Shown here in pieces: positions 1 to 64,000 of a stretch of DNA of 64,000 nucleotides; position 1 is the first letter of the stretch, and each line of letters begins with the position of its first letter. Location: NCBI GenBank assembly GCA_009699245.1, contig WLOQ01000002.1, positions 186,001 to 250,000 of the forward strand, read 5' to 3'. This stretch comes from Actinomycetota bacterium. Lineage in GTDB: Bacteria > Actinomycetota > Thermoleophilia > Solirubrobacterales > Solirubrobacteraceae. Both the position numbers and the translations under genes were made by a program. The notes under the pieces are model-generated. The model did no database searches and was not told where the DNA came from. It worked only from the letters and a program-made list of their open reading frames with translations.

Positions 1-137
1 AGCTCAGCGAGATCGAGCGAATCGATGTCGAGGGCCTCGAAGGTCGTGGCGGGGGCGAACTCCGAAGGGTCGGCACCGAAGCTCTCGAGAGCCTTGTGGA
101 CGACCGCTTCAACCTGCTCCTGTGTGACGCTGCTCAT
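1..137 (-). CDS. acpP: Acyl carrier protein, partial (3' end outside window)
   Basis: This is the N-terminal part of the small cytosolic protein that carries growing acyl chains on a phosphopantetheine arm during type II fatty acid synthesis. The visible 45 residues begin MSSVTQEQV and reach DIDSLDLAE, which contains the DSLD motif whose serine (about residue 40) is the prosthetic-group attachment site. The ATG is preceded by AAAGGAG eight bases upstream, a good ribosome binding site. It lies 15 bases after fabG on the same strand and is the last visible gene of the fab operon. The reading frame runs off the left edge, so length and C-terminus cannot be judged. Confidence 0.9.
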   Translation of the reverse strand, partial: MSSVTQEQVEAVVHKALESFGADPSEFAPATTFEALDIDSLDLAE

Positions 138-152
138 TGGGTACTGCTCCTT

Positions 153-893
153 TCAGGCGGCAAGGCCGCCATCGACATACAAGATGGATCCGGTGACGTA
201 TCCGGCATCGTCGGAGGCCAGGAACCGCGCGGCGGCGGCGACCTCCTCGGGCGTCCCGGGGCGACGCGCGGGGACACCGTCGAGGAACTCCTTCGGGAGA
301 TCCGCGGTCATGTCCGTCGCGATGAAGCCCGGCGCGATCGCGTTGACCGTCACGCCGCGGCGTGCGACCTCGACGGCGATCGTCTTCGTCGCGGCGACGA
401 GCCCGCCCTTGGCGGCGGCGTAGTTCGACTGGCCGGCGTTGGCGCGCGGCCCGACGACCGAGGCGATGTTGATCACGCGGCCGTGACGCGCCCGTAGCAT
501 CGGCCCGAGGGCCTCGCGCATGAGCTTGAAGACGGCGGTGAGGTTCGTGTCGATGACCCGCTGCCAGCGCTCGTCGTCGAGCGAGATGGCGAGATCGTCC
601 TCGCGCACGCCGGCATTGTTCACGAGCACGAGGACGGGGCCGCCGAGCTGCTCACGGGCGGCCGCGAGGACCGCCGCAGCGGCACCGTCGGCGGTGACGT
701 CGAGCTCGATGGCGACCGCGCGGCCGCCAGCCGCCTCGATCCCAGCGACGACGTCGGCCGCCTCCTTGGCGCCGGAGCGGTAGGTCAGCGCGACGGGCCA
801 GCCGTCCGCTGCGAGTGCGCGTGCGATGGCCGCGCCGATGCCGCGCGATCCACCCGTGACGAGCGCCACTGCGCCCTGCGGCCGTTCAGCCAT
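153..893 (-). CDS. fabG: 3-oxoacyl-[acyl-carrier-protein] reductase
   Basis: This SDR enzyme carries out the NADPH-dependent reduction of 3-oxoacyl-ACP to 3-hydroxyacyl-ACP, the first reductive step of each elongation cycle. The 246-residue length is typical of FabG. Visible motifs are the nucleotide-binding TGGSRGIG (residues 13-20), NNAG (92-95), and the catalytic Ser145, Tyr158 and Lys162 in a YxxxK arrangement; the end ILYVDGGLA is characteristic of FabG. The frame is open further upstream, but the ATG giving MAERPQG was chosen because it overlaps the end of fabH by 8 bases and places the Rossmann motif at the usual position. Translation is probably coupled to fabH. Confidence 0.93.
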   Translation of the reverse strand: MAERPQGAVALVTGGSRGIGAAIARALAADGWPVALTYRSGAKEAADVVAGIEAAGGRAVAIELDVTADGAAAAVLAAAREQLGGPVLVLVNNAGVREDDLAISLDDERWQRVIDTNLTAVFKLMREALGPMLRARHGRVINIASVVGPRANAGQSNYAAAKGGLVAATKTIAVEVARRGVTVNAIAPGFIATDMTADLPKEFLDGVPARRPGTPEEVAAAARFLASDDAGYVTGSILYVDGGLAA

Positions 894-1836
894 GACGTCC
901 CCAATCGATGATCGTGGCGCCCCAGACAAGGCCGGCGCCGAAGGCACACAGCAGCACACGGTCGCCGTCCTTCAGGCGCCCCTCCCTGCGCAGCTGACCG
1001 AGCGCCAGCGGCACCGATCCGGCGGAGGTGTTGCCGGAATGCGCGATGGCGTGGACGACACGGTCAGGGTCGAGCCCGAGCTTCTCGGTGATCGACGTGA
1101 GGATCCGTGCGTTCGCCTGGTGGAAGACGAAGTGGTCGATGTCGCGGAAGGAAAGCCCAGCCTGCTCGATGACGGCGCTCGTCGCCTCGCTCATCCGGCG
1201 CACCGCCTCGATGAAGACGCTGTGGCCGTCCATGATGATCTGCTGCTCGGCGCGCTCGATGATGATGAGGTTGCCCTGCTCGCCGTCGGAGCCGAGGATC
1301 ACGGGACCGATGCGCGACTCGTCGCTCGCCTCGATCACGGCCGCGCCGGCTCCATCGCCGAAGACCGCGGCGGTCTGGCGGTCGTCCATGTTGATGTACC
1401 GCGACATCATCTCGCCGCCGATGGCGAGGACGCGCGTCGCGCGGCCGGACTCGATCATCCCCGCCGCGAGGCCAATGCAGGAGACGAAGCCGGCGCAGGC
1501 GGCGCTCACGTCGAGCGCCCCGGCACGATGGGCGCCGAGCTCGGCGGCGACGAGCGGCGCACAGGCCGGCGTGATGCTGTCCGCGGAGACCGTGCCGACG
1601 AGGATCAGGTCGAGGTCGGCGGCGTCGACCCCGGCGTCGGCGAGCGCGTTGCGGCCCGCCTCGACGATGAGGTCATGGAGCCGGGCGCCCGGCTCGGCCC
1701 AGTGCCGCCCGATGATGCCGGTGCGGCGTTCGACCCAGGCACTGTCGACCTCAAGCTGCGCGGTCGCCTCGTCGTTGCTGACGACGCGCGGCGGCTTGGC
1801 CGTGCCGATGCCGCAGACGGCGGCACCGGTGCTCAC
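886..1836 (-). CDS. fabH: 3-oxoacyl-ACP synthase III (KAS III)
   Basis: KAS III condenses an acyl-CoA primer with malonyl-ACP to start fatty acid chains. The 316-residue protein shows the Cys-His-Asn triad: Cys114 in DVSAACAGF, His239 in VFHQANAR, and Asn269 in HSGNTSAGS. It also has the typical C-terminal FGAGLVWGATII. The gene overlaps fabD upstream by 4 bases (ATGA) and fabG downstream by 8 bases, so the three are almost certainly one translationally coupled transcript. Primer preference (straight or branched) cannot be read from the sequence. The assignment is firm because all three catalytic residues are in family context. Confidence 0.93.
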   Translation of the reverse strand: MSTGAAVCGIGTAKPPRVVSNDEATAQLEVDSAWVERRTGIIGRHWAEPGARLHDLIVEAGRNALADAGVDAADLDLILVGTVSADSITPACAPLVAAELGAHRAGALDVSAACAGFVSCIGLAAGMIESGRATRVLAIGGEMMSRYINMDDRQTAAVFGDGAGAAVIEASDESRIGPVILGSDGEQGNLIIIERAEQQIIMDGHSVFIEAVRRMSEATSAVIEQAGLSFRDIDHFVFHQANARILTSITEKLGLDPDRVVHAIAHSGNTSAGSVPLALGQLRREGRLKDGDRVLLCAFGAGLVWGATIIDWGRHG

Positions 1837-2660
1837 GCCTGGACCTCGGCGAGGTTGCGCTCGACGAGCTTCTCAAGGACGGTGCCGGGCCCGACGTCGA
1901 CGTAGCCCTCCATGCCCATGCCGTGGAGCGTGAGCATGACCTCGCGCCAGCGCACCGGCGCGGTGATCGCCTCGGCGAGCTCCTCGCGCGGGTTGACGAA
2001 CGGCTGCGCCGTCAGGCCGCAGATGACCGGCACGGTCGCGGCGCCGAACTCGATCTCGGCGAGGCGCTCGGCGAAGGGCTCGCGGGCGCCCTCCATGAAG
2101 GGGGTGTGGAACGCGCCGGCGACGTCGAGCTCGATCGCGCGCAGCCCACGCTCGCGGGCGGCTCCGCGGGCCTGGGTCACGGCGTCGACGGCTCCGGCGA
2201 TGACGACCTGCCCGGGGGCGTTGTCGTTCGCGACGAAGAGGCCGAAGTCGGCGGCGAGCTGTGCCGCGGCCTCGGGCGTGCCCTTGAGGACCGCGAGCAT
2301 CGTGCTCTCCCCGCGCTCCTCGCCGGAGCGCGCCATGAGCTCGCCACGCAGCACGGCGAGCTCGACCGCGTCGCGCTCGCTCAGGACGCCGGCGGCGCAC
2401 AGTGCGCCGAGCTCACCGAGCGAGTGGCCGGCGAACGCGGCGGCATCAGCCGTGGGCGCGATGTCGCGCCAGAGGGCGAGGCTCGAGAGGACGATGGCGG
2501 GCTGCGCGTACCGCGTGCTCTCCCCACAGACGGGGAAGGGGTCGCAGCCGATCAGACCTGCGGCGAGGTCGAAGAGATCGGGGATGGAGTCCCGGACGGC
2601 GGGGCCCAGAGCGGGATCCTGCGCTCCCTGACCTGGAAAGAGGTACGCGACGGCGGCCAT
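1833..2660 (-). CDS. fabD: Malonyl-CoA:ACP transacylase
   Basis: FabD moves malonyl groups from CoA to ACP and so supplies the extender unit for fatty acid synthesis. The 275-residue protein starts with the family hallmark FPGQGAQ (residues 8-14), carries the nucleophile Ser80 in AGHSLGELG and the partner His185 in AFHTPFM. It is the first gene of the fabD-fabH-fabG-acpP cluster; the start has a weak GAAGG upstream. The region just before it holds two copies of a palindromic element (see 2673-2714) that could be an operator. No fabF is visible before the window ends, but it may lie beyond acpP. Confidence 0.92.
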   Translation of the reverse strand: MAAVAYLFPGQGAQDPALGPAVRDSIPDLFDLAAGLIGCDPFPVCGESTRYAQPAIVLSSLALWRDIAPTADAAAFAGHSLGELGALCAAGVLSERDAVELAVLRGELMARSGEERGESTMLAVLKGTPEAAAQLAADFGLFVANDNAPGQVVIAGAVDAVTQARGAARERGLRAIELDVAGAFHTPFMEGAREPFAERLAEIEFGAATVPVICGLTAQPFVNPREELAEAITAPVRWREVMLTLHGMGMEGYVDVGPGTVLEKLVERNLAEVQA

Positions 2661-2672
2661 TCGTGGGACACC

Positions 2673-2714
2673 TTCGCGCGAAATCGGCGAATTCCACTCG
2701 TCTCGCGCGAAATC
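2673..2714. promoter_or_regulatory. Repeated palindrome upstream of fabD
   Basis: The 12-base string TCGCGCGAAATC occurs twice in direct orientation, at 2674-2685 and 2703-2714, starts spaced 29 bases apart. The first copy is part of the perfect palindrome TTCGCGCGAA (2673-2682). Both copies lie within about 55 bases of the fabD start, where a promoter is expected. A role as binding site for a fatty-acid regulator is inference; no regulator identity can be read from the sequence. Confidence 0.45.
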
Positions 2715-2731
2715 CCCCCCACACGGGGGGA
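2713..2731 (-). terminator. Hairpin terminator after the response regulator gene
   Basis: A perfect 7-bp stem, TCCCCCC (2713-2719) with GGGGGGA (2725-2731), encloses a five-base loop. It lies 8 bases past the stop codon of the response regulator in the direction of transcription and is followed on the minus strand by ATTTCG, a weak T run. It separates the two-component operon from fabD and may make fabD independently transcribed. Confidence 0.55.
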
Positions 2732-2738
2732 TAGGCGA

Positions 2739-3353
2739 TCAGTCCAGCAGTCCGAGCGTCTGAGCGCGGCGCACGGCCTCTGCGCGGCCGCGCACCTCGA
2801 GCTTGCGATAGAGGCCGCTCGTGTGCTCCTTCACCGTGTGCGGCGAGAGGAAGAGCTTGGCGGCGATCTCGCGGTTCGTGGCGCCCGAGCCGATGAGGTC
2901 GAGGACCTCCTGCTCGCGCTCGGTGAGGCGCACGCCGAGCTCCTGCGGATGCGGCGGGAAGACCTCCTGCCCGGCCGCGACGAGCCGCACGGCCTCCGCG
3001 ACCTCCTTCGCGGGCTGGTCCTTGAGGACGAACCCCGAGGCGCCCGCCGCTCGCGCAGCCGTCGGCGAGATCCGGCCGGCCCCGCTGATCAGCAGGACCC
3101 GCGGCGGGAACTGGAGGCCGGTGAGCCGCTCGGCGATCTCGGCGCCCGACTCCTCACCGATGAAGAGGTCGACGAGCGCGACGTGCGGCTCGTAGCGCAG
3201 CGCGAGCGCCTCGGCCTCCGCGCCGGTGCGCGCGCTGAGCGTGCGCTCAACCCACGGAAGCTGGCTGAGCATGAGGCGAAAGCCCCAGTGGACGACGTCG
3301 TGGTCGTCCACGACGAGGACCCGGAGTGTGCGTGTCGGCTCAGGCTCGGTCAT
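2739..3353 (-). CDS. NarL/FixJ-family response regulator
   Basis: A 204-residue cytosolic transcription factor. The receiver domain (about 10-125) has the acidic pair Asp16-Asp17, the phospho-acceptor Asp62 in VALVDLF, and Lys111 in FVLKDQ. The C-terminal LuxR-type helix-turn-helix (about 142-200) has the standard LTEREQEVL and SPHTVKEHTSGLYRKL motifs. The chosen ATG lies inside the end of the histidine kinase gene (14-base overlap), the usual coupling for a cognate pair. Targets are unknown; its position between a FabK-like enzyme and the fab operon suggests lipid-related regulation, which is inference. Confidence 0.88.
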   Translation of the reverse strand: MTEPEPTRTLRVLVVDDHDVVHWGFRLMLSQLPWVERTLSARTGAEAEALALRYEPHVALVDLFIGEESGAEIAERLTGLQFPPRVLLISGAGRISPTAARAAGASGFVLKDQPAKEVAEAVRLVAAGQEVFPPHPQELGVRLTEREQEVLDLIGSGATNREIAAKLFLSPHTVKEHTSGLYRKLEVRGRAEAVRRAQTLGLLD

Positions 3354-4497
3354 CAGGAACCGCGAGGCGCACCTTCCAGCGCCCCTCCCCATCGGGCCCG
3401 AACTCCAGCAGCCCGCCGTACTGCAGCGCTTCGACGGCGGCGAGGCGCAGGCCCATGCCTGAGCTGCCCGACCGCCCGACCGCGCCGTCGTTGGCGATCT
3501 CAAGGACGAGCATCCCATCGCTGCGCGCGACCGTGACATCGACCACGGTGGGCTCGGCGTGCTTCTGCACGTTGCGGATCGCTTCGACGAGCACCGACTG
3601 GACGAGCGGCTCCAGATGCTCCGGCACGTCCGCCGGGTCGCCGCCCGCGAGCCGCAGGCCGAGCGCGGCGTGCTCGCGCGACAGGCGACGCAGCTCGTCG
3701 ACGAGGCGCGCGCCGGTCTGCCGCGAGCTGCGCGCGAGCGGCTTCTGGACGGCGTCGCGCAGCTCGTGCAGCGCCGCCTGGAGCTCGGTGCGACAGCGCT
3801 CGCGGGTCTCGGCGTCCAGCTCGACCTCGCTCGAGAGCGCGAGCGACACGCCGAAGAGGCGCTGCACGACGCGCTCGTGGATCTCGCGCGCCAGGTCGAT
3901 CCGGGCCTCGAGCTCACGTGCGCGCATCGCCTGCCGCGTGGCGCTGCGCGCGGTCGCGGCGAGCGCGGCGGTCTTGCCGAGGCTCCACAGGAGGCGGCTC
4001 TCGGCCTCGGAGAGCGGCCCGGCGTCGGTCGGGCGATCGCCGATGACGACGCCGACCCAGCTCGCGCCGGCGACCATCGGGATCACGGTGAGCGCACGAT
4101 TGCTGACGATGTCGCCGTAGCGCTCGGCGACGACGGGGTGATCGGTCGACTCGACGACCTGGTCACCCTCGAGCGCGCGCCGAGCTGCGGGCAGCAGGTC
4201 GAGATTCACGAAGTCGTCGTCGAAGACGGAGACGTCGATCTCGTGGCGCCCGGCGACCCGCACCGTGCGCCGCGCCTCGTCCCAGAGGAAGACGACGGCG
4301 CGCCGGATCGAGGTGAGGCTGCAGATCGCACCGCCGAGCGCGTCGTAGAACCGGTCGGCGCCGCCGCCGGACTCCGTCGGCAGACCGCCGAGGACGTTCG
4401 CGATGCGGTCGAGCGCCCACACGAGTTCGGACGACGCACCGTACGTCGCGACGACAGGTCGCTCGCCACCTACCGGGTTGTCGGGCTGGTCGCTCAT
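3340..4497 (-). CDS. GAF-domain sensor histidine kinase (NarX/DesK-type core)
   Basis: A 385-residue kinase without an obvious membrane segment, so probably a cytosolic sensor. The N-terminal half (about 25-185) looks like a GAF domain. The dimerisation domain is HisKA_3 type with phospho-acceptor His207 in LAREIHERVVQRLFG. The ATPase part shows Asn309 (RNVQKHAEP), NDG (336-338) and GMGLR (347-351). It starts 7 bases after the stop of the upstream flavoprotein and overlaps its response regulator by 14 bases, so the three genes probably form one transcript. The ligand cannot be predicted. Confidence 0.88.
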   Translation of the reverse strand: MSDQPDNPVGGERPVVATYGASSELVWALDRIANVLGGLPTESGGGADRFYDALGGAICSLTSIRRAVVFLWDEARRTVRVAGRHEIDVSVFDDDFVNLDLLPAARRALEGDQVVESTDHPVVAERYGDIVSNRALTVIPMVAGASWVGVVIGDRPTDAGPLSEAESRLLWSLGKTAALAATARSATRQAMRARELEARIDLAREIHERVVQRLFGVSLALSSEVELDAETRERCRTELQAALHELRDAVQKPLARSSRQTGARLVDELRRLSREHAALGLRLAGGDPADVPEHLEPLVQSVLVEAIRNVQKHAEPTVVDVTVARSDGMLVLEIANDGAVGRSGSSGMGLRLAAVEALQYGGLLEFGPDGEGRWKVRLAVPDDRA

Positions 4498-4504
4498 CGG
4501 GGGC

Positions 4505-5563
<1,059 letters not shown>

Positions 5564-6049
5564 CTACTCGACCGCGTTGTCGCTGGCGACAGGTGCCGGA
5601 GCGGCCGGAGCCTCAGGGGCCGAGCCGATCGCGGGGGCCGGGCTGGCGTTCTGCGCGAGCCAGACCTTGTTGAGATTCATCTGGAAGATGTACATCGCCA
5701 CGGGCGAGATGAAGAGCCAGAGCAGCAGGCCCAGACCAGCGTCAAAGCCATCGCCCGCGCCGGTGACCTGCGAGGACGCGTTGAGGCGCTTGAAGGACCG
5801 GAAGATTGAGACGAACGGCGGGACGATGATGAACGCGCCGAACGTGACCGCAAGGAGCGACGTGCCGGGACTCGTCCCGCACTCCTCATTGTTGTGCGCG
5901 GCGCCGAGGTCCTTCATCTCCCGGTTCACCTTGTAGTACCAGACCCAGTAATAGATCCCGAACGTGATGAACGTGAGTCCGATGACGCCGAGCGGGTTGC
6001 GCACCTTGGCGGTCGCGCCGGTCCCTGCGATGGGGAGTACTGCGGCCAT
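5564..6049 (-). CDS. DUF4234-type small membrane protein
   Basis: A 161-residue membrane protein. It opens with a short N-terminus, then KVRNPLGVIGLTFITFGIY and a WVWYYKVNREMKDLG segment typical of DUF4234, followed by two more hydrophobic stretches (about 65-90 and 108-130) and an Ala/Pro-rich tail. The family's function is unknown. The ATG is preceded by AAGGAAGAGAGG, a clear ribosome binding site, and a consensus-like promoter sits upstream (6093-6123). Transcription ends probably at the 5521-5550 hairpin, so the gene is likely monocistronic. Confidence 0.8.
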   Translation of the reverse strand: MAAVLPIAGTGATAKVRNPLGVIGLTFITFGIYYWVWYYKVNREMKDLGAAHNNEECGTSPGTSLLAVTFGAFIIVPPFVSIFRSFKRLNASSQVTGAGDGFDAGLGLLLWLFISPVAMYIFQMNLNKVWLAQNASPAPAIGSAPEAPAAPAPVASDNAVE

Positions 6050-6092
6050 GTCGGCCTCTCTTCCTTTATGTCGGTCGTGACAGTGTTTTGTG

Positions 6093-6123
6093 ACTATAAC
6101 GGGCGCTCCAAGGGCCGCGTCAA
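6093..6123 (-). promoter_or_regulatory. Consensus-like promoter for the DUF4234 gene
   Basis: On the minus strand TTGACG (-35, complement of 6118-6123) is followed after 19 bases by TATAGT (-10, complement of 6093-6098), about 45 bases before the start codon. This closely matches the housekeeping sigma consensus, which is rare in such a GC-rich region. Spacing is slightly long; using TTATAG as -10 gives 18. Confidence 0.55.
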
Positions 6124-6160
6124 CAATGTGTGACCGGTGTCCCGCGCTAGGTTGCCCGCC

Positions 6161-7243
6161 GTGAGCGCCCCGCGACGCATCCGCAGCGCCGATGTCGGCC
6201 GCCGGCAGGACGTGTTCCTCATCGCCGCGGCGACGACGATCGTCGTGATCCGCCTCCAGCTCTGGCTGACCGACTACCCGTCGCTGTCCGGGGGCAAGCT
6301 CCACATCGCGCATCTGCTCTACGGCGGCGTGCTGATGGTGCTGTCGATCTGGCTGCTCACCTCGTATGTGGGGCGGGCGCGATACATGCCGGCGACAATC
6401 CTTGGCGGGATGGGCTTCGGCTTCTTCATCGACGAGGTCGGCAAGTTCGTCACCCAGGACAACGACTACTTCTTCAAGCCAACCGCGACGATCATCTACT
6501 GCGTCTTCATCGCCCTCTACCTCATCTCGCGCTGGGCGGTGCGGCGGCCGCTCACGCGTGAGGAGCGGCTCGCGAACGCCGCGCTCCTGGCGGCCGAGCG
6601 GTACGGGCGAGGCATGACGCCGCGCAGCCGCCAGGCGGCCATCGCACTGCTCGCGCCGCTCGACGGGGATGCCGACGCCCAGGCGATGCTCGAGACGCTC
6701 GAGGACACCGCCCCGACCGCACAGGACCGCCACGGACGCCTCGAGGGTCTCGTCCTCTGGATGCAGCGCACGTACGCGCGCCTTGCGGGGGACACGCGCT
6801 TCCGCCGCCTCGTCATCGCCCTCGTCGCGATCGGCGTCGTGGTCAACCTTGTCGGCCTCGTCGTCCTGCTCTTCGGGACCAGCGGTCCGAGCAGCCACCT
6901 GGCACCGCACCACGGCGTCGACGGCCTCAGCCACCTCACGGTCGCCAACATCGCGACCCTCGTCTCATCGGCGATCTCGACGCTCTTCGCCGCCCTCGGC
7001 GTGTACGAGCTCGTGCGCGGCCGGCGCCTCATCGCCTTCCAGCGCATCCGTCAGGCCCTGCTCGTCTCGATCTTCGTGACCTACCCGTTCATCTTCGCCG
7101 AGTCCTCGTTCTCCGCCACGACCGGCTTGCTCGTGACGCTCGCCGCCTTCGGCACCGTCTCGGCGATGCTGCGTGAGGAGGAGCGGCTGGAGCTTGAGCC
7201 AGCCGCTGGTCAGCAGGCCATGCGCCCGAGCGCCGCGCGGTAA
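6161..7243 (+). CDS. Multi-pass membrane protein of unknown function
   Basis: About 360 residues with several hydrophobic helices: roughly four in the first 120 residues, a soluble charged stretch (about 125-195), and four more toward the C-terminus. A conserved-looking FGFFIDEVGKFVTQDNDYFFKP loop lies in the N-terminal half. I do not recognise the family. A GTG at 6137 is also in frame, but the GTG at 6161 is preferred because TAGGTT (6148-6153) sits 7 bases before it, the pattern seen at many starts here. Its 3' end overlaps the convergent amidase gene by 34 bases. It diverges from the DUF4234 gene. Confidence 0.75.
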   Translation: MSAPRRIRSADVGRRQDVFLIAAATTIVVIRLQLWLTDYPSLSGGKLHIAHLLYGGVLMVLSIWLLTSYVGRARYMPATILGGMGFGFFIDEVGKFVTQDNDYFFKPTATIIYCVFIALYLISRWAVRRPLTREERLANAALLAAERYGRGMTPRSRQAAIALLAPLDGDADAQAMLETLEDTAPTAQDRHGRLEGLVLWMQRTYARLAGDTRFRRLVIALVAIGVVVNLVGLVVLLFGTSGPSSHLAPHHGVDGLSHLTVANIATLVSSAISTLFAALGVYELVRGRRLIAFQRIRQALLVSIFVTYPFIFAESSFSATTGLLVTLAAFGTVSAMLREEERLELEPAAGQQAMRPSAAR

Positions 7244-7866
7244 CGGCGCATCGGTGCCGCGGGCCAGTCGCCGTGCGTCTGCGTGCGCAGGCGGGCGACC
7301 CGCTCATGGTGGTACGGCGAGGAGAGGCTCTCGTTGTGGCCGATGACGTTGCGCACGGAGATCCCGAACCGGCAGCGCAGCCAATTGGTCAGGCGCAGCG
7401 AGGCCGCGCGCTGACGCGGGTTCGCGAGCGTCTGCTCACCCGTGGCGCCGACATGCTCGATGCCGATCGCGGTCCAGTTGAGGCCGACCGTGTGGCGGCA
7501 CATGGTCCCCAGCGGGACGAGCTGATGGACCGATCCATTGACGTCGATGATGAAGTGCGCGCAGACCCCGGGAAGCTCGTGGAGCTCCCCGTCGGGGCGG
7601 TCGGGCGCAAACGTCCACCACGCCGACATGAGGCTCGGGCCAGCGGTCATGTGCTCGACGATGACACGCGGGTTGCGCAGCCGCCAGGTGCGGGTGCCGT
7701 AGTGCCGCTGCGCGTAGGCCGCCATCTCCCGGCGGCGCGACGCCGGGTAGGGGATGGGGTGCCAGGCGATCGGTGGCCGGGCGACCGTCGCCGGGGCGGC
7801 CAGGGCGAGCACCGAGAGTGCGGCGGCGAACACGCCATTCAGGCTACGGCCCGCGGGCGCCGTCAT
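7210..7866 (-). CDS. Secreted N-acetylmuramoyl-L-alanine amidase (amidase_2/PGRP fold)
   Basis: A 218-residue exported protein predicted to cleave the amide bond between N-acetylmuramic acid and L-alanine in peptidoglycan. A hydrophobic signal segment covers residues 10-28. The zinc-ligand and catalytic pattern is visible as IVEHMTAG, CRHTVGLN, IGIEHVG and VIGHNES, as in the T7 lysozyme/PGRP family. No separate cell-wall binding domain is seen, so it may be a housekeeping turnover or recycling enzyme. It overlaps the convergent membrane protein gene by 34 bases at the 3' end. Confidence 0.85.
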   Translation of the reverse strand: MTAPAGRSLNGVFAAALSVLALAAPATVARPPIAWHPIPYPASRRREMAAYAQRHYGTRTWRLRNPRVIVEHMTAGPSLMSAWWTFAPDRPDGELHELPGVCAHFIIDVNGSVHQLVPLGTMCRHTVGLNWTAIGIEHVGATGEQTLANPRQRAASLRLTNWLRCRFGISVRNVIGHNESLSSPYHHERVARLRTQTHGDWPAAPMRRYRAALGRMAC

Positions 7867-7941
7867 GCGCCGTGAAGGAGGACCGCCGCGGAGCGCGTAA
7901 ACACCTGGTCATCGGCCGACCAGCTGCCGACCCCTCCCTAT

Positions 7942-8154
7942 ATGCCGAGCCTCCGCCGCCTTCCCCTCGCCGAACTCCTCCACGAGGTGCGCACCGCCGA
8001 GCGTCTCGTCGTCGCGATCCCGCCGCGCCCGGACGAGGAGGCTGCGATGAACCGTGCCGCGATCGAATCGGTGCGCGCCGTGCGCCTCGCGGAGCTGCAG
8101 CGGCGCCAGGCGCTCGTCGAGTCGGCGCGCGCCTACCCCACGCGCTGGGGTTAG
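7942..8154 (+). CDS. Small helical protein, hypothetical
   Basis: A 70-residue frame rich in Arg, Glu and Ala, probably helical, ending AYPTRWG. I do not recognise it. Two starts are possible: the ATG at 7942, without a ribosome site, or the ATG at 8047, preceded six bases upstream by GAGGAGG, which would give only 35 residues. Its stop (TAG) overlaps the stop of the convergent GST gene within four bases, an arrangement seen repeatedly in this window, which favours a real gene. Confidence 0.45.
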   Translation: MPSLRRLPLAELLHEVRTAERLVVAIPPRPDEEAAMNRAAIESVRAVRLAELQRRQALVESARAYPTRWG

Positions 8155-8741
8155 CCGATGCGCGCCTCGGCGCGCACACGCGCGGGGCGCTGCCCCATGC
8201 GCTCGACGTAGGCCGGCAGCGCGCCGGTCAGCTCGCCGAGCTCGAAGCGCGGGACGATGCCCAGGACCTCGCTCATCACGATGTCCGCGACGGTGAACGA
8301 GTCACCGACGAGGAAGTCGCGATCGCCGAGGTTGGCCGCCACGGCGTCGATGTTGCCCTGGGCCTTCTTCACAGCCTTCGCCGCGAGCTCGGGATGTGAC
8401 TCGCGCGTGCGCGCCGCCTCGATGAGCGGCGGCTCGATCTCGGTCATGGCGAAGAAGAGCCACTGGTAGACGAGGGCGCGCTCGGTCGAGCCGGGCTCCC
8501 CGAGCAGCCGCGCGTCGGCGGAGAGGTCGGCTGCGTGGAGGCAGAGCGCCGTCGACTCGAAGACCGTCTCGCCGCCCGTCTCGAGGACGGGGACCTTGCC
8601 GCGCGGGTGGCGGGCACGATGCTCGTCCCCGGCGGCCTCCTCGGCCGTCATGACGACGAGCTCGTAGTCGACGCCGGCCTCCTCGAGGGTCCACAGGGCC
8701 CGGATCGGACGGCCGGCCTTCTCACGATGGAAGATGCGCAT
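8151..8741 (-). CDS. Glutathione S-transferase-like protein
   Basis: A 196-residue soluble protein. The N-terminal thioredoxin-like domain has RALWTLEEAGVDYELV, KVPVLETGGETVFESTALCLH (the cis-Pro and Glu-Ser of the glutathione site), and the C-terminal helical domain has DFLVGDSFTVADIVMSEVLG, the N-capping box motif of GSTs. Substrate is unknown; actinobacteria generally use mycothiol, so the thiol cofactor is uncertain. The ATG giving MRIFHRE is preferred over the longer frame because TATGCT (complement of 8749-8754) lies 7 bases upstream. It follows purU at 20 bases. Confidence 0.82.
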   Translation of the reverse strand: MRIFHREKAGRPIRALWTLEEAGVDYELVVMTAEEAAGDEHRARHPRGKVPVLETGGETVFESTALCLHAADLSADARLLGEPGSTERALVYQWLFFAMTEIEPPLIEAARTRESHPELAAKAVKKAQGNIDAVAANLGDRDFLVGDSFTVADIVMSEVLGIVPRFELGELTGALPAYVERMGQRPARVRAEARIG

Positions 8742-8761
8742 GGCGGGCAGCATATGGGCGC

Positions 8762-9628
<867 letters not shown>

Positions 9629-9683
9629 CGCCACCGAGGATAGGTGCGACGCGGTGCGGCATTGCCCGCGCTAGGGTCGCGCC

Positions 9684-9920
9684 ATGCACCTCGGCGATCA
9701 CATTCGAGCGGCCTTCGACGACTGGGTTGCGGGCGGCATGCAGGAGCAGGTCTCGATTCGCATGAACGGTTCCACGAAGGTGTGGGAGTCCGAGAAGCTG
9801 CTCGAGCTCGTCTGGCAGTGCTCGGATGTCATGCCCGACGACCTCTGCGCGACGCTCGGCGTCGAGCCCGGCGGGACGTACGGGCGCTGGGTCCAGGCCC
9901 GCCTGCAGCAGGCTCGCTAG
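9684..9920 (+). CDS. Small conserved-looking protein, hypothetical
   Basis: A 78-residue soluble protein, MHLGDHIRAAFDDW at the start and ending YGRWVQARLQQAR. It has a balanced charge and no membrane segment, signal peptide or known motif; I do not recognise it. The start is well supported: TAGGGT (9672-9677) lies exactly 6 bases before the ATG with no ribosome site, the leaderless pattern of this genome. The stop TAG overlaps the modC stop on the other strand (CTAG, 9917-9920). Confidence 0.65.
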   Translation: MHLGDHIRAAFDDWVAGGMQEQVSIRMNGSTKVWESEKLLELVWQCSDVMPDDLCATLGVEPGGTYGRWVQARLQQAR

Positions 9921-10930
9921 ACCGCGACGACCAGCGCCGCCGCCGGCGCGAACACCGCGTGGACGAGGTCGCCCGGCCGCGGGCCCTGCGCCGTGTCCAC
10001 CTCGGCCTCAAGGCCACAGGCCCGCACGCGTAGACGTCCGCCCTCCGGCACGACCGTGTCGATCCGGCCGGGGATGGCGTTCATCGCCGCATCGCCTGGT
10101 GACTGCGCCGAGAGGCGCACCTCCCAGGGGTGGATGGCCACACCGACGCGTCCCTGAGCGGGGGTCGCCGCGCGGATGACCGTCCCGTCGTCGAGGACCA
10201 CGCGTGCGCCCGCGGCGTCCGGCTCGGCGCTGCCGTAGAGCACACAGGCCCCGGTGAAGCGAGCGACGAACGCGTCGGCGGGCGCCTTGGTGAGCTCCTC
10301 GGCGGACCCGACCTGGCGCAGCGTCCCATCCACGAGCACGCCGATCCGGTCGGCGAGCGCGACGGCGTCGCGGTAGTCATGCGTGACGAGGAGTGTCGGC
10401 AGGCCGAGCTCCGCGAGGAGCCCGTGGAGCTCGGCTCGCACCTCGGCGCGCGTCTGCGTGTCGAGCGCCGAGAGCGGCTCGTCGAGCAGCAGGACGCCGG
10501 GGTCGCGGGCCAGCGCCCGCGCGAGGGCGACGCGCTGGCGCTCGCCGCCGGAGATCCCGCCCGGGCGCTGCGCTGCGAGATGCGCGATGCCGAAGCGCTC
10601 CAGGAGGTCGGAAGCGTGTGCGCCGCCGCCGAAGGCGACGTTGGCGCGCACGTCGAGGTGCGGGAAGAGCGCGTACTCCTGGAAGACGAACCCGACCGCG
10701 CGGCGCTCCGGCGCACGGTCGATGCCGTGCTCGCGGTCCAGCCAGACGTCGCCGCCGAGCGCGATGCGCCCGCGGTCGGGGCGCACGAGGCCCGCGATCG
10801 CGCGCAGGACGGTCGTCTTCCCCGCGCCCGACGGCCCGACGAGCGCGACGCGCTCGCGACCGACCCCAAGCGCGACACTCAGCTCGTACGAGCGGAGGGC
10901 GAGGGCGATGTCGACGTCGAGCCCGACCAT
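9917..10930 (-). CDS. modC: Molybdate ABC transporter ATP-binding protein
   Basis: A 337-residue ATPase that powers molybdate import. The nucleotide-binding domain shows Walker A GPSGAGKTT (32-40), the signature SGGERQRVALARAL (127-140) and Walker B VLLLDEP (146-152) with a switch histidine in LVTHD. The C-terminal 110 residues look like a TOBE/Mop-type domain (AIHPWEVRLS... then a second repeat), as in ModC. The start overlaps the end of modB by 52 bases. Neighbouring modA and modB and a regulator with a TOBE domain support molybdate (or tungstate) rather than sulfate as substrate. Confidence 0.88.
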   Translation of the reverse strand: MVGLDVDIALALRSYELSVALGVGRERVALVGPSGAGKTTVLRAIAGLVRPDRGRIALGGDVWLDREHGIDRAPERRAVGFVFQEYALFPHLDVRANVAFGGGAHASDLLERFGIAHLAAQRPGGISGGERQRVALARALARDPGVLLLDEPLSALDTQTRAEVRAELHGLLAELGLPTLLVTHDYRDAVALADRIGVLVDGTLRQVGSAEELTKAPADAFVARFTGACVLYGSAEPDAAGARVVLDDGTVIRAATPAQGRVGVAIHPWEVRLSAQSPGDAAMNAIPGRIDTVVPEGGRLRVRACGLEAEVDTAQGPRPGDLVHAVFAPAAALVVAV

Positions 10931-11703
10931 GCCGAGAGCACCTTGTAGGACAACAGGACACCTGCGCTGAGGACGACCAGCAGGATGGAGATCGCGAGCG
11001 CGATGTCGAAGTTCGCGCCGAGCTCCTCGTAGATCGTGAGCGTCAGCGTCTGCGTGCGGCCGGCGACGTTGCCGGCGAAGATGATCGTCGCGCCGAACTC
11101 GCCGATGCTGCGCGCGAAGGCCAGCACCCACCCGGCGAGCAGGCCGCTCGCGGCGAGCGGGAGCGCGATGCGCGCGAAGACGCGCGCCGGCCGGGCCCCG
11201 AGCGTTCGTGCGGCGTCGACGAGTGCCGGGTCGACGCCCTCGAACGCCGTGATGCCCTGGCGCAGGTAGAAGGGCCCGGCGACGAAGACCATCGCGAGGA
11301 CGACGGCCCACTCGCTGAACGGCAGGACGATGCCCGCGCGGTCGAGGCCGCTCCCGATGAGGCCGGTCGCCCCGAAGGCGACGAGCAGTGCGATGCCGGC
11401 GACCGCCGGCGGCAGGACGAGGGGCAGCTCCGTAAGGGTGACGAGCAGCGCGCGGCCGCGGAAGCGCCGCGTCGCAAGGAGGTAGGACGCCGGGGTGCCG
11501 AAGAGGACGATGGCGAGGTTCGCGACGATGACCGTGCGGACGGTGACCTTCAGCGCGTCGCGCACCACCGGCTCGCCGAGTAGCGACGGTAGGTCGCCGA
11601 GCGGCGCCTGCGTGAAGAGCGCGACGAGCGGCAGGGCCAGGAAGACGCAGACGATGCCGGTGCAGAGCGCGAGCAGCGCGGTGAAGCCTGCGCGGGCGGC
11701 CAT
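10879..11703 (-). CDS. modB: Molybdate ABC transporter permease
   Basis: A 274-residue membrane permease with about five to six transmembrane helices. It carries the permease-ATPase coupling loop (EAA-type motif) in VDAARTLGARPARVFARIALPLAASGLLAG, and the family-typical FARSIGEFGATIIFAGN. It lies between modA (3 bases away) and modC (52-base overlap). The C-terminal tail STSTSPSPSARTS is unusual low-complexity sequence that exists only because the frame runs into modC; the true end could be affected by a small indel, but nothing in the core suggests it. Confidence 0.9.
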   Translation of the reverse strand: MAARAGFTALLALCTGIVCVFLALPLVALFTQAPLGDLPSLLGEPVVRDALKVTVRTVIVANLAIVLFGTPASYLLATRRFRGRALLVTLTELPLVLPPAVAGIALLVAFGATGLIGSGLDRAGIVLPFSEWAVVLAMVFVAGPFYLRQGITAFEGVDPALVDAARTLGARPARVFARIALPLAASGLLAGWVLAFARSIGEFGATIIFAGNVAGRTQTLTLTIYEELGANFDIALAISILLVVLSAGVLLSYKVLSAWSGSTSTSPSPSARTS

Positions 11704-11706
11704 GGC

Positions 11707-12441
11707 TCAGGCCCCGGGGACCCCGAAGCCGGCGCCGCGCAGGGTCCGGCGGCCGGAAGCGGAGCGGATCCGCGCGAGCGTCGCGAGGGCGCCCGCGCGG
11801 TCGGCGCCGCGGCGGCGCACGACGCACGCCGCGTAGCGAATCGGCGGCTGCGCACGCCCGGGAAGCGCGATCGCGCGCACGCGCCGGGCCGCGATCCGCG
11901 CATCGGTCTTGTAGGCGAAGCCGGCGTCGGCCGAGCCGAGGGCGACCTTGCTCACGACGCCCGCAACGTTGATCTCGCTGCTCACGAGATTGCGCTGCAG
12001 CACGCCGGCGAGGCCGAGCCGCGCGAGTGCGCGACGGGCGTAGTCGCCCACGGGGACGCCGGGGGCGGCGACCGCGACGCGCTTGCGTGAGCCGTGGGCG
12101 AGGTCGAAGGCCGTGCGGATCCCCGCGGGGTTCGAGCGCGGGACGAGCAGCACCAGGCGGTTGGTGGCGAAGACCACCGGGCGCAGGCAGCCGCCGCGGC
12201 GATAGAGCGCCCACGGCTCGGCGGTGCTCGCCGACGCGAAGAGGTCGGCGGGGGCCCCGGCGCGGATCTGGGCGAGGAGGAGATTCGACGCGCCGAAGCT
12301 CCAGGTCGCCTGACGGTCGATCCGCGGGAACGCGTCACGCAGCGACGATGCGGCGAACACCGTCGTCGCCTGCGCCCCACCCGGGAGGACGAGCGCCACG
12401 CCCACGGCGACCAGCGCGAGGATCGTGGCGCGTCGCCTCAC
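11707..12441 (-). CDS. modA: Molybdate-binding periplasmic/extracytoplasmic protein
   Basis: A 244-residue substrate-binding protein with a signal peptide (hydrophobic 5-24, probable cleavage after AQA). Family motifs include VFAASSLRDAFPRI, the oxyanion-binding SFGASNLLLAQIRAGAPADLFASAS, and AYKTDARIA. There is no lipobox Cys at the cleavage site, so surface retention, if any, is not through a lipid anchor. It starts 4 bases inside the regulator gene (overlap 12438-12441) and is followed at once by modB. Molybdate versus tungstate preference cannot be told. Confidence 0.88.
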   Translation of the reverse strand: MRRRATILALVAVGVALVLPGGAQATTVFAASSLRDAFPRIDRQATWSFGASNLLLAQIRAGAPADLFASASTAEPWALYRRGGCLRPVVFATNRLVLLVPRSNPAGIRTAFDLAHGSRKRVAVAAPGVPVGDYARRALARLGLAGVLQRNLVSSEINVAGVVSKVALGSADAGFAYKTDARIAARRVRAIALPGRAQPPIRYAACVVRRRGADRAGALATLARIRSASGRRTLRGAGFGVPGA

Positions 12442-12824
12442 GCGGCGCCTTCGACCATCACCGACGTCGCCTTGACGACCGCCGTGGTCGGCTTGCCGGG
12501 CACGAGCCCGAGCTCCTCGACCGCGTCGCGCGTGATCGCGGCGGTGATGCGGAACGGCCCAGCCTCGATCTCGACGAGCGCCATCACGCCGTCGACCTCG
12601 ACGGAGGTCACCACTCCGGTGAAGCGGTTGCGGGCCGAACCCTGCGCGCCGGTGCGGTGCCGCCGCGGACGCCGCGAGAGGCGCTCGATCTCAGCGGCCG
12701 GGACGCGCCGGCGCCCGCGCTCGTCGCGCGTCGTCGTGAGCTTCCCCTCGCGATCCCAGCGGCGCAGCGTGTCGACGCTCACGCCGAGCGCGCGCGCCGC
12801 CTCTCCCAGCGTGACGTCATCCAT
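12438..12824 (-). CDS. HTH-TOBE molybdate-responsive regulator
   Basis: A 128-residue protein that joins an N-terminal MerR/excisionase-like helix-turn-helix (about 1-50: TLGEAARALGVSVDTLRRWDREGKL) to a C-terminal TOBE/Mop-like domain (about 62-125: RNRFTGVVTSVEVDGVMALVEIEAG). TOBE domains bind molybdate, so the protein probably senses molybdate and controls the operon in which it is the first gene. This is not classical ModE, which has a winged helix. A perfect inverted repeat starts four bases upstream of its ATG (12828-12848), consistent with autoregulation. It overlaps modA by 4 bases. Confidence 0.82.
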   Translation of the reverse strand: MDDVTLGEAARALGVSVDTLRRWDREGKLTTTRDERGRRRVPAAEIERLSRRPRRHRTGAQGSARNRFTGVVTSVEVDGVMALVEIEAGPFRITAAITRDAVEELGLVPGKPTTAVVKATSVMVEGAA

Positions 12825-12827
12825 CCC

Positions 12828-12848
12828 TACCTATGTATCACATAGGTA
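12828..12848. promoter_or_regulatory. Perfect inverted repeat, probable mod operator
   Basis: TACCTATGT (12828-12836) and ACATAGGTA (12840-12848) form a perfect 9-bp inverted repeat around ATC. It lies immediately upstream of the HTH-TOBE regulator gene and about 80 bases before the divergent MFS gene. It is AT-rich against a strongly GC-rich background, and its arms contain -10-like TATG/ACATA sequences, so a bound protein would block the promoter. Assignment to the adjacent regulator is inference. Confidence 0.65.
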
Positions 12849-12925
12849 CAAACGCGAGAAGTGAGGTGCCTTGCGAGCTCGGGCGCGACGCATCGCCGGG
12901 CCGCGGGCACGTACTGTGCGAGGGA

Positions 12926-14386
12926 ATGTCGCACAACGAGCTCGACCCGCATCACGCAAGGCGCTGGACCGTCCTGGGGCTCCTCGCCCTGACCCAGCTC
13001 ATGGTCGTCCTCGACGCGACGATCGTGAACATCGCCCTGCCGAGCGCCCAGACCGACCTCGGCTTCAGCGACGACTCCCGCCAGTGGGTCGTCACCGCGT
13101 ACGCGCTCGCCTTCGGCTCGCTGCTCCTGCTCGGCGGGCGCCTCGGCGATTACTTCGGCCGCAAGTGGGCCTTCATCATCGGCCTCCTCGGCTTCGCGAT
13201 CGCCTCGGCGATCGGCGGCGCCTCGGAGTCGTTCGGGATGCTCATCGCGGCGCGCGCGCTCCAGGGCGCCTTCGGCGCGCTGCTCGCCCCGGCCGGCCTC
13301 GCGCTCCTCTCCACGATCTTCACCGACCCCCAGGAGCGCGCGAAGGCCTTCGGCGCCTTCGGCGCGGTCGCCGCGGGCGGCGCGGCCCTCGGCCTCCTCC
13401 TCGGCGGCATCCTCACCGAGCTCCTGAGCTGGCGTTGGTGCCTCTACGTGAACCTGCTCATCGCGATCCCCGCGGCCTTCGGCTCGCTCACGCTGCTCCA
13501 CAACCGCGCGCATCCGGACCGGCCGCCGCTCGACCTCGCGGGCACCATCACAGCGACCGCGGGCCTCTTCTCACTCGTCTTCGGCTTCTCGAACTCGGCG
13601 ACCGATTCGTGGACCGCGCCGCTGACCATCGCCGCGCTCGCCGCCGCCGTCATCCTGCTGGCCGCCAATGTCGTGATCGAGTCGCGCGTGCGCTTCCCGC
13701 TGCTGCCGCCGCGCGTCATCGCCGACCGCAATCGCGGTGGGGCGTTCCTCGCGATGGGGCTCTCGGGCATCGCGATGTTCGCCGTCTTCCTCTTCCTCAC
13801 GTACTACCTGCAGAACACGAAGGGCTACACGCCGATCGAGACCGGCCTCGCCTTCCTGCCGCTGACGATCGTCATCGCGATCACGGGCATCCTCGTGAAC
13901 ATCAAGCTCCTCGCCCGATTCGGGCCGCGACCACTGATGACGCTCGGGATGCTCCTCGGCGCCGTCGCGATGTTCTGGGTCGCGCAGATCACCCCCGACT
14001 CGAGTTACGTCGGGCTGATCCTGCCGGCGCTGATCGTCAACGCCCTGGCGATGGGCCTCATCTTCGCGCCCGGCCTCGTGAGCGCCACGCACGACGTGCT
14101 GCCGACCGACGCCGGAGTCGCGTCGGCGACCGTGAACGTCATGCAGCAGGTCGGCGGGGCGATCGGCACCGCTCTGCTCAGCTCGATCTTCGCGAGCTCG
14201 GTCGCCTCGTACCTCTCCGGCAAGCCGGACACGCCCGCGATCACCGACCTCGCGAACGTCCACGGGTACACCGTGTGCTTCTACGTCGCGGGCGGCATCT
14301 TCCTCTTCGGCGCCGTGGTCGTCGGCCTCATGATGGAGTCCTTCAAGGTCGAGGACCCCATGGCGAGCATGACGGCCGCGGTCTGA
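12926..14386 (+). CDS. MFS efflux transporter, DHA2 (EmrB/QacA) type, copy 1
   Basis: A 486-residue transporter with about 14 hydrophobic helices. Motifs are LDATIVNIALPSAQ in helix 1 (the DHA2 acidic motif), GGRLGDYFGRKWAF (motif A), and RALQGAFGALLAPA (motif C region). These exporters expel drugs or other amphipathic compounds by proton antiport. The in-frame ATG at 12926 is chosen: TACTGT lies 8 bases upstream and AGGGA abuts it; the frame opens further upstream without support. The next gene is a close paralogue 14 bases downstream. No adjacent TetR or MarR repressor is seen. Confidence 0.88.
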   Translation: MSHNELDPHHARRWTVLGLLALTQLMVVLDATIVNIALPSAQTDLGFSDDSRQWVVTAYALAFGSLLLLGGRLGDYFGRKWAFIIGLLGFAIASAIGGASESFGMLIAARALQGAFGALLAPAGLALLSTIFTDPQERAKAFGAFGAVAAGGAALGLLLGGILTELLSWRWCLYVNLLIAIPAAFGSLTLLHNRAHPDRPPLDLAGTITATAGLFSLVFGFSNSATDSWTAPLTIAALAAAVILLAANVVIESRVRFPLLPPRVIADRNRGGAFLAMGLSGIAMFAVFLFLTYYLQNTKGYTPIETGLAFLPLTIVIAITGILVNIKLLARFGPRPLMTLGMLLGAVAMFWVAQITPDSSYVGLILPALIVNALAMGLIFAPGLVSATHDVLPTDAGVASATVNVMQQVGGAIGTALLSSIFASSVASYLSGKPDTPAITDLANVHGYTVCFYVAGGIFLFGAVVVGLMMESFKVEDPMASMTAAV

Positions 14387-14400
14387 GCCCCGGAGACACC

Positions 14401-15858
14401 GTGCCGCACCGCCTGCATCTCGACCCGCACCACGCCCGCCGCTGGCTCGTCCTCGCGTTCCTCTCGGTCGCGCAGCTGCTCGTGATCCTCGACGGGACGA
14501 TCGTCAACGTCGCGCTGCCGAGCGCCCAGGCGGACCTCGGCTTCAGCGACGACCAGCGCCAGTGGGTCATCACCGCCTACGCGCTGGCGTTCGGTTCGCT
14601 GCTCCTGCTCGGCGGGCGCCTCGGCGACTACTTCGGCCGCAAATGGGCCTTCATCATCGGCCTCCTCGGCTTCGCGGGTGCCTCGGCGCTCGGCGGGGCG
14701 GCGGGATCGTTCGGCGTGCTCGTGGCCGCCCGCGGACTCCAGGGTGTCTTCGCCGCGCTGCTCGCACCGGCGGCGATGGCGCTCGTCTCGACGATCTTCA
14801 CGGACCCGGTCGAGCGCGGGAAGGCCTTCGGGCTCTTCGGCGTGGTCGGCGCCGGCGGCGGCGCCATCGGCCTCATCCTCGGCGGCGTCCTGACGGAGTG
14901 GCTGTCGTGGCGCTGGTGCCTCTACGTGAACCTCTTCATCGCGCTGCCCGCGGTGTTCGGCGCCGCGAGCCTCATCCACAACCAACCGCATCCCGACCGG
15001 CCGCCGCTCGACCTCGCAGGCACTGTCACCGCCACCGGCGGGCTCTTCGCGCTCGTCTTTGGCTTCTCGAACTCCGCGACCGACTCGTGGAGCGCGCCGC
15101 TGACGATCGCGGCGTTCGCGATCGCCGTCGTCCTGCTGATCGCGAACGTCATCATCGAGTCGCGCGTGCGCTTCCCGCTGCTGCCGCCGCACGTGGTCCT
15201 GAACCGCGCGCGCGGCGGGAGCTTCATCGCGATCGGCATCGTTGGGGTCGCCGGCTTCGTCTACTTCCTCTTCCTCACGTATTACCTCCAGGGCACGCTC
15301 GGGCTGAGCCCCATCCAGACCGGGTTCGCCTTCATGCCGCTGCCGCTCCTCATCGGTCCGGTCGGGATGGCCGCCAACGTCTTCCTGCTGCGGCGCGTCG
15401 GGCCGCGACCGCTGATCACCACCGGCCTCCTGCTCGGGATGGTCGCGATGGTGATCTTCGCCCAGGCGGACGCGCAGTCGAGCTTCTGGGGCCTCATCCT
15501 CCCCGGCCTCATCGTCGTCGGTGTCGGGATGGGCCTCATCTTCGGCCCGGGCCTTGCGACCGCGACGTACGGCGTCGCCCCGACCGACGCGGGCGTCGCC
15601 TCGGCGACCGCGAACGTCGTCGAGCGCATCGGCGGCGCGGTCGGCACCGCGCTCGTCAGCTCGATCTTCGCGACGGTCGTCGCGAGCTATATCTCGAGCC
15701 GCACCGACACTGCACAGGTGGCCGCCGACGCTGCCGTCCAGGGGTACCACGTCGCCTTCTACATCGCCGGCGGCTTCTACCTCGTCGGCGCGGTCCTCGT
15801 CGCCACGATCATGGAGCGCATCCGCTTCGAGGAGCCGGTCGAACTGGCCGTCGCCTGA
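14401..15858 (+). CDS. MFS efflux transporter, DHA2 type, copy 2
   Basis: A 485-residue paralogue of the preceding gene, matching it along its whole length (for example DPHHARRW, PSAQxDLGFSDDxRQWV, DYFGRKWAFIIGLLGF, SWRWCLYVNL, HPDRPPLDLAGT and FGFSNSATDSW occur in both). The start is the GTG at 14401, with CGGAGA seven bases ahead, 14 bases after copy 1 stops. The two genes are therefore a tandem duplication transcribed together. Differences gather in the last third, including the LPLTIVIAITG versus MPLPLLIGPVG segment, which may alter substrate range. Confidence 0.88.
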   Translation: MPHRLHLDPHHARRWLVLAFLSVAQLLVILDGTIVNVALPSAQADLGFSDDQRQWVITAYALAFGSLLLLGGRLGDYFGRKWAFIIGLLGFAGASALGGAAGSFGVLVAARGLQGVFAALLAPAAMALVSTIFTDPVERGKAFGLFGVVGAGGGAIGLILGGVLTEWLSWRWCLYVNLFIALPAVFGAASLIHNQPHPDRPPLDLAGTVTATGGLFALVFGFSNSATDSWSAPLTIAAFAIAVVLLIANVIIESRVRFPLLPPHVVLNRARGGSFIAIGIVGVAGFVYFLFLTYYLQGTLGLSPIQTGFAFMPLPLLIGPVGMAANVFLLRRVGPRPLITTGLLLGMVAMVIFAQADAQSSFWGLILPGLIVVGVGMGLIFGPGLATATYGVAPTDAGVASATANVVERIGGAVGTALVSSIFATVVASYISSRTDTAQVAADAAVQGYHVAFYIAGGFYLVGAVLVATIMERIRFEEPVELAVA

Positions 15859-15865
15859 GCGTCGC

Positions 15866-16635
15866 TCAGGAGCCCCAGCCGAGTCGCGGATCGAGGAGTT
15901 CGATCCCGCGCTCGTCCAGATACTTGTCCGGCACTGCGTCATTGGTCGTGATGCTCAGCGCCGTCGCGGGGAGCAGCCGGTCGGCGAGCCGCAGCGCGAT
16001 CGAGGGCGCACGCCAGCTCAGGCGCTCGGTCCAGACGACGCGCATGCCGCCGGCCTCGCGGCGCAGCCAGCCGAAGCGGTAGCGCGTCCCCACGAGGCTG
16101 ACGGGAACACCGGGCTCCGCGGCGCTGACGACGACGGCGGGGCCGCGCCCGGAGATCCTGCGCGCGCCGATCACGCTGCCCACGACATAGGCGACGCGCC
16201 CCGGCGTCGTCACCGTCTGCGTTGCGACGACGGGCGCGAGCAGCCGCGGCGGCCGGCCCGGCGTGCGCACGTAGACACCGCGGCGTGCCACACCGGCGCC
16301 GCGCCGCACGAACGCCCAGACGCCTTGGCGCACGCTCGGCGCCGTCTCGCTGGCCGCCGCGGTGGAGATCGTCGCGACGCGGCGCTCGCTGCTCGACGCG
16401 GGGTCGAAGCGGTAGACGTCGCAGCCGGTGCGGGCCCAGATCCGGTTTCGACGGTGAGCGGGGCACGGCTGCCGCTGGCGTTGAACACCTGCACCGACCC
16501 GCGCGGACTGAGCGCGGCGTCGGCGGCGTGGGAGTGCGAGGCGGGCGCGTGCTCGCCGGTCGCCACGGACGTCGCCTGCCCCGCCACGAGGACAATGAGC
16601 GCTACGAGGGCCGGGGGAAGGAGCCTCCGCCGCAT
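15866..16635 (-). pseudogene. Secreted protein, apparently frameshifted
   Basis: Two frames together make one plausible exported protein. The 5' part (from ATG 16635) encodes a signal peptide, MRRRLLPPALVALIVLVAG, and a short mature stretch to about GSVQVFNASGSRAP. After about 16460 that frame becomes Arg/Ser-rich nonsense, while the -1 frame turns protein-like: RIWARTGCDVYRFDP... through WAFVRRGAG to the stop at 15866. A single missing base between about 16440 and 16500 would explain this. I do not recognise the family. It may be a true pseudogene or a sequencing error; the downstream frame alone could start at 16333. Confidence 0.55.
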
Positions 16636-16692
16636 CCTCCTATTGGAGCAGAAGCGCGATGCACCGCCCGCCGGTCCGACGCCGCGGCGCGG

Positions 16693-17808
16693 CTATCGGA
16701 CGCGGAGCTTCACCGTCGACACAGCGTGCTGGCCGTCCGCGGTATCGACGTGCAGCACAAGCGCGTAGGCCCCCTTCGGCGCCTTCCTCCCGGCGAGCCT
16801 GCCGTTCCAGCCGATCACGTTGCTCCCGGCCTTCGCCGCCTTGCCGGTGACCTTCGCCACGGTGCGCCCCTTGCGCACGACGTACAGGCTCGCGACGCCC
16901 GCGCCGGTCGCGACGTAGTTCACGGACACCCGCCGTCCGCGCCGCGTGCTGAGGCTCGTGCGCAGCGGCGCCAGCAAGAGCTTGAAGCTCGTCGCCCCGG
17001 GGGCGCCGGCGGGGCCCTGCATCCCCGTCGCGATCTCCGTCGTCGCCGTGCCGTTGACCGTGTTGCCGACGATCCGGTTGTCCGTATAGGAGTTGAGGAC
17101 ACCGCCAGCGACGGCCTCGATGCCGAGGGTGTTGCCGAAGATCGTGCTGCCGGTGATCCATGCGGTCCCGCCGGCACCGACGCTCACGCCGGTGCCGCTG
17201 TGCTGGATCGTGCTGTCCGCGACCATCACGGACGCGAGCTTCGTCGCCGCCGGCGTGACCTTGATACCGCCGAGGGTGGCGTTCGTGATGTCGACCCGGT
17301 TGATGAGCACCTGCACGTTCTCGGTGGCGCTCACGTCGACGCCCCATTGCGCGAGGCTGGCGATCGAGCTGTCCTCGATGCGCACCGACCGCGCCCTGAG
17401 GATCCGCACGGCATTGAGGCCGTCGCCGTAGCCGTGGAAGTCGATCCCGCGCAGCACGACGTCATCGGTCGCCGCGGCGTTGATGAGGACGCCGTTGGTC
17501 CCGCTGTGCAGCACGCCGCCGCGGTAGGTCGTGCTGAGGTCGATCGTGATCGCCTTCGTGATCGTGACCGTGCCGAAGCCACCGGGGTCGAGCGCATTGA
17601 TCTCGCCGCCGGCGGCCGTTTTGGTGATGGCACCGGCGAGGGTCTTACACGGAGCGGTGCGCGAGCACGGGTTGGCGTCGTCGCCCACGCCGGAGATCCA
17701 CGTGCGGGTCGCCTGTGCGCCGGCTTGGGATGCGAGCACGAGCAGCAGCGCGACGAGCACAGCGAGGGCGAGCGCCGCGCGTCCTGCGCGGCGGAGCGGA
17801 GCGATCAC
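16693..17808 (-). CDS. Secreted right-handed parallel beta-helix protein
   Basis: A 371-residue exported protein. A long signal segment covers about 8-32. The next stretch (TWISGVGDDANPCSRTAPCKTLAGAI, then TAAGGEINALDPGGFG) is the typical opening of beta-helix proteins with a disulfide-bonded cap, followed by stacked turns with Asn/Asp/Gly (about 80-250). A short collagen-like GMQGPAGAPGA precedes a C-terminal Ig-like domain (about 275-371) resembling FlgD-type folds. Such proteins bind or cleave polysaccharides; no catalytic residues can be assigned. It diverges from the arylsulfotransferase-like gene. Confidence 0.78.
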   Translation of the reverse strand: MIAPLRRAGRAALALAVLVALLLVLASQAGAQATRTWISGVGDDANPCSRTAPCKTLAGAITKTAAGGEINALDPGGFGTVTITKAITIDLSTTYRGGVLHSGTNGVLINAAATDDVVLRGIDFHGYGDGLNAVRILRARSVRIEDSSIASLAQWGVDVSATENVQVLINRVDITNATLGGIKVTPAATKLASVMVADSTIQHSGTGVSVGAGGTAWITGSTIFGNTLGIEAVAGGVLNSYTDNRIVGNTVNGTATTEIATGMQGPAGAPGATSFKLLLAPLRTSLSTRRGRRVSVNYVATGAGVASLYVVRKGRTVAKVTGKAAKAGSNVIGWNGRLAGRKAPKGAYALVLHVDTADGQHAVSTVKLRVR

Positions 17809-17874
17809 GGCGACGACACTACTCCCGAGCGCCGCAGCAGCGCGACGGCAGGCCGGGCTCTACGATCCGGCGCC

Positions 17875-19296
17875 GTGGTTCTTCGCGGGGCGATCGCCCC
17901 TGTACTCCTCGGCCTCCTCCTCTGCTGCGCTCCCGGCGCGATCGCCGCCGCGCCTGCCGTGACCGGCATCAGGCCGGCCCTCGGAGGGACGGCGCTCGAC
18001 CACACGCTCGCCTGCCCCGGCGGCGTGGCGACCGTCACGGCCACCGTCCCGCCGGGCAGCGCCGTCAGGCTCGACGGCCGCCGACTTGGGCCCGGGACGC
18101 ACACCGTGCGCGTCCCGCTGCGGCCGGGACAGCGCTTCACGCTGCGCTTCTCCGGCCGGCGCGAGCGCACGCACAGCGTCCGCTGCCTCCCTGCCGACTT
18201 CCCCGCCTGGACCACCACGCGCACCGCGAAACCGCAGGTCCAGTGGCTCGTGCTCTCGCAGTTCTTCCCGATCTCCGGTGCCTACGCGATCATCGCCGAC
18301 GCCCACGGGACACCGGTCTGGTGGTACCGGGAGACGCGCGGGCGCGTCATGGACGCGAAGGTCCTGCCGGATCGCACGGTCGCCTGGTCGGCGTCCCCGC
18401 TCGTCGCCTTCGGGTTCGGCCCGCACGCACACCGCACGCTCGGCGGCCGACAGCTCGGCGACATCAGGACCGCGGGGATCATCGCCGACCCGCACGAGAC
18501 CCTCCAGCTGCCCGGCGACCGCTACCTCATCACCGTCTACCGCCCGCGCGACCACGTCGACCTGCGCGCGATCGGTGGCCCCGCCGACGCACGCGCGCTC
18601 GAGGGCGAGATCCACGAGGTGACCGCTTCCGGGCGACTCCTGTGGTCGTGGCGGACGCGCTCCCACATCACGATGTCCGAGCGCTCCGCACTCTCGAGCC
18701 GGCCGACCCTCCTCGATGGGCACACCGTCTACGACCTCGATCATCTCAACTCGATCGAGCTCGACGGCCCCGACCACATCGTCGTCAGCGCCCGCCATCT
18801 CAACGCCCTGTACCGGATCCGCAGGTCCACCGGGACGATCGACTGGAAGCTGGGCGGAGCACCCACCGCACGCAGCCTGCGGGTCGTCGGAGACCGGCTC
18901 GGAGCCGCCCCGCTCGACAGCGCGCACGATGCGCGCGTCCTCGCCGACGGAACGGTCACCGTCCACGACAACGGGACAATGCTCGGACGCCCGCCACGTG
19001 CCGTGCGGTACCGGATCGACCGCGCGCGCCGCACGGCGACACTGATCGAGGACGTCCAGGACTCGCGCGCCCCGAGGTCCATCGCCGGCGGGAGCGCTCG
19101 GCGCCTGCGCGGCGGGCACTGGGTGATGTCCTGGGGCGCAAGTCCGCTCATCACCGAGCTCACCCCTGACGGGAGTCCGGTGCTGACGCTCACGCTCGCA
19201 GGTGGCACGAGCTACCGTGCGCAGCCGCTCGAACCTGGGTTCCTCAGCGCCGCCGAGCTGCGGGCCGGTATGGACCGGATGCACCCGCGCCGCTGA
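17875..19296 (+). CDS. Secreted arylsulfotransferase (ASST)-like protein
   Basis: A 473-residue exported protein with a hydrophobic signal (about 5-25, ending AIAA). An N-terminal beta domain (30-110) is followed by an ASST-like beta-propeller: WLVLSQFFPISGAYAIIADAHGTPVWWYRE, IIADPHETLQLPGDRYLITVY, YDLDHLNSIELDGPDHIVVSARHLNALYRI, and DSAHDARVLADGTVTVHDNGT. Family members transfer sulfate between phenols through an active-site His; HLN and HDAR are the likely histidine sites. Substrates are unknown. The GTG start is supported by TACGAT 8 bases upstream and by the signal peptide. Confidence 0.8.
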   Translation: MVLRGAIAPVLLGLLLCCAPGAIAAAPAVTGIRPALGGTALDHTLACPGGVATVTATVPPGSAVRLDGRRLGPGTHTVRVPLRPGQRFTLRFSGRRERTHSVRCLPADFPAWTTTRTAKPQVQWLVLSQFFPISGAYAIIADAHGTPVWWYRETRGRVMDAKVLPDRTVAWSASPLVAFGFGPHAHRTLGGRQLGDIRTAGIIADPHETLQLPGDRYLITVYRPRDHVDLRAIGGPADARALEGEIHEVTASGRLLWSWRTRSHITMSERSALSSRPTLLDGHTVYDLDHLNSIELDGPDHIVVSARHLNALYRIRRSTGTIDWKLGGAPTARSLRVVGDRLGAAPLDSAHDARVLADGTVTVHDNGTMLGRPPRAVRYRIDRARRTATLIEDVQDSRAPRSIAGGSARRLRGGHWVMSWGASPLITELTPDGSPVLTLTLAGGTSYRAQPLEPGFLSAAELRAGMDRMHPRR

Positions 19297-19355
19297 CCCT
19301 CAAGCTCCCGCGGCCCATCTGCCGATACCCCCGGCACCTGTTGGGAGGAGAGACG

Positions 19356-19949
19356 ATGAGACGCAGGATGGGTGGGCGCGCCGGCTGGATGCTGGCGTTC
19401 GTGCTGGGACTCGTGATCGCCACGGCGGGTACCGCCACCGCGGCGAAGCTCATCACCGGCAAGCAGATCAAGGACGGCACGATCAGCGCGAAGGACCTCG
19501 ACAAGGCGGTCCAGGCGCAGCTGCGCAAGGCCGGGCTGCCCGGGCCGCGCGGCGCGGCCGGCGCGCAGGGTGCGCGAGGCGCGCAGGGCATCCCGGGACC
19601 GATCTCCGGCGCGGCGGGCGGCGCACTGAGCGGGACCTACCCGAACCCCACGCTCGCCGACGGCGCTGTGACGTATGCGAAGGCCGGGTTCGTGAAGGTG
19701 TCGAGTTCGACGTTTCTCTACGCCTTTGGACCAGTGGCGGCGCAGTCGTGTGCCAGTTACGGCCCGCCTACGGGCGTCACGGTCGAGTCAAACGATGTGG
19801 TGCTCGTCACCGCCGCAAACCTCAGCACGTCACTCGTCCTGACCGCGGCGCCCGAGCCGCCTACAAACGTCAGTATTCGCCTCTGCAACCCGACCAACGC
19901 ATCGATCCCCGTGCCATCGCTCACCTACCGCGTGATCATCCTCGACTGA
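19356..19949 (+). CDS. Secreted collagen-like repeat protein
   Basis: A 197-residue exported protein. A signal peptide (about 10-30) precedes KLITGKQIKDGTISAKDLDKAVQAQL, a beta/helical motif common in Solirubrobacterales surface proteins. Then come eight collagen-like G-X-Y triplets (GLPGPRGAAGAQGARGAQG) and a C-terminal globular domain with two Cys residues about 100 apart. Collagen-like rods form trimers on the cell surface; function is otherwise unknown. The ATG at 19356 has GGGAGGAGAG just upstream, one of the best ribosome sites here, so the in-frame GTG-type start upstream is not used. Confidence 0.8.
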   Translation: MRRRMGGRAGWMLAFVLGLVIATAGTATAAKLITGKQIKDGTISAKDLDKAVQAQLRKAGLPGPRGAAGAQGARGAQGIPGPISGAAGGALSGTYPNPTLADGAVTYAKAGFVKVSSSTFLYAFGPVAAQSCASYGPPTGVTVESNDVVLVTAANLSTSLVLTAAPEPPTNVSIRLCNPTNASIPVPSLTYRVIILD

Positions 19950-20316
19950 CCGCGCGCGAGGGGTGCGTGAGTTCGCGCTCGAGCCCGACGGCGCGCATGA
20001 CGTCCCGCGGATCGGGGCCGCCGCAGCGCTGCACCGCAGCAGCGCTCGCGCGCTGTGCGGCCTGCACGTCGGTCCCCGCGTAGACGGCGCTGAGATCACC
20101 CCACGCGACGCGGGTGCGCAGGATCGCCGCCTGGCAGGCGCAGCTCGCGCCGCCGTCCGGCAGCTTCGCGCAGGCGCCGGTGTAGATCTGGTCTAGGCCG
20201 TAGGGCCAGACGACGCGCTGCTCCGAGCGCCCGCCGAAGGCGCTGGAGACGACCGTCGCCGCGACGAGGAGGGCCACAAGGCCCACCAGCCAGGCGACGC
20301 TCGTCCGACGGCTCAT
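19936..20316 (-). CDS. Membrane-anchored or secreted small protein, hypothetical
   Basis: A 126-residue protein with an N-terminal hydrophobic helix (about 8-27) that could be a signal or anchor, then a soluble part with four Cys residues, three of them close together in TGACAKLPDGGASCACQAAI, suggesting disulfides or metal binding outside the cell. I do not recognise the family. The gene overlaps the 3' end of the convergent collagen-like gene by 14 bases. No clear ribosome site is seen before the ATG. Confidence 0.6.
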   Translation of the reverse strand: MSRRTSVAWLVGLVALLVAATVVSSAFGGRSEQRVVWPYGLDQIYTGACAKLPDGGASCACQAAILRTRVAWGDLSAVYAGTDVQAAQRASAAAVQRCGGPDPRDVMRAVGLERELTHPSRAVSRG

Positions 20317-20370
20317 GGCCTCGGGCTACCCGCCCGCGGCGCTGCTGAACCGCCGGACGGCGGGCTTGAC

Positions 20371-21759
<1,389 letters not shown>

Positions 21760-21947
21760 GTGAGCTGCTTTCTGCGGCCGAGTGCCGCGGTGCGATTCGG
21801 AGACTGCTGCGGCTGGTCCGAATCGCGCGAAGCGCTGCTCGTCAGACGAGAACCTCCCAGGCAGCGACGCCACCTGTACAGCACACGGTAGCCGATCGCC
21901 AGCGTGCGCCTTGCATTTCACCACCCAACCGGGGGTATGGTCCGCGC
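21760..21947. other. Divergent intergenic region
   Basis: The 188 bases between the helicase gene and the acidic-protein gene are less GC-rich than their surroundings and hold no gene I can support. The right end contains the TATGGT box (21936-21941) for the plus-strand gene. The rest may be a long leader of the helicase mRNA, as is common for cold-regulated DEAD-box genes; no clear riboswitch or strong hairpin was recognised. Confidence 0.4.
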
Positions 21948-22271
21948 ATGTCCGAGATCGAGGATCGGCTCAACGCGGAGATCGAGTTCGTCGCCGCCGC
22001 GGAGGAGGAGCTGGCAGCCGACGCTCAGGCGCTCGCCGCCGCCGAGGAAGGGCTGCTCATTGAGGCGGAGATGGTCGCCGCCGCTGAGGACGCGCTTGCC
22101 CTCGACGCGGCCGATCCGCAGGTGAGCGACGCAGCGCTCCTCGAGGAGGCGCTCGCGGTCGGCGCGATGGAGGAGCAGCTGATCGAGGACGCGCTGCTCG
22201 TGGCCGCCGCCGAGGACGCGCTCGCCGACGAGATCGTCCGCAGCGCCCGGGCGGACGCCGCGGACGCCTGA
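21948..22271 (+). CDS. Highly acidic Ala/Glu-rich coiled-coil protein
   Basis: A 107-residue protein with 30 acidic and only 3 basic residues, no Lys, and alanine as the most common residue. It is built of an amphipathic unit, roughly VAAAEDAL, that recurs at about residues 15, 41 and 84, and predicts one long helix or helical hairpin. I do not recognise it. Possible roles are a chaperone-like or nucleic-acid-mimicking acidic protein; this is speculation. The start is supported by TATGGT exactly 6 bases before the ATG. A longer in-frame reading upstream has no homology-like or start support. Confidence 0.7.
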   Translation: MSEIEDRLNAEIEFVAAAEEELAADAQALAAAEEGLLIEAEMVAAAEDALALDAADPQVSDAALLEEALAVGAMEEQLIEDALLVAAAEDALADEIVRSARADAADA

Positions 22272-22283
22272 CCGCCCGCGCAG

Positions 22284-23327
22284 TTACCTCACGCGGATCG
22301 TTGCGACCACGCCGAAGTGGTCGGACGTCCAGAGCGGCGCCGCCTTGCGAAAGCGCTTGGTCCCGACCACCGTGCTGCGGCGCACGGTGAACCGCGCTGC
22401 CGGGCGGTAGAGGACGTGATCGATGAAGTCGCTCGAGAGCGGCTTCAGGCTCGTCAGGTCCTCGTTCTGCCCGAAGGTCGTCTTGTGCTTCGACCCGAAG
22501 GTGTCGGCGAAGCCGGCGCCGCTCAGTGCGCGGATCGCATCGCCCGCCGCGCCGCTGTCGCTCGGATCGCTGTTGAAATCGCCGAGCAGGATCGAGGGCT
22601 TCGTCGCCACGCCGAGCGGGCCGGTCGAGATCAGCTCACGGGCCTGCGCCGCGCGCAGCCCGTCGCCATACGCCTCGAGGTGCGTGCTCACGAAGCGGAA
22701 GGGGCGGCCGCCGACCTTGGCGTCGACCGCGACCCAGCCGCGGGAGCTCTCTGCCGGACCGACCTCGGTCGGCACGGTGAAGACGTCGGTGTAGCGCCCC
22801 TTGCTCGTCGCACCGAGCTTCACCTTTGAGCCCTTGCGCTTGAGGATCACGTCGCGCATGGTCAGCCGCACGTCCTGGGTGAGCGTCGGCCCCTCGAAGT
22901 TGAACTCGTCCTGGCTGACGACGACCGAGTAGGTGACGCCCTGGCGCCTCAGCGCCTTGAGCAGGAGCTCGACGAAGTCGTAGCGCACCGTGCTCGCGAA
23001 GCGTGGGTCGTTCAGCGGCCCGGTCGTCCAGCGCGCGGCCTCCTGGAGGCCGATGAGGTCGGGCCTGGTCGCCTTGATCTCCTTCGCGAGGCCCGTGGCG
23101 CGGACCGGGAAGTTCGTCCGGTCGACCGTGTCGAGTATCTTCGAGGCGGCCGCCTGGAAGGCCTCGGGTGAGGGCGCGAGGGCGAGTCCGATGATGTCCG
23201 CCCCGAGGTAGACGTTGCGGGTCATCACCGTCACGTCGCCGCCCGCAGCGGCTGCCGGGGCGACGGGGACGGCGGTCGCGACGGCGGCGAGACCGGCGAC
23301 GGCGATGAGGGCGAGGCGGCGCTGCAT
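22284..23327 (-). CDS. Secreted endonuclease/exonuclease/phosphatase-family protein
   Basis: A 347-residue exported hydrolase. The signal peptide spans about 4-28 (ends APAAAAGG). Family motifs are VMTRNVYLGAD (Asn of the active site), LIGLQEA (metal-binding Glu), VSTHLEAYG (His), LLGDFNSDP (Asp and Asn) and the C-terminal SDHFGVVATI (Asp-His pair). Such metal-dependent phosphodiesterases act on nucleic acids, phospholipids or inositol phosphates; substrate cannot be told. The frame is open far upstream, but only the ATG at 23327 gives a signal peptide, with GAAGGA about 11 bases before it. Confidence 0.83.
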   Translation of the reverse strand: MQRRLALIAVAGLAAVATAVPVAPAAAAGGDVTVMTRNVYLGADIIGLALAPSPEAFQAAASKILDTVDRTNFPVRATGLAKEIKATRPDLIGLQEAARWTTGPLNDPRFASTVRYDFVELLLKALRRQGVTYSVVVSQDEFNFEGPTLTQDVRLTMRDVILKRKGSKVKLGATSKGRYTDVFTVPTEVGPAESSRGWVAVDAKVGGRPFRFVSTHLEAYGDGLRAAQARELISTGPLGVATKPSILLGDFNSDPSDSGAAGDAIRALSGAGFADTFGSKHKTTFGQNEDLTSLKPLSSDFIDHVLYRPAARFTVRRSTVVGTKRFRKAAPLWTSDHFGVVATIRVR

Positions 23328-23407
23328 GCGGGCGAGATCCTTCAGGAGGGAGCGGACGCGCCAGAACGTACCGGAGGGCGCCGGCGGGCGCGCCAGCGAC
23401 GAGCGCC

Positions 23408-24166
23408 CTACGACTGCTGCTCGGCCGCCGCGGTCGGGCGCCCGCCGATGAGATCGAAGAACCGCGCCCGCAGGCGCACGCTCAGGCGGTCCGGCGGGTA
23501 CCGCCGCCGCGCGCGCTCCTGTTTGTCCTCGCTGTAGAACCGCCGCGCCCACGGCGAGTCGGGCTTGGCCATCCGGCACGCCGCCCAGAGGCCCGACAGC
23601 GGGACGAAGACCGCCACGATCCCAAGGCCGATGCGGCCCTTGAGGAACGTCACCGCCGCGAGCAGCAGCGCCTGCAGCACGATGAAGGCGGTCCCGGCGA
23701 CCGAGCTCGCCTCGTCGAGACCGAACGGCCGCGTCCCCACGACGACGAGCGCCATGAAGGCGGCGACGAGGACGACCGCGTCGAGCGAGATCCGGCCTTC
23801 GTCGCTCCAGTACACATCGTCGAGGTGGACCCAGAGCGCGAACTCGTCGAGCGTGAGTCCGGCGCCGATGCCGAAGGCGACCGCAGCGATCTGGCCCCAC
23901 GGCTTGTCGGCCTCGAACGTGAAGCCGAGGAAGCCGGCGAGGAGCATCAGCGCGATGCCCCACACGAGGTGGTGCAGGTGGAGCCCGGACTCGGTCTCGA
24001 CGTTCCCCGGCCACCAGGAGACCTCGGCGCGGATCATCCGCGCGCTCGTGCGGATGAAGAGGAACGAGACGACAAACGACACGAGCACGAGGAAGGCCGA
24101 CGAGCGGCCCGCGTCGGTCGTGTCGCTGAACGGATCGAGGAGGAGGGCGGGAAGGACGGAGTGCAC
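23408..24166 (-). CDS. Multi-pass membrane protein of unknown function
   Basis: A 252-residue membrane protein with about six hydrophobic segments. It carries a distinctive string, SGLHLHHLVWGIALM, and later GIGAGLTLDEFALWVHLDDVYWS, with several His, Asp and Glu residues in or next to membrane segments that could bind metal; these resemble a conserved actinobacterial membrane family without known function. The GTG start overlaps the stop of the small Lys-rich gene upstream by one base (TAGTG), so the two are coupled. Confidence 0.72.
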   Translation of the reverse strand: MHSVLPALLLDPFSDTTDAGRSSAFLVLVSFVVSFLFIRTSARMIRAEVSWWPGNVETESGLHLHHLVWGIALMLLAGFLGFTFEADKPWGQIAAVAFGIGAGLTLDEFALWVHLDDVYWSDEGRISLDAVVLVAAFMALVVVGTRPFGLDEASSVAGTAFIVLQALLLAAVTFLKGRIGLGIVAVFVPLSGLWAACRMAKPDSPWARRFYSEDKQERARRRYPPDRLSVRLRARFFDLIGGRPTAAAEQQS

Positions 24167-24303
24167 TACTTGCCGAGCAGCCCCTTGGCCTTGTCCGTGA
24201 GCTTGCCGCCCTCGGACTTCGCCTTGTCGAGGAGCTCATCCCGCTTGGCCTTGTCCTTGAGGTCATCGAGCTTGACCTTGTCCTTGAGTCCCTTGAGATC
24301 CAT
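24166..24303 (-). CDS. Small lysine-rich amphipathic-helix protein
   Basis: A 45-residue protein made almost wholly of repeats such as LKDK and DKAK, giving one or two amphipathic helices with alternating charges. GGGAGG lies nine bases before the ATG at 24303, which selects this start rather than an ATG three codons earlier that would abut the ribosome site. It resembles the small Lys-rich antitoxin-like family found in actinobacteria (Rv0909 type), but the similarity is of composition only. It is coupled to the downstream membrane protein gene, so it may be its partner. Confidence 0.6.
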   Translation of the reverse strand: MDLKGLKDKVKLDDLKDKAKRDELLDKAKSEGGKLTDKAKGLLGK

Positions 24304-24384
24304 GACGGACATCCTCCCAGCCGCCGTGCCATCCGTCCACCAGATCCCGCGGTGCCGGAGATCGCGGTCGGTAGGGTTTTCGGC

Positions 24385-25249
24385 ATGACCGGCTCCCCCC
24401 CGCTCCCTCATCCTCGCGCTCGCCGCGCTGCTCGCCGTCAGCGTCTCGCTCGCCGCCTGCGGCGGTGGCGGAGACGACCCGAAGGCCGACATCACCGCGG
24501 CGCTCCAGAAGGTCGCCGACAGCAACGACCCGAAGGTCGTCTGCGAGCAGACCTTCACGAACGCCCTGCTGACGAAGATCTACAAGACGCAGGCGAACTG
24601 CCTGGCCGTGGAGGCGAAGGACGCCGCCGCCCAGAAGGCCCCGTCGAAGATCACCGTCGCGAACATCATCACCGACGGCGACAAGGGCACCGCGACCGTC
24701 ACCTTCGTCGGCGGCGACCAGGGCGGCGCGACCGGCCCGGTCACGGTCGTCAAGGAGAACCGGGAGTGGCGCATCGACGACCTCTCCACCGAGCTGCTGC
24801 GCTCGGAGTACGAGAACGGCCTCAAGAACGAGACGGCCATCGCGGCCCCCGTGCGCGACTGCATCATCGCGAAGGGCCGGGCGCTCGGTGATGAGGACTT
24901 CCGCAACCTCGGTTACGGCTCGATGGGCGACGACAAGGCGGCCCTCGCCCAGCTTGAGGCGATCGTCACGGGGTGCCAGGAGGAGGTCGCCGCCGGCGGC
25001 ACGCAACCCAGCGGGGACTCGGCCACCGTCGAGGCGATCCGCACGAAGATCGAGACGCAGATCGCCGCGAGCCTGAAGGGCAGCGGCGCGACCGCGGCCC
25101 AAATCACCTGCGTCCAGAACGGCGTGCGCAAGGCGATCACCGACGAGGACATCGCCGCGCTGATCGCCAAGGAGGGCAAGGTGACGCAGCTCCCCGCGTC
25201 GATCGTGGCGGAGATGAAGACCTCCATCACCGCCTGCCTGACCGGCTGA
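24385..25249 (+). CDS. Lipoprotein with repeated Cys-containing domain; frameshift in a C7 run
   Basis: The ATG at 24385 follows TAGGGT by 7 bases, but its frame soon becomes nonsense. In the neighbouring frame a lipoprotein signal appears at once (LILALAALLAVSVSLAAC, then Gly-rich) and stays open to 25249. The switch falls in seven consecutive C at 24395-24401; six C would give MTGSPRSLILALAALL. The mature protein (about 260 residues) has two halves each with paired Cys residues and no family I recognise. Either the extra C is a sequencing or replication slip, or the tract is phase-variable. The gene diverges from the Lys-rich protein. Confidence 0.65.
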
Positions 25250-25267
25250 GGCGCGCGGCGGGTCAGG
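25237..25267. terminator. Convergent terminator hairpin
   Basis: CCTGACC (25237-25243) and GGTCAGG (25261-25267) form a 7-bp stem spanning the stops of the lipoprotein gene and the CapA-like gene, with GC-rich sequence in the loop. It could end transcripts from both directions. No T run is present. Confidence 0.4.
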
Positions 25268-26432
25268 GACGCCGGGCGGCCCAGGGCGCGTAGACGCGTC
25301 GGCGTCCGACTGTGCCGACCGTCCGCCGCCAGGAGGCCTTGAGCTCCCCGGCGGGGGCCAGCCCGTGTACGAGCGCCCGCCGCACCGGCAGCACCGCGTA
25401 GTCCGGGTGGCGCACCCAGAGCGGCACGTAGTCCACGCGCCGCAGCCGCGCCGCGCCCCCGGGCACGACGCGCAGACGCAGGAGCGCGAGCAACCCGTCC
25501 TGCGCGCCCGGAGCGCAGCAGGAGGGGGTCTGGTTCGAGATGAGGTTGCCCTCGCCGAACACGACGAGCTTGCCGTTGATCCGGCGGATGGGCTCGACCA
25601 CATGCGCGTGCTGCCCGATGACGGCGGTGATGTCGCGCGAGGCGGTGAGCCGGCGGGCGAGCGCGACCTGGAAGGCGCTCGGCTGCGTCGCGTACTCGTC
25701 GCCCCAGTGCAGGTTGACGACGACCGCGTCGGCGCCCGCGCGCCGCGCCCGGCGGGCGTCGCTCAGGATCTCCGCGGGGTTCGCCCAGGCCACCGACCAC
25801 GGGTGCGGCTCGATCTGCCCGTTGGAGACCGCGGTGTACGCGAGGAACGCCACCGTCACCCCCTTGGCGCGCAGCAGGACGATGCGCCGTGCCCCGCGCG
25901 CTGACCGGGCGGTCCCGGCGGCGTCGATCCCATGCCGGCGCAGCGTCGAGAGCGTCGCGTCGATCCCGAACTGTCCCTGATCGAGGCTGTGGTTCGAGGC
26001 GGTGCTGCAGGCGTCCCAGCCGGTGCTGACGATCGCCCGCACGAGCCCGGGCGGCGTGTTGAAGATCGGGTACCCGCTCGGCGCCTTGCGCGTGAGCGGC
26101 GTCTCCATGTGACAGAAGGCGAGGTCCGCGCCCCGAATGTAGGGACGGATGTACCGGAACATCGGCGCGAAGTCGTACCGGTGCCCGCCGCCGTTCGCCG
26201 CCGCGCGCAGCCACACGGGAGAGTGGATGAGGAAGTCGCCGGTCGCGGCGATCGTGAGGTTCACCGGCGCTGTGGACCGCCGCTCCCTCGGCGCGATCCC
26301 GGCCGCCTGCGCCTCACTTGATGCCGCAGCGATGTGCGCCATCTCGGCGGTGCGACCCGCGGGCAGCAGGAGCACCGCGATGCACGCGGCGAGCACGGTC
26401 GTTCCACCCAGAATGGGGGTCCTCCACCGCAT
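25263..26432 (-). CDS. CapA-family (poly-gamma-glutamate capsule) metallophosphatase-fold protein
   Basis: A 389-residue exported protein of the CapA family, a calcineurin-like fold linked to capsule polymer assembly but of uncertain reaction. A hydrophobic N-terminus (about 8-28) is a signal or anchor. Motifs are IAATGDFLIHSPVW, AFCHMETPLT, ACSTASNHSLDQG, VVVNLHWGDEY, VIGQHAHVVEPI and FGEGNLIS, the metal-ligand set of the family. The ATG is preceded by GATACT at 7 bases. No other poly-gamma-glutamate genes are near, so a general cell-envelope role is likely. Confidence 0.85.
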   Translation of the reverse strand: MRWRTPILGGTTVLAACIAVLLLPAGRTAEMAHIAAASSEAQAAGIAPRERRSTAPVNLTIAATGDFLIHSPVWLRAAANGGGHRYDFAPMFRYIRPYIRGADLAFCHMETPLTRKAPSGYPIFNTPPGLVRAIVSTGWDACSTASNHSLDQGQFGIDATLSTLRRHGIDAAGTARSARGARRIVLLRAKGVTVAFLAYTAVSNGQIEPHPWSVAWANPAEILSDARRARRAGADAVVVNLHWGDEYATQPSAFQVALARRLTASRDITAVIGQHAHVVEPIRRINGKLVVFGEGNLISNQTPSCCAPGAQDGLLALLRLRVVPGGAARLRRVDYVPLWVRHPDYAVLPVRRALVHGLAPAGELKASWRRTVGTVGRRRVYAPWAARRP

Positions 26433-26533
26433 TTGTGTGAGTATCGCGACGGGGGCGGCGGTCCCGCAGGGAGCCTCCGGGAATCAGGCAGACCCCCGCT
26501 GACCGGGGTTTGCGCGCCACCGCCCCTGCCATC

Positions 26534-27505
26534 ATGGCGGCCGTGTTGGCAGCGACCTCACCGATCCGCGCTCGGGGCATCGCCGGGATCCTCGCCAGCG
26601 CCGTCCTCGCGCTCTGCGCCAACGCGCCCGCCGCCGACGCGAAGCCCATCGTCGGCATCGCCGAGCAACAGGCGGCCGCCTTCACCAACCCGCTCTTCAC
26701 CCCCCTCGGGGTGCGCTACGCGCGGCTCAATCTCGCCTGGGACGCCATGCGCTACGGCTGGCAGCTCGCCGAGCTCGACGCGTGGATGACGACGACGCAC
26801 GCCGCCGGCATCGAGCCGCTGGTGATCTTCAGCCAGTCACGCGTCAAGGGCCGCTCGCGCATCCTGCCGACGCCGCGGCAGTACGGCGTCGTCATCGACC
26901 AGCTCCTTGCGCGCTACCCATGGGTGCGCGAGTTCGCGACGTGGAACGAGGCGAACCACTCCGGGCAGCCGACCGCGAAGTCCCCGGCGAGAGTGGCCGC
27001 CTACTACGAGACATTGCGCCGCCACTGCGCAGGCTGCCGGATCGCCGCCGCGTCCCTGCTCGACGACCCGCAGCTCGTGGCCTGGGCGCGGCGCCTGCGC
27101 AGCGCGATCCATCGTCGTGGCCTCCCGGACCCGAAGCTCTGGGCGCTGCACAACTACATCGACGTGAACAACCTGCGCGACACGTCGACCCGTGCGTTCC
27201 TGCGCGGCGTCCAGGGCACCGTGTGGCTCACGGAGACCGGCGGGATCGTCCGCGCGACGAGCCCGCGGGCGCGGCGCTTCAAGCAGGGGCCACAGCGGGC
27301 CGCGACCGTGCTGAAGTACATCCTCGGCCCGATGGCGACCCGCAACCCGCGGATCACCCGGATCTACGTCTACAACTTTTTCGGCGCAGCGGCGCCCGCC
27401 ACCTGGGACTCCGGCTTGGTCACGCCCGCCGGCAACGTGCGGCCGTCCTACCGCGTCGTGAAGGACTGGTTCAAGGGCAAGGGCCGCTCGACGGTCGCGA
27501 GGTAG
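26534..27505 (+). CDS. Secreted glycoside-hydrolase-like TIM-barrel protein
   Basis: A 323-residue exported protein with a signal segment (about 14-36, ending AADA). The rest fits a clan GH-A glycosidase: NLAWDAMRYGW near the first strands, the probable acid/base Glu139 in ATWNEANH, a HNY site, and the probable nucleophile Glu234 in VWLTETGG. This pattern is shared by GH5/GH39-type enzymes; the exact family and substrate are unknown. A TTG eight codons upstream is possible, but the ATG at 26534 gives a normal signal peptide. Its end overlaps the convergent MFS gene by 58 bases. Confidence 0.75.
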   Translation: MAAVLAATSPIRARGIAGILASAVLALCANAPAADAKPIVGIAEQQAAAFTNPLFTPLGVRYARLNLAWDAMRYGWQLAELDAWMTTTHAAGIEPLVIFSQSRVKGRSRILPTPRQYGVVIDQLLARYPWVREFATWNEANHSGQPTAKSPARVAAYYETLRRHCAGCRIAAASLLDDPQLVAWARRLRSAIHRRGLPDPKLWALHNYIDVNNLRDTSTRAFLRGVQGTVWLTETGGIVRATSPRARRFKQGPQRAATVLKYILGPMATRNPRITRIYVYNFFGAAAPATWDSGLVTPAGNVRPSYRVVKDWFKGKGRSTVAR

Positions 27506-28641
27506 CGCGCTCGCAGCAGCGACCCGCCGATCGCGACGGCCACCGCCCCGCCCGCGGCGATCAGGAAGACGGCGGAGAACCGCGCGTCGTCGAGGAGCGG
27601 CGCGGCGGCCGCGGACGCAGCGGCGCCGCCGAGGAAGACCGCCGCCGCAAAGAAGGAGATCGTCACCGCACGCGCCTCGGGGACGACCTCGGTCGCCCAC
27701 ATCTGGAAGCTCGTGTGCATGAAGCCGAAGCCGGCACCGAGGGCAGCGGTCGCGACGACGGTCGTCGGGACGGTGGCCTTGATCGCGCAGAGCGCAAGCC
27801 CCGCGGCCGCCAGTGACGCGCCGCCCGCGATGAGCACCGGCGTCGCGTGGGTGCGCAGCGCCCGGGTGACCAACGGCGCGCAGAGCGAGTTGGCGATGCC
27901 GAAGCCGGCAGCGGCCGACCCGGCGAGCGCCGCGCCGACGCCGTTGTGCTGGAGCGCCGCGGCGACGAAGGTCAGCGCCCCGAAGACCACGACGCCATCG
28001 AGGAAGCCGAGGCCGATGACGATCGGCGCCCAGCGATCGCGCAGGATCTTCCCCACCTGCCGCAGCGCGCCCGCGTCGGGGCGCTCGCGCGGCGGCTCCG
28101 GGAGCCCGATCAGCATCAGCGACGATCCGACGGCGAGCACCGCCGAGACGGCGAAAGCGGTGCGCCAGTCGAAGAACTGCGCGCAGATGCCGCCGACGAT
28201 CGTGCCGAGCGCGACGCCCGCGCTCGCGAACGCCATGAGGAAGACGAGCGCCTGCTGGCGGCGGCGCGGCGGGACGGTGTCTCCGAGGTAGGTGAGCGAC
28301 GTGGGCATCGGCGCGCCGAAGAAGAACCCGGCCAGCGCGCGCACGACGACGAGCGTCGCGAGCCCCGGCGCCAGCGCGGAGGCGATGCACGCGAGCGCGC
28401 CCGCGGCGACACCGACCCGCAGGACAACGACGCGTCCGAACCGGTCGGAGAGCGTCCCCCAGACCGCCTGCCCCGCGCCGTAGGTCACGAAGTAGACGCT
28501 CGCCACCGCCGCGGCCGCGCCGAGCGAGATCCCGAAGGCGTGGCTGATGGGGATCAGCAGGGGCGGGATCGTGAAGCGGTCGAAGCTGCCGACGAAGACG
28601 GTGGACCGCAGGCGCACGTGTGGCGGCAGGGCGCGCAGCAC
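27448..28641 (-). CDS. MFS transporter, DHA1 (AraJ-like) type
   Basis: A 397-residue transporter with about 12 hydrophobic helices. Helix 1 region FVGSFDRFTIPPLLIPI has the acidic residue usual in this group, and WGTLSDRFGRVVVLRVG is MFS motif A. Substrate is unknown. The GTG start lies 6 bases after TAGGCT (complement of 28648-28653) with no ribosome site, the leaderless pattern. The 3' end overlaps the convergent glycosidase-like gene by 58 bases. Confidence 0.85.
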   Translation of the reverse strand: MLRALPPHVRLRSTVFVGSFDRFTIPPLLIPISHAFGISLGAAAAVASVYFVTYGAGQAVWGTLSDRFGRVVVLRVGVAAGALACIASALAPGLATLVVVRALAGFFFGAPMPTSLTYLGDTVPPRRRQQALVFLMAFASAGVALGTIVGGICAQFFDWRTAFAVSAVLAVGSSLMLIGLPEPPRERPDAGALRQVGKILRDRWAPIVIGLGFLDGVVVFGALTFVAAALQHNGVGAALAGSAAAGFGIANSLCAPLVTRALRTHATPVLIAGGASLAAAGLALCAIKATVPTTVVATAALGAGFGFMHTSFQMWATEVVPEARAVTISFFAAAVFLGGAAASAAAAPLLDDARFSAVFLIAAGGAVAVAIGGSLLRARYLATVERPLPLNQSFTTR

Positions 28642-28667
28642 CCCTTCAGCCTATGCCCGGACGGGCC

Positions 28668-29525
28668 CTAGGCCGTGGTCGGGTGGTCCTCGCCCACGCG
28701 CGCATCGAGCTGGGCCACGAGCTCGCGGGTGGGCGCGTCGCGCTCCATGTGCGCATCCATGAGCGGCCCGAGGATGCCGCGCAGGTGGAAGAAGATCCGC
28801 CAGCGCCGCGGGACGATGATCCGCGCTCGGCGCTCCTCGATCCCGGCCACGACCGCCTCGGCCGCCGCGCGCGGCTTCAGGCGCTTGGAGATCACGCGCG
28901 GCATCGACGCCATCATCCGCTCGGCGAGCGGGTCGCCGTCGAGCGCGGTGCGCACCATGTCGGTGTCGATGAACCCGAAGTACGCGACGCTTGCGCTGGC
29001 ACCGTGCGGGGTGAGCTCGACGCGCAGCGCGCGGCCCATCTGTTCCACGGCGGCCTTGCTCATCGCGTAGGGCAGGCTGCCGACACCGTTGGCGAATGCG
29101 TACACGGACGCCACGACGACGATATGGCCGCGTCGTCGCACGATCTCCGGGAGCGCCGCCTGGACCGTGTTCACGACGCCGTCGATGTTCACGTCGAGCA
29201 CGCGGTCGAACGTCTCGGTCGGCATGGCGAGCATCGTCGACACGCGCGCGGCGACGCCGGCGTTGGCCATCACGACGTCGAGGCCGCCGTAGCGCTCGAC
29301 GGTGGCGGCGACCGCGCGCTGGAGCGCGCCGCGATCGGTGACGTCGGCGGCGATGCCGGAAGCCCGCTCGCCGAGGTCCGCCGCGGCGCGCTCGACGGCG
29401 TCAGGGTCGAGGTCGACCACGACGACGTTCGCCCCGCGCTCGGTGAGCACGCGGGCGGTTTCGAGCCCGATACCACGGGCTCCTCCGGTCACCAGTGCCG
29501 TCTTGCCGGCCAGCTCGAAGCGCAT
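28668..29525 (-). CDS. Short-chain dehydrogenase/reductase
   Basis: A 285-residue NAD(P)-dependent oxidoreductase. TGGARGIG (13-20) binds the dinucleotide, VDLD after the second strand suggests NAD preference, NAGV is at about 90, and the catalytic VVASVYA...YAMSK supplies Ser, Tyr and Lys. The C-terminus (RRWRIFFHLRGILGPLMD) is basic and hydrophobic, as in SDRs that act on lipids in actinobacteria. Substrate is unknown. It may be a distant relative of the second SDR 2 kb away; the two are separated by the protease gene. Confidence 0.85.
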   Translation of the reverse strand: MRFELAGKTALVTGGARGIGLETARVLTERGANVVVVDLDPDAVERAAADLGERASGIAADVTDRGALQRAVAATVERYGGLDVVMANAGVAARVSTMLAMPTETFDRVLDVNIDGVVNTVQAALPEIVRRRGHIVVVASVYAFANGVGSLPYAMSKAAVEQMGRALRVELTPHGASASVAYFGFIDTDMVRTALDGDPLAERMMASMPRVISKRLKPRAAAEAVVAGIEERRARIIVPRRWRIFFHLRGILGPLMDAHMERDAPTRELVAQLDARVGEDHPTTA

Positions 29526-29550
29526 GGCCGGTGTGTCTATCAGAGCCCGG

Positions 29551-30621
29551 TCAGCCGGCGTAGGCGACGGTGAGCCGGAAGGCCCCGCCGCGACTGCCGG
29601 AGCGCCGCAGCACGGTCAGCGTGACGCGCTCCTCGCGCGCCTCACGGCACGCGTTCCCATAGACGATCGAGTCCTGGGCGCCGCGGGTGCGGGTGCGCGT
29701 GCGCACGACGCCGAGCGAGCTCATCCGCAGGTCGTACTGGGCCCCGCGCGGGCCGTGGAGCCGCACCGCGAGGCGCCCGTCGAGGCGCAGCGTGATGGCG
29801 AAGCTGCGGCTCGTCGCGCCGGAGCGCGTCAGCGTCGAACGGAAGGTCCGCGTCTTGCCGCCGGTCCATGGATCGCTCACGTCGAGGCTCGCGGCGACGA
29901 GCGCCCCCGCGTCCGGTTCGAGCAGCGTGCTGAAGCGCCACGGCTCGTCGGGATAGGTGAGGCGGGCGTAGGTCTCCGCCCAGCTCTCACCAGGGTCCCG
30001 CAGGTAGTTGGCCCCTTGGTCCCCCGGGAAGAGGCGCCCCTGGCCGACCTTGTCGCAGACGAGCTCGTACGACGACCAGCGCTTGGGCCCATAGTCGAGC
30101 GCGGTCATCGGCGCGTTCGACCGGTTGGCCGCGATGTGGTGCCCGTATTCGTGCGTAAGGACGTACTCGATGCTGTAGCCGCCGGCGGGATCGACGCCGT
30201 CGCCGGGAAGGATCATCCGCGACGCCGACGGGCTGTAACAGGCGAGGATGCCGCTCGAGTCGCTGCCGCCGCAGCGCGCATTGACCTCGGCGGAGGGCAC
30301 GAGCGTCATCCGCAGCTCGGCGAGCTCATCACCGTGCGGCAGGCCGTCGAGGATGTCCGCGTAGCGCTGCGCTGCCACGGTGCCCGCCGCGCCGAGCCGG
30401 GTGTCGATCGTGACGGGGAGCGTGACGCCGCTGGGCGTCGTGATGCTGACGAGCGTGCCGGCCTGCGCCGCGCGGGCGGCGCCCGGCGGGAGGATGCGGT
30501 CCCGGATCGGACCGAGCCGCAGCGGAGCGGCGTGGACGGCCTGCGCGCCGCCGGCGAGCAGCGCGGCAGCGACTGCGACGGTGCAGAGCGGTGCTGCGAA
30601 GTGCCGCAGAGTGACGCGCAT
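29551..30621 (-). CDS. Secreted zinc metalloprotease-like protein
   Basis: A 356-residue exported protein with a signal peptide (about 8-32, ending VHAA). The zincin motif HEYGHH (His157, Glu158, His161) follows YSIEYVLT, and a downstream Glu in ESWAETYARL is a plausible third ligand. The C-terminal 120 residues are beta-rich and resemble bacterial pre-peptidase C-terminal or adhesion-like domains. No family name can be given with certainty. The second of two adjacent ATGs is chosen because TACCGT lies 7 bases before it. Confidence 0.72.
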   Translation of the reverse strand: MRVTLRHFAAPLCTVAVAAALLAGGAQAVHAAPLRLGPIRDRILPPGAARAAQAGTLVSITTPSGVTLPVTIDTRLGAAGTVAAQRYADILDGLPHGDELAELRMTLVPSAEVNARCGGSDSSGILACYSPSASRMILPGDGVDPAGGYSIEYVLTHEYGHHIAANRSNAPMTALDYGPKRWSSYELVCDKVGQGRLFPGDQGANYLRDPGESWAETYARLTYPDEPWRFSTLLEPDAGALVAASLDVSDPWTGGKTRTFRSTLTRSGATSRSFAITLRLDGRLAVRLHGPRGAQYDLRMSSLGVVRTRTRTRGAQDSIVYGNACREAREERVTLTVLRRSGSRGGAFRLTVAYAG

Positions 30622-30665
30622 CATCGTCACGGTACGCACAGCACCCCGATCGCGGCGGAGGTTCC

Positions 30666-31472
30666 TCAGGCGCCGGGGCGCTCGATTGCGCGTCGGAGCC
30701 GCTGCATCGTGCCGATCCAGCGCTGCGGATCGGCGGCCTTGCGCTCGATGTACCCCTGCACCTCCGGGTGCGGGAGGATGAGAAAGCGGTCCTCGGCGAG
30801 CCCGCGCACGACGGCCTCCGCGACATCGGACGGCTCGAGCATCTCCCCTGCTGCGCGCAGGACGTCCTGCCCGAGCTGCGAGAGCCCGTCGCCGCGTGCG
30901 TCGATCCGCGTCATCGCCGTGTTGACGCCCTGCGGACAGACGCACGCCACCTGGACGCCGCGGTCGCCGTAATGGATGGCGAGCCATTCGGCGAACGCGA
31001 CCGCCGCGTGCTTGGTGACCGCGTAGGGCGCGCAGCCGAGCTGCGTGAGCAGTCCGGCGGCGGACGCCGTGCTGACGAAGCAGCCGCTGCCGCGCTCAAC
31101 CCACTCAGGGACGAGCAGGCGCGCGGCGAGTACGTGGGCGCGGATGTTGACGTCGAAGGCGAGGTCCCAGATCTCGTCAGGCGTCTGCTCGTCGGTGCCG
31201 ACGGCGATCCCGGCGTTCGCGAAGAACACATCGACCGGTCCGAACTGCGCTGCCGCGGCGAGCGCCTCACGCACATCGGTCTCCGACGAGGCGTCTCCCT
31301 GCATGCCGCGCACCGGCCCACCGAGCTCGGCCGCAAGTGCGACGGCGCCTGCCCCGTCGAGGTCGGTCACGACCAATCCCCTGGGCCGCTCCTGCGCGAC
31401 GCGGCGCACGAGCGCCTCGCCGATGCCCGAAGCGCCGGCGGTGACGACGACGACCTTCCCCTGCAGCTCCAT
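30666..31472 (-). CDS. Short-chain dehydrogenase/reductase
   Basis: A 268-residue SDR with TAGASGIG (11-18), a DLDG acidic turn typical of NAD binding, NAGI near 86, and catalytic Ser in VSTASAAGLL with YAVTK. The C-terminal part (DRFLILPHPEVQGYIERKAADPQRWI) matches a group of SDRs in actinobacterial lipid or steroid catabolism, but the substrate is unknown. The ATG is exactly 6 bases after TAGGCT (complement of 31479-31484) without a ribosome site. It diverges from the small protein gene at 31539; the two promoters lie back to back. Confidence 0.85.
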   Translation of the reverse strand: MELQGKVVVVTAGASGIGEALVRRVAQERPRGLVVTDLDGAGAVALAAELGGPVRGMQGDASSETDVREALAAAAQFGPVDVFFANAGIAVGTDEQTPDEIWDLAFDVNIRAHVLAARLLVPEWVERGSGCFVSTASAAGLLTQLGCAPYAVTKHAAVAFAEWLAIHYGDRGVQVACVCPQGVNTAMTRIDARGDGLSQLGQDVLRAAGEMLEPSDVAEAVVRGLAEDRFLILPHPEVQGYIERKAADPQRWIGTMQRLRRAIERPGA

Positions 31473-31538
31473 GGGCGCAGCCTACGGCGCACGGGCCGTG
31501 CCCCGTGACGCCCAGCGGCGCTCGCGTAGGCTGAGTCG

Positions 31539-31763
31539 GTGAGCCGCGACATCGAGCGATGGTTCGAGGAGGGACGCGAGCGCGAGCAGCGCCGTCGTGA
31601 TGCCTGCTCGTCAAAGCGCCGGTTCGCGACCGAGGCCGAGGCACGCGCGATCGCCGCCCAGGATCGCGCGGCATACGGCGATCGGTTCTCCCCCTACCGC
31701 TGTGACCTCTGCGAGGACTGGCATCTCACTCGTGACCGCTCTGCTCCGCCGGAGCGGCGCTGA
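31539..31763 (+). CDS. Small Cys-pair protein, hypothetical
   Basis: A 74-residue basic protein. It begins with a charged helix (SRDIERWFEEGREREQRRRD), then ACSSKRRFATEAEARAIAAQD, and ends YRCDLCEDWHLTRD, where CxxC plus His and an earlier Cys could bind one zinc. Similar short proteins, with a CxxC-WHLT ending, are common in actinobacteria and phages, with no known function. TAGGCT (31527-31532) lies 6 bases before the GTG. The Pit transporter gene follows 10 bases after the stop. Confidence 0.7.
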   Translation: MSRDIERWFEEGREREQRRRDACSSKRRFATEAEARAIAAQDRAAYGDRFSPYRCDLCEDWHLTRDRSAPPERR

Positions 31764-31773
31764 CCCACCGCCG

Positions 31774-32790
31774 ATGGACGCCGCGCTCTACCTCGCGATC
31801 GCACTGGCGCTCGCCTTCGCGCTGACCAACGGCTTCCATGACGCAGCGAACGCGATCGCGACCCTTGTCGCCACCCGCGGTGCCACGCCGCTCCAGGCGA
31901 TCTCGCTCTCCTCGACCTTCAACCTGCTCGGGGCCATCGTCTTCGGGACCGCCGTCGCGGACACGATCGGCTCGATCGTCCAACTCCCGAGCGGCGAGAC
32001 GGTCGCCGCGATCGGCGCGGGCCTCGCCGGCGCGACGGCGTGGAACCTCATCACCTGGTGGCGCGGGATGCCGTCGAGCTCCGGGCATGCGCTCGTCGGC
32101 GGACTCGTCGGCTCCGCGATCGCGGCAGGCGGAACCCATGCGGTCAACTGGGGCGGCATGGACGGCCTGCATCCCGTCGGCGTGATCGGCACGCTCGTCG
32201 CGCTGCTCGTCTCGCCGCCGATCGGCTTCGCGGTCGGGTTCATCCTCCTGCGCCTCACGCGCCGCGCCGCCCGCCGCTGGACGGACCGCTGGCGGGGCCC
32301 GGTGGTCGGGAGCGAGTGGGTCGCCGCGGCAGGCCTCTCCTACAGCCACGGCGCCAACGACGCCCAGAAGGCGATGGGCGTCATCACAGCACTGTTGCTC
32401 GCCTCCGGCCACGCCCAGGACTTCACCGTCCCGCTGTGGGTGAAGGTCGTGACGGGACTCACGCTGACCCTGGGGACCGCGCTCGGCGGCTGGCGGATCG
32501 TGCGGACGGTCGGGCGACGAATCTTCAACCTGCGCCCGCTCGACTCGCTCGCCAGTCAGGTCACCTCGACCGCCGTCATCTTCGGCGCATCGCTCGTTGG
32601 CGGGCCGGTGAGCACGACCCAGATCGTCTCGTCATCCGTGGTCGGGACAGGTGCCGGCCGCCGCCGCTGGCGACACGTACGGTGGGAGGTCGTGCGCAGT
32701 ATGGGCATCGCGTGGGTGACGACGCTCCCGGCGGCCGCCCTCCTGGGCGTCGCCTTCCTCGGACTGTGGAAAGGTGTGGCATCGCTGTGA
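31774..32790 (+). CDS. Inorganic phosphate transporter, Pit family
   Basis: A 338-residue membrane carrier for metal-phosphate/H+ symport. Two family signatures are clear: TNGFHDAANAIATLVATRGATPLQA near the N-terminus, and GLSYSHGANDAQKAMGVI about 195 residues later, plus GGPVSTTQIVSSSVVGTGAGRR. About ten helices are present. It ends with GTGA, the start of the downstream DUF47 gene (4-base overlap), the usual pairing with a PhoU-like accessory protein. The ATG at 31774 was chosen from the family N-terminus. Confidence 0.92.
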   Translation: MDAALYLAIALALAFALTNGFHDAANAIATLVATRGATPLQAISLSSTFNLLGAIVFGTAVADTIGSIVQLPSGETVAAIGAGLAGATAWNLITWWRGMPSSSGHALVGGLVGSAIAAGGTHAVNWGGMDGLHPVGVIGTLVALLVSPPIGFAVGFILLRLTRRAARRWTDRWRGPVVGSEWVAAAGLSYSHGANDAQKAMGVITALLLASGHAQDFTVPLWVKVVTGLTLTLGTALGGWRIVRTVGRRIFNLRPLDSLASQVTSTAVIFGASLVGGPVSTTQIVSSSVVGTGAGRRRWRHVRWEVVRSMGIAWVTTLPAAALLGVAFLGLWKGVASL

Positions 32791-33404
32791 CTCCACGGCA
32801 CAAGCGCTGGTTCCTCCCGGAGTCCCCGGATGTCCTCGGCATCCTCGCCGAGCAGGGACGCACGTCGGTCGTGGCGATGACCGCGTTCGAGCGCTGGGCG
32901 CACGGCGAGGGCCAGGCCGCCGACGAGGTGCGCGCCGCCGAGCATGCGGCCGACGAGATCAAGCTGCGGCTCACGACCGCCGTGCGTGAGGCCTTCACCA
33001 CGCCGCTTGAGCCGGAGGACCTCTTTGAGCTCTCGCGCGGGCTCGACGAGGTGGTCAACGGCGCGAAGAACGCCGTGCGCGAGGCGGAGGCGCTGCGGCT
33101 CTCGCCGAACAGCGGGATGGCCGACATGTCGCGGCTGCTGCGCACCGGCATCGAGCACCTGACCGATGCCTTCGCCCACCTCGACGGCGATCGCGACCTG
33201 GCGCAGGCCTGCGCAACGGCCGCGGTGAAGGATCAGCGCCGTCTTGAGCGCACCTATCGCGGCGCGATGGCAGTGCTCGTCCTCGGCGAGAACCTGCACG
33301 AGGCACTGAGCACGCAGGAGCTCTACCGGCGCTTTTCCGCGATGTCTGAGGGCGTCATCCGCGTCGCGGATCGGATCGGATACGCGATCGTCAAAGAGGC
33401 CTGA
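32787..33404 (+). CDS. DUF47 / PhoU-like phosphate transport accessory protein
   Basis: A 205-residue all-helical protein of the DUF47 family, related to PhoU and found next to Pit transporters, where it is thought to modulate uptake. The pattern AEHAADEIKLRLTTAVREAFTTPLEPEDLFELSRGLDEVVNGAKNAVREAE contains the E/DxxxD-type metal-binding residues of PhoU-like bundles. Translation starts at the GTG overlapping the pit stop codon (GTGA), so the proteins are made together. Confidence 0.88.
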   Translation: MTPRHKRWFLPESPDVLGILAEQGRTSVVAMTAFERWAHGEGQAADEVRAAEHAADEIKLRLTTAVREAFTTPLEPEDLFELSRGLDEVVNGAKNAVREAEALRLSPNSGMADMSRLLRTGIEHLTDAFAHLDGDRDLAQACATAAVKDQRRLERTYRGAMAVLVLGENLHEALSTQELYRRFSAMSEGVIRVADRIGYAIVKEA

Positions 33405-33505
33405 ATCGGCTCCGGCGGCGGTCCGGAAACCCCGAAATCGCGATACCGACCGACCCCCTCCCTAGCGTTTCCCCTGTCCCACGACCCTAGAGGAGGGTTA
33501 CGCAG

Positions 33506-33781
33506 GTGAACAAGAACGATTTGGTCAAGGCTATGGCCGACAAGACAGGCCTGACTCAGAGTGGTGCCGCCGATGCCCTCGACGCGGTCCTGGACACCAT
33601 CGAGGCTGAGCTGAAGGGTGGCGGCGAGGTTGCGCTGACCGGCTTCGGCAAGTTCTCGGTCGCCCACCGCAATGCCCGTCAGGGCGTCAACCCCGCAACC
33701 GGCGAGAAGATCCAGATCGCCGCGAGCAAGGCGCCGAAGTTCAGCGCCGGCGCGAAGCTGAAGGCTTCCGTCAAGGGCTAA
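33506..33781 (+). CDS. hup: DNA-binding protein HU
   Basis: A 91-residue histone-like protein that bends and compacts DNA. It begins MNKNDLVKAMADKTGLTQSGAADAL and has GKFSVAHRNARQGVNPATGEKI, the beta-arm region with the DNA-intercalating Pro. Unlike mycobacterial HupB, there is no long Lys/Ala-rich tail. The GTG start has AGGAGGG 8 bases upstream, one of the best ribosome sites here. A TAGCGT at 33463-33468 could be the -10 box, leaving a leader of about 30 bases. The gene stands alone and ends before a large hairpin. Confidence 0.95.
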   Translation: MNKNDLVKAMADKTGLTQSGAADALDAVLDTIEAELKGGGEVALTGFGKFSVAHRNARQGVNPATGEKIQIAASKAPKFSAGAKLKASVKG

Positions 33782-33789
33782 AGCCCTAC

Positions 33790-33856
33790 AGGACGAGTCT
33801 CCCCCGGGGTCGGCGCAGAGTGCGCGTGAGCCCCGGGGCGATGCTCGGCTCGTCCT
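33790..33856. terminator. Large two-part hairpin between hup and the CFA synthase gene
   Basis: AGGACGAG (33790-33797) pairs with CTCGTCCT (33849-33856), and inside it CCCCGGGG (33802-33809) pairs with CCCCGGGG (33831-33838). It begins 9 bases after the hup stop and its right arm overlaps the stop codon of the convergent gene, so it can serve both directions. No T run is present. Confidence 0.6.
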
Positions 33857-35162
33857 ACGACCGGTAGTCGGGGATCCGCGTCTCGAACTCCGGTCCGCCG
33901 CCGATCGGCGCCAGCAGCGCCTGGTGGAGCGACAGATCGCCGCAGTCGAAGCCCAGCGCCGCGCCGACGTTGTGCAGGCGCCAGACACGCTCCCGCTCCG
34001 CGCCGATCTCCGCGACCGCGAGCTCACGATGCGCATCGTGGTTCTCCGCCCAGCAGCGCAGCGTCCGTGCGTAGTGCGGGCGCAGTGATTCGTCGTCACG
34101 CAGCTCGAAGCCCGCGGCCTCGAACGCGCTGATGACCGCGCCCTGCGTGTGCAGGTAGCCGTCGGGGAAGACGTAGCGCATCGCGAAGGTGTTCGGGTCC
34201 ATCGCGGCGCCCTGGGCGCGCACGATGCCGTGGTTGAGGAAGAGCCCGTCGTCGGCGAGCAGCGACCGCGCCTTCTCGAGGTAGAGCGGCAGGTTGGCCT
34301 CACCGACATGCTCGAACATCCCGATGCTCGAGATGCGGTCGAACGGGCCGTCTGCGATATCGCGGTAGTCCTGGATGCGCACTTCGCAGAGGTCCTCGAC
34401 GCCGGCCTCGCGGATCCGCTCGCGCGCGAGCTCCGCCTGGGCCTCCGAGAGCGTGACGCCGACGGCGCGGGCGCCGTACTCGCGTGCGGCGTGGATGAGC
34501 ATCGATCCCCAGCCGCAGCCGATGTCGAGCAGCCGGTGGGTGTCGTTGAGCCCGAGCTTGCGGCAGATGACGTCGAGCTTGCGCGTCTGGGCGGCCTCGA
34601 GCGTGTCCTGCGGCCCGTCGAAGTACGCGCAGGAGTAGACCATCGTCGGTCCGAGCATCCGCTGGTAGAACTCGTTCGAGACGTCGTAGTGGTGCTGGAT
34701 CGCGTCGCTGTCGCGCTTGTGCGAGTGCGCGCGACCACTGAGGCGCGCCTCGCAGGCGGGCGGCTCCGGCTCCGGGCGACGCAGGATCCCCAGGCGCCGC
34801 ACCGCACGCAGGGCGGGGATCAGATCCCCGCGCTCGAACGGCGCGTAGCGCCAGACCTTGACCCGCGCGAAGGTGTCCTCGAGGTCGCCCTCGGCCTCGA
34901 GCTCGCCCGCCACATAGGCACGGCTGAGCCCGAGCTCGCCGGGGCGACGAATCATCCGCACGAGCGCGTCGGGCGTGCGGAAGACGACCGCGGGCGGGTC
35001 GACCCAGCCGGGGGTGGCCGGCAGCTCACTCCCATCCCAGAATCGCAGCGCGAAGCCGCGGCCGCCCTCGGCGCGGGCGTCCAGACGCTCGACGACCGGG
35101 GCGAGAATGGCGGCGACGCCGGTGGGCACGGTTCCGGTGGCGGACGGCATGCGGTACATCAT
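33855..35162 (-). CDS. cfa: Cyclopropane-fatty-acyl-phospholipid synthase-type methyltransferase
   Basis: A 435-residue SAM-dependent enzyme that adds a methylene or methyl group to unsaturated acyl chains of membrane phospholipids. An N-terminal domain (about 1-130: GWVDPPAVVFRTPDALVRMIRRPGELGLSRAYVAGELEAEGD) is followed by IQHHYDVSNEFYQRML, the SAM site LLDIGCGWGSMLIHAA, and SSIGMFEHVGEANLPLYL with the active-site Glu/His. The ATG at 35162 (or 35159) lies 10 bases after the stop of the tocopherol-cyclase-like frame. In the sequence as given no stop separates it from the upstream frame, giving a 734-codon open reading frame through an apparent frameshift near 35355. Confidence 0.88.
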   Translation of the reverse strand: MMYRMPSATGTVPTGVAAILAPVVERLDARAEGGRGFALRFWDGSELPATPGWVDPPAVVFRTPDALVRMIRRPGELGLSRAYVAGELEAEGDLEDTFARVKVWRYAPFERGDLIPALRAVRRLGILRRPEPEPPACEARLSGRAHSHKRDSDAIQHHYDVSNEFYQRMLGPTMVYSCAYFDGPQDTLEAAQTRKLDVICRKLGLNDTHRLLDIGCGWGSMLIHAAREYGARAVGVTLSEAQAELARERIREAGVEDLCEVRIQDYRDIADGPFDRISSIGMFEHVGEANLPLYLEKARSLLADDGLFLNHGIVRAQGAAMDPNTFAMRYVFPDGYLHTQGAVISAFEAAGFELRDDESLRPHYARTLRCWAENHDAHRELAVAEIGAERERVWRLHNVGAALGFDCGDLSLHQALLAPIGGGPEFETRIPDYRS

Positions 35163-35172
35163 GCCGAGTCCG

Positions 35173-36059
35173 TCAGGTGAGGGGCGGCACGGCGCTTGCG
35201 CCGGGTGCGCCGCGACGCGCCGCCTCCGCAGCGGCGCGCTCGATCCCCCCGTGCTCCAGGGCCGCGAGCTCCGACGTTCCACTCCAGACGAGGCGCCCGC
35301 GGCGACGGACGCGGACCTCCATCCGGCCCGCGAGATGCTCGAGCGCGCCGGATTGATGACCGGATCGCCGAGACGGATGAGCGTGCCGTCCGGCAGCAGG
35401 ACCACGACGGCGGTGACCTCGGTCCGCAGCGGCCCGGACTCGATCACGCCCCCCGCGAACGCGACGCAGACGCCGGGGTCGTCGAAGCCCTGCGCCTGCC
35501 CCCACCACCAGGCCGGCGGAAAACCGCCGCGTCCCCAGTTCTTCTCGGCGTAGACCGCGGTCCCATCGAGCGAGATCCGCTGATCACCGAGCACCGCCTC
35601 GCCCTCCGCGCGGCCGCCGAGCAGCCAAGGGTGCCAGTACTGATTGAGCGCGGGGACGCTCTGGAAGATGCTCGAGCCGCCGAGCGACCGTCGCGGCCAC
35701 GGCACCGCATCGTGGATCACGGCATCAAGGCGCGCGTCCGGGCCGAGGTCGACATGCAGCTCCCGCGCGGTCCCGCGGAAGGCGGGCCCAGCCGATGCGC
35801 CGAGCGCCGACCGGTCCGCAGCCCCCTCCTGGTACTCGACCGCGCGCAGGAACCGCCCTGGGTGGCCGGCGAGTCCGAGCGTCGCCCAGGGGCCCTGATC
35901 CGACTGGTTGACGCCGTTGAGCGCGATCACGACGCGGCCACCTGCGACATCGGTGAAGCGCCAGAAGTACCCCTCCATCGCCACCCCTGGATGGGCGGGA
36001 AGCGGATCACCGAACGGCAGATCGGCGCCACCGGCGCGATAGGCGGAGCGTAGGCTCAC
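35173..36059 (-). CDS. Tocopherol-cyclase-like protein, apparent frameshift
   Basis: The first 235 residues match the tocopherol cyclase-like family: HPGVAMEGYFWRFTD, GRAEGEAVLGDQRI, VYAEKNWGRGGFPPAWWWGQA. After DGTLIRLGDPVI the frame becomes Ser/Arg-rich, while the adjacent frame gives GALEHLAGRMEVRVRRRGRLVWSG and stops at 35173. One missing base near 35350-35360 explains it and would restore a 295-residue protein. Bacterial members outside cyanobacteria have no known reaction; the lipocalin-like fold suggests binding or cyclising a prenyl or acyl lipid. The GTG start is 6 bases after TAGGCT (complement of 36066-36071). It leads a two-gene operon with the CFA synthase. Confidence 0.72.
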
Positions 36060-36068
36060 GCGCCGAGC

Positions 36069-37427
36069 CTACGCGACGCCGCGCAGCGTGACACGGATGC
36101 GCAGGCCGCCGAGCGGCGAATCCTGGAGCACGAGCTCCCCGTCATGACGCGCGGCCTGCGCTGCGGCGATCGAGAGCCCGAGCCCGGTGCCAAGGCCCCC
36201 GGCGCCCGTGCCGCGCACAAAGCGCTGGAGCACCGCCTCGCGCTCGTCCGTCGGGACGCCGGGGCCGTCGTCATCGACGAGCACCAGGGCGCCGGCCTGT
36301 ATTGCCTCGATCGTGACGGCGATCGTGCCGCCCGGGCGGCCGTGGTTCGCGGCGTTCTGGAGCAGATTGTCAAGCAGCATCCGCAGGCTCTCCGCCTCGC
36401 CGACGATCGACGGGCCCTCCTCCGGCGCGGTGAGCGTCACCGTCGCCTGCGGGTTTCGCGTGCGCACCGCCGCGACCGCGGCGTCGGCGAGCTCGCCGAG
36501 GTCGACGTCCTCGACGCGCGCCGGCGGCCCCGCCTCACCGCGGGCCAGCGCCTGCAGCTGCTCGACGAGGACCGCGAGGCGCGCGGCATCCTCGACGGCC
36601 TGTGCCGTGGCGCCGGTCGCGAGATTCGCCTTGAGGCTCGTGAGCGGGGTGCGCAGCTCGTGGCCGGCGTCCGCGGCGAAGCGGCGGGTGCTCTCGAGCG
36701 CCGCCTCCCGGCCTGCCGCCGTCGCCTCGAGCCGCGCGAGCATCGCGTTGAGATCGGCGCCGAGCGCGTCGACCTCCTCCGGCCCGGCGCCGACCGGCAC
36801 GCGCGCTGCCAGATCGCCGGTCTGGGTGATCTCGTCGGTGGTGCGCCGCAGCCGCTCGATCGGTTGCACCGCGAGGCGCGCGAGCGTCCGCGTGATCAGC
36901 GCGGTGGCGAGCAGCCCGCCGACGAGCGCCGCCAGCACGACGTAGAGGAGCCGGCGCTGGCGCTCCTGAAGCGGCGCCATCTTCGCGGCGACCTGCACCT
37001 GCACGCCGCCGCCGATGGGCCGCACGAGCGTGCGCCAGCTCTGCCCTCCGACACGCACCGTCTTGGGCGTGTCCTGGGACCGCGGGAGCGGGAACCCGTC
37101 AGGCACGCTGGCGCCGCCCGCCACGAAGGTCCCATCGGCGAAGACGAGCCGCGTGAAGCGATCCTCACCCGGGTCGAGGCGGCCGGGGGCCTCACGCCGG
37201 TCGCGTTCGCCCGGTTCTCCATAGCCCGGCAGGTCGCGCGTTGGGCGACCCATGGGCGCCAGCCGCTGCGCCTGGTTGCGCAGCTCGCCATCGAGCGTGT
37301 TGCGATCCGCCCGAGCGCTGGCGATGAGGACGGCCGCTGCCGTGAGGAGCAGCGCCGTCCCGACCGCTGCGACGGCGGCGAGGGTCACGCGCCCGGTCAG
37401 CGAGCGCGGGGTGAGCCGACGGATCAC
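36069..37427 (-). CDS. Membrane sensor histidine kinase (HAMP-HisKA-HATPase)
   Basis: A 452-residue kinase of MprB/TcrY-like layout. Transmembrane helices at about 13-37 and 158-180 flank an extracytoplasmic sensor of about 120 residues. HAMP follows (180-235), then HisKA with His256 in FAADAGHELRTPLTSL, and an ATPase domain with NLLQNAANHG (N box), DDDGPGVP (G1) and GTGLGLSIAAAQ (G2). The first codons overlap the response regulator stop by 4 bases (37424-37427). The signal is unknown. Confidence 0.9.
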   Translation of the reverse strand: MIRRLTPRSLTGRVTLAAVAAVGTALLLTAAAVLIASARADRNTLDGELRNQAQRLAPMGRPTRDLPGYGEPGERDRREAPGRLDPGEDRFTRLVFADGTFVAGGASVPDGFPLPRSQDTPKTVRVGGQSWRTLVRPIGGGVQVQVAAKMAPLQERQRRLLYVVLAALVGGLLATALITRTLARLAVQPIERLRRTTDEITQTGDLAARVPVGAGPEEVDALGADLNAMLARLEATAAGREAALESTRRFAADAGHELRTPLTSLKANLATGATAQAVEDAARLAVLVEQLQALARGEAGPPARVEDVDLGELADAAVAAVRTRNPQATVTLTAPEEGPSIVGEAESLRMLLDNLLQNAANHGRPGGTIAVTIEAIQAGALVLVDDDGPGVPTDEREAVLQRFVRGTGAGGLGTGLGLSIAAAQAARHDGELVLQDSPLGGLRIRVTLRGVA

Positions 37428-38134
37428 CGCGGCCCCGCGGGGTCGCGCAGGACGAACCCGACGCCCCGCACGGTCTGGATCATCCGCGACTCGCCCTCGG
37501 CCTCGAGCTTGCGCCGCAGGTAGCTGACGAAGACGTCGACGACGTTGCCGTCGGCGGCCCAGTCGTACCCCCAGACGAGCTCGAGCAGGCGGTCGCGGGC
37601 GAGGACGATGCCGGCATTGTGCGCGAAGACCTCGAGCAGCTCGAACTCCCGCCGGGTGAGCTCGATCTCGCGGCCGCCGCGGTGGACGAGGTGCGCCGCC
37701 GGGTCGATCACGAGGTCGCCGACCGTGAGGGCGCCGCCGGCCTCGGCATCGGGCTCCTCGCCCGCACGGCGCAGGAGCGCACGCAGCCGGGCGACGAGCT
37801 CCTCGACCGCGAACGGCTTGACGAGGTAGTCGTCGGCACCGGCCTGCAGGCCGGCGACGCGGTCCTCGACCTCATCGCGCGCGGAGAGGATGAGGATCGG
37901 GGTGCGCACGCCATCGGCGCGCAGGCGCGCACACACGGCGCGCCCGCCGAGATCGGGCATCGTGACGTCGAGGATCACTGCCGCCGGCGGGTTGCGCGAG
38001 ACCTGGTCGAGGGCCGCGCGCCCCCCATCGGCGGTGGCGACGGCGAAGCCCTCGAGACGCAGGGCGCGCTCGAGCGCCTCGCGGATGGCGGCGTCGTCGT
38101 CGACGACGAGAACGAGGGGGCCGACGTCGGTCAT
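37424..38134 (-). CDS. OmpR-family response regulator (MprA-like)
   Basis: A 236-residue regulator. The receiver has Asp12-Asp14 (VVDDDAA), phospho-acceptor Asp56 in VILDVTMPDLGG, and Lys near 105 in DDYLVKPF. The winged-helix C-terminal domain shows ELTRREFELLEVF, LLELVWGYDW and VVDVFVSYLRRKLE, and ends TVRGVGFVLRD. It is transcribed before its kinase, with a 4-base overlap. The layout is close to the mycobacterial MprAB stress pair, but orthology is not proven. Confidence 0.9.
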   Translation of the reverse strand: MTDVGPLVLVVDDDAAIREALERALRLEGFAVATADGGRAALDQVSRNPPAAVILDVTMPDLGGRAVCARLRADGVRTPILILSARDEVEDRVAGLQAGADDYLVKPFAVEELVARLRALLRRAGEEPDAEAGGALTVGDLVIDPAAHLVHRGGREIELTRREFELLEVFAHNAGIVLARDRLLELVWGYDWAADGNVVDVFVSYLRRKLEAEGESRMIQTVRGVGFVLRDPAGPR

Positions 38135-38178
38135 GGGTGGATCATCATCGCGCGGCCTTCAGGAACTCTGAGAGCGGG

Positions 38179-38793
38179 TCATGGCGCGAGGCGGTCGACG
38201 CGCCAGCAGCCCGCGTCGCGCGCGTAGGCGAACCGGTCGTGGAGGCGGTACTCGTGCGCCTGCCAGAACTCGATCACCTCGAGCTCCAGGAGGTAGCCGC
38301 CCCAGTACGGCGGGCGCTCCACCTCGGCACCGGCGAAACGATCGACGGCTTCGGCGAGTCGGGCGTCGAGCGCCTCGCGGTCGGGCAGGACCGTCCCCTG
38401 CTCGGACGCCCAGGCGCCGAGCTGCGAGATCCGCGGCCGCCCGGCGAAGTACGCGTCGGACTCCGCGTCGCCGAGCGGCGCGCACGCGCCGTGGACGAGG
38501 ATCTGACGCCCGAGCTCGCGCCAGTGGAACAGCGCCTGCGCACGGGGATTGTCGGCGAGCTGACGGCCCTTGAGGCTCAGACGGTTGGTGTAGAAGCGCA
38601 GCCCGTCGGGGCCGACGCCGCGCAGCAGCACGGTGCGGGCCGACGGACGCCCGTCCGCGCCCGCCGTCGCGATCGTCATCGCGTTCGGGTCGGTCATCCC
38701 GGTCGCCGCGGCATCCTCAAGCCACCGGTCGAGCAGCGCGAGCGGATCGTCGGGAAGGGCCGAGCGGGTGAGCGGCGACTGGTCGGCGGTCAT
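38179..38793 (-). CDS. pdxH: Pyridoxamine 5'-phosphate oxidase
   Basis: PdxH is an FMN enzyme that oxidises pyridoxine or pyridoxamine 5'-phosphate to pyridoxal 5'-phosphate. The 204-residue protein shows MTIATAGADGRPSARTVLLRGVGPDGLRFYTNRLSLKGRQLADNP, FHWRELGRQILVHG, RISQLGAWASEQG, and the C-terminal FWQAHEYRLHDRFAYARD...WRVDRLAP, all characteristic PdxH signatures including the PLP-binding Arg residues. Its start overlaps the hybrid kinase stop by 4 bases (38790-38793), so it is the last gene of that transcript. Why a vitamin B6 enzyme is coupled to a sensor kinase is not clear. Confidence 0.92.
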   Translation of the reverse strand: MTADQSPLTRSALPDDPLALLDRWLEDAAATGMTDPNAMTIATAGADGRPSARTVLLRGVGPDGLRFYTNRLSLKGRQLADNPRAQALFHWRELGRQILVHGACAPLGDAESDAYFAGRPRISQLGAWASEQGTVLPDREALDARLAEAVDRFAGAEVERPPYWGGYLLELEVIEFWQAHEYRLHDRFAYARDAGCWRVDRLAP

Positions 38794-41543
38794 GGGGCGG
38801 AAGTCTCCTCGACCCAGGCGTCGATCACGATCCGGGCGGCATCACACGCTGTCACGAGGTCGGCGAGCAGCGCCTCGTCGAGGCGCAGCCCCGAGGAGGC
38901 CGGGCCCGCGGACGCCGCGACCTCGATCGCATGGCAGAGCTCGCCGACGCGCTCGGCACCGAAGATGGAGCTCGCGCCACGGAGCGTGTGCGCGGCGCGT
39001 GAGAGCGCCTGCGCGTCCGGCGCCTGGGCGCCGGAGGCGATCTCCGCGAGGCGCTTTGGCAGCTCGTCCTTCCAGATCCCCGCGAGGCGCCGGACCTGCT
39101 CAGCGCCGCCCAGCTCATCGGCGAGCCGGTCGAGCGCCGCGTGGATGCCTGCGTCCGACCGCTCGTCACCGGCTGTGGCGGGGAGCCAGCGCGCGAGGAC
39201 CTCGCGCAGGGAGGCGAGCGTCACCGGCTTGGGCAGGTGGTCGTCCATCCCCGCGGCGAGGGCATCGTCGCGATCGCCGGCGGTCGCGTTGGCCGTCACG
39301 GCGACGATCGGCACGCGCACGCCCTGCTCGGCCGCGCGAATGGCCCGGGCAACGGCGAGGCCGTCGAGCCCGGGCATGCGCAGGTCCATGAGGATCACCG
39401 CGTAGTGCTGGCGCGCGGCGGCCGCGATCGCCTCATGGCCGTCGACGGCGACGTCGGCGGCGACGTCGAGCCGCTCGAGCTGGCGCTCAAGGAGCGTGCG
39501 ATTGACCTCGTTGTCCTCGACGATGAGGACCCGTGCTGCGCTGCCGGGCCGCAGCGGCTCGGTGGACGCCCGCGGGCGATCCTGCGGGACGGTCTCCCCG
39601 AGCGCCTCGAGGACGGCGAGCGCCAGCCGCTCGGCACGCACCGGCAGCAGGAGCCCGTCGTCGACCGGACCGAGCACGACGGTCGGAAGCCCGGCGGTCG
39701 CCGAGCCGCCGGGCTCGGCGGCGAGCACCGCGGCGTCCGCACCCAGCGCCGACGCGTCGTCGCCCGAGGCGTCGGTGCGCACCTCGGCGCCGAGCGCCTC
39801 GAGGGTCCGGGCCAACGCATGCTGCGCCCGCGCAGTCGGCGCGTGGAGCAGGATGCGCCGACCGGCCAGGGGGCGCGCGATGGGCGGCTGCGAGGCCGCC
39901 GTCAGGAGGCGCACCTGGATCCGCACGGTGGTGCCCTCACCCTCGACACTCTCCAGCTCGATGCCACCGCCCATCAGCGTTGCGAGCCGCTCGGAGATCA
40001 CGAGGCCGAGGCCGGTCCCGCCGTGGCGTCGCGCAGGCCCGGCGTCGGCTTGGACGAACGGCTCGAAGAGCCGATCGCGCGCCGCCTCGGGAATCCCGAT
40101 GCCGGTGTCCGTGACGGCGATCTCGAGCGCCGCGGTGTCCCCGTCGCGCTCGAGCAGCGTCGCCTCAACGACGACCTCCCCGTGATCGGTGAACTTCACG
40201 GCGTTCCCGATGACGTTGACGAGGATCTGGCGCAGGCGCCCCGGGTCGCCGATCAGCACCGCGGGGATCACGGGGTCCACGGCGGTCGTGAGCGTCAGCC
40301 CGCGAGCACGGGCCTGCGGCGCCGGGACCTGCGCCGCCGATTCGACGACCTCGCGCAGCTCGAACGGCTCGTCGACGAGGTCAAGGCGCCCGGCTTCGAC
40401 CTTGGCGGTGTCGAGCACATCGTCGACGATCGACAGCAGCGCGTGCGAGGACTGATGGACGAGCCGCACGAGCTCCGCCTGGGCGTCGTCGAGCGCCGTG
40501 TCGCGAAGCAGGTCGGCCGCGCCGATCACGCCGTTCATCGGCGTGCGCAGCTCATGGCTCATCGTCGCGAGAAACTCCGACTTGAGCCGGCCGGCCTCGA
40601 GCGCCGCATCGCGGGCGCCGGCGAGATCCCTGATGGCGGCGCGACGCGAGCGATCGGTGCCGATCCAGAGCGCCATCAGGCGCGTGAGGGAGATCTCGCG
40701 CTCGGGGAACGGGGCGCTGCGCGGCGTCGACCCGGCGAACACGAGCGTCCCGGTGCGCACGCCGTCCGCGACGATCGGCACGTCGACACAGGCCTCAAAG
40801 CCGAAGCGCTGGAGAATCGGCAGGCGCGCGGCCTGCGGGCTGTCCGCGCGGAGCACGATCACCGGCTCGATCGCCAGGTCATCCGACGCCCCGAAGACCT
40901 GGCTGAGGGGCATGCGCGTCCCCGTCTCGATCCGCCCATCTGGGTCGCGGACGGCCAGCAGTTCGCTCTCGCCGTCGACATGGCGGGTGATGACGCCGAC
41001 CTCAAGCCCGAGGAGCTCGCACCCGGCGGCCAGCAGCCGCTGCTGGCGCTCGGCGAGCGGCACCTCGGCGTCGGTGATCACCGCGAGGACGGCGGTCGCG
41101 GCGCGATCATGCCGCAGCGCGCCCTGCTCCTCGCGCACGCGCTGCGTGACGTCCCAGTAGACCCAGAGGTTCCCGACGCCGACCCCGTCGATTTCGAGCG
41201 GCACGAAGTCGCGCTCGAAATAGCGACCGTCGGCGAAGGCGAGCGGCTCGTCGCGGACGATCTCGCGCAGGGTGAGGATCTCGTCGACGCGCGTGACGAA
41301 TCCGTCGGGATCGACGAGCAGCCCCTTGGCCGCTTCGACGGCGGCGACGCAGTCGAAGCCCGAGAGGCTCTCCGGCGCCGCCGGGATCGCGAAGATCTGG
41401 CAGAACTCCTGATTGACGTAGGCGATCCGCCGCTGCTCATCCTCGACGAGCACGCCGGCGCCGATCCCGTCGAGCACGGCGCCTAGCCGCACGCGCTCGC
41501 CGGCGACGCCGGACTGCGCTGGATTGAGGGGGTTGGCTGTCAC
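38790..41543 (-). CDS. Hybrid sensor histidine kinase (PAS-GAF-HisKA-HATPase-REC-HPT)
   Basis: A 917-residue multi-domain phosphorelay kinase without obvious membrane helices. PAS covers about 20-135 and GAF about 150-295. HisKA has His330 in FLATMSHELRTPMNGVIG; the ATPase region follows to about 545 (NVIGNAVKFT, DTGIGIP, GTGLGLVIS). Next is a receiver-like stretch lacking the acceptor Asp (AAVLAAEPGG, about 560-660), a proper REC domain (VLIVEDNEVN, VILMDLRMPGLDG), and a C-terminal HPT domain with AAHTLRGASSIFG. The GTG start was chosen because PAS homology starts soon after. It diverges from an OmpR-type regulator 40 bases away. Confidence 0.85.
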   Translation of the reverse strand: MTANPLNPAQSGVAGERVRLGAVLDGIGAGVLVEDEQRRIAYVNQEFCQIFAIPAAPESLSGFDCVAAVEAAKGLLVDPDGFVTRVDEILTLREIVRDEPLAFADGRYFERDFVPLEIDGVGVGNLWVYWDVTQRVREEQGALRHDRAATAVLAVITDAEVPLAERQQRLLAAGCELLGLEVGVITRHVDGESELLAVRDPDGRIETGTRMPLSQVFGASDDLAIEPVIVLRADSPQAARLPILQRFGFEACVDVPIVADGVRTGTLVFAGSTPRSAPFPEREISLTRLMALWIGTDRSRRAAIRDLAGARDAALEAGRLKSEFLATMSHELRTPMNGVIGAADLLRDTALDDAQAELVRLVHQSSHALLSIVDDVLDTAKVEAGRLDLVDEPFELREVVESAAQVPAPQARARGLTLTTAVDPVIPAVLIGDPGRLRQILVNVIGNAVKFTDHGEVVVEATLLERDGDTAALEIAVTDTGIGIPEAARDRLFEPFVQADAGPARRHGGTGLGLVISERLATLMGGGIELESVEGEGTTVRIQVRLLTAASQPPIARPLAGRRILLHAPTARAQHALARTLEALGAEVRTDASGDDASALGADAAVLAAEPGGSATAGLPTVVLGPVDDGLLLPVRAERLALAVLEALGETVPQDRPRASTEPLRPGSAARVLIVEDNEVNRTLLERQLERLDVAADVAVDGHEAIAAAARQHYAVILMDLRMPGLDGLAVARAIRAAEQGVRVPIVAVTANATAGDRDDALAAGMDDHLPKPVTLASLREVLARWLPATAGDERSDAGIHAALDRLADELGGAEQVRRLAGIWKDELPKRLAEIASGAQAPDAQALSRAAHTLRGASSIFGAERVGELCHAIEVAASAGPASSGLRLDEALLADLVTACDAARIVIDAWVEETSAP

Positions 41544-41583
41544 AAGCGTTCCATGCTGATGTGATCTGCGATGCTGCGCGCCG

Positions 41584-42291
41584 ATGGCAGCCGGTGTCAA
41601 TGCGCTCGTGATCGAGGATACGCCCGAGGTCGCCGAGCTCGTGCGCGCCGCACTCGAAGCCGAGCTCTTCACGGTCAGGGTCTGTGGTGACGGTCCCGCC
41701 GGTCTCGCAGCCGCCCGCGAGCATGCGCCGGACGTCGTCGTGCTCGATGTGAACCTCCCCGGCATGGACGGGATCGAGCTCTGTCGCCGCCTGCGCGGGT
41801 TCAGCGACGCCTACGTCGTAATGCTCACCGCCCGCGGCGAGGAGGCCGACCGGCTCGTCGGCCTCGCCGTCGGCGCCGACGACTACCTCACGAAGCCGTT
41901 CTCCCCGCGCGAGCTCGTCGCGCGCATCCGGGCGATGCTCCGGCGCCCGCGGCACGGCGCCGCGTCCGGCGACGGCGCGGTGCGCGAGTTCGGGCCGCTG
42001 CGCATCGACGGCGCGGCGCGCGAGGTCGTCCTCGCAGGCGCGCCGATCACCCTCAGTCGGACCGAGTTCGACCTGCTCGATCTGCTCTCGGAGAACGCGC
42101 GGATCTCACTCAGTCGCCAGCAGCTGCTCGAGCGGATCTGGGGGCCCGGCTGGTTCGGCGACGATCACGTGATCGACGTCCACGTGTCGAACCTGCGCCG
42201 CAAGCTCGGCGACGACCCGCGCAGCCCGCGGTTCATCCGCACGGTTCGCGGGTTCGGCTACCGCATGGGGGACGGCAGCGCGTCGACCTAG
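41584..42291 (+). CDS. OmpR-family response regulator
   Basis: A 235-residue regulator: Glu11-Asp12 in VIEDTPE, phospho-acceptor Asp55 in VVVLDVNLPGMDG, Lys in DDYLTKPFSP, and a winged-helix domain (ITLSRTEFDLLDLL, LLERIWGPGWFGDDHVIDVHVSNLRRKLG, TVRGFGYRM). It is divergent from the hybrid sensor kinase with only 40 bases between starts, so it may take phosphate from that kinase's HPT domain; this pairing is inference. Its stop overlaps the convergent aldo/keto reductase stop by four bases (CTAG). Confidence 0.88.
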   Translation: MAAGVNALVIEDTPEVAELVRAALEAELFTVRVCGDGPAGLAAAREHAPDVVVLDVNLPGMDGIELCRRLRGFSDAYVVMLTARGEEADRLVGLAVGADDYLTKPFSPRELVARIRAMLRRPRHGAASGDGAVREFGPLRIDGAAREVVLAGAPITLSRTEFDLLDLLSENARISLSRQQLLERIWGPGWFGDDHVIDVHVSNLRRKLGDDPRSPRFIRTVRGFGYRMGDGSAST

Positions 42292-43424
42292 TGCTGCTTG
42301 GTGAGCGCCGCCGCGGGGTCGATGCCCCACCGGCCGGCGATCGCCTCGAGCGCCGGGTCCATCCCCCAGCGGTCGGGCTCCGCCTCGCCCTCGTGATCGG
42401 GCGTGCCGCCCTTGAGCGCCATGCAGCCGGCGTTGTCGCCGATCACCCGGACCGCGCGCAGGTCGTCGGCGTCGAGGACGACCGTGGCGGGCGTGGCGGC
42501 GAGCTCGGCGCGCTTCTCCTCGATCGTGCGCGTGCCGTCGCCGATCTCCTGGATGAGCGTCGGGACCGTGCACCGCACCGCCGGCTGGGCGAGATTCCAC
42601 TGGCAGGCGAACTGCAGCATCGTCAGGCCGTGGCGCTCGGCGATCGGCCGCACCCGCTCGAGCTTCTCGACCCCCTGCTCGACCCAGCCCTTGGGGCGGA
42701 ACCCGCGGTGATCGGCATCGGCGAAGGTGTGGCCGGGGCGCACGTCGTCGTGGAAGATCCCGCCGAAGTCGGCGACGCGCGTGATCAGCTCGACCCCGTG
42801 CCGCTCGGCGGCCGGGAGCACCAGCTCGACCGGCCACGGCTCGAACGGATTGAGGATGACCATCCCCCAGTCGATGATCTCGCCGAACTCCTCGAAGCAC
42901 CCGATGACGTCGAGGACGTAGCCGTTGGCCGGGCCGGGGGCGATGCCGACCGCGTCGGCGAGGCCCTCCTCGCGCAGTGTGCGCATCCCCTCCCAGACGG
43001 CCGGGCTCGTGAAGCCGATCCGATCCGGGTTGTGCAGGAGCAGCAGGTCGAAGCGATCGACCCCGCAGCGCTCGAGGCTGCGCTCGGTCGCCATGCGCAG
43101 ATAGTCGAGGTACTCGTCCGGCCCGCGCAGCGACGGGTCGGTGAAACGGGGGTAGCCCTTGGCCCCCTGGCGCAGACCCTTGTAGAAGTCGTGGCCGATC
43201 GCGCCGACGAGCCGGAAGTCCTCGCGGGGCAGCCCGGCGATGGCGCGGCCGACGCAGCGATCAGCCTCGCCCGCGCCGTAGACGTCGGCGGTGATGACGG
43301 TCGAGATGCCGCCGCCCGGGCGCAGGAGCGCGCTGAGCCGCTCGTCGTCGAGGGGCTCGCCGAAGTGCATGAACCGCCCGCCCGACCAGGAGCCGAGCGC
43401 GACGTGCGAGAGATCCACGGGCAT
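42288..43424 (-). CDS. Aldo/keto reductase-family protein
   Basis: A 378-residue TIM-barrel protein. TVITADVYGAGEADRCVGRAI carries the Asp-Tyr pair, and RSLERCGVDRFDLLLLHNPD carries the Lys-equivalent/His region of the family. In the GAIGHDFYKGL segment the usual catalytic Lys is hard to place, and the C-terminal part is longer than the 330 residues usual for the family, with a final WGIDPAAALTK extension. Substrate is unknown. The ATG is 6 bases after TAGGCT (complement of 43431-43436). It diverges from the kinase gene. Confidence 0.75.
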   Translation of the reverse strand: MPVDLSHVALGSWSGGRFMHFGEPLDDERLSALLRPGGGISTVITADVYGAGEADRCVGRAIAGLPREDFRLVGAIGHDFYKGLRQGAKGYPRFTDPSLRGPDEYLDYLRMATERSLERCGVDRFDLLLLHNPDRIGFTSPAVWEGMRTLREEGLADAVGIAPGPANGYVLDVIGCFEEFGEIIDWGMVILNPFEPWPVELVLPAAERHGVELITRVADFGGIFHDDVRPGHTFADADHRGFRPKGWVEQGVEKLERVRPIAERHGLTMLQFACQWNLAQPAVRCTVPTLIQEIGDGTRTIEEKRAELAATPATVVLDADDLRAVRVIGDNAGCMALKGGTPDHEGEAEPDRWGMDPALEAIAGRWGIDPAAALTKQH

Positions 43425-43513
43425 GCCCAGAGCCTACGCCGCCGTCGACCGCGGCGTCCCCCGGGCGCCGATCTGCCGCAGGCCGCTGCGTGGGCGCCTA
43501 TCGTCCCGCGTGC

Positions 43514-45061
43514 ATGAGTGCGCCGCAGAGCCCGGGAGCCGGTGACGTCCTCGGTGGCTGCCGCCTCGAGCGCCTCGTCGCGCAGGGCGGCATGGGGATG
43601 GTCTACGAGGCGACGCACCTCGCCCTCGGCCGACGCGTCGCCGTCAAGGTCATCGCGCCGCAGCTCGCGCACGACCCGGAGTTCCGCGAGCGCTTCGAGC
43701 GCGAGGCCCGCCTCACCGCGCGGTTGCACCACCCGCACGTCGTCGACGTCTACGACGCCGGCGAGCAGGACGGTGTGCTGTACCTCGTCATGCGGTTCGT
43801 CGAGGGGACCGACCTGCGCACGCTGCTCCACGGCGGGCAGCGCCTCGACGCCGAGCGCGCGGTCGCCCTCACCGGGCAGGTCGCGGGCGCCCTCGACGCC
43901 GCCCACGCGGCGGGGCTCATCCACCGCGACGTCACCCCGTCGAACATCCTCATCGGCGACGGCGGCGACGCGGCGCTCACCGACTTCGGTCTCGTCAAGC
44001 ACCTCGAGACGGCCGGCCTGACCCGCACGGGCGCCTGGTTCGGCACGCTTGCGTACGTGGCGCCCGAGGCGCTGCGCGACGAGGGCGTCGACGCGCGCGC
44101 GGACGTGTACGCGCTCGGCTGCCTGCTCCATCGCATGCTCACGGGCGAGACGCCGTACCCGCGCGAGAGCGATGCCGCCGTGATCGCGGCGCACCTGCAC
44201 GACGCGCCGCCCCGGCCGTCGGTCGTCGCGGGCGTCCCGTCGGCCTTCGACGGCGTGATCGCGCGGGCGCTCGCGAAGGAACCACAGGACCGGTTCGGAT
44301 CGGCCGGCGCCCTGGCGGTCGCGGCCCGCGACGCGCTGCGTGCAACCCCGGACGAGGCCGCGACCGGGACGGCGCCCACGATCCGCAGGACAATTGTGCC
44401 CGCGGAAGCTGCGACCCGCATCGCGCCGCCGCACAAGCACCCTGCCGGCGCCGATGCTCCCGCCCGCACGGGGCGCGGCGGTGGCCGACTCGCCGTGGCT
44501 GCGGCGGCGCTCCTCCTGCTGGGCGCGGGCGCAGGCGCCGCCCTCGGAGCGGCGCTCCAGGACGACCCGGCGCCGGCCCCCAAGCGGGTGCGCACGGCGA
44601 CACGCGCCTCGAACATCCCCGCACCCGCGAACCTCACGCCATATGAGACCGTCGGGTACCGCGCCCAGGTCCCGGACGGCTGGGAGCTCGTCGCCGACGA
44701 CATGCCGCGCGGGACGCTGCACGAGAGCCGCTGGCGCACCGGCGGGACCGACCCAGCCGAGCTCGTGATCGCCTACGTCGAGGACTCGCAGGCGACCCCG
44801 GAGGGCGCGGCGTCGCGGGCGCGCGCGCAGCACTACCGGGCCCCCACCTTCTCCGAGCTCGCCTTCGGTCCCGTCGGACTCGCCGGCGGCCAGGGCTACC
44901 GCTGGATCTACGGGACCGCCGGCGACGCGCACTTCAACTGGTATCTCAACCCGTGCGGCATCGCCGTCGCCGTCCACGGCCAGACGGCGGCGCGCTCCGC
45001 CCTCTACTGGGCGCCGACCTTCCGCACCGTGGCCGAGTCGATCCAGACGGCCTGCGAGTAG
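43514..45061 (+). CDS. Ser/Thr protein kinase, membrane anchored, with extracytoplasmic domain
   Basis: A 515-residue PknB-like kinase. The kinase domain (about 14-275) has the Gly loop AQGGMGMVYEA, Lys45 in VAVKVIA, the catalytic HRDVTPSN with Asp139 and Asn144, DFG (157-159) and APEAL. The usual Lys after HRD-x is a Thr. A variable linker follows, then a transmembrane helix (about 317-340), then an extracytoplasmic domain (about 370-515) with two Cys residues near its end and no PASTA repeats. The ATG is 9 bases after TATCGT. The signal is unknown; a sigma-factor remnant follows downstream. Confidence 0.85.
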   Translation: MSAPQSPGAGDVLGGCRLERLVAQGGMGMVYEATHLALGRRVAVKVIAPQLAHDPEFRERFEREARLTARLHHPHVVDVYDAGEQDGVLYLVMRFVEGTDLRTLLHGGQRLDAERAVALTGQVAGALDAAHAAGLIHRDVTPSNILIGDGGDAALTDFGLVKHLETAGLTRTGAWFGTLAYVAPEALRDEGVDARADVYALGCLLHRMLTGETPYPRESDAAVIAAHLHDAPPRPSVVAGVPSAFDGVIARALAKEPQDRFGSAGALAVAARDALRATPDEAATGTAPTIRRTIVPAEAATRIAPPHKHPAGADAPARTGRGGGRLAVAAAALLLLGAGAGAALGAALQDDPAPAPKRVRTATRASNIPAPANLTPYETVGYRAQVPDGWELVADDMPRGTLHESRWRTGGTDPAELVIAYVEDSQATPEGAASRARAQHYRAPTFSELAFGPVGLAGGQGYRWIYGTAGDAHFNWYLNPCGIAVAVHGQTAARSALYWAPTFRTVAESIQTACE

Positions 45062-45165
45062 CGCGACCCGTCACGATGGCGTGATGACCCGCGCCGCCGA
45101 CCGCCACGGCCTGCTCCGACTGATCGCCGAGCAGTGGTCGCGCCTCCTCGCGCTGCTGTGCCTCA

Positions 45166-45450
45166 GCGGCATCGCTCGACGAGACGGGCGACGACGGCGA
45201 AGGCCTGTCCCGGATCCCAGGCGTGATCGACGTCAACTACCGCCACGCCGAGGAGCGCACCCTGCTGCGGGACGGGCTCGCGACGCTGGCGGAGCGCGAG
45301 CGCCTGATCGTGATGCTGCGGTTCTCCGAGGGTCTGACGCAGCGCGAGATCGCCGAGCGCATCGGCATCTCGCAGATGCATGTCTCGCGGCTCCTGTGCC
45401 GCTCGATCGACCAGATGCGCGCCGCGATCGCGGCGGACCCTGCCGACTGA
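45166..45450 (+). pseudogene. 5'-truncated SigB/SigF-type sigma factor (region 4 only)
   Basis: The frame encodes the end of region 3 (ASLDETGDDGEG) and a complete region 4: LATLAERERLIVMLRFSEGLTQREIAERIGISQMHVSRLLCRSIDQMRAAI, the -35-binding helix-turn-helix of SigB/SigF-type factors. Regions 2 and 3 are absent; upstream the same frame meets a stop at 45121 and the intervening sequence is not sigma-like. The first usable start is the GTG at 45223, giving a 75-residue protein, so a stand-alone HTH protein is possible. The TAA/TGA-free remnant next to a Ser/Thr kinase suggests decay of a stress-response cluster. Confidence 0.6.
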
Positions 45451-45461
45451 GCGACTGCCCA

Positions 45462-46622
45462 TCAGGCGCGATCGGGTTCGCCCAGCAGCGCGAACCCGAT
45501 CGTCGTGGCAAACCCGAGCAGCAGGTCCCGCTCGGCGTCCCCGAGCGGGACCTCACGGCGGAACGCGAGGAGCAGCAGGCCGAGATGCTCGCCGGCGGCG
45601 GTGACCGGCACGACGGCCACGGTGGAGTCGTCCGGGACGCCGAACGCATGTGCGGCCGCTTCGCTGAGCCAGTCGACCGCATTGTCGCGTAGCGCCCCCT
45701 CGACCTCCGGGAACTCGCTGACCGACACCGAGGCATGCTCGATGCAGCCGGCCGCCGACGGGCGGCTGATCAGCGCGTCGCCGGCCAGGCGGGCGAACGC
45801 GGCGTCGCGCGCGCCGATGCGCATCGCGAGCCGCCGGAGCGCCTCTGCCACCGCTCGTTGGCCGGTGCTCTCGCGCAGCGCGCGAGTGGCATCGTCGATC
45901 GCATCGGTCCAGGCATGGACGCGGTCAAGCGATCCGCGCAGGCGATGAACCTGCCGCTCGGCGCCCACATCGTCGTTCGGGCTGTGGCCGTTGCCGTGCG
46001 CACCTGCGGGGACCGCCACGAGCGCGGCGAGCGGCATACCGGCCGGCTCCTGCGGGAGCCGCCAGGCGAGCGACTCGGTCGCGTCGGGGTAGTTCTCCGT
46101 CCAGGACGGGTGCGAGACCCACGTGACGGAGTCGCCGCCCGCGAAGAGGGCCTCGAGCGCACAGTGACCGGGCCCGCCGGCGAATGCCGGCGCGTAACGC
46201 AGCAGGTCGTCGCCGACGGTCGGGCCGTCCGGCACTGCGCGCAGGCGCCCGTTGACCCACACGACCTCGAGCGGCTGCGGGCCACTCACGATCAGCGCGG
46301 CGAACGGCGCGTGATCGAGCACGGTGACGAGGTCCGGAGCGCTGTGCGCTTCGAACTCCGACTCGCCCAGTCCGTCGCTCCCGGTCACGAATTCGATGGC
46401 CTCGGGCAGGCCGACGCCCTGTTCGATCGCCCGGCGCACCGCCAGCACGCGGCGCACGTCGGCCACGTCGTAGCGCCGTGGGGCCCCCGGATTGCGCACG
46501 GGCTGCGGGAATCCATGGCGGCGCTCCCAGGTGCGCAGGCGCTCGCGGCCGACGCCGGTCGCGGAGGCGAACTCGCTCGGCGTGAGTGTCACGGGTGTCG
46601 TCAACGTCTCGGTCATCGTCAT
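45462..46622 (-). CDS. MerR-type regulator with PAS/GAF-like sensor domains
   Basis: A 386-residue regulator. The N-terminal MerR helix-turn-helix (about 12-80: TPSEFASATGVGRERLRTWERRHGFPQPVRNPGAPRRYDVADVRRVL) keeps the diagnostic RxWERRxGFP and RRY motifs. The middle (about 95-165) looks PAS-like (VLDHAPFAALIVSGPQPLEVVWVNGRL), and the C-terminal half (about 240-380) looks GAF-like (STVAVVPVTAAGEHLGLLLLAF). MerR proteins usually carry a short effector domain, so this is an unusual architecture. The signal and targets are unknown. No ribosome site is seen before the ATG at 46622 or the ATG at 46616. Confidence 0.72.
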   Translation of the reverse strand: MTMTETLTTPVTLTPSEFASATGVGRERLRTWERRHGFPQPVRNPGAPRRYDVADVRRVLAVRRAIEQGVGLPEAIEFVTGSDGLGESEFEAHSAPDLVTVLDHAPFAALIVSGPQPLEVVWVNGRLRAVPDGPTVGDDLLRYAPAFAGGPGHCALEALFAGGDSVTWVSHPSWTENYPDATESLAWRLPQEPAGMPLAALVAVPAGAHGNGHSPNDDVGAERQVHRLRGSLDRVHAWTDAIDDATRALRESTGQRAVAEALRRLAMRIGARDAAFARLAGDALISRPSAAGCIEHASVSVSEFPEVEGALRDNAVDWLSEAAAHAFGVPDDSTVAVVPVTAAGEHLGLLLLAFRREVPLGDAERDLLLGFATTIGFALLGEPDRA

Positions 46623-46681
46623 CGGCCGGGGTGTGAACCGCGCAGCGCGGCTGGAAACATCGGCGGCGAGCTAGCTGCGGC

Positions 46682-47305
46682 TCAGATGCGCAGGGCACGC
46701 AGCCGCTCGACGGGACCACCGGTCCGTGCGAGCGCCGCGGGGACCCCGTCGCCGAGGTCCAGATCCATCACTGCGAGCGAGACGGGCGACGCGGTTGACG
46801 GCGCGTCCGCCGGCGCACCGGCGAGTCCCACGCCGAGGCACTTGAGCGCAGCCTCGTGGCGCGTCCATGCTCGGTGGAACGCGAGGTCTGCGTCCGCGCC
46901 CCGGAGCGCAGCGAGTGCCGCGGCCTCCTCGTCGCCCCACGCGCGGCGGGCGAGGGCGACGATCGGACGTCCGGCGCGCACGAGCTCCACGTCCACGCCG
47001 ACCTCGACGTCGCCGGCGACCGCGACGAGCAGGACCGGGCCGCTGTGCGCAACGCTGAAATGCACGACCGGGGGATCGAAGCCGGGCTTGCCGTGGGTGC
47101 CGCGAACCTCACGCGCCGCCCCGTCCCCGACGTAGCGCTGCAGAATCTCACGGGCGCGCTCGCGCTGGCGGTCGCGGACCTCGTGGCGCCCCGGCGCCTG
47201 CACGTCGGCGCGCCACAGGTCGACCGTTCCGGGCGCAGGCGCCGTCAGCGGCCCCGGGGACGGTGCCGTCCACTGCGCCCGAAGGATCGCGCCCTCGGTG
47301 CTCAC
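46682..47305 (-). CDS. 4'-phosphopantetheinyl transferase, Sfp type
   Basis: A 207-residue enzyme that attaches the phosphopantetheine arm of CoA to a Ser on carrier proteins. It shows VHFSVAHSGPVLLVAVA, EVGVDVELV (metal-binding Asp105 and Glu107) and FHRAWTRHEAALKCLGVGL, the W-x-x-x-E-A-x-x-K motif. Sfp-type enzymes often serve secondary-metabolite synthases, but in species lacking AcpS they also modify fatty-acid ACP; the fab cluster lies 45 kb away. The GTG start lies 4 bases after the stop of the AlgH gene's partner strand region, in the same direction as AlgH. Confidence 0.88.
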   Translation of the reverse strand: MSTEGAILRAQWTAPSPGPLTAPAPGTVDLWRADVQAPGRHEVRDRQRERAREILQRYVGDGAAREVRGTHGKPGFDPPVVHFSVAHSGPVLLVAVAGDVEVGVDVELVRAGRPIVALARRAWGDEEAAALAALRGADADLAFHRAWTRHEAALKCLGVGLAGAPADAPSTASPVSLAVMDLDLGDGVPAALARTGGPVERLRALRI

Positions 47306-47309
47306 GAGA

Positions 47310-47858
47310 TCAGTTGCGGCTCGGGTCGGCGGGCATCGTCGCGATCACGACGTAGTCGCCGCCCATGCGCCGCAGGACCCGCGACCACAGGCCCTCGGGG
47401 TCGTCGGTGAAGAGGTCCTCACGCCGTGGCGTCTCGACGATCCAGGACTCCTCATCCATCTCGTCCTCGAGCTGCCCGGGCCCCCAGCCCGCGTGACCGG
47501 CGAAGACGCGCACGCGCGCGACGGCATCCGCGAGGTCCGCGGGGTCGCCGTCGCCGGCCGCGACGAAGCCGACGGTGTCGTCGATGAGCAGCGCCGCGCG
47601 CTCGGGCTCGAGGAACTCGGCGAGGACCGTGACGCCCTCCTCCGCGACTGGGCCGCCGACGTGGACCGGCTCGTCGTACCCGGCGAGCGGCGCGAGCTCC
47701 GGCACCGCCTCGCCGACCGTGGCGGGCGCGACCCGATTGAGGACGACGCCCATGGCGCCCTCCTCACCGTGCTCGGCGATCAGGACCACCGTCTGGCGGA
47801 ACTGGGGATCGTGGACCGCCGGCGAGGCGATCAGCAGTTGGCCGCGAAGCGACTCCAC
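47310..47858 (-). CDS. AlgH/YqgE-family protein (UPF0301)
   Basis: A 182-residue soluble protein of the AlgH family, whose biochemical role is unknown although one member regulates alginate in Pseudomonas. Signatures are LRGQLLIASPAVHDPQFRQTVVLIAEHGEEGAMGVVLNR, VHVGGPV, VRVFAGHAGWGPGQLEDEM and SWIV. The start is the GTG at 47858. It ends 4 bases before the phosphopantetheinyl transferase gene, so the two probably share a transcript, and it diverges from the metallophosphoesterase gene with 23 bases between starts. Confidence 0.9.
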   Translation of the reverse strand: MESLRGQLLIASPAVHDPQFRQTVVLIAEHGEEGAMGVVLNRVAPATVGEAVPELAPLAGYDEPVHVGGPVAEEGVTVLAEFLEPERAALLIDDTVGFVAAGDGDPADLADAVARVRVFAGHAGWGPGQLEDEMDEESWIVETPRREDLFTDDPEGLWSRVLRRMGGDYVVIATMPADPSRN

Positions 47859-47881
47859 GCCCGTATGGTGACAAGACCGAC

Positions 47882-48934
47882 GTGCGCACCCTCGTCATCT
47901 CCGACCTTCACCTCGGCTCGATCATCGAACGCGATGTCCTGCGGCGCCCTGCGGCGCTCGCGCGGCTCGAGGCCGCCCTCGCCGGTGTGGAGCGCCTGGT
48001 CCTGCTCGGGGACACGGTCGAGCTGCTGGAAGGACGCCCGGATCAGGCCGCCGCAGTGGCCGCGCCGATCGTGCGGCGCATCGCCGCCGCGCTGCCCGCG
48101 GGCGCCCCCGTGATCGTCGTGCCGGGTAACCACGACCACGACCTCATCCGCCCGTGGCTGCGACGGCGGCTGGATGCCGGCCAGGGGCTCCAGCCGGCGA
48201 CGCGGGTGCCGATCTCGGCGAGCCCGCTGCTCAGCGAGCTTGCCGGGTGGCTGCGCGCCGCCGGTCGTCGCCCGGTCGAGGTCCGCTACCCGAGCGTCTG
48301 GCTCGGCGAGCGCCTCTGGGCGACCCACGGCCACTATCTCGACCGGCTCCTCGGCGCCGCGCTGCGCGGGCGACTGCGGGAGGATGGGGCGCAGCGCAGC
48401 CGCCCCGAGGACTTCGAGCAGGCGCCCGGGGCTGACGCCGGCGGCGTGCGCGACGTTCTCGCCGCCGCGCTGCCCGATGCCCTCGGCGACGGGCTCGGCG
48501 AGGTGATCGGGACGGCGCGGCGCACGCTCCTGCAAGGGCTCCCGGTGCTCGCGGCGCTCCCCGGCATGCGCGAGGCGGCGTCGCTCGCCGCCCTCGTGAT
48601 GGAACAGGGGATCCACCGGCGTGCCGCGATCCCCGCGATGGCGGAGGTCGCGCGCCGCCTGCATGTTCCCGCCGACACGCTCATCTTCGGGCACATCCAC
48701 CGGCGCGGCCCGCTCGTCGCGGACCCGCTCGACCTCTGGCGCCCGGATCCCTCAGGCCCGCGACTGCTCAACAGCGGCTCGTGGGTGTTCGACTCGGCGC
48801 TCGTCGGCCGCGAGCGCGACGGCGAGCGCGCCTATCGCCCGGGCGGCGCGATCCTCATCGGTGACGATGGGACACCGACGTGCATGGACCTCCTCGCCGA
48901 CCTCTCCGACGACGTGCTGCGCGGGCGGGTCTGA
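47882..48934 (+). CDS. Calcineurin-like metallophosphoesterase
   Basis: A 350-residue dinuclear-metal hydrolase. SDLHLGS (Asp8, His10), LLGDTVE (Asp44), PGNHDHD (Asn83, His84), ATHGHYLD (His149, His151) and FGHIHRRG near residue 270 supply the full ligand set. Targets of such enzymes range from UDP-diacylglucosamine to cyclic nucleotides; none can be named. A helical insert of about 90 residues (roughly 160-260) before the last metal motif is larger than usual and may define specificity. The GTG start follows TATGGT by 12 bases. Confidence 0.85.
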   Translation: MRTLVISDLHLGSIIERDVLRRPAALARLEAALAGVERLVLLGDTVELLEGRPDQAAAVAAPIVRRIAAALPAGAPVIVVPGNHDHDLIRPWLRRRLDAGQGLQPATRVPISASPLLSELAGWLRAAGRRPVEVRYPSVWLGERLWATHGHYLDRLLGAALRGRLREDGAQRSRPEDFEQAPGADAGGVRDVLAAALPDALGDGLGEVIGTARRTLLQGLPVLAALPGMREAASLAALVMEQGIHRRAAIPAMAEVARRLHVPADTLIFGHIHRRGPLVADPLDLWRPDPSGPRLLNSGSWVFDSALVGRERDGERAYRPGGAILIGDDGTPTCMDLLADLSDDVLRGRV

Positions 48935-48979
48935 CCGCACGTTCCGTCCGCAGCCCGATGGATGCTGCGATACCAACGG

Positions 48980-49141
48980 ATGAGACGCAACGTCATCTAC
49001 TCGAGCACGGTGAGCCGCCGCGACATGCGTCGTCGCCGGCAGCGTCGCCGCTTCGGGTTCGCGGCCCCGCGGGTGGCGTTCGCCACCGGGTGGGTCGCAG
49101 CGGGTGCGCTCGTCATGCTCGCCGTCGAGCACTTCGCCTGA
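48980..49141 (+). CDS. Small basic membrane protein, hypothetical
   Basis: A 53-residue protein: a very basic N-terminus with the run SRRDMRRRRQRRR, then one hydrophobic helix (about 33-51) with a short acidic-hydrophobic end. It would sit in the membrane with its charged end inside. I do not recognise it. It lies 45 bases after the metallophosphoesterase gene and stops one base before the convergent ctaA stop. No strong ribosome site is present. Confidence 0.5.
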   Translation: MRRNVIYSSTVSRRDMRRRRQRRRFGFAAPRVAFATGWVAAGALVMLAVEHFA

Positions 49142-49142
49142 C

Positions 49143-50084
49143 TCAGGGGGCGGCCACGTGCTCGGGCTCGCGCCCGCGCGGTGAGCCCGCAGCGCTCCAC
49201 GACCACAGCACGACGAGCCACGTGATCGTCGCCGTGCAGACGTGCACCCACACGAGCTCGGCCGGGAGCTGCGACTGATACTGCACGGCCCCGAGGATCC
49301 CCTGGACGCCGAGGATGATGACGAGCGTCGTCAGCGGGACGAGCAGCGCACGCGTCGCGCCGCGGTACCACGCCGTCCCGAGCGCCACGAGCGCGAGGAG
49401 CCCGAAGATCGCCCCGACCACGGTGTGCTGGTCGACCGCCCAGCTGAGCGTGTCGTTGCCCTTGATGTAGAGCCGTTCGACGAGGTCGCCGGTCCCTCTG
49501 CCACCGGCGTGCGGGCCGGCTGCGGTCGCCGCGGTGCCCGCCACGACCATCAGCGCGCCGACCGGCGCGAGCAGGCGGGTGAGCCACATCGTGAGGCGGT
49601 CGGCGGCACCGGGCTCGATCGTTCCCGCCTCCCAGTCGGGCCGCGAGCGCCAGTAGAGCGCCCAGGCGGCGATGAGGATCACGAGCGACAGCGCGTAGTG
49701 GCCCATCACGAAGCCGGGCTTCAGGTCGTAGACGACGCTCAGCCCGCCGAGGACCGCCTGCGCGACGACGCCGAGCGGCAGCAGACACCCGAGGATCTTC
49801 AGGTCGCGGCGCGTCGGGGTGCGCAGGAAGGCGAGGAGGCCGGCGAGGATCGTGCCGAGCGCCACGATGCCGGAGAAGACGCGGTTCGTGAACTCGATGA
49901 TCGCGTGGGTGTCGAGTGGGGCGACGACCTTGCCCTTCTCGCACGCGGGCCAGCCCTCACAGCCGAGGCCACTGCCCGTGAGCCGCACCGCGGCACCGCT
50001 GAAGACGATGAGCGTCAGCAGCACCAGGGCGGCCGTGGCGATCTGGTGGTAGCGCTCTGGGGAGACCTGGAGGCGGGACCGCAT
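49143..50084 (-). CDS. ctaA: Heme A synthase
   Basis: CtaA hydroxylates the C8 methyl of heme O to make heme A for cytochrome aa3 oxidase. The 313-residue protein has eight hydrophobic helices in two repeats. The extracytoplasmic Cys42-Cys48 pair lies in GLGCEGWPAC, followed by IIEFTNRVFSG with the catalytic Glu64, and the heme ligands in FVMGHYALS, DQHTVVG and WVHVCTA. Partner genes (ctaB, ctaCDE) are not in the window. It follows the glycosyltransferase genes on the same strand at only 3 bases. Confidence 0.9.
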   Translation of the reverse strand: MRSRLQVSPERYHQIATAALVLLTLIVFSGAAVRLTGSGLGCEGWPACEKGKVVAPLDTHAIIEFTNRVFSGIVALGTILAGLLAFLRTPTRRDLKILGCLLPLGVVAQAVLGGLSVVYDLKPGFVMGHYALSLVILIAAWALYWRSRPDWEAGTIEPGAADRLTMWLTRLLAPVGALMVVAGTAATAAGPHAGGRGTGDLVERLYIKGNDTLSWAVDQHTVVGAIFGLLALVALGTAWYRGATRALLVPLTTLVIILGVQGILGAVQYQSQLPAELVWVHVCTATITWLVVLWSWSAAGSPRGREPEHVAAP

Positions 50085-50087
50085 CGG

Positions 50088-51020
50088 CTACATCGTGGCA
50101 CGGTCAGGGGCATAGGCCCATGGCCACCGCGAGCACTCGTCCCACCCGGCGCGTCGGAGCTCGCGTGCGTAGTCCTCCGCGAGTTCCCCGGCAAGGCCGG
50201 CGTCGGCGGCACGCATGGCGCGCTCCGGCACATGGTGCGTGAGCTGCTCGGGCACCGCCGGATCGAAGCCGCTGAGGTGCAGGACCCGGCAGGGGACGTC
50301 CCCTGCGTGGAGCGACCCGTCGCGCAGCGACAACGGCCGCTGGGGGAGATTCCAGAACGCGACGTTGGTCCCGGGGTCGGCGAGCACCGCGACGCCCTCG
50401 AACATCCCGGGCGCGAGGTCGGCCCAGCGCTGATCGAGGAAGCGCCCGCCGGGAATGTCCACGTCGCAGTCCTCCGCGAGGCGGTCGCCCCACCAGCCCA
50501 GGAACGCGCGCGCGGGCGCTCCCTCGCGCACGGCGACCACGCCGGTGTTGAGCGCGCCGTTCACGCGCGTGTAATACCCCCACAGCGCCGCATCCGGCCC
50601 GGTGACCGGCTCGACATGGTGGGGCGTGAGCAGGACATCCGCCCGCCCGAGCCCGTCGATCAGCGTCGTCAGCGGGTTCGTGACGATGGTGTCCGTGTCG
50701 AGGTAGATCACGCGCTCGTGGCCGCGACGCAGGAGGTGCTCGATCGCCGCGGCCTTCATCGACATCGCAGCGGTCCCGGGGTTTGCGTGGCTGCGCGCCT
50801 GCTCGACGAGGTCGCGGTGCGCCACCTCGCGCAGGCGGATGACCTCGAACGGCTCCGCGGCAGGGTCGAAGCAGCCCTGCGGCTCATCGACGAGGAGGAG
50901 CGCCAGCTCCAGCTCCGGGTGATGGCGGCGCAGCGACTGCGCAAGGACGCGTGCGCCGGCGAGCCGCGCCTTGGTCGCGATCGCCGCGACGATCACGGGG
51001 TCGCGTACACCCATGGCCAT
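50088..51020 (-). CDS. GT8-like glycosyltransferase (LHLSGFDP group), stand-alone copy
   Basis: A 310-residue GT-A-fold transferase. It begins VIVAAIATKARLAGARVLAQSLRRHHPELELALLLVDEP, has the metal/sugar-nucleotide motif DTD (Asp108, Asp110 in IYLDTDTIV), a NTGVVAV segment, FLDQRWADLAP and the group's LHLSGFDP. It is the closest paralogue of the next gene and of two domains in the giant protein. Donor and acceptor are unknown. GGAGGAGA seven bases before the ATG sets the start, inside the end of the upstream gene (28-base overlap). Confidence 0.78.
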   Translation of the reverse strand: MAMGVRDPVIVAAIATKARLAGARVLAQSLRRHHPELELALLLVDEPQGCFDPAAEPFEVIRLREVAHRDLVEQARSHANPGTAAMSMKAAAIEHLLRRGHERVIYLDTDTIVTNPLTTLIDGLGRADVLLTPHHVEPVTGPDAALWGYYTRVNGALNTGVVAVREGAPARAFLGWWGDRLAEDCDVDIPGGRFLDQRWADLAPGMFEGVAVLADPGTNVAFWNLPQRPLSLRDGSLHAGDVPCRVLHLSGFDPAVPEQLTHHVPERAMRAADAGLAGELAEDYARELRRAGWDECSRWPWAYAPDRATM

Positions 51021-51898
51021 GTCGAGCTCTCCTCCCACCCCGCGTCGACCAGCGCCTCGCGGTACTGGGCCGTGATCTCCCCCAGCAGGCCGGCGACGTC
51101 GGTGGTCAGGTCGGGCATGTGGACCGAGACGAGGTGCGGACGGCCCGGGTCGTATCCGGAGAGGTGCAGCAGCCGGCACGGCACGCCCCCGGCGCGGAGC
51201 TCGCCATCGTGGCGGGTCAACGGACGCTCGGTGAGATTCCAGAAGGCGACGTTCGTCCCGGGGTCATCGAGGATCGCGACCCCCTCAAGGAGCCCCGGTG
51301 CCAGGTCGAGCCAGCGCTGGTCATGGAATACGCCCCGCGCAGGATCGGCGGTGCAGCAGACGGCGAGTCGATCCCCCCACCAGCCCAGGAAGGCGCGGCC
51401 GCGCGCGTCGCCGCGGACCCCGACGACCCCGCCGTTCATCACGCCCGCGACCTGCACGGCCTGCAGGACCGAGCGAGCGGCGAGGCCGCGGGGCGACGTG
51501 AGCAGATGCGGCGTGAGCACCACAGAACCGCCGTCGAGCGCCGCGATCAGCGGGTCGAGCCGCCCGGTGACGAGCATGTCCGTGTCGAGGTGGATCGCTG
51601 CCCAGCACCCACCGGCGAGGACATGCTCGAGCAGCGCGGCCTTCATCGAGTTGGCGCAGTCGCCCGCGGCCCGGTGGGCACCCACCTGGGCGAGGAGGTC
51701 GCGGTGCTCGACGTCTTCCAGGCGGATGACGTCGAACGGCTGATCTGCGGGGTCAAAGCGCCCGGCCGGCTCATCGACCAGCAGCACGCTGAGCGACAGC
51801 TCCGGGTGATGGCGCAGCAGCGACTGTGCGAGGACCCGCACGCGCGAGAGGTGCGAGGACGTCGAAACGGTCGTGATCGCGAGCGGCCGGTCAGACAT
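50993..51898 (-). CDS. GT8-like glycosyltransferase, second stand-alone copy
   Basis: A 301-residue paralogue of the neighbouring transferase: ITTVSTSSHLSRVRVLAQSLLRHHPELSLSVLLVDEP, DxD (Asp105, Asp107 in IHLDTDMLV), VMNGGVVGVRG, FHDQRWLDLAPG, TNVAFWNL and LHLSGYDP, in the same order. The ATG overlaps the stop of the giant gene by 8 bases and its end overlaps the next transferase, so all three are translated from one transcript. Conserved FWNL and DQRWxDLAP segments probably form the active site. Confidence 0.78.
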   Translation of the reverse strand: MSDRPLAITTVSTSSHLSRVRVLAQSLLRHHPELSLSVLLVDEPAGRFDPADQPFDVIRLEDVEHRDLLAQVGAHRAAGDCANSMKAALLEHVLAGGCWAAIHLDTDMLVTGRLDPLIAALDGGSVVLTPHLLTSPRGLAARSVLQAVQVAGVMNGGVVGVRGDARGRAFLGWWGDRLAVCCTADPARGVFHDQRWLDLAPGLLEGVAILDDPGTNVAFWNLTERPLTRHDGELRAGGVPCRLLHLSGYDPGRPHLVSVHMPDLTTDVAGLLGEITAQYREALVDAGWEESSTWPWVYATP

Positions 51899-54800
51899 CC
51901 CACGGCACCGCGTACTCGGTGCGCCCGGCGTGATCCACCCAATCGAGGAACGCCTCGTGATCCTCACCCAGATGCTGCGGGTAGAGCGCCTGGAGGTCCG
52001 GGCGCTCGCGCCAGATGACATCCCAGAATCGGCTGACGCCGTCGTCGCCGGCGGGCTGCGCCATCCAGGCGCGGAAGGTTCCCGGCCCCGTCGCGAACGG
52101 GTCGCCGAAGCGCGCCGCGTCGCGACCCAGCCTGCGGTGGAGGTCGCGGACGGCGTCCGTCACCGGCGCGCCATCGTCGAACGCGTCGTACGCGTAGGGC
52201 AGCAGGCACGCGTCGCGCGCGCCGGCATCGAGCAGCTCCTCGCGGTATAGGCGGTAGATGTCCGCCGCCGGGCCGAACGATGCGAGCGTGACGGCGGGCC
52301 GGTCGATGGTCGCGAGGTCGGGTCGCTCGGGGTCGTAGCCGCTGAAGTGCACGACCGTGGCCGACCGGCCGTCGACCTCGACGCGCCCGCCGGCGAGCCG
52401 CGGTGCCCGCTCAGCGAGGTTCCAGTGGCCGATGTTGACGCCACGGTCACGCAGGACATGCAGGCCGGGGACCACCGCGAGCGTGAGGTCGAGGTGCCGC
52501 TGTTCGTAGTAGAGGCCGCGGTGTGGATCGTCGACGCAGTCCGCGCGCACCTGCTCATCCCACCAGCGCAGCGCCTCCAGCGCCTCGGGGACATCGGCGA
52601 CGGCGACGACGCCCGCGTTGAAGACGCCGCGCACGGAGGCGAAGAGTTCACGCTCGAGCGCGTCGGGCCCGGTCGCCGGCTCGGCCATGTGCGGCGTGAG
52701 CACGAGCGGCGCGGCGACGAGCGGCGCGGTGATCGGGTCGAGCGGTCCGGCGACGAACGTCGCAGGGCGCAGCAGGACGACTGCGTCGACGTCGTCGCGC
52801 CGCAGAACATGCTCGATCGCCGCCGGCGTGAGGACGGCTGCCAGCGCGTCGCGGTCGTGCTCGAACGCGAGCTCGCGCATCCCCGGAATGGCGAGGTCGG
52901 CAGCGACGAGCAGCTCGATCGGCTCGCCGCTCACGTCCGGCAGGCCGTACGGCTCGTCGGTCAGGACCCAGACGCAGGGCGTCCCGGGGTTCGTGCGCGC
53001 GAGCGACCGAGCCAGCACGCGCACATGCGCGAGCTGCGCATTCGGCCCCACGGTCACCACCGTGACGCGCGGGCCGCCAGATGCGGGACGGGCGGGGGTG
53101 GACGGCTGCGGCTCGGCCACCGCGCCGCTGGGCACCGGCCGTGCGGCAAGCTCGGCGCGCAGCGCCTCGAGCTGGCGCTCCTGCTCGCGCAGGCGGCCGA
53201 GCGCCGTCGCGTGCAGGGCGCTCACGCGGGCGTTGACGCGGCGATCGAGCGCCCGCGCATCGTCGCTGAGCGCGCGATTGATCTCCTCCTGCCAGTACGT
53301 ATAAGGGCGGATCGCGCGCAGCACTATGCGCCGCAGTGCGGCGCCTGCCTTGCCACCGCGGGCGCGCACACGCGGCGCGGAGCCCGCTGCGATCAGCGCC
53401 CCCGCGCGCGCGGAGCTGGGGAGCGGCGCGCGTGCGCCGCCGGCGAGTCGGGGCGCGATCCGCCGCAGGCGCGCCTCGGCGGCGCGGCCTGTCACGAGCA
53501 GTGAGTGGCCGGCGCGCATGTCGGCGGCGGCGCGCACTCCGAGCGCGGCTGCCGCCTGCGGGTCGTCGAAGACCTGACGCATCAGCCGTGCAGCGTGCTC
53601 GACGTCGGGCTCGGCCCACTCGCCGTCGGCCGGATAGGGCCAGGCGCCCTCGCCGACCGGGATCATCGTGAAGTCGACGGCGAGGCTGTTCGCCGCCGTC
53701 ATGTAGTCCATGTTCCCGGAGTAGCCCGTGGCGATCACCGGCTTGCCGAGGTACATCGCCTCCGCGATCGTGAGCCCCAGGCCCTCGCAACGGTGGAGCG
53801 AGACGTAGCAGTCGCAGCTCGCCATCAGCCGATCACGGTCGGGCGCATCGAGGTAGCCGCCGAGGATCACGATGTCGGTGCGACCACCGATGGCGTCGAG
53901 GACCTCCGCATGCTGGTCGGGCTGCTTGTCCGCGTTGATGCTCTTGAGGACGAGCACGGGCCCCTCACCCTCGGCGAACGCCGTGGTGAAGGCACGGACC
54001 GCGGCGACGGGGTTCTTGCGCCGGACGGTGCTGTTGTAGTCGTACGCGTAGAGGAACGTGAAGTCGGCCGGCCAGCCGAGCTCGCCGACGGCGAGCGGGT
54101 GGGTCGGGGCCACCGCGATCGGCATCGGAATGTGCACGACCGGCACGGGCGCGGCGGCGGCCAGCGTCTGCGCGACGAAGCTCGTCCCCGCCCAGATCTC
54201 GTCGACGTACCCGAAGGCCTCGTCGTACTCGGCGGGAAACGCGTTCGTCTCCCACCACCAGAGGCCGATGTTGTGGCGCCCCTCGAAGAACTGCTCGCCG
54301 ACCTCGCGCGCCAACCGCGGGACGCCGTCGGCGTTCACGCAGATGAGGTTCACCGGGAGTGGCGGCCGCTCGGCGTCGAGCCCGGCGAAGGGGTGCCCGG
54401 CCCGGCTCGCGGGCGCGTTCAGCTCGATCGGCGCGGCGGGCACGCCGGCCGCATCGAGCGCGGCGACCATCTGGCGCGCGATCTCACCGATCCCGAGCTC
54501 CGCCCGCAGGTACCCCGCGACGTTGACGCCTGGGACGCCGTCCCGCACCGTGTCGACCGGCGGAAGCTGCGCCCCCGCGCTGCGCAGCGCGAGCGCCTCG
54601 GCGGGGATGAGCGCCTCCGGGATCGCCAGCTCTGAGCTGCCGTGGTCGGCGACCCAGCGCAGGAAGCCACGCGCATCGCGCTCGTCGCCGAGATCGGGAA
54701 AGGCGTGGCGCATGTCGCTGCGCTCGGCCCATGCGCGCTGCAGGAGGCGCGTGACGCGCGGCGCCTGCGGGTCGCGCTCGTTGAGCCACGCGACGAACTC

Positions 54801-55799
54801 CGCTTCGCCGGCCGGCGTGAAGATGGACGCCGGAAGCATGCCTTCGGAGCGGCCGTCGCGGTAGGCCTCGCGCAGCAGCGGCGTGAGCGCCATCCCGGAC
54901 GGGAGCACGTCGTTGCCGTAGGGGATCGCGCACGCCGCGTCCCAGCCCTCCTCCAGCAGCGCTGCGCGGTATCCGTCGCAGAGCTCGCGCAGGACCGGCT
55001 CGTCGCTGAGCCGCACGCGATCCTGGTGGCGGCTGAGTTCGAAGGGCCGCGCCGGGTCGTAGCCGCTGAGGTGCAGGAACCGCAGCGGGTGCCCGTCGAC
55101 GGCGTAGCGGCCGTCGGTCACGGTGAGCTCCCGGCCCAGGATGTTCCAGTACGCGAGGTTGCAGGCGGGATCGCGCAGCACAGCGAGGTCCGGGAGGAAC
55201 GACGGGGCGAGGTCCATCCAACGCTGGTCGACAAAGATCCCCTCGGCCGGGGCGTTGCGGCAGTCGGTGAGGAGCCGCTCCGCCCACCAGTCGAGGAGGC
55301 GGTCGGCATCCGCCCCCGCCTTGAGCGCGACGAAGCCGAGGTTGAAGAACCCCGCGACGAGGATGTCCGCCTCGCTCGGGCGCCGGCCGTCGCGCGGGAG
55401 CGGCCCGGCCAGGTGCGGGGTCAGCACCACCGGGTGGTCGCGCAGCGCCTCCTCGACAGGCCCCAGCGGCGCGAAGATGCGGATGTCGGGATCGAGGTAG
55501 GCGAGGCCGGCGGCACAGCCGCGCTCCTCGAGCAGGTGCCGCAGGAGCCAGGGCTTAAGCGACGTCGCGAACTCGAGCACGTCGTAGGCCGCGCGCATCT
55601 CGTCGTACGCGTCAAGGCGCAGGTCGGCGGGGGCGACGAGCTCGAATGGCTCGGCCTGCGCGTCCACCGAGCCGTCATCGTCGATGACGAGGACGAAGCA
55701 CCGTGCGCCGGGGTGATGCTCAGCGTGCGAGCGTGCCAGCACGCGGGCCTGCGGGAGGTAGTTGCGCGCGACGATCGTGCAGATGTCCAACTCGGGCAC
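51891..55799 (-). CDS. Giant three-catalytic-domain glycosyltransferase (GT8-like, GT4, GT8-like)
   Basis: A 1302-residue protein with no signal or membrane helix. Residues 1-300: GT8-like domain with DPD (Asp103, Asp105) and LHLSGYDP. About 325-400: helical module with WxxR...FPDL...FLRWVADHG. About 425-775: GT4 domain with the E-x7-E signature (Glu672, Glu680 in EGLGLTIAE). About 830-890: coiled coil. About 910-1200: second GT8-like domain whose DxD site reads RPA (1011-1013). About 1235-1302: a second helical module ending FLDWVDHAG. The frame opens 1250 bases further upstream over the ABC gene, but only the GTG at 55799 (VPELDICTIV) aligns with the paralogues. Confidence 0.82.
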   Translation of the reverse strand: MPELDICTIVARNYLPQARVLARSHAEHHPGARCFVLVIDDDGSVDAQAEPFELVAPADLRLDAYDEMRAAYDVLEFATSLKPWLLRHLLEERGCAAGLAYLDPDIRIFAPLGPVEEALRDHPVVLTPHLAGPLPRDGRRPSEADILVAGFFNLGFVALKAGADADRLLDWWAERLLTDCRNAPAEGIFVDQRWMDLAPSFLPDLAVLRDPACNLAYWNILGRELTVTDGRYAVDGHPLRFLHLSGYDPARPFELSRHQDRVRLSDEPVLRELCDGYRAALLEEGWDAACAIPYGNDVLPSGMALTPLLREAYRDGRSEGMLPASIFTPAGEAEFVAWLNERDPQAPRVTRLLQRAWAERSDMRHAFPDLGDERDARGFLRWVADHGSSELAIPEALIPAEALALRSAGAQLPPVDTVRDGVPGVNVAGYLRAELGIGEIARQMVAALDAAGVPAAPIELNAPASRAGHPFAGLDAERPPLPVNLICVNADGVPRLAREVGEQFFEGRHNIGLWWWETNAFPAEYDEAFGYVDEIWAGTSFVAQTLAAAAPVPVVHIPMPIAVAPTHPLAVGELGWPADFTFLYAYDYNSTVRRKNPVAAVRAFTTAFAEGEGPVLVLKSINADKQPDQHAEVLDAIGGRTDIVILGGYLDAPDRDRLMASCDCYVSLHRCEGLGLTIAEAMYLGKPVIATGYSGNMDYMTAANSLAVDFTMIPVGEGAWPYPADGEWAEPDVEHAARLMRQVFDDPQAAAALGVRAAADMRAGHSLLVTGRAAEARLRRIAPRLAGGARAPLPSSARAGALIAAGSAPRVRARGGKAGAALRRIVLRAIRPYTYWQEEINRALSDDARALDRRVNARVSALHATALGRLREQERQLEALRAELAARPVPSGAVAEPQPSTPARPASGGPRVTVVTVGPNAQLAHVRVLARSLARTNPGTPCVWVLTDEPYGLPDVSGEPIELLVAADLAIPGMRELAFEHDRDALAAVLTPAAIEHVLRRDDVDAVVLLRPATFVAGPLDPITAPLVAAPLVLTPHMAEPATGPDALERELFASVRGVFNAGVVAVADVPEALEALRWWDEQVRADCVDDPHRGLYYEQRHLDLTLAVVPGLHVLRDRGVNIGHWNLAERAPRLAGGRVEVDGRSATVVHFSGYDPERPDLATIDRPAVTLASFGPAADIYRLYREELLDAGARDACLLPYAYDAFDDGAPVTDAVRDLHRRLGRDAARFGDPFATGPGTFRAWMAQPAGDDGVSRFWDVIWRERPDLQALYPQHLGEDHEAFLDWVDHAGRTEYAVPWDV

Positions 55800-55847
55800 G
55801 GCTCCATCGAACCAGGTTCTCCGGGGCGGCGCAGCTACGCTCCCGCC

Positions 55848-57125
55848 ATGGCAGACGCCTCCGGCGCAGCCTCCGCCGTGGTCGCTGCGGAGGTCTCGAA
55901 GACCTTCCGTGTCCCGCAGGAGCAAGTCCACACGCTCAAGGAGCGCGTCCTGCACCCGCTGCGCTCGTCGGCGCACCATGAGTTCCGCGCGCTGCGCGAC
56001 GTGTCGCTCACCGTGCCCAAGGGCGAGTTCTTCGGCATCGTCGGGCGCAACGGCTCCGGCAAGTCGACCCTCCTGAAGTGCCTCGCCGGGATCTACGGCA
56101 CCGACCGCGGCGCGATCTGGGTCGACGGTCGCGTCTCGACGTTCATCGAGCTCGGAGTCGGGTTCAACCCCGACCTCGCCGCGCGCGACAACATCGCGCT
56201 CAACGCCGCGATGCTCGGCCTCTCGCGCCGTGAGGCCCACCGCCGCTTCGACTCGATCATCGACTTCGCCGAGCTGCGCGACTTCACCGAGCTCAAGCTC
56301 AAGAACTACTCGTCGGGCATGATGGTCCGGCTCGCGTTCGCCGTGATGATCCAGGTGGACGCCGACATCCTGCTGATCGACGAGGTGCTCGCCGTCGGCG
56401 ACGCCGCCTTCCAGCAGAAGTGCTTCGACGAGTTCGAGGCGATCAAGGCCGCCGGGCGCACCGTGCTGCTCGTCACCCACGACATGGGCGCGGTCAAGCG
56501 GTTCTGCGAGCGCGCGATGCTGCTCGAGCACGGGGTGGTCGTCGCGACCGGCGACCCGGAGACGGTCGGCAATCGCTACCTCGATCTGAACTTCTCCTCC
56601 GAGGCGCGCGCCGAGGCCGCCGCGAACGAGCACGCCGCGAGCGCCCCGGCCCAGGCCATGGACGCGGTGCTCGGCGACGGACGCGCCGTGATCGAGGACG
56701 CGTGGCTTGAGAACGGCAAGGGCGAGCGCGCGACGATGCTGCGCAACGGCGAGCGCGCGTCGTTCGCGATGCGCGTGCGGCTCACCGCCGACCTGCGCGA
56801 ACCGCGCTTCACGGTCCAGCTCCACAGCGGGACGCGCGTCCCGCTCTTCACCGCGTCGAGCGGCTGGGGTGCCGCCGAGCCGGTCGGCACGCTGCGCGTG
56901 GGCGACGAGGTCGTCTGGCGCGCGGACTTCGACAACGTCCTCGGGCCGGACCGCTACTCGGTGACGCCGTCGGTGACGCTCGCAAACGGCACGGTCGTCG
57001 CCATGCGCGATCGCATGTTCAGCGTCGTCGTCACCCGGACGCAGGAGCACGGTGGCGCGCTCGTCGACATTCCCTTCCAGGCGCGACTCGAGCGCAACCC
57101 CGCCCCCGAAGAGGCCGCACGATGA
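55848..57125 (+). CDS. Polysaccharide ABC exporter ATP-binding protein, Wzt type
   Basis: A 425-residue ATPase. Walker A GRNGSGKST (66-74), signature YSSGMMVRLAFA (154-165) and Walker B ILLIDEVLAVGD (174-185) are clear, with the Wzt/TagH-like FIELGVGFNPDLAARDNI. About 270-425 is a beta-rich domain like the Wzt carbohydrate-binding domain, which recognises the capped glycan before export. The ATG is 6 bases after TACGCT (55836-55841). It overlaps the permease gene by 4 bases and starts 48 bases from the divergent giant transferase, so glycan synthesis and export face each other across one control region. Confidence 0.88.
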   Translation: MADASGAASAVVAAEVSKTFRVPQEQVHTLKERVLHPLRSSAHHEFRALRDVSLTVPKGEFFGIVGRNGSGKSTLLKCLAGIYGTDRGAIWVDGRVSTFIELGVGFNPDLAARDNIALNAAMLGLSRREAHRRFDSIIDFAELRDFTELKLKNYSSGMMVRLAFAVMIQVDADILLIDEVLAVGDAAFQQKCFDEFEAIKAAGRTVLLVTHDMGAVKRFCERAMLLEHGVVVATGDPETVGNRYLDLNFSSEARAEAAANEHAASAPAQAMDAVLGDGRAVIEDAWLENGKGERATMLRNGERASFAMRVRLTADLREPRFTVQLHSGTRVPLFTASSGWGAAEPVGTLRVGDEVVWRADFDNVLGPDRYSVTPSVTLANGTVVAMRDRMFSVVVTRTQEHGGALVDIPFQARLERNPAPEEAAR

Positions 57126-57994
57126 GCTCCGCGAGGGTGCCCGAGGCGGCCAAGGGCATGGGCCGGCCGATCAGCGGCCCGACGGCGCTCGGCAGTGACC
57201 CGCGGCGGTTCGTGCTGCTCGTGTGGACGATGGCCACGACCGACTTCAAGCTGCGGTTCTTCGGCTCGGTGCTCGGCTACCTGTGGCAGATCATGCGGCC
57301 GCTGCTGCTCTTCGGGATCATCTACACGGTCTTCACCGTCGTCCTCGACGTGAGCAGCGACGAGCCGGACTTCGGGGTCGCACTGCTGCTCGGCATCGTC
57401 CTCTTCCAGTTCTTCACCGACGCCACGGCCGGGTCGGTGCGGTCGATCGTGCTGCGCGAGGGTCTCGTGCGGAAGGTCGACTTTCCGCGCGCTGCGGTTC
57501 CCATGGCGTGCGTGCTGCAGGCGCTCTTCAACCTCGGGCTCAACCTCATCCCGGTGCTCGTCTTCCTCTTCGCGAGCGGCGGGACGCCGCACTGGACCTG
57601 GCTCGAGCTGCCGCTCATCCTCGGCGTCCTGATCGTCTTCGTGACGGGGCTCGCGCTGCTGCTCTCGTCGCTCTTCGTGCGCTACCGCGATGTCGAGCCG
57701 ATCTGGGATGTGGCGATGCAGGCGCTCTTCTACGGGACGCCGATCCTCTACTCGCTCTCGCTCGTGATCGACAAGGCCGGCCTCTCGGTCGCGCGCATCC
57801 TGCTGATCAGCCCGCTCGCCTCCGCGATCCAGCAGGGCCGCCATGCGCTCGTCAGTCCGCAGTACGGCTCGGTCGGGTCGATCTTCTCCACGCAGGCCGG
57901 CGTGGTCATCCCGCTCGTCGTGACCGCCGTGGTCTTCATCCTCGGCGCCTTCGTCTTCACGCGCGCCGCGCCGCGCATCGCCGAAGAGCTCTAG
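57122..57994 (+). CDS. Polysaccharide ABC exporter permease, Wzm type
   Basis: A 290-residue ABC-2 type permease with about six transmembrane helices. Characteristic stretches are TTDFKLRFFGSVLGYLWQIMRPLLLFGIIYTVFT, EGLVRKVDFPRAAVPMACVLQALFNLGLNLI and VRYRDVEPIWDVAMQALFYGTPILYSLS. It would form the channel for undecaprenyl-linked polysaccharide with the Wzt-like protein, from which it starts by a 4-base overlap. The 3' end faces rfbC with 7 bases between them. Confidence 0.88.
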   Translation: MSSARVPEAAKGMGRPISGPTALGSDPRRFVLLVWTMATTDFKLRFFGSVLGYLWQIMRPLLLFGIIYTVFTVVLDVSSDEPDFGVALLLGIVLFQFFTDATAGSVRSIVLREGLVRKVDFPRAAVPMACVLQALFNLGLNLIPVLVFLFASGGTPHWTWLELPLILGVLIVFVTGLALLLSSLFVRYRDVEPIWDVAMQALFYGTPILYSLSLVIDKAGLSVARILLISPLASAIQQGRHALVSPQYGSVGSIFSTQAGVVIPLVVTAVVFILGAFVFTRAAPRIAEEL

Positions 57995-58001
57995 CGCCGC
58001 G

Positions 58002-58565
58002 TCAGGCTGCGTAGGTGAACGGCAGGTCGTCCGCGATCTCCGTGAGTCGCGGCGCCTTGAGGTCGCGGTCGGAGACGAGGATCTCCGCGCGCGGCAGCGG
58101 CCAGTCGATCGCGACGTCCGGGTCGTCCCACGCGATGTCGCGCTCGACGGCCGGGTCGTAGTAGGCCGACTGCTTGTAAAGGACGTCCGCGACGTCGCTC
58201 ATGACGACGAAGCCGTGCGCGAACCCGACCGGGACGTAGAGCACCTGGAGGTTCTCATCGCTGAGCTCGAAGGCCTCCCAGCGGCCGTAGGCCGGCGAGC
58301 CGCGGCGCAGGTCGACGATGACGTCGACGATGCGCCCGCGACCGCAGCGCACGAGCTTGGCGGACCCGTCGCCGATCGCGAAGTGCATGCCGCGCAGCAC
58401 GCCGCGCGTCGAGCGCGAGTGGTTGTCCTGCACGAAGGCCTCGGTGATCCCGTGCTCGGCGAGCACCGCGGCGCGAAAGGTCTCCGCGAAGAAGCCGCGA
58501 TCGTCGGGGAAGACGCGCGGCTGGAGCAGCAGCGCGTCCGGGAGGGTCGTCGTGAAGGCTTCCAT
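58002..58565 (-). CDS. rfbC: dTDP-4-dehydrorhamnose 3,5-epimerase
   Basis: RmlC epimerises dTDP-4-keto-6-deoxyglucose in dTDP-L-rhamnose synthesis. The 187-residue cupin protein shows DDRGFFAETF, VQDNHSRSTRGVLRGMHFA (catalytic His61), AKLVRCGRGRIVDVIVDLR (Lys70) and VGFAHGFVVMSD with Tyr130 downstream. The other rml genes are not in the window. The ATG giving MEAFTTT is preferred; TAGGCT lies 10 bases upstream (complement of 58576-58581). Presence here suggests rhamnose, or a related 6-deoxyhexose, in the exported glycan. It diverges from the GT2-GT4 gene. Confidence 0.9.
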   Translation of the reverse strand: MEAFTTTLPDALLLQPRVFPDDRGFFAETFRAAVLAEHGITEAFVQDNHSRSTRGVLRGMHFAIGDGSAKLVRCGRGRIVDVIVDLRRGSPAYGRWEAFELSDENLQVLYVPVGFAHGFVVMSDVADVLYKQSAYYDPAVERDIAWDDPDVAIDWPLPRAEILVSDRDLKAPRLTEIADDLPFTYAA

Positions 58566-58618
58566 GCAGCGCGCAAGCCTAGAGCCGATCGCGCCGCCCA
58601 CGCTCTACGCTTGCCGCG

Positions 58619-60733
58619 GTGCGCACCTCCGTCGTCATCCCCGTCAAGGACGGGTCGCGCTGGCTCGCCGAGGTGCTCGACGCCGTCACGCGCGAGCAGC
58701 CCGACGAGCTGCTCGTGATCGACTCCGGCTCGCAGGACGACTCGGTCGCCCTCGCGCGCGCCGCCGGCGCCGAGGTCCTGAGCATTGCGCCGGGCGAGTT
58801 CGGCCACGGCCGTACACGCAATCTCGGGGTCGAGCGCACGAGCGGCGAGTTCGTCGTCTTCATCACCCAGGACGCGACGCCCGTCCCCGGGTGGCTCGCC
58901 GCGTACCTCGAGGCCTTCGGTCTCGACGAACGCATCGGCGCGGCCTTCGGGCCGCACCTGCCGCGCACGGGGACGAGTCCGATGATCGCCCGCGAGCTGC
59001 AGGAGTTCTTCGGGCGGTTCAGCCCCGACGGGCAGCCGTCGATCGTGCGCAGCCTCGACGATGAGAGCTGGCAGCCCGGCTTCCTCTCCAACGCCAATGC
59101 CGCGTATCGGCGCAGTGTCCTCGAGCGCATCCGCTTTCGCGATGTCGCCTACGCCGAGGACCAGGCGTTCGCGCGCGACCTGCTCGCCGCGGGCGGCTGG
59201 AAGGCCTACCACCCCGGCGCCGCGGTGCTGCACGCGCACGACTACCCGTGGGCGGACTTCATGCGCCGCTACTTCGACGAGTACCGCGGGCTCCACGACA
59301 CCACCGGCTACGTCGAGCGGATCGGCGTGCGGTCCACGGCGCGCTACCTCCACACCGAGGTGGCGCGGGACCGCGCATGGATGGCCGCGCAGGGGCTCGG
59401 GCCCGCCGCCAGGGCGCGCTGGACGGCGCGCTCCATCGCCCACCATGGCGGGCGGCGCATCTTCAGCGCGCTCGGGTCCCACGGCGACCGCCTGCCGAGC
59501 CCGGTGCAGCGCGCGCTCTCGCACGAGCGCCGAGGTGCGAGCGCGGGCACGCGCGACGGCGGCCTGCCGGAGCTGCGCACGATCCTGCCGCGACTCGCAC
59601 GCCCGACGCACGCCGATGTGCTCGACGTCGAGCGTCACGGCGTCGTTCCGCTCGCGCCGGCAGGCGCGGCTCCGACCGCGGACGCGTCCCTGCACGTGGC
59701 CGTCGTCGTGCCATCCTTCCGCCGCGGGAGCGGCGGCCACGACACGATCTTCCGGATCTTCCGCGAGATCGAGCAGCACGGACACGCGGTGTCGATCTGG
59801 GTCGACGATCAGGAGGGCCTGCTGAAGGGGCTCAGCGCCATGGAGGTCCGCGACCGCATCCGCGAGTGGTTCGCCCCCATCAACGCGCCGGTCCATCTGG
59901 GGTTCGACGACTGGGAGGGCGCCGACGTCGCGCTCGCGACCGGCTGGCAGACCGTCTTCCCCGTCCTGCGCCTTGATCGCTGCGGCAGCCGCGCGTACTT
60001 CGTCCAGGACCACGAGCCGGAGTTCGACGGCACCGGCGCGCCGTCGCGCTGGGCGCAGCAGACCTACTCCTACGGGCTGCATGCGATCTGCGCGAGCCCG
60101 TGGCTCGCCGACATCGTGCGCGGGCGCTACGGCGGGACGGCGTCGGTCTTCACGCTCGGCGCGGACCCGTCGATCTACCACGCGCGCCGCGTTGCGCGGC
60201 GGCGCGACACCATCGCGTTCTACGGCCGCGACGCGACCCCGCGGCGCGCTGTGCCGCTCGGGATGCTCGCGCTCGCCGAGCTCCATCGCCGTCGCCCGGA
60301 GCTGCGGCTCGTGAGCTTCGGCGATGCGCGCGTCGCCTCCACCTCCATCCCCTACGAGCACGCCGGCGTCGCCTCCCAGGAGGAGCTCGCCGCGCTCTAC
60401 TGCGAGGCGACGGTCGGCCTCTGCCTCTCGATGACGAACTACTCGCGCGTGCCGAACGAGATGCTCGCCTGCGGCCTGCCGTGCGTCGACCTCGCGGGGT
60501 ACAGCTCCGAGTCCGTCTACGGCGCCGACGGCCCGATCGAGCTCAGCGCCTTCAGCCCGATCGCGCTCGCCGACCACCTCGAGCGGCTGATCGACGACGA
60601 GGACCTCTGGGCGCGCCGCTCGCAGGCAGGCATCGACTTCGTGCGCGAGCACACCTGGGAGGCCGCGGCCCGCCAGGTCGACGACGGGCTGCGCGAGGCG
60701 CTGGCGCTGCGCGCCGGCGACGCTCAGGCGTAG
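58619..60733 (+). CDS. Two-domain glycosyltransferase (GT2 plus WsaF-like GT4)
   Basis: A 704-residue protein. The N-terminal GT2 domain (about 1-230) has SVVIPVKDGSRWLAEVLDAV, VIDSGSQDDSVALA and ITQDATPVPGWL in place of the classical DxD. The C-terminal domain (about 350-700) starts VVVPSFRRGSGGHDTIFRIFREIEQHGH and has YFVQDHEPEF and VPNEMLACGLPCVDL, matching rhamnosyltransferase WsaF-type GT4 enzymes. Fusion suggests two sequential sugar additions. The GTG start is 7 bases after TACGCT (58606-58611). It overlaps the convergent DUF2142 gene by 10 bases. Confidence 0.82.
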   Translation: MRTSVVIPVKDGSRWLAEVLDAVTREQPDELLVIDSGSQDDSVALARAAGAEVLSIAPGEFGHGRTRNLGVERTSGEFVVFITQDATPVPGWLAAYLEAFGLDERIGAAFGPHLPRTGTSPMIARELQEFFGRFSPDGQPSIVRSLDDESWQPGFLSNANAAYRRSVLERIRFRDVAYAEDQAFARDLLAAGGWKAYHPGAAVLHAHDYPWADFMRRYFDEYRGLHDTTGYVERIGVRSTARYLHTEVARDRAWMAAQGLGPAARARWTARSIAHHGGRRIFSALGSHGDRLPSPVQRALSHERRGASAGTRDGGLPELRTILPRLARPTHADVLDVERHGVVPLAPAGAAPTADASLHVAVVVPSFRRGSGGHDTIFRIFREIEQHGHAVSIWVDDQEGLLKGLSAMEVRDRIREWFAPINAPVHLGFDDWEGADVALATGWQTVFPVLRLDRCGSRAYFVQDHEPEFDGTGAPSRWAQQTYSYGLHAICASPWLADIVRGRYGGTASVFTLGADPSIYHARRVARRRDTIAFYGRDATPRRAVPLGMLALAELHRRRPELRLVSFGDARVASTSIPYEHAGVASQEELAALYCEATVGLCLSMTNYSRVPNEMLACGLPCVDLAGYSSESVYGADGPIELSAFSPIALADHLERLIDDEDLWARRSQAGIDFVREHTWEAAARQVDDGLREALALRAGDAQA

Positions 60734-62193
60734 TAGCGGCCGATCGTCAGGACCGCCGCGAAGATCGTGTGCGCGACGGCGAGTCCGACGATCGCCACGG
60801 CGACCTCACGGCCCCAGCGCCCGGCGCCGCGCACCGCGAGCGCAACGACCGCGCCGTAGAGCGCGAGCAGCGGGAAGAGGTAACGCAACTGCTCGAAGGC
60901 GAACCCGGTCTGCAGGCGGTACTCGTAGGCCGGCTTCGCGATCACAACGGTGAGCCCGAGGACCATCACGGCGTAGACGAGGAGCTCCGCCCGCCTGCGC
61001 GAGAGCGCGGCGCGGCCGACGACGACGGCCCGTCCGACGAGTGCCACGAGCACCAGCCAGACACCGATCGCCGCGCCGGTCACCCAGCTGGGGAAGCGGT
61101 AGTCGAGCCAGCCGAAGTTCCCGACCCAGGACTTGAACCAGATGTTGTACGCGGCGACCCTGCCGGGGATGAGGTCGTCGACGAACCACGGCCGCGGCAG
61201 GTAGGACTGCAGCCAGTAGGCGATCCGGCCGGACATCGTCGGTCCGTGTCCCGCGGCCACGCCGCCGCCGGCGCGGGCCGCTACGCCCGGGTCGTTGAGC
61301 CCGTGGTCCCACACGGTCGCGCCGAGGCCGACATAGACGAGCAGCGGGACCACCGCCGGCCCAGCTGCCGCTGCCGCGAGACGCAGCCGCTCACCGCGCG
61401 GCAGCCGCGCGATCAGGATCAGGAGCCCGAGCACCGCGCCCGGGACGATGCCGACGAACGTCAGCTTTGAGACGAGTCCGCCGCCGATCGCCGCACCGAT
61501 GCCGAGCGCCAGCCGCAGGCTGAGCCCGCGCCGGAACGCCCGTGCGAGGCCGAAGAAGAGCGCCGCCGCAGCGGCCGACATGAGGTTGTCCGCCGAGACA
61601 CCGCCGCCGAGGAACCCGACCATCGGCTGGAAGGCGACCGCGAGCGCACCGGTCGCGGCAGCCACTCGGCGCCCAGGAAGCAGCTCGGCGATGAAGAGGA
61701 AGATGAAGAACACCGCGAGCCCCGCCAGCAGGGCGGACAGGGCGCGAACGGCCTGGAGCCGATCGAGGACGTCACCGCCTGCGGCGTCGGCGGCGAGGTA
61801 CGGCACGGCGCCGAGCAGGTAATAGGCGGGAGGCTGTGGGCTCACCCCGGTGCGGCCACCGCCGTCGGATGCGGACCGGTGCTCCCCGACCGTCTGGCGC
61901 AGGAGGTGCGCCTCGAGCCCGGACCACGGCCCACGGCCCGTGGCGTTCCCGATCGTGCGACTGAACCCGAGCGCGCTCATCGCCGCACTCAGCTCGCTGG
62001 AGAGCGGCTGTTCGTCGAGCGAGCCGGCCGGCGTCGCGGTCGTCGCCAGCTCCTGGACGTAGGCGAAGTGCAGCGGCTCGTCGGGGACCTGCAGCGGCGG
62101 GATGATGACGCTCCACGCCAGCGCGACGAGGATCCCAACGAGCCCACAGGCGAGGGCGGTGCGCCCAGTGGCGGTCGTCCAGAGGCGCCTCAC
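60724..62193 (-). CDS. DUF2142-family polytopic membrane protein
   Basis: A 489-residue membrane protein with about ten to twelve helices. The extracytoplasmic loop after helix 1 has the family pattern PLQVPDEPLHFAYVQELA, then GVSPQPPAYYLLGAVPYL. DUF2142 proteins resemble GT-C enzymes that use polyprenyl-phosphate sugars, with the acidic DEP pair as candidate catalytic site; the reaction is not established. The GTG start overlaps the upstream stop by 4 bases (GTGA), so it belongs to the operon 63979-60724. Confidence 0.78.
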   Translation of the reverse strand: MRRLWTTATGRTALACGLVGILVALAWSVIIPPLQVPDEPLHFAYVQELATTATPAGSLDEQPLSSELSAAMSALGFSRTIGNATGRGPWSGLEAHLLRQTVGEHRSASDGGGRTGVSPQPPAYYLLGAVPYLAADAAGGDVLDRLQAVRALSALLAGLAVFFIFLFIAELLPGRRVAAATGALAVAFQPMVGFLGGGVSADNLMSAAAAALFFGLARAFRRGLSLRLALGIGAAIGGGLVSKLTFVGIVPGAVLGLLILIARLPRGERLRLAAAAAGPAVVPLLVYVGLGATVWDHGLNDPGVAARAGGGVAAGHGPTMSGRIAYWLQSYLPRPWFVDDLIPGRVAAYNIWFKSWVGNFGWLDYRFPSWVTGAAIGVWLVLVALVGRAVVVGRAALSRRRAELLVYAVMVLGLTVVIAKPAYEYRLQTGFAFEQLRYLFPLLALYGAVVALAVRGAGRWGREVAVAIVGLAVAHTIFAAVLTIGRYYA

Positions 62194-62807
62194 TCGCGCA
62201 CCCCCCGCGCGACCCAGACGAGCGCGCCGACGCCGGCGCCCACGAGCAGCACGAAGGCGAGCACGAGCCAGGCGGACCCCGCACCCCGGCCGGCTCCTGC
62301 GCGCTGCGCGACCTTCGGGACCAACGCCGCTCCCGATTGCTCGCCGGCCCGGTACCACGTGAACGACGGCGTGCCGGGGAGCTTCGGGTTGGCGCTCGGC
62401 GCGCCTGCAACGGCGACCTTGGCGGCTCCCTCGTTGGCGATGCAGACGCGCACGGTCGCAACGTCGCGCCGCAGCGGCGGCTCAAGGACGAAGTCCGTGA
62501 TGCCGGTTCGATGGTCGGTCGCGGGGGCGCTGGCGACCACCCGGCCGGCAGCCGTGAGCTCGGCTGAGAGTCGCGCCGCCGGCGCGCCGTACGTCCCGAT
62601 CAGGGCGCGCATCCGCGCGGTACCTCCGGGGACCGCCGCAACCGTCATGCAGGTCGTGCCACCGGGCTCCACGTCGCCGATGAAGGCCGCCGGCGCGACC
62701 GTCCCGGACCCCGCGAGGCGCGGCTCACGCTGGGCGAGGATCAGGACGAGTCCGGCGACGATGCCGGCGAGCACCACGGCGAGCACCGCCGCGACACTGC
62801 GCTTCAC
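62190..62807 (-). CDS. Membrane protein with extracytoplasmic beta-domain, hypothetical
   Basis: A 205-residue protein with a transmembrane helix near the N-terminus (about 6-27), a beta-rich extracytoplasmic region with three Cys residues, including the CMTV and RVCIANEG segments, and a second helix near the end (about 178-198). I do not recognise the family. It is linked by 4-base GTGA overlaps to the GT2 gene upstream and the DUF2142 gene downstream, which suggests a partner of the membrane glycosyltransferases. Confidence 0.68.
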   Translation of the reverse strand: MKRSVAAVLAVVLAGIVAGLVLILAQREPRLAGSGTVAPAAFIGDVEPGGTTCMTVAAVPGGTARMRALIGTYGAPAARLSAELTAAGRVVASAPATDHRTGITDFVLEPPLRRDVATVRVCIANEGAAKVAVAGAPSANPKLPGTPSFTWYRAGEQSGAALVPKVAQRAGAGRGAGSAWLVLAFVLLVGAGVGALVWVARGVRE

Positions 62808-63979
62808 CGCTCGCGCCGCAGGCCGATGATGCTCAGGAGGAACGAGGAGAAGAAGACCTGGATCCCGCAGATGAGGAAGACGGCGGCGAGGATCGCCAGG
62901 CGCTCCTCGCCGAGCTCTCCGAAGCCGCGCGAGATCCACTGCACGACGATCACGATGGCGAGCGCGAGCCCCGCGGCCAGCGTGATGCCGCCGAGCATCA
63001 GGCCGTGTTCAAGCCGGAACCGCGCGCGCATACGGTCGAACCACGGGTCCTGCTCGCGCATGAAGTACATGCCATACGCGTGCGCGCACAGGCCGAGCGA
63101 CACGACTTGGACGCCGATGATCACGAGCAGCGCGCCGGCGATCTCCGCGTGGATGTCCCACGCGCGTCCGAAGATGTCGACCTGCGCCAGCGCGATCGCC
63201 ATGACGAGCGCGCCGAGCAGGGTCATCACGAGGCCCGGGATGAGGAAGAGGTGGTTCGGGCTGTGGACGAGGAGGAAGCGCAGATGACGCCAGCCATCGC
63301 TCCAGGTCGAGAGCTTCGACTCGCCGCCGCGCGGGTGGTAGTCGATCGGGAACTGTTCGATCACGAGGCCGCGCTTGGCCGCGCGAATCACCATCTCCGA
63401 AGCGAACTCCATCCCGGGGGTCTGCAGGTCGAGGACCTCGAGCTTGTCGCGGCGCAGGGCGCGCATGCCGCAGTGAGCGTCGCGCACGCCGGTCTTGTAG
63501 AGCGCGTTGAGGAAGCCGGAGAGGATCGGGTTGCCGACGTAGCGGTGCAGCCATGGCATCGCGCCGGGCTGGATGTTGTCCATCCGGTCGCCCATGACGA
63601 GGTCGGCCCCGCCCTCGAGATGCTCGACGAAGCGCGGGATCTCACTGAAGTCGTACGTGAGATCCGCGTCGCCCATGACGATGTAGCGGCCCTTCGCCGC
63701 CGCGAAGCCGGCGAGGTAGGCGCTGCCGTAGCCGCGGCGCGGCTCGCGCACCACGCGTGCGCCGGCGGCGGTCGCCAGTTCGGCGCTGCGGTCCTCGGAG
63801 GCATTGTCGGCGACGACGACCTCACCGTTGATGCCGGCGGCCGCCATGGCCTCGAGCGCCGAGGCGACGCACGCCTCGATGTTCTCCTCCTCGTTGAGGC
63901 AGGGGATCACCACGCTCACGAGAATCTCGCCGGTCGGAGGCTCGGTCGCGGCCGGGCTGATCTGCTCTTGCACGCTCAT
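62804..63979 (-). CDS. GT2 polyprenol-phosphate sugar synthase-like membrane protein
   Basis: A 391-residue protein. The cytosolic GT2 domain (about 18-240) has VSVVIPCLNEEENIEACV, VVADNASEDRSAELA, the metal site DAD (Asp104, Asp106 in VMGDADLTYDF) and GMRALRRDKLEVLDL, as in dolichol-phosphate mannose synthases. The last 140 residues have four hydrophobic helices. It probably makes polyprenyl-phosphate-linked sugar donors for the DUF2142 protein encoded downstream. The ATG at 63979 is 21 bases from the window edge; what lies upstream cannot be seen. Confidence 0.85.
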   Translation of the reverse strand: MSVQEQISPAATEPPTGEILVSVVIPCLNEEENIEACVASALEAMAAAGINGEVVVADNASEDRSAELATAAGARVVREPRRGYGSAYLAGFAAAKGRYIVMGDADLTYDFSEIPRFVEHLEGGADLVMGDRMDNIQPGAMPWLHRYVGNPILSGFLNALYKTGVRDAHCGMRALRRDKLEVLDLQTPGMEFASEMVIRAAKRGLVIEQFPIDYHPRGGESKLSTWSDGWRHLRFLLVHSPNHLFLIPGLVMTLLGALVMAIALAQVDIFGRAWDIHAEIAGALLVIIGVQVVSLGLCAHAYGMYFMREQDPWFDRMRARFRLEHGLMLGGITLAAGLALAIVIVVQWISRGFGELGEERLAILAAVFLICGIQVFFSSFLLSIIGLRRER

Positions 63980-64000
63980 CGCGGGGGCGCCGGCGCGGTG

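Follow-up and report, generated by a model that had tools for sequence, protein, structure and literature searches.

Introduction

How have a PF14249-like gene and a CFA-synthase-like gene come to share a single open reading frame in the window, i.e., the whole stretch of 64,000 nucleotides that was analysed, and what does the resulting frame mean for the two proteins? A first-pass annotation had read the locus as two normally separate genes brought into one frame, with a scrambled linker between them, by a one-base indel near 35350-35360. The two genes and the scrambled linker are indeed there; the nature of the event that joined them is considered below in the light of relatives, structural models and patterns of base change.

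The fused open frame and its parts

The predicted frame of 734 codons, from 36059 into the CFA synthase, is borne out and free of stops. The locus comprises the following features:

33855..36059, minus strand: fused open frame, GTG start, 734 codons (734 aa), no internal stop
35348..36059, minus strand: 5' remnant of the PF14249-like gene, GTG at 36059; first barrel and beginning of the second
35347..35352, no strand assigned: probable deletion junction, CCGG at 35351-35348 assignable to either side
35173..35347, minus strand: orphaned 3' end of the PF14249-like gene, one frame off; GALEHLAGRMEV...PPLT, TGA at 35175-35173
33855..35162, minus strand: CFA-synthase-like gene (CMAS, PF02353), complete, ATG at 35162
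36069..37427, minus strand: histidine kinase (PF02518, HAMP, HisKA), 9 bases upstream of the fused frame
37424..38134, minus strand: response regulator, called by its sequence and its position beside the kinase

According to Pfam, the fused protein matches PF14249 only at residues 134-228 (profile 151-244 of 335), with a score of 38.1 bits that lies above the gathering cut-off of 26.6, and carries a CMAS/CFA-synthase domain at residues 445-713 that is complete (PF02353, E=8.3e-88, 294.7 versus 27 bits, profile 1-272 of 273). The NCBIfam level of cyclopropane fatty acid synthase is missed by the CFA-like protein (NF008686, 246 versus 400 bits; NF040703, 298.7 versus 650 bits), and the name CFA synthase is therefore used here at the family level only. 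The domain is that of the CFA synthases and cyclopropane mycolic acid synthases, from which the present case differs in that a broken gene precedes it in frame.

The loss of protein character that had been noticed after residue ~235 is real, since residues 1-235 match the relatives and the 64 codons that follow are essentially devoid of homologues in the fused frame, shifted-frame echoes in two loci (L027 and L055) being the sole exceptions among the best 80 of 172 matching loci. Read in the fused frame, the orphaned tail and the 10-base spacer form the scrambled linker. The adjacent frame, with GALEHLAGRMEVRVRRRGRLVW, ends at the TGA 35175-35173, ten bases ahead of the ATG 35162, and was rightly taken for genuine protein, as a homologue of this tail occurs in each of the 80 named loci (best 80 of 172). 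No second gene copy occurs in the genome (one match).

Comparison with relatives

The relatives consist of 80 named loci, the best 80 of 172 matching, taken from genome contigs. The nearest of them, G015 (record WLNG01000058.1, locus L027), belongs to the same genus and shares 87% amino acid identity with the window over residues 1-235, 91% over the orphaned tail in its old frame, and 90% over 435 of 435 residues of the CFA synthase. The response regulator is 90.7% identical to that of L027, with which the alignment also gives the same order of kinase and regulator. Two separate genes are found in the relatives, G015 included, where the PF14249-like and CFA genes overlap by four bases (gap -4).

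Pairwise alignments place 142 more bases in G015 between the NP and GALEHL codons. The same excess of 142 bases over the window occurs in 75 of the 80 relatives, the others having 139 (two), 154 (one) or 141 (two) additional bases, which means that the missing stretch is present in all 80 (best 80 of 172). The proposed one-base indel has thus to be abandoned, although its position was well chosen, the junction lying at 35352-35347. The loss of 142 bases is invisible from a single sequence, because the missing piece leaves the change of frame as its sole trace; and the event being a 142-base deletion, a base error of the homopolymer type does not explain the frame break. In 77 of the 80 loci (best 80 of 172), the gene reads through without a break for 330-362 residues from where the match begins, the exceptions being L097, which runs off its contig, and the two loci with 141 extra bases, L046 from Antrihabitans cavernicola and L084 from Prescottella defluvii, each of which has its own one-base shift.

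The latter two loci deserve mention in their own right. In L046 and L084 (CP121458.1), at ~4700-4850, an independent frame shift of the one-base type affects the same C-terminal segment of the PF14249-like gene, and in L084 the shifted frame extends to 845 codons. These shifts may be sequencing errors or mutations.

In L027, either end of the missing piece is marked by the tetranucleotide CCGG (microhomology 4). A match of at least 4 bases at the same spacing is found at 3.2% of positions in L027, and the CCGG is accordingly no more than suggestive. Folding of the DNA of the missing piece, looked at for a hairpin in the intact relative, is not unusual (z +1.45). Relocation of the piece within the genome was also considered and rejected, no copy occurring elsewhere in the assembly: the only strong match is the surviving tail, two others having E values of 0.03 and 0.4.

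Over ~5.5 kb of synteny with G015 (82% identity), no other frame-breaking indel occurs inside a gene, the histidine kinase showing indels of +3/-3 and the others being intergenic, apart from a difference of 11 bases at the gene boundary. Further upstream, the region of a hybrid histidine kinase (window 38794-42290) is absent from G015, where contig C184 joins the counterparts of 38793 and 42291.

Effect on the PF14249-like protein

The missing piece encodes ~47 residues, which in the model of an intact relative (pLDDT 87.7, pTM 0.88) are predicted to form four strands, at 238-242, 246-252, 256-263 and 270-276, in the second barrel. Since 142 does not divide by three, what is left of the C-terminal coding sequence falls out of frame, and this out-of-frame part spans most of strands 281-300 and 303-318 and the final helix 320-329 of the same model. 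Judging from this model, the second barrel would be unable to form as it does in the relatives, and the window protein does not keep the two complete lipocalin-like barrels seen there. The end of the PF14249 profile, 335 of 335, is reached by all four of the four intact relatives compared, whereas the window frame ends at 244, profile part 245-335 being absent from the same frame of the fused protein (Pfam). The fused protein gave a model too poor to interpret (mean pLDDT 44.6), the CFA half being represented in just 2 of the 14 other alignment rows, and this low confidence was not counted as evidence.

The PF14249 Tocopherol_cycl proteins of Actinomycetota (e.g., L027, L031, L066) are homologous to window residues 1-235 and to the ~58 C-terminal residues in the old frame; in comparison, the window protein is ~47 residues short, has its remainder out of frame, and its match ends at 244 of 335. 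Cyclisation of tocopherol by any of these proteins is putative. By sequence, no real match to a solved structure was obtained (best E 0.35, antibody chains). By structure, the model of the intact relative matches in Foldseek the two-barrel calycin fold of AttH/CrtC-like proteins, e.g., NE1406 (2ich), kievitone hydratase (7a0q), Fsa2/CghA/Phm7 and the 25-phosphosteroid lyase (9g4c), over ~327-395 columns with E values of 1e-9 to 4e-6 and TM scores of 0.41-0.59. CrtC is a name given to this fold. Sequence identity to these structures is 8-15%, and the window protein differs from them in lacking most of the second barrel. The published account of NE1406 describes two packed lipocalin-like barrels, the second formed by residues 221-352 (PMC2954199). 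Among the literature matches listed, no paper dealt with these proteins.

Why the frame stays open

The wrong-frame C-terminal codons remain open for 64 codons and then run into the frame of the CFA synthase. The shifted frame that this needs stays open from the corresponding point up to the stop codon of the gene itself in 31 of 86 relatives, a set of named and unnamed loci that possess a recognisable LPVP motif. A random out-of-frame deletion would accordingly join the two genes in frame with a chance of ~12% (31/86 x one in three). Eleven bases of the window (35179-35169), at the boundary of both genes, are absent from G015, and because of this difference the frame relation of the two genes is not that of G015.

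Distribution of the fusion and gene neighbourhood

The reading of two joined genes would have been undermined by relatives encoding the same 734-residue protein, and none was found. A match spanning the fused protein occurs in one of 17 genomes of the genus, the window's own (two of the 17 are devoid of any match), and a 200-residue piece covering the junction finds a full-length match in one of 61 genomes of the family, again its own; no other genome of either set showed the fused architecture. Among the genomes searched, the deletion appears private to that of the window and, as far as base changes can tell, very recent.

In most genomes of the genus, the CFA-like and PF14249-like genes lie on separate contigs. 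In G003 (L083, 2696-5068), a CFA-like gene (50% identity) stands 10 bp upstream of the PF14249-like gene, in the order opposite to that of the window. A CFA-like match occurs in three of the 80 named loci (L027, L083 and L089; best 80 of 172), and a CFA-like gene is not a common neighbour of the PF14249-like gene among these 80 loci, the neighbours being counted as clusters of called ORFs, many of them shadow frames.

Selection and age of the probable deletion

Compared with G015 in its old frame, the orphaned tail shows 31 base changes, 27 of them at third positions (pN 0.048, pS 0.5); in the fused frame, 26 of 30 changes fall on second positions. The pN of the tail resembles that of the core (0.064), and dN/dS relative to G015 amounts to 0.095 for the PF14249-like core and 0.116 for the CFA synthase. 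When residue differences from G015 are polarised with nine relatives, three of six in the tail fall on the side of the window, one of these created by the junction codon; in the core, eight of the 30 differences are assigned to the window, 17 to G015 and 5 to neither. Neither the old-frame changes nor the polarised differences give any sign of relaxed selection in the tail. By a hand estimate, neutral evolution along the entire window branch would have brought ~50 replacements to the tail, and two are seen. Purifying selection in the old frame has thus acted on the tail, and therefore the deletion is either very recent, falling by the same estimate within roughly the last tenth of the window branch, or an artefact of assembly.

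Origin of the junction

The reading that we consider probable is a recent, private, loss-of-function deletion of 142 bases that joined the two genes in frame and left the CFA synthase intact. A deletion between the two CCGG sites, which might have arisen by replication slippage or by microhomology-mediated joining, as the four shared bases would allow, would have cost the second barrel of the lipocalin-fold PF14249-like protein ~47 codons and put the last ~58 codons into another frame. By chance, this new frame would have been open and coincident with that of the CFA synthase, so that translation begun at GTG 36059 would yield 734 residues made of the first barrel, a scrambled linker of ~64 residues and the whole CFA synthase. 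The function of the PF14249-like protein would most likely be lost, and synthesis of the intact CFA synthase probably continues, whether by initiation at its own ATG or as the C-terminal part of the fusion protein.

A single-base sequencing error or mutation accounts for the relation of the two frames, which differ by one base modulo three (142 = 3x47+1), but its probability is negligible, since a single base cannot explain the lost strands and all 80 relatives (best 80 of 172) hold 139-154 more bases at this place; the pairwise alignments and this extra length rule it out. An artefact of the assembly or library is a considerably more serious rival, which we regard as unlikely and yet as the strongest of the alternatives. 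The organism would then have two intact genes, falsely joined by short-overlap gap closure, by a chimeric read or by the skipping of a GC-rich stretch. Such a false join agrees with a tail whose codons appear fully functional in the old frame, a pattern of strong selection equally compatible with an artefact and with a recent event, with a deletion confined to one genome, and with an assembly of 19 contigs. Conversely, 142 bases are too many for a base-calling error; the flanks share 4 bases, far below the word length of an assembler, which would make collapse of the graph unlikely; the rest of the ~5.5 kb is colinear with G015 without frame-breaking indels inside genes; the segment of the intact relative is not unusually structured DNA; and a copy of the missing piece is lacking elsewhere in the assembly.

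The quality of the sequence was also approached by a GC-position scan of the window, which flagged 11 called frames, the fused frame included. Five of the ten others were scanned against Pfam. The DEAD-box helicase at 20371-21924 ends in a tail rich in Gly/Ser and has relatives of full length, in the hybrid kinase at 38790-41765 the usual domains follow what looks like an over-long start, the frame 43490-45061 contains a whole kinase domain with the flagged part beyond it, the frame 51891-57050 gave a glycosyltransferase piece only, and the frame 49242-51743 matched no Pfam family. Widespread frame errors were considered and rejected; with five of the ten other frames covered, and three of these accounted for, the scan does not prove the assembly to be clean.

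A functional fusion, in which the first barrel, attached to the CFA synthase, binds lipid or provides docking and selection has favoured the deletion, finds some encouragement in the absence of a stop before the CFA synthase and in the adjacency of the genes in two orders within the genus (CFA downstream in G015, upstream in G003/L083), a hint that both act in one lipid pathway. We hold it to be very improbable, as the linker is out-of-frame sequence, joining in frame has a chance of ~12% at random, most of the second barrel is lost, and the fusion is absent from all other genomes searched (17 of the genus, 61 of the family). It is just as improbable that the locus represents a newborn chimeric enzyme, in which a single microhomology deletion tethered a lipocalin-like barrel to the CFA synthase and kept the downstream enzyme translated.

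Significance

Under the preferred reading of a private 142-base deletion, this gene fusion by deletion is of an ordinary sort. Antonov et al. (2013, PMC3711429) describe singleton frame breaks, which are common in prokaryotic genome data, and take them as sequencing errors or recent indels. The present case resembles the singletons treated there in that its frame break is not common to the relatives, and differs from them in that a deletion of 142 bases is involved and the broken frame runs on into the following gene. The locus exemplifies the joining of two genes by a single out-of-frame deletion and shows how a change of frame, taken alone, hides the size of the event, since it took the relatives to reveal that 142 bases, and not one, are missing. 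Annotations should not rely on the 734-residue product as support for a natural fusion of both enzymes. With respect to the biology of the family, the two genes are adjacent in both orders within a single genus, which weakly suggests a role of the PF14249-like protein in lipid metabolism.

Follow-up and report, generated by a model that had tools for sequence, protein, structure and literature searches.

In O-polysaccharide systems that depend on ABC transporters, the terminator is located at the end of a coiled coil distant from the polymerase modules (PMC11231755). It can share one chain with the polymerase and, in WbbB of Klebsiella pneumoniae O12, the terminator is itself a glycosyltransferase; the terminal group or cap is read by the carbohydrate-binding module of Wzt (PMC11231755). 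Metal dependence through a DxD motif is treated as near-universal among glycosyltransferases of the GT-A fold, and the named exceptions, which provide precedents for a metal-free GT-A, are GT14 (PMC7185993) and the bacterial GT6 enzymes with an NXN motif (PMC3961637). The gene described here was found in an actinobacterial window of 64,000 nucleotides (the whole stretch of DNA that was analyzed). Its giant product is tentatively viewed as a one-chain polymerase and terminator of a glycan exported by Wzm/Wzt, in which the terminator slot would be occupied by a metal-free GT-A.

Domain organization and genetic context of the giant gene

The gene is an open frame that runs on the minus strand from a GTG at position 55799 to a stop at 51891 and encodes 1302 amino acids (P0001); the source genome assembly comprises 1.95 Mb and is 99.4% complete. 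Its features and those of the neighboring genes are as follows.

51891..55799, minus strand: whole gene, in the order GT-A, helical domain, GT4, helix, coiled coil, GT-A, helical domain (open reading frame and alignment)
54900..55799, minus strand: N-terminal GT-A domain, residues 1-300 (AlphaFold2 model and structure matches)
55485..55493, minus strand: D103-P-D105, metal site of the N copy (alignment; aligned with DAD of E. coli WaaO)
54585..54899, minus strand: helical domain after the N-terminal GT-A, residues 301-405 (alignment and AlphaFold2 model)
53430..54554, minus strand: GT4 domain, residues 416-790 (PF00534 above cut-off; conserved family-wide)
53760..53786, minus strand: GT4 signature E672-x7-E680 (sequence)
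53292..53348, minus strand: conserved helix RRxxLRxxxPxTxxQ, at about residues 818-836, possible membrane anchor (kept in the tails of relatives)
53115..53291, minus strand: short coiled coil, at about residues 837-895 (heptad count; same place in relatives)
52185..53087, minus strand: C-terminal DxD-less GT-A, residues 905-1205 (AlphaFold2 model and structure matches)
52761..52769, minus strand: R1011-P-A1013 instead of DxD (alignment)
51894..52184, minus strand: helical domain of the C module, residues 1206-1302 (alignment and AlphaFold2 model)
50993..51898, minus strand: P0002, intact single GT-A (DTD), 8-nt overlap with the giant gene; candidate partner
50088..51020, minus strand: P0003, intact single GT-A (DTD), overlapping P0002 by about 22-28 nt; candidate partner
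55857..57125, plus strand: Wzt, ABC ATPase with C-terminal carbohydrate-binding Wzt_C (PF00005, PF14524)
57122..57994, plus strand: Wzm, ABC-2 permease (PF01061)
58619..60733, plus strand: GT2 fused to a WsaF_C-type glycosyltransferase, of the S-layer glycan rhamnosyltransferase family (PF00535, PF22772)

The initial annotation described a 1302-residue protein with two copies of a module placed around an active GT4 domain and a coiled coil, and this architecture was borne out. The alignment of residues 2-394 with residues 910-1299 spans 397 columns, of which 33% are identical (E 9e-56, well beyond what chance would give), and the helical tails of the two modules are homologous as well. The middle domain matches PF00534 (Glycos_transf_1) with 39 bits against a cut-off of 26.4 and, with its E-x7-E signature, is active-looking; a match to PF20706 (GT4-conflict) was dropped as weaker than that to the general GT4 model. 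The helix that follows has a hydrophobic moment of 0.5-0.59, placing it in approximately the top 2% of 18-residue windows, and it is a possible membrane anchor. By a simple heptad count, the coiled coil has 75% hydrophobic a/d positions over 28-residue windows and a heptad-like stretch of some 50-60 residues.

Wzt, with its Wzt_C domain, and Wzm are encoded divergently beside the giant gene, and Wzm/Wzt also occur near the fusion gene in three other genomes (G015, G016, G138). Because the gene divergently adjoins this exporter, the earlier suggestion of a single-chain assembly platform appears plausible in the sense of a multi-module assembly chain. The same glycan region also contains genes for a DUF2142 membrane protein (60724-62358, minus strand) and a GT2 (62804-63979, minus strand).

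Fold, origin and metal site of the C-terminal module

Both modules are predicted to be GT-A folds of the GT8/GT24 type. AlphaFold2, run separately for each module from alignments of the window and locus proteins only, gave models with a pLDDT of 95 and pTM of 0.93 for the C module and 96 and 0.94, respectively, for the N module. With Foldseek and VIA-align, the best matches of both were glycogenin, LgtC, and UGGT, and also GlyE and WbbM (Z 15-17.6, 192-250 residues aligned, rmsd 3-5), the top VIA Z values being 17.3 for the N module and 17.6 for the C module; comparison of the N and C folds with each other rests on the sequence alignment and on the PDB matches in common. A profile search of the PDB found LgtC and glycogenin over the first 120 or so residues (LgtC at E 0.005, from a mixed alignment), and a single-protein search of the PDB gave no match for the GT-A modules. 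Profile comparison with WaaO/WaaJ of E. coli K-12 aligned DxD with DAD, FNxG with FNSG, and DQRW with DQDV. The label of GT8-like given initially is correct for these folds, but the Pfam GT8 cut-off is missed: PF01501 does not match P0001 or P0002, reaches 15.3 bits with P0003 against a cut-off of 24.3, and finds nothing above the cut-off in the source genome.

A tree built from 66 GT-A domains places the N copy among the N-type GT-A/GT4 fusions (100/100 with L001). P0002, P0003, and the tandem GT-As of related genomes form another clade with the C copy, of 12 rows (100/98). The nearest neighbors of the C copy in this tree, which retained the active-site columns and held fewer rows of the KQES group described below, are the DxD-less first copies of the tandem GT-As (99/96). 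A second tree, enlarged by further rows and made without the active-site columns, retains an 18-member clade (98/99) with its inner order unresolved, and a constraint that keeps the C copy with the KQES rows was not rejected (p-AU 0.147). A recent duplication of the N module within the chain, followed by loss of the metal site, would explain why 33% identity extends over the full module including its helical tail, but a constraint that unites the two copies lowers the log-likelihood by 51.7 units (p-AU 0.004) and the C copy resides in the other clade with 98/99 and 100/98 support, which makes such a history very improbable. Hence, the initial term "duplicated module" holds as homology but is wrong as history because the C copy is no sister of the N copy; the phylogeny indicates that the C module is a separate GT-A lineage devoid of a metal site and not a spoiled copy of the N module.

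At the same alignment column, the N copy reads L-D103-P-D105 and the C copy L-R1011-P-A1013, and the C copy retains the FSGYDP and GHWNL landmarks, as the initial annotation had observed; among the four GT8-like domains compared, DPD is found in the N copy, DTD in both P0002 and P0003, and R-P-A in the C copy. This R-P-A reading rests on one assembly, the corresponding sequence of L001 (G015) ending at a contig edge before the metal site. A shifted acidic pair that might replace the DxD of the C copy was sought and none was found at the aligned site; the Asp of GPLDP near the site is also present in the KQES relatives and the intact partners. With the C domain modeled as a GT-A and no other acidic pair at that site, the reading of a GT-A that has lost its DxD was sustained. 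In full, the site of the C copy is R-P-A-T, with the C-terminal His kept. The Trp of DQRW is also gone (now EQRH) and the Lys of LKP is replaced by Thr, a change that may remove a donor contact. The Gln of DQ, the Asn of FNxG, and GHWN are all kept, and the Asp of DQ is replaced by Glu. Its initial description as apparently inactive is one possible reading. The retained catalytic Gln, Asn, and GHWN and the basic residue at the position of the first Asp, which the KQES group described below shows as well, would agree with simple inactivation no better than with binding or transfer that needs no metal.

Relatives without a metal site and the proposed role of the end module

GT-As with a comparable loss were identified in seven genomes (G012, G004, G020, G052, G176, G265, G275), which belong to three families within the class, and are defined here as the KQES group; one more member, in G008, is partial. 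In each of the seven, the Lys of LKP is replaced by Thr, D-x-D-x by K-Q-E-S, the Asp of DQRW by Glu, AYWN by GHWN, and the C-terminal His by Arg. Apart from a single degenerate clade that is unrelated, the other GT-As whose site could be read, 73 in number, all keep DxD. Within the class sample of 399 genomes, members were found in these genomes only, and the motif was present in none of the phylum-sample loci examined outside the class. The C copy of the window has in common with the group Thr86, Glu145, Arg146, Glu195, His221, and Thr260 (positions in the alignment, counted on the domain row of the N copy), each of which is found in 0-8% of other GT-As, whereas it carries R-P-A-T where 7/7 of the others have K-Q-E-S. 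When it is counted with the seven, all eight have a basic residue at the position of the first Asp (Arg in the window, Lys elsewhere) and all eight retain the DQ Gln and the FNxG Asn; the C-terminal His has become Arg in 7/8, the window copy keeping its His.

In 9/9 genomes the DxD-less module is accompanied by an intact GT-A, either fused or adjacent on the same strand. The two are fused, with the DxD-less module as the first half, in G012, G004, G008, G020, and G052; in G176, G265, and G275 the gene that comes next in the same orientation encodes the intact GT-A, as do the next genes in the window. The GT-A/GT4 fusion gene follows directly in G265 and G275, and is convergent in G176, so the window shows, in fused form, a set of modules that recurs. 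The KQES gene of G176 and its partner pair with each other in the tree without active-site columns (99/97), for which reason gene conversion or a repeated origin may be considered. Two KQES/DxD tandems, L084:7341-9755 (G052) and L081:8692-10536 (G012), are situated among housekeeping genes away from exporters, so the KQES/DxD pair has a function of its own and capping cannot be what the group as a whole does. Separately, five GT-A/GT4 fusions (L045, L076, L078, L079, and L080, from G030, G154, G121, G151, and G090) have an N-terminal GT-A without a metal site; the forms in this set are DPR, PPD, PST, APD, and GPA, most also lack DQ and the C-terminal His, and they compose a long-branch clade of their own that is unrelated to KQES.

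The KQES group is under purifying selection. The dN/dS values, which are rough because synonymous sites are partly saturated, were approximately 0.11-0.18 for the tandem KQES copies and 0.15-0.24 for their intact partners, with the DxD-less copy being the more constrained in three of four tandem pairs; between the window and L001 they were 0.31 for the C part (91 codons) and 0.35 for the N GT-A. It is possible, if doubtful, that the KQES GT-As are GT8-like transferases, the window module being their fused outlier, and that fixed basic residues at the first Asp and, in 7/8, at the C-terminal His have taken over from Mn/Mg. Metal-free catalysis would then have arisen independently once more in the GT-A fold, in an obligate pair with a metal-dependent sister.

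The position of the C module within the chain was informed by other relatives of the giant protein. Approximately 15 of them have GT-A/GT4, the RRxxLRxxxPxTxxQ helix, and a coiled coil followed by a methyltransferase-like module, of three kinds; the methyltransferases were confirmed with Pfam for L002, L006, and L008, and the other assignments were made by eye from motifs. In L087 and L194, the chain stops after the coiled coil with no end module. Among the fetched relatives, a GT-A is the end module in the window and L001 only, and the survey for the exact architecture, which had been suggested initially, found no second complete copy; it returned only L001 of G015, cut at the contig end. Elsewhere in the source genome, matches to methyltransferases are only weak. 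The C module occupies the slot in which some 15 relatives carry a methyltransferase-like module, in known systems the place of the chain terminator, and this analogy sharpens the earlier proposal of an acceptor-binding or scaffold domain. Other end modules include that of L139:5274-6185 (G334), which resembles the methyltransferases of the relatives but has no glycine-rich SAM motif; this protein, which is also L009, gave no Pfam match and may have another inactive module in the terminator slot. Those of L182 and L185 (G125, G022), with FSQNGEDGV and FIEFG or FVEFG, appear FkbM-like by eye.

In the mechanism proposed, the metal-dependent N-terminal GT-A and the GT4 domain would build the chain, and the conserved helix and short coiled coil would separate these chain-building domains from the C module, which fills the slot of the methyltransferase-like modules and would probably act as the chain terminator. 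The metal ion would have given way to a basic side chain, that of Arg1011 in the window and of Lys in the other members. With this replacement, the C module is most likely still able to bind either a nucleotide sugar or the end of the chain in a metal-free manner and to add the cap, perhaps together with the co-encoded intact GT-As P0002 and P0003, with which it might form a complex. Loss of the metal ligands in combination with a basic residue and the retained Gln and Asn favors such metal-free ligand binding, and perhaps transfer. The analysis establishes the order of the domains, their folds and lineage, the missing DxD, the signature residues, the equivalence of slot, and the operon and exporter neighbors; the polymerase and terminator roles, membrane anchoring, metal-free ligand binding, catalysis, and a complex with P0002/P0003 are inferred from these. 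Against the proposal, the window copy has R-P-A and not K-Q-E, the Trp of DQRW and the Lys of LKP are lost, a ruler would call for a longer coiled coil, and capping is not the function of all KQES proteins.

The constant company of an intact sister would equally fit a true pseudo-glycosyltransferase, in which the C module transfers no sugar and assists P0002/P0003 and the catalytic domains of its own chain as partner, chaperone, or scaffold that binds the acceptor, in the manner that COSMC serves T-synthase (PMC7185993). Such a role would suit the absence of both Asp residues and of the LKP Lys, an R-P-A that differs from the KQE of the relatives, the unfailing presence of an intact GT-A, in the same chain or encoded next to it in the same orientation, across all nine genomes, and purifying selection without a metal site. 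However, the Gln of DQ, Asn of FNxG, and GHWN remain, whereas COSMC lost both DxD and xED, and all seven relatives carry one fixed alternative (K-Q-E-S, with the C-terminal His replaced by Arg) with no drift; we regard this explanation as doubtful, but only a little less probable than metal-free capping. It is unlikely that the module is instead a third active GT-A, working without metal and outside termination and responsible for one of the sugars in the repeat unit, the slot analogy being accidental. The KQES/DxD tandems away from exporters do imply a group function independent of termination, and the fusion of G265/G275 keeps a C-terminal tail with a SAM-binding-like motif while its KQES gene is separate, but the module of the window and L001 joins the chain directly behind the helix and coiled coil, at the place of the end module of relatives, with no fused methyltransferase left, and only weak methyltransferase matches exist elsewhere in the source genome. 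Decay of the C module after fusion, as a relaxed leftover without specific function, would be in keeping with its long branch and its further loss of KQE and the DQRW Trp relative to its kin; it is rendered quite improbable by the full-length frame, the confident fold model, the overlap coupling to the next gene, and a dN/dS of approximately 0.31 over the part comparable with L001, similar to that of the N GT-A.

Comparison with known systems

With respect to fold, the N copy resembles members of GT8/GT24 (LgtC, glycogenin, and the catalytic domain of UGGT), having the same DxD, FNxG, DQ, and C-terminal His, but similarity here is below the Pfam cut-off and the C copy has no DxD. In WbbM (6u4b), a bifunctional O-antigen glycosyltransferase, residues 279-575 form a GT-A to which the N copy corresponds over 239 residues (VIA Z 15.5, rmsd 4.2); WbbM comprises two modules with another partner domain and is not known to have a coiled coil or terminator slot.

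For the metal site, the closest parallels are GT6a of Bacteroides ovatus (NXN) and GT14 (C2GnT-L), where DxD was lost in a conserved clade and the polypeptide or basic residues replace the metal. The KQES and window modules belong to other families and their metal independence is putative. COSMC and T-synthase, a GT31 pseudoenzyme and its active partner, provide the other precedent of a DxD-less GT-A kept with an intact relative; COSMC also lost xED, whereas here the Gln of DQ is kept, its Asp has become Glu, and the modules are fused or adjacent. The literature search found no inactive GT-A domain/partner pair. With all three metal ligands changed, to K, E, and R, and an intact sister at hand, the KQES group would offer a clean test between metal-free catalysis and a pseudoenzyme partnership that has arisen again.

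With respect to the chain as a whole, WbbB of K. pneumoniae O12 and WbdD/WbdA of E. coli O9a likewise unite glycosyltransferase modules with a helix, a coiled coil, and an end module, be it in a single chain or in a complex, and here, too, Wzm/Wzt with a Wzt_C domain lie beside the gene. The predicted assembly enzyme of this window differs from them in having as its end module a DxD-less GT8-type GT-A at the C-terminus, behind a short coiled coil and in an actinobacterium. The apparent exchange of methyltransferase-like modules for a GT-A behind the same coiled coil would make it an actinobacterial counterpart of the terminator logic of O-antigen synthesis.
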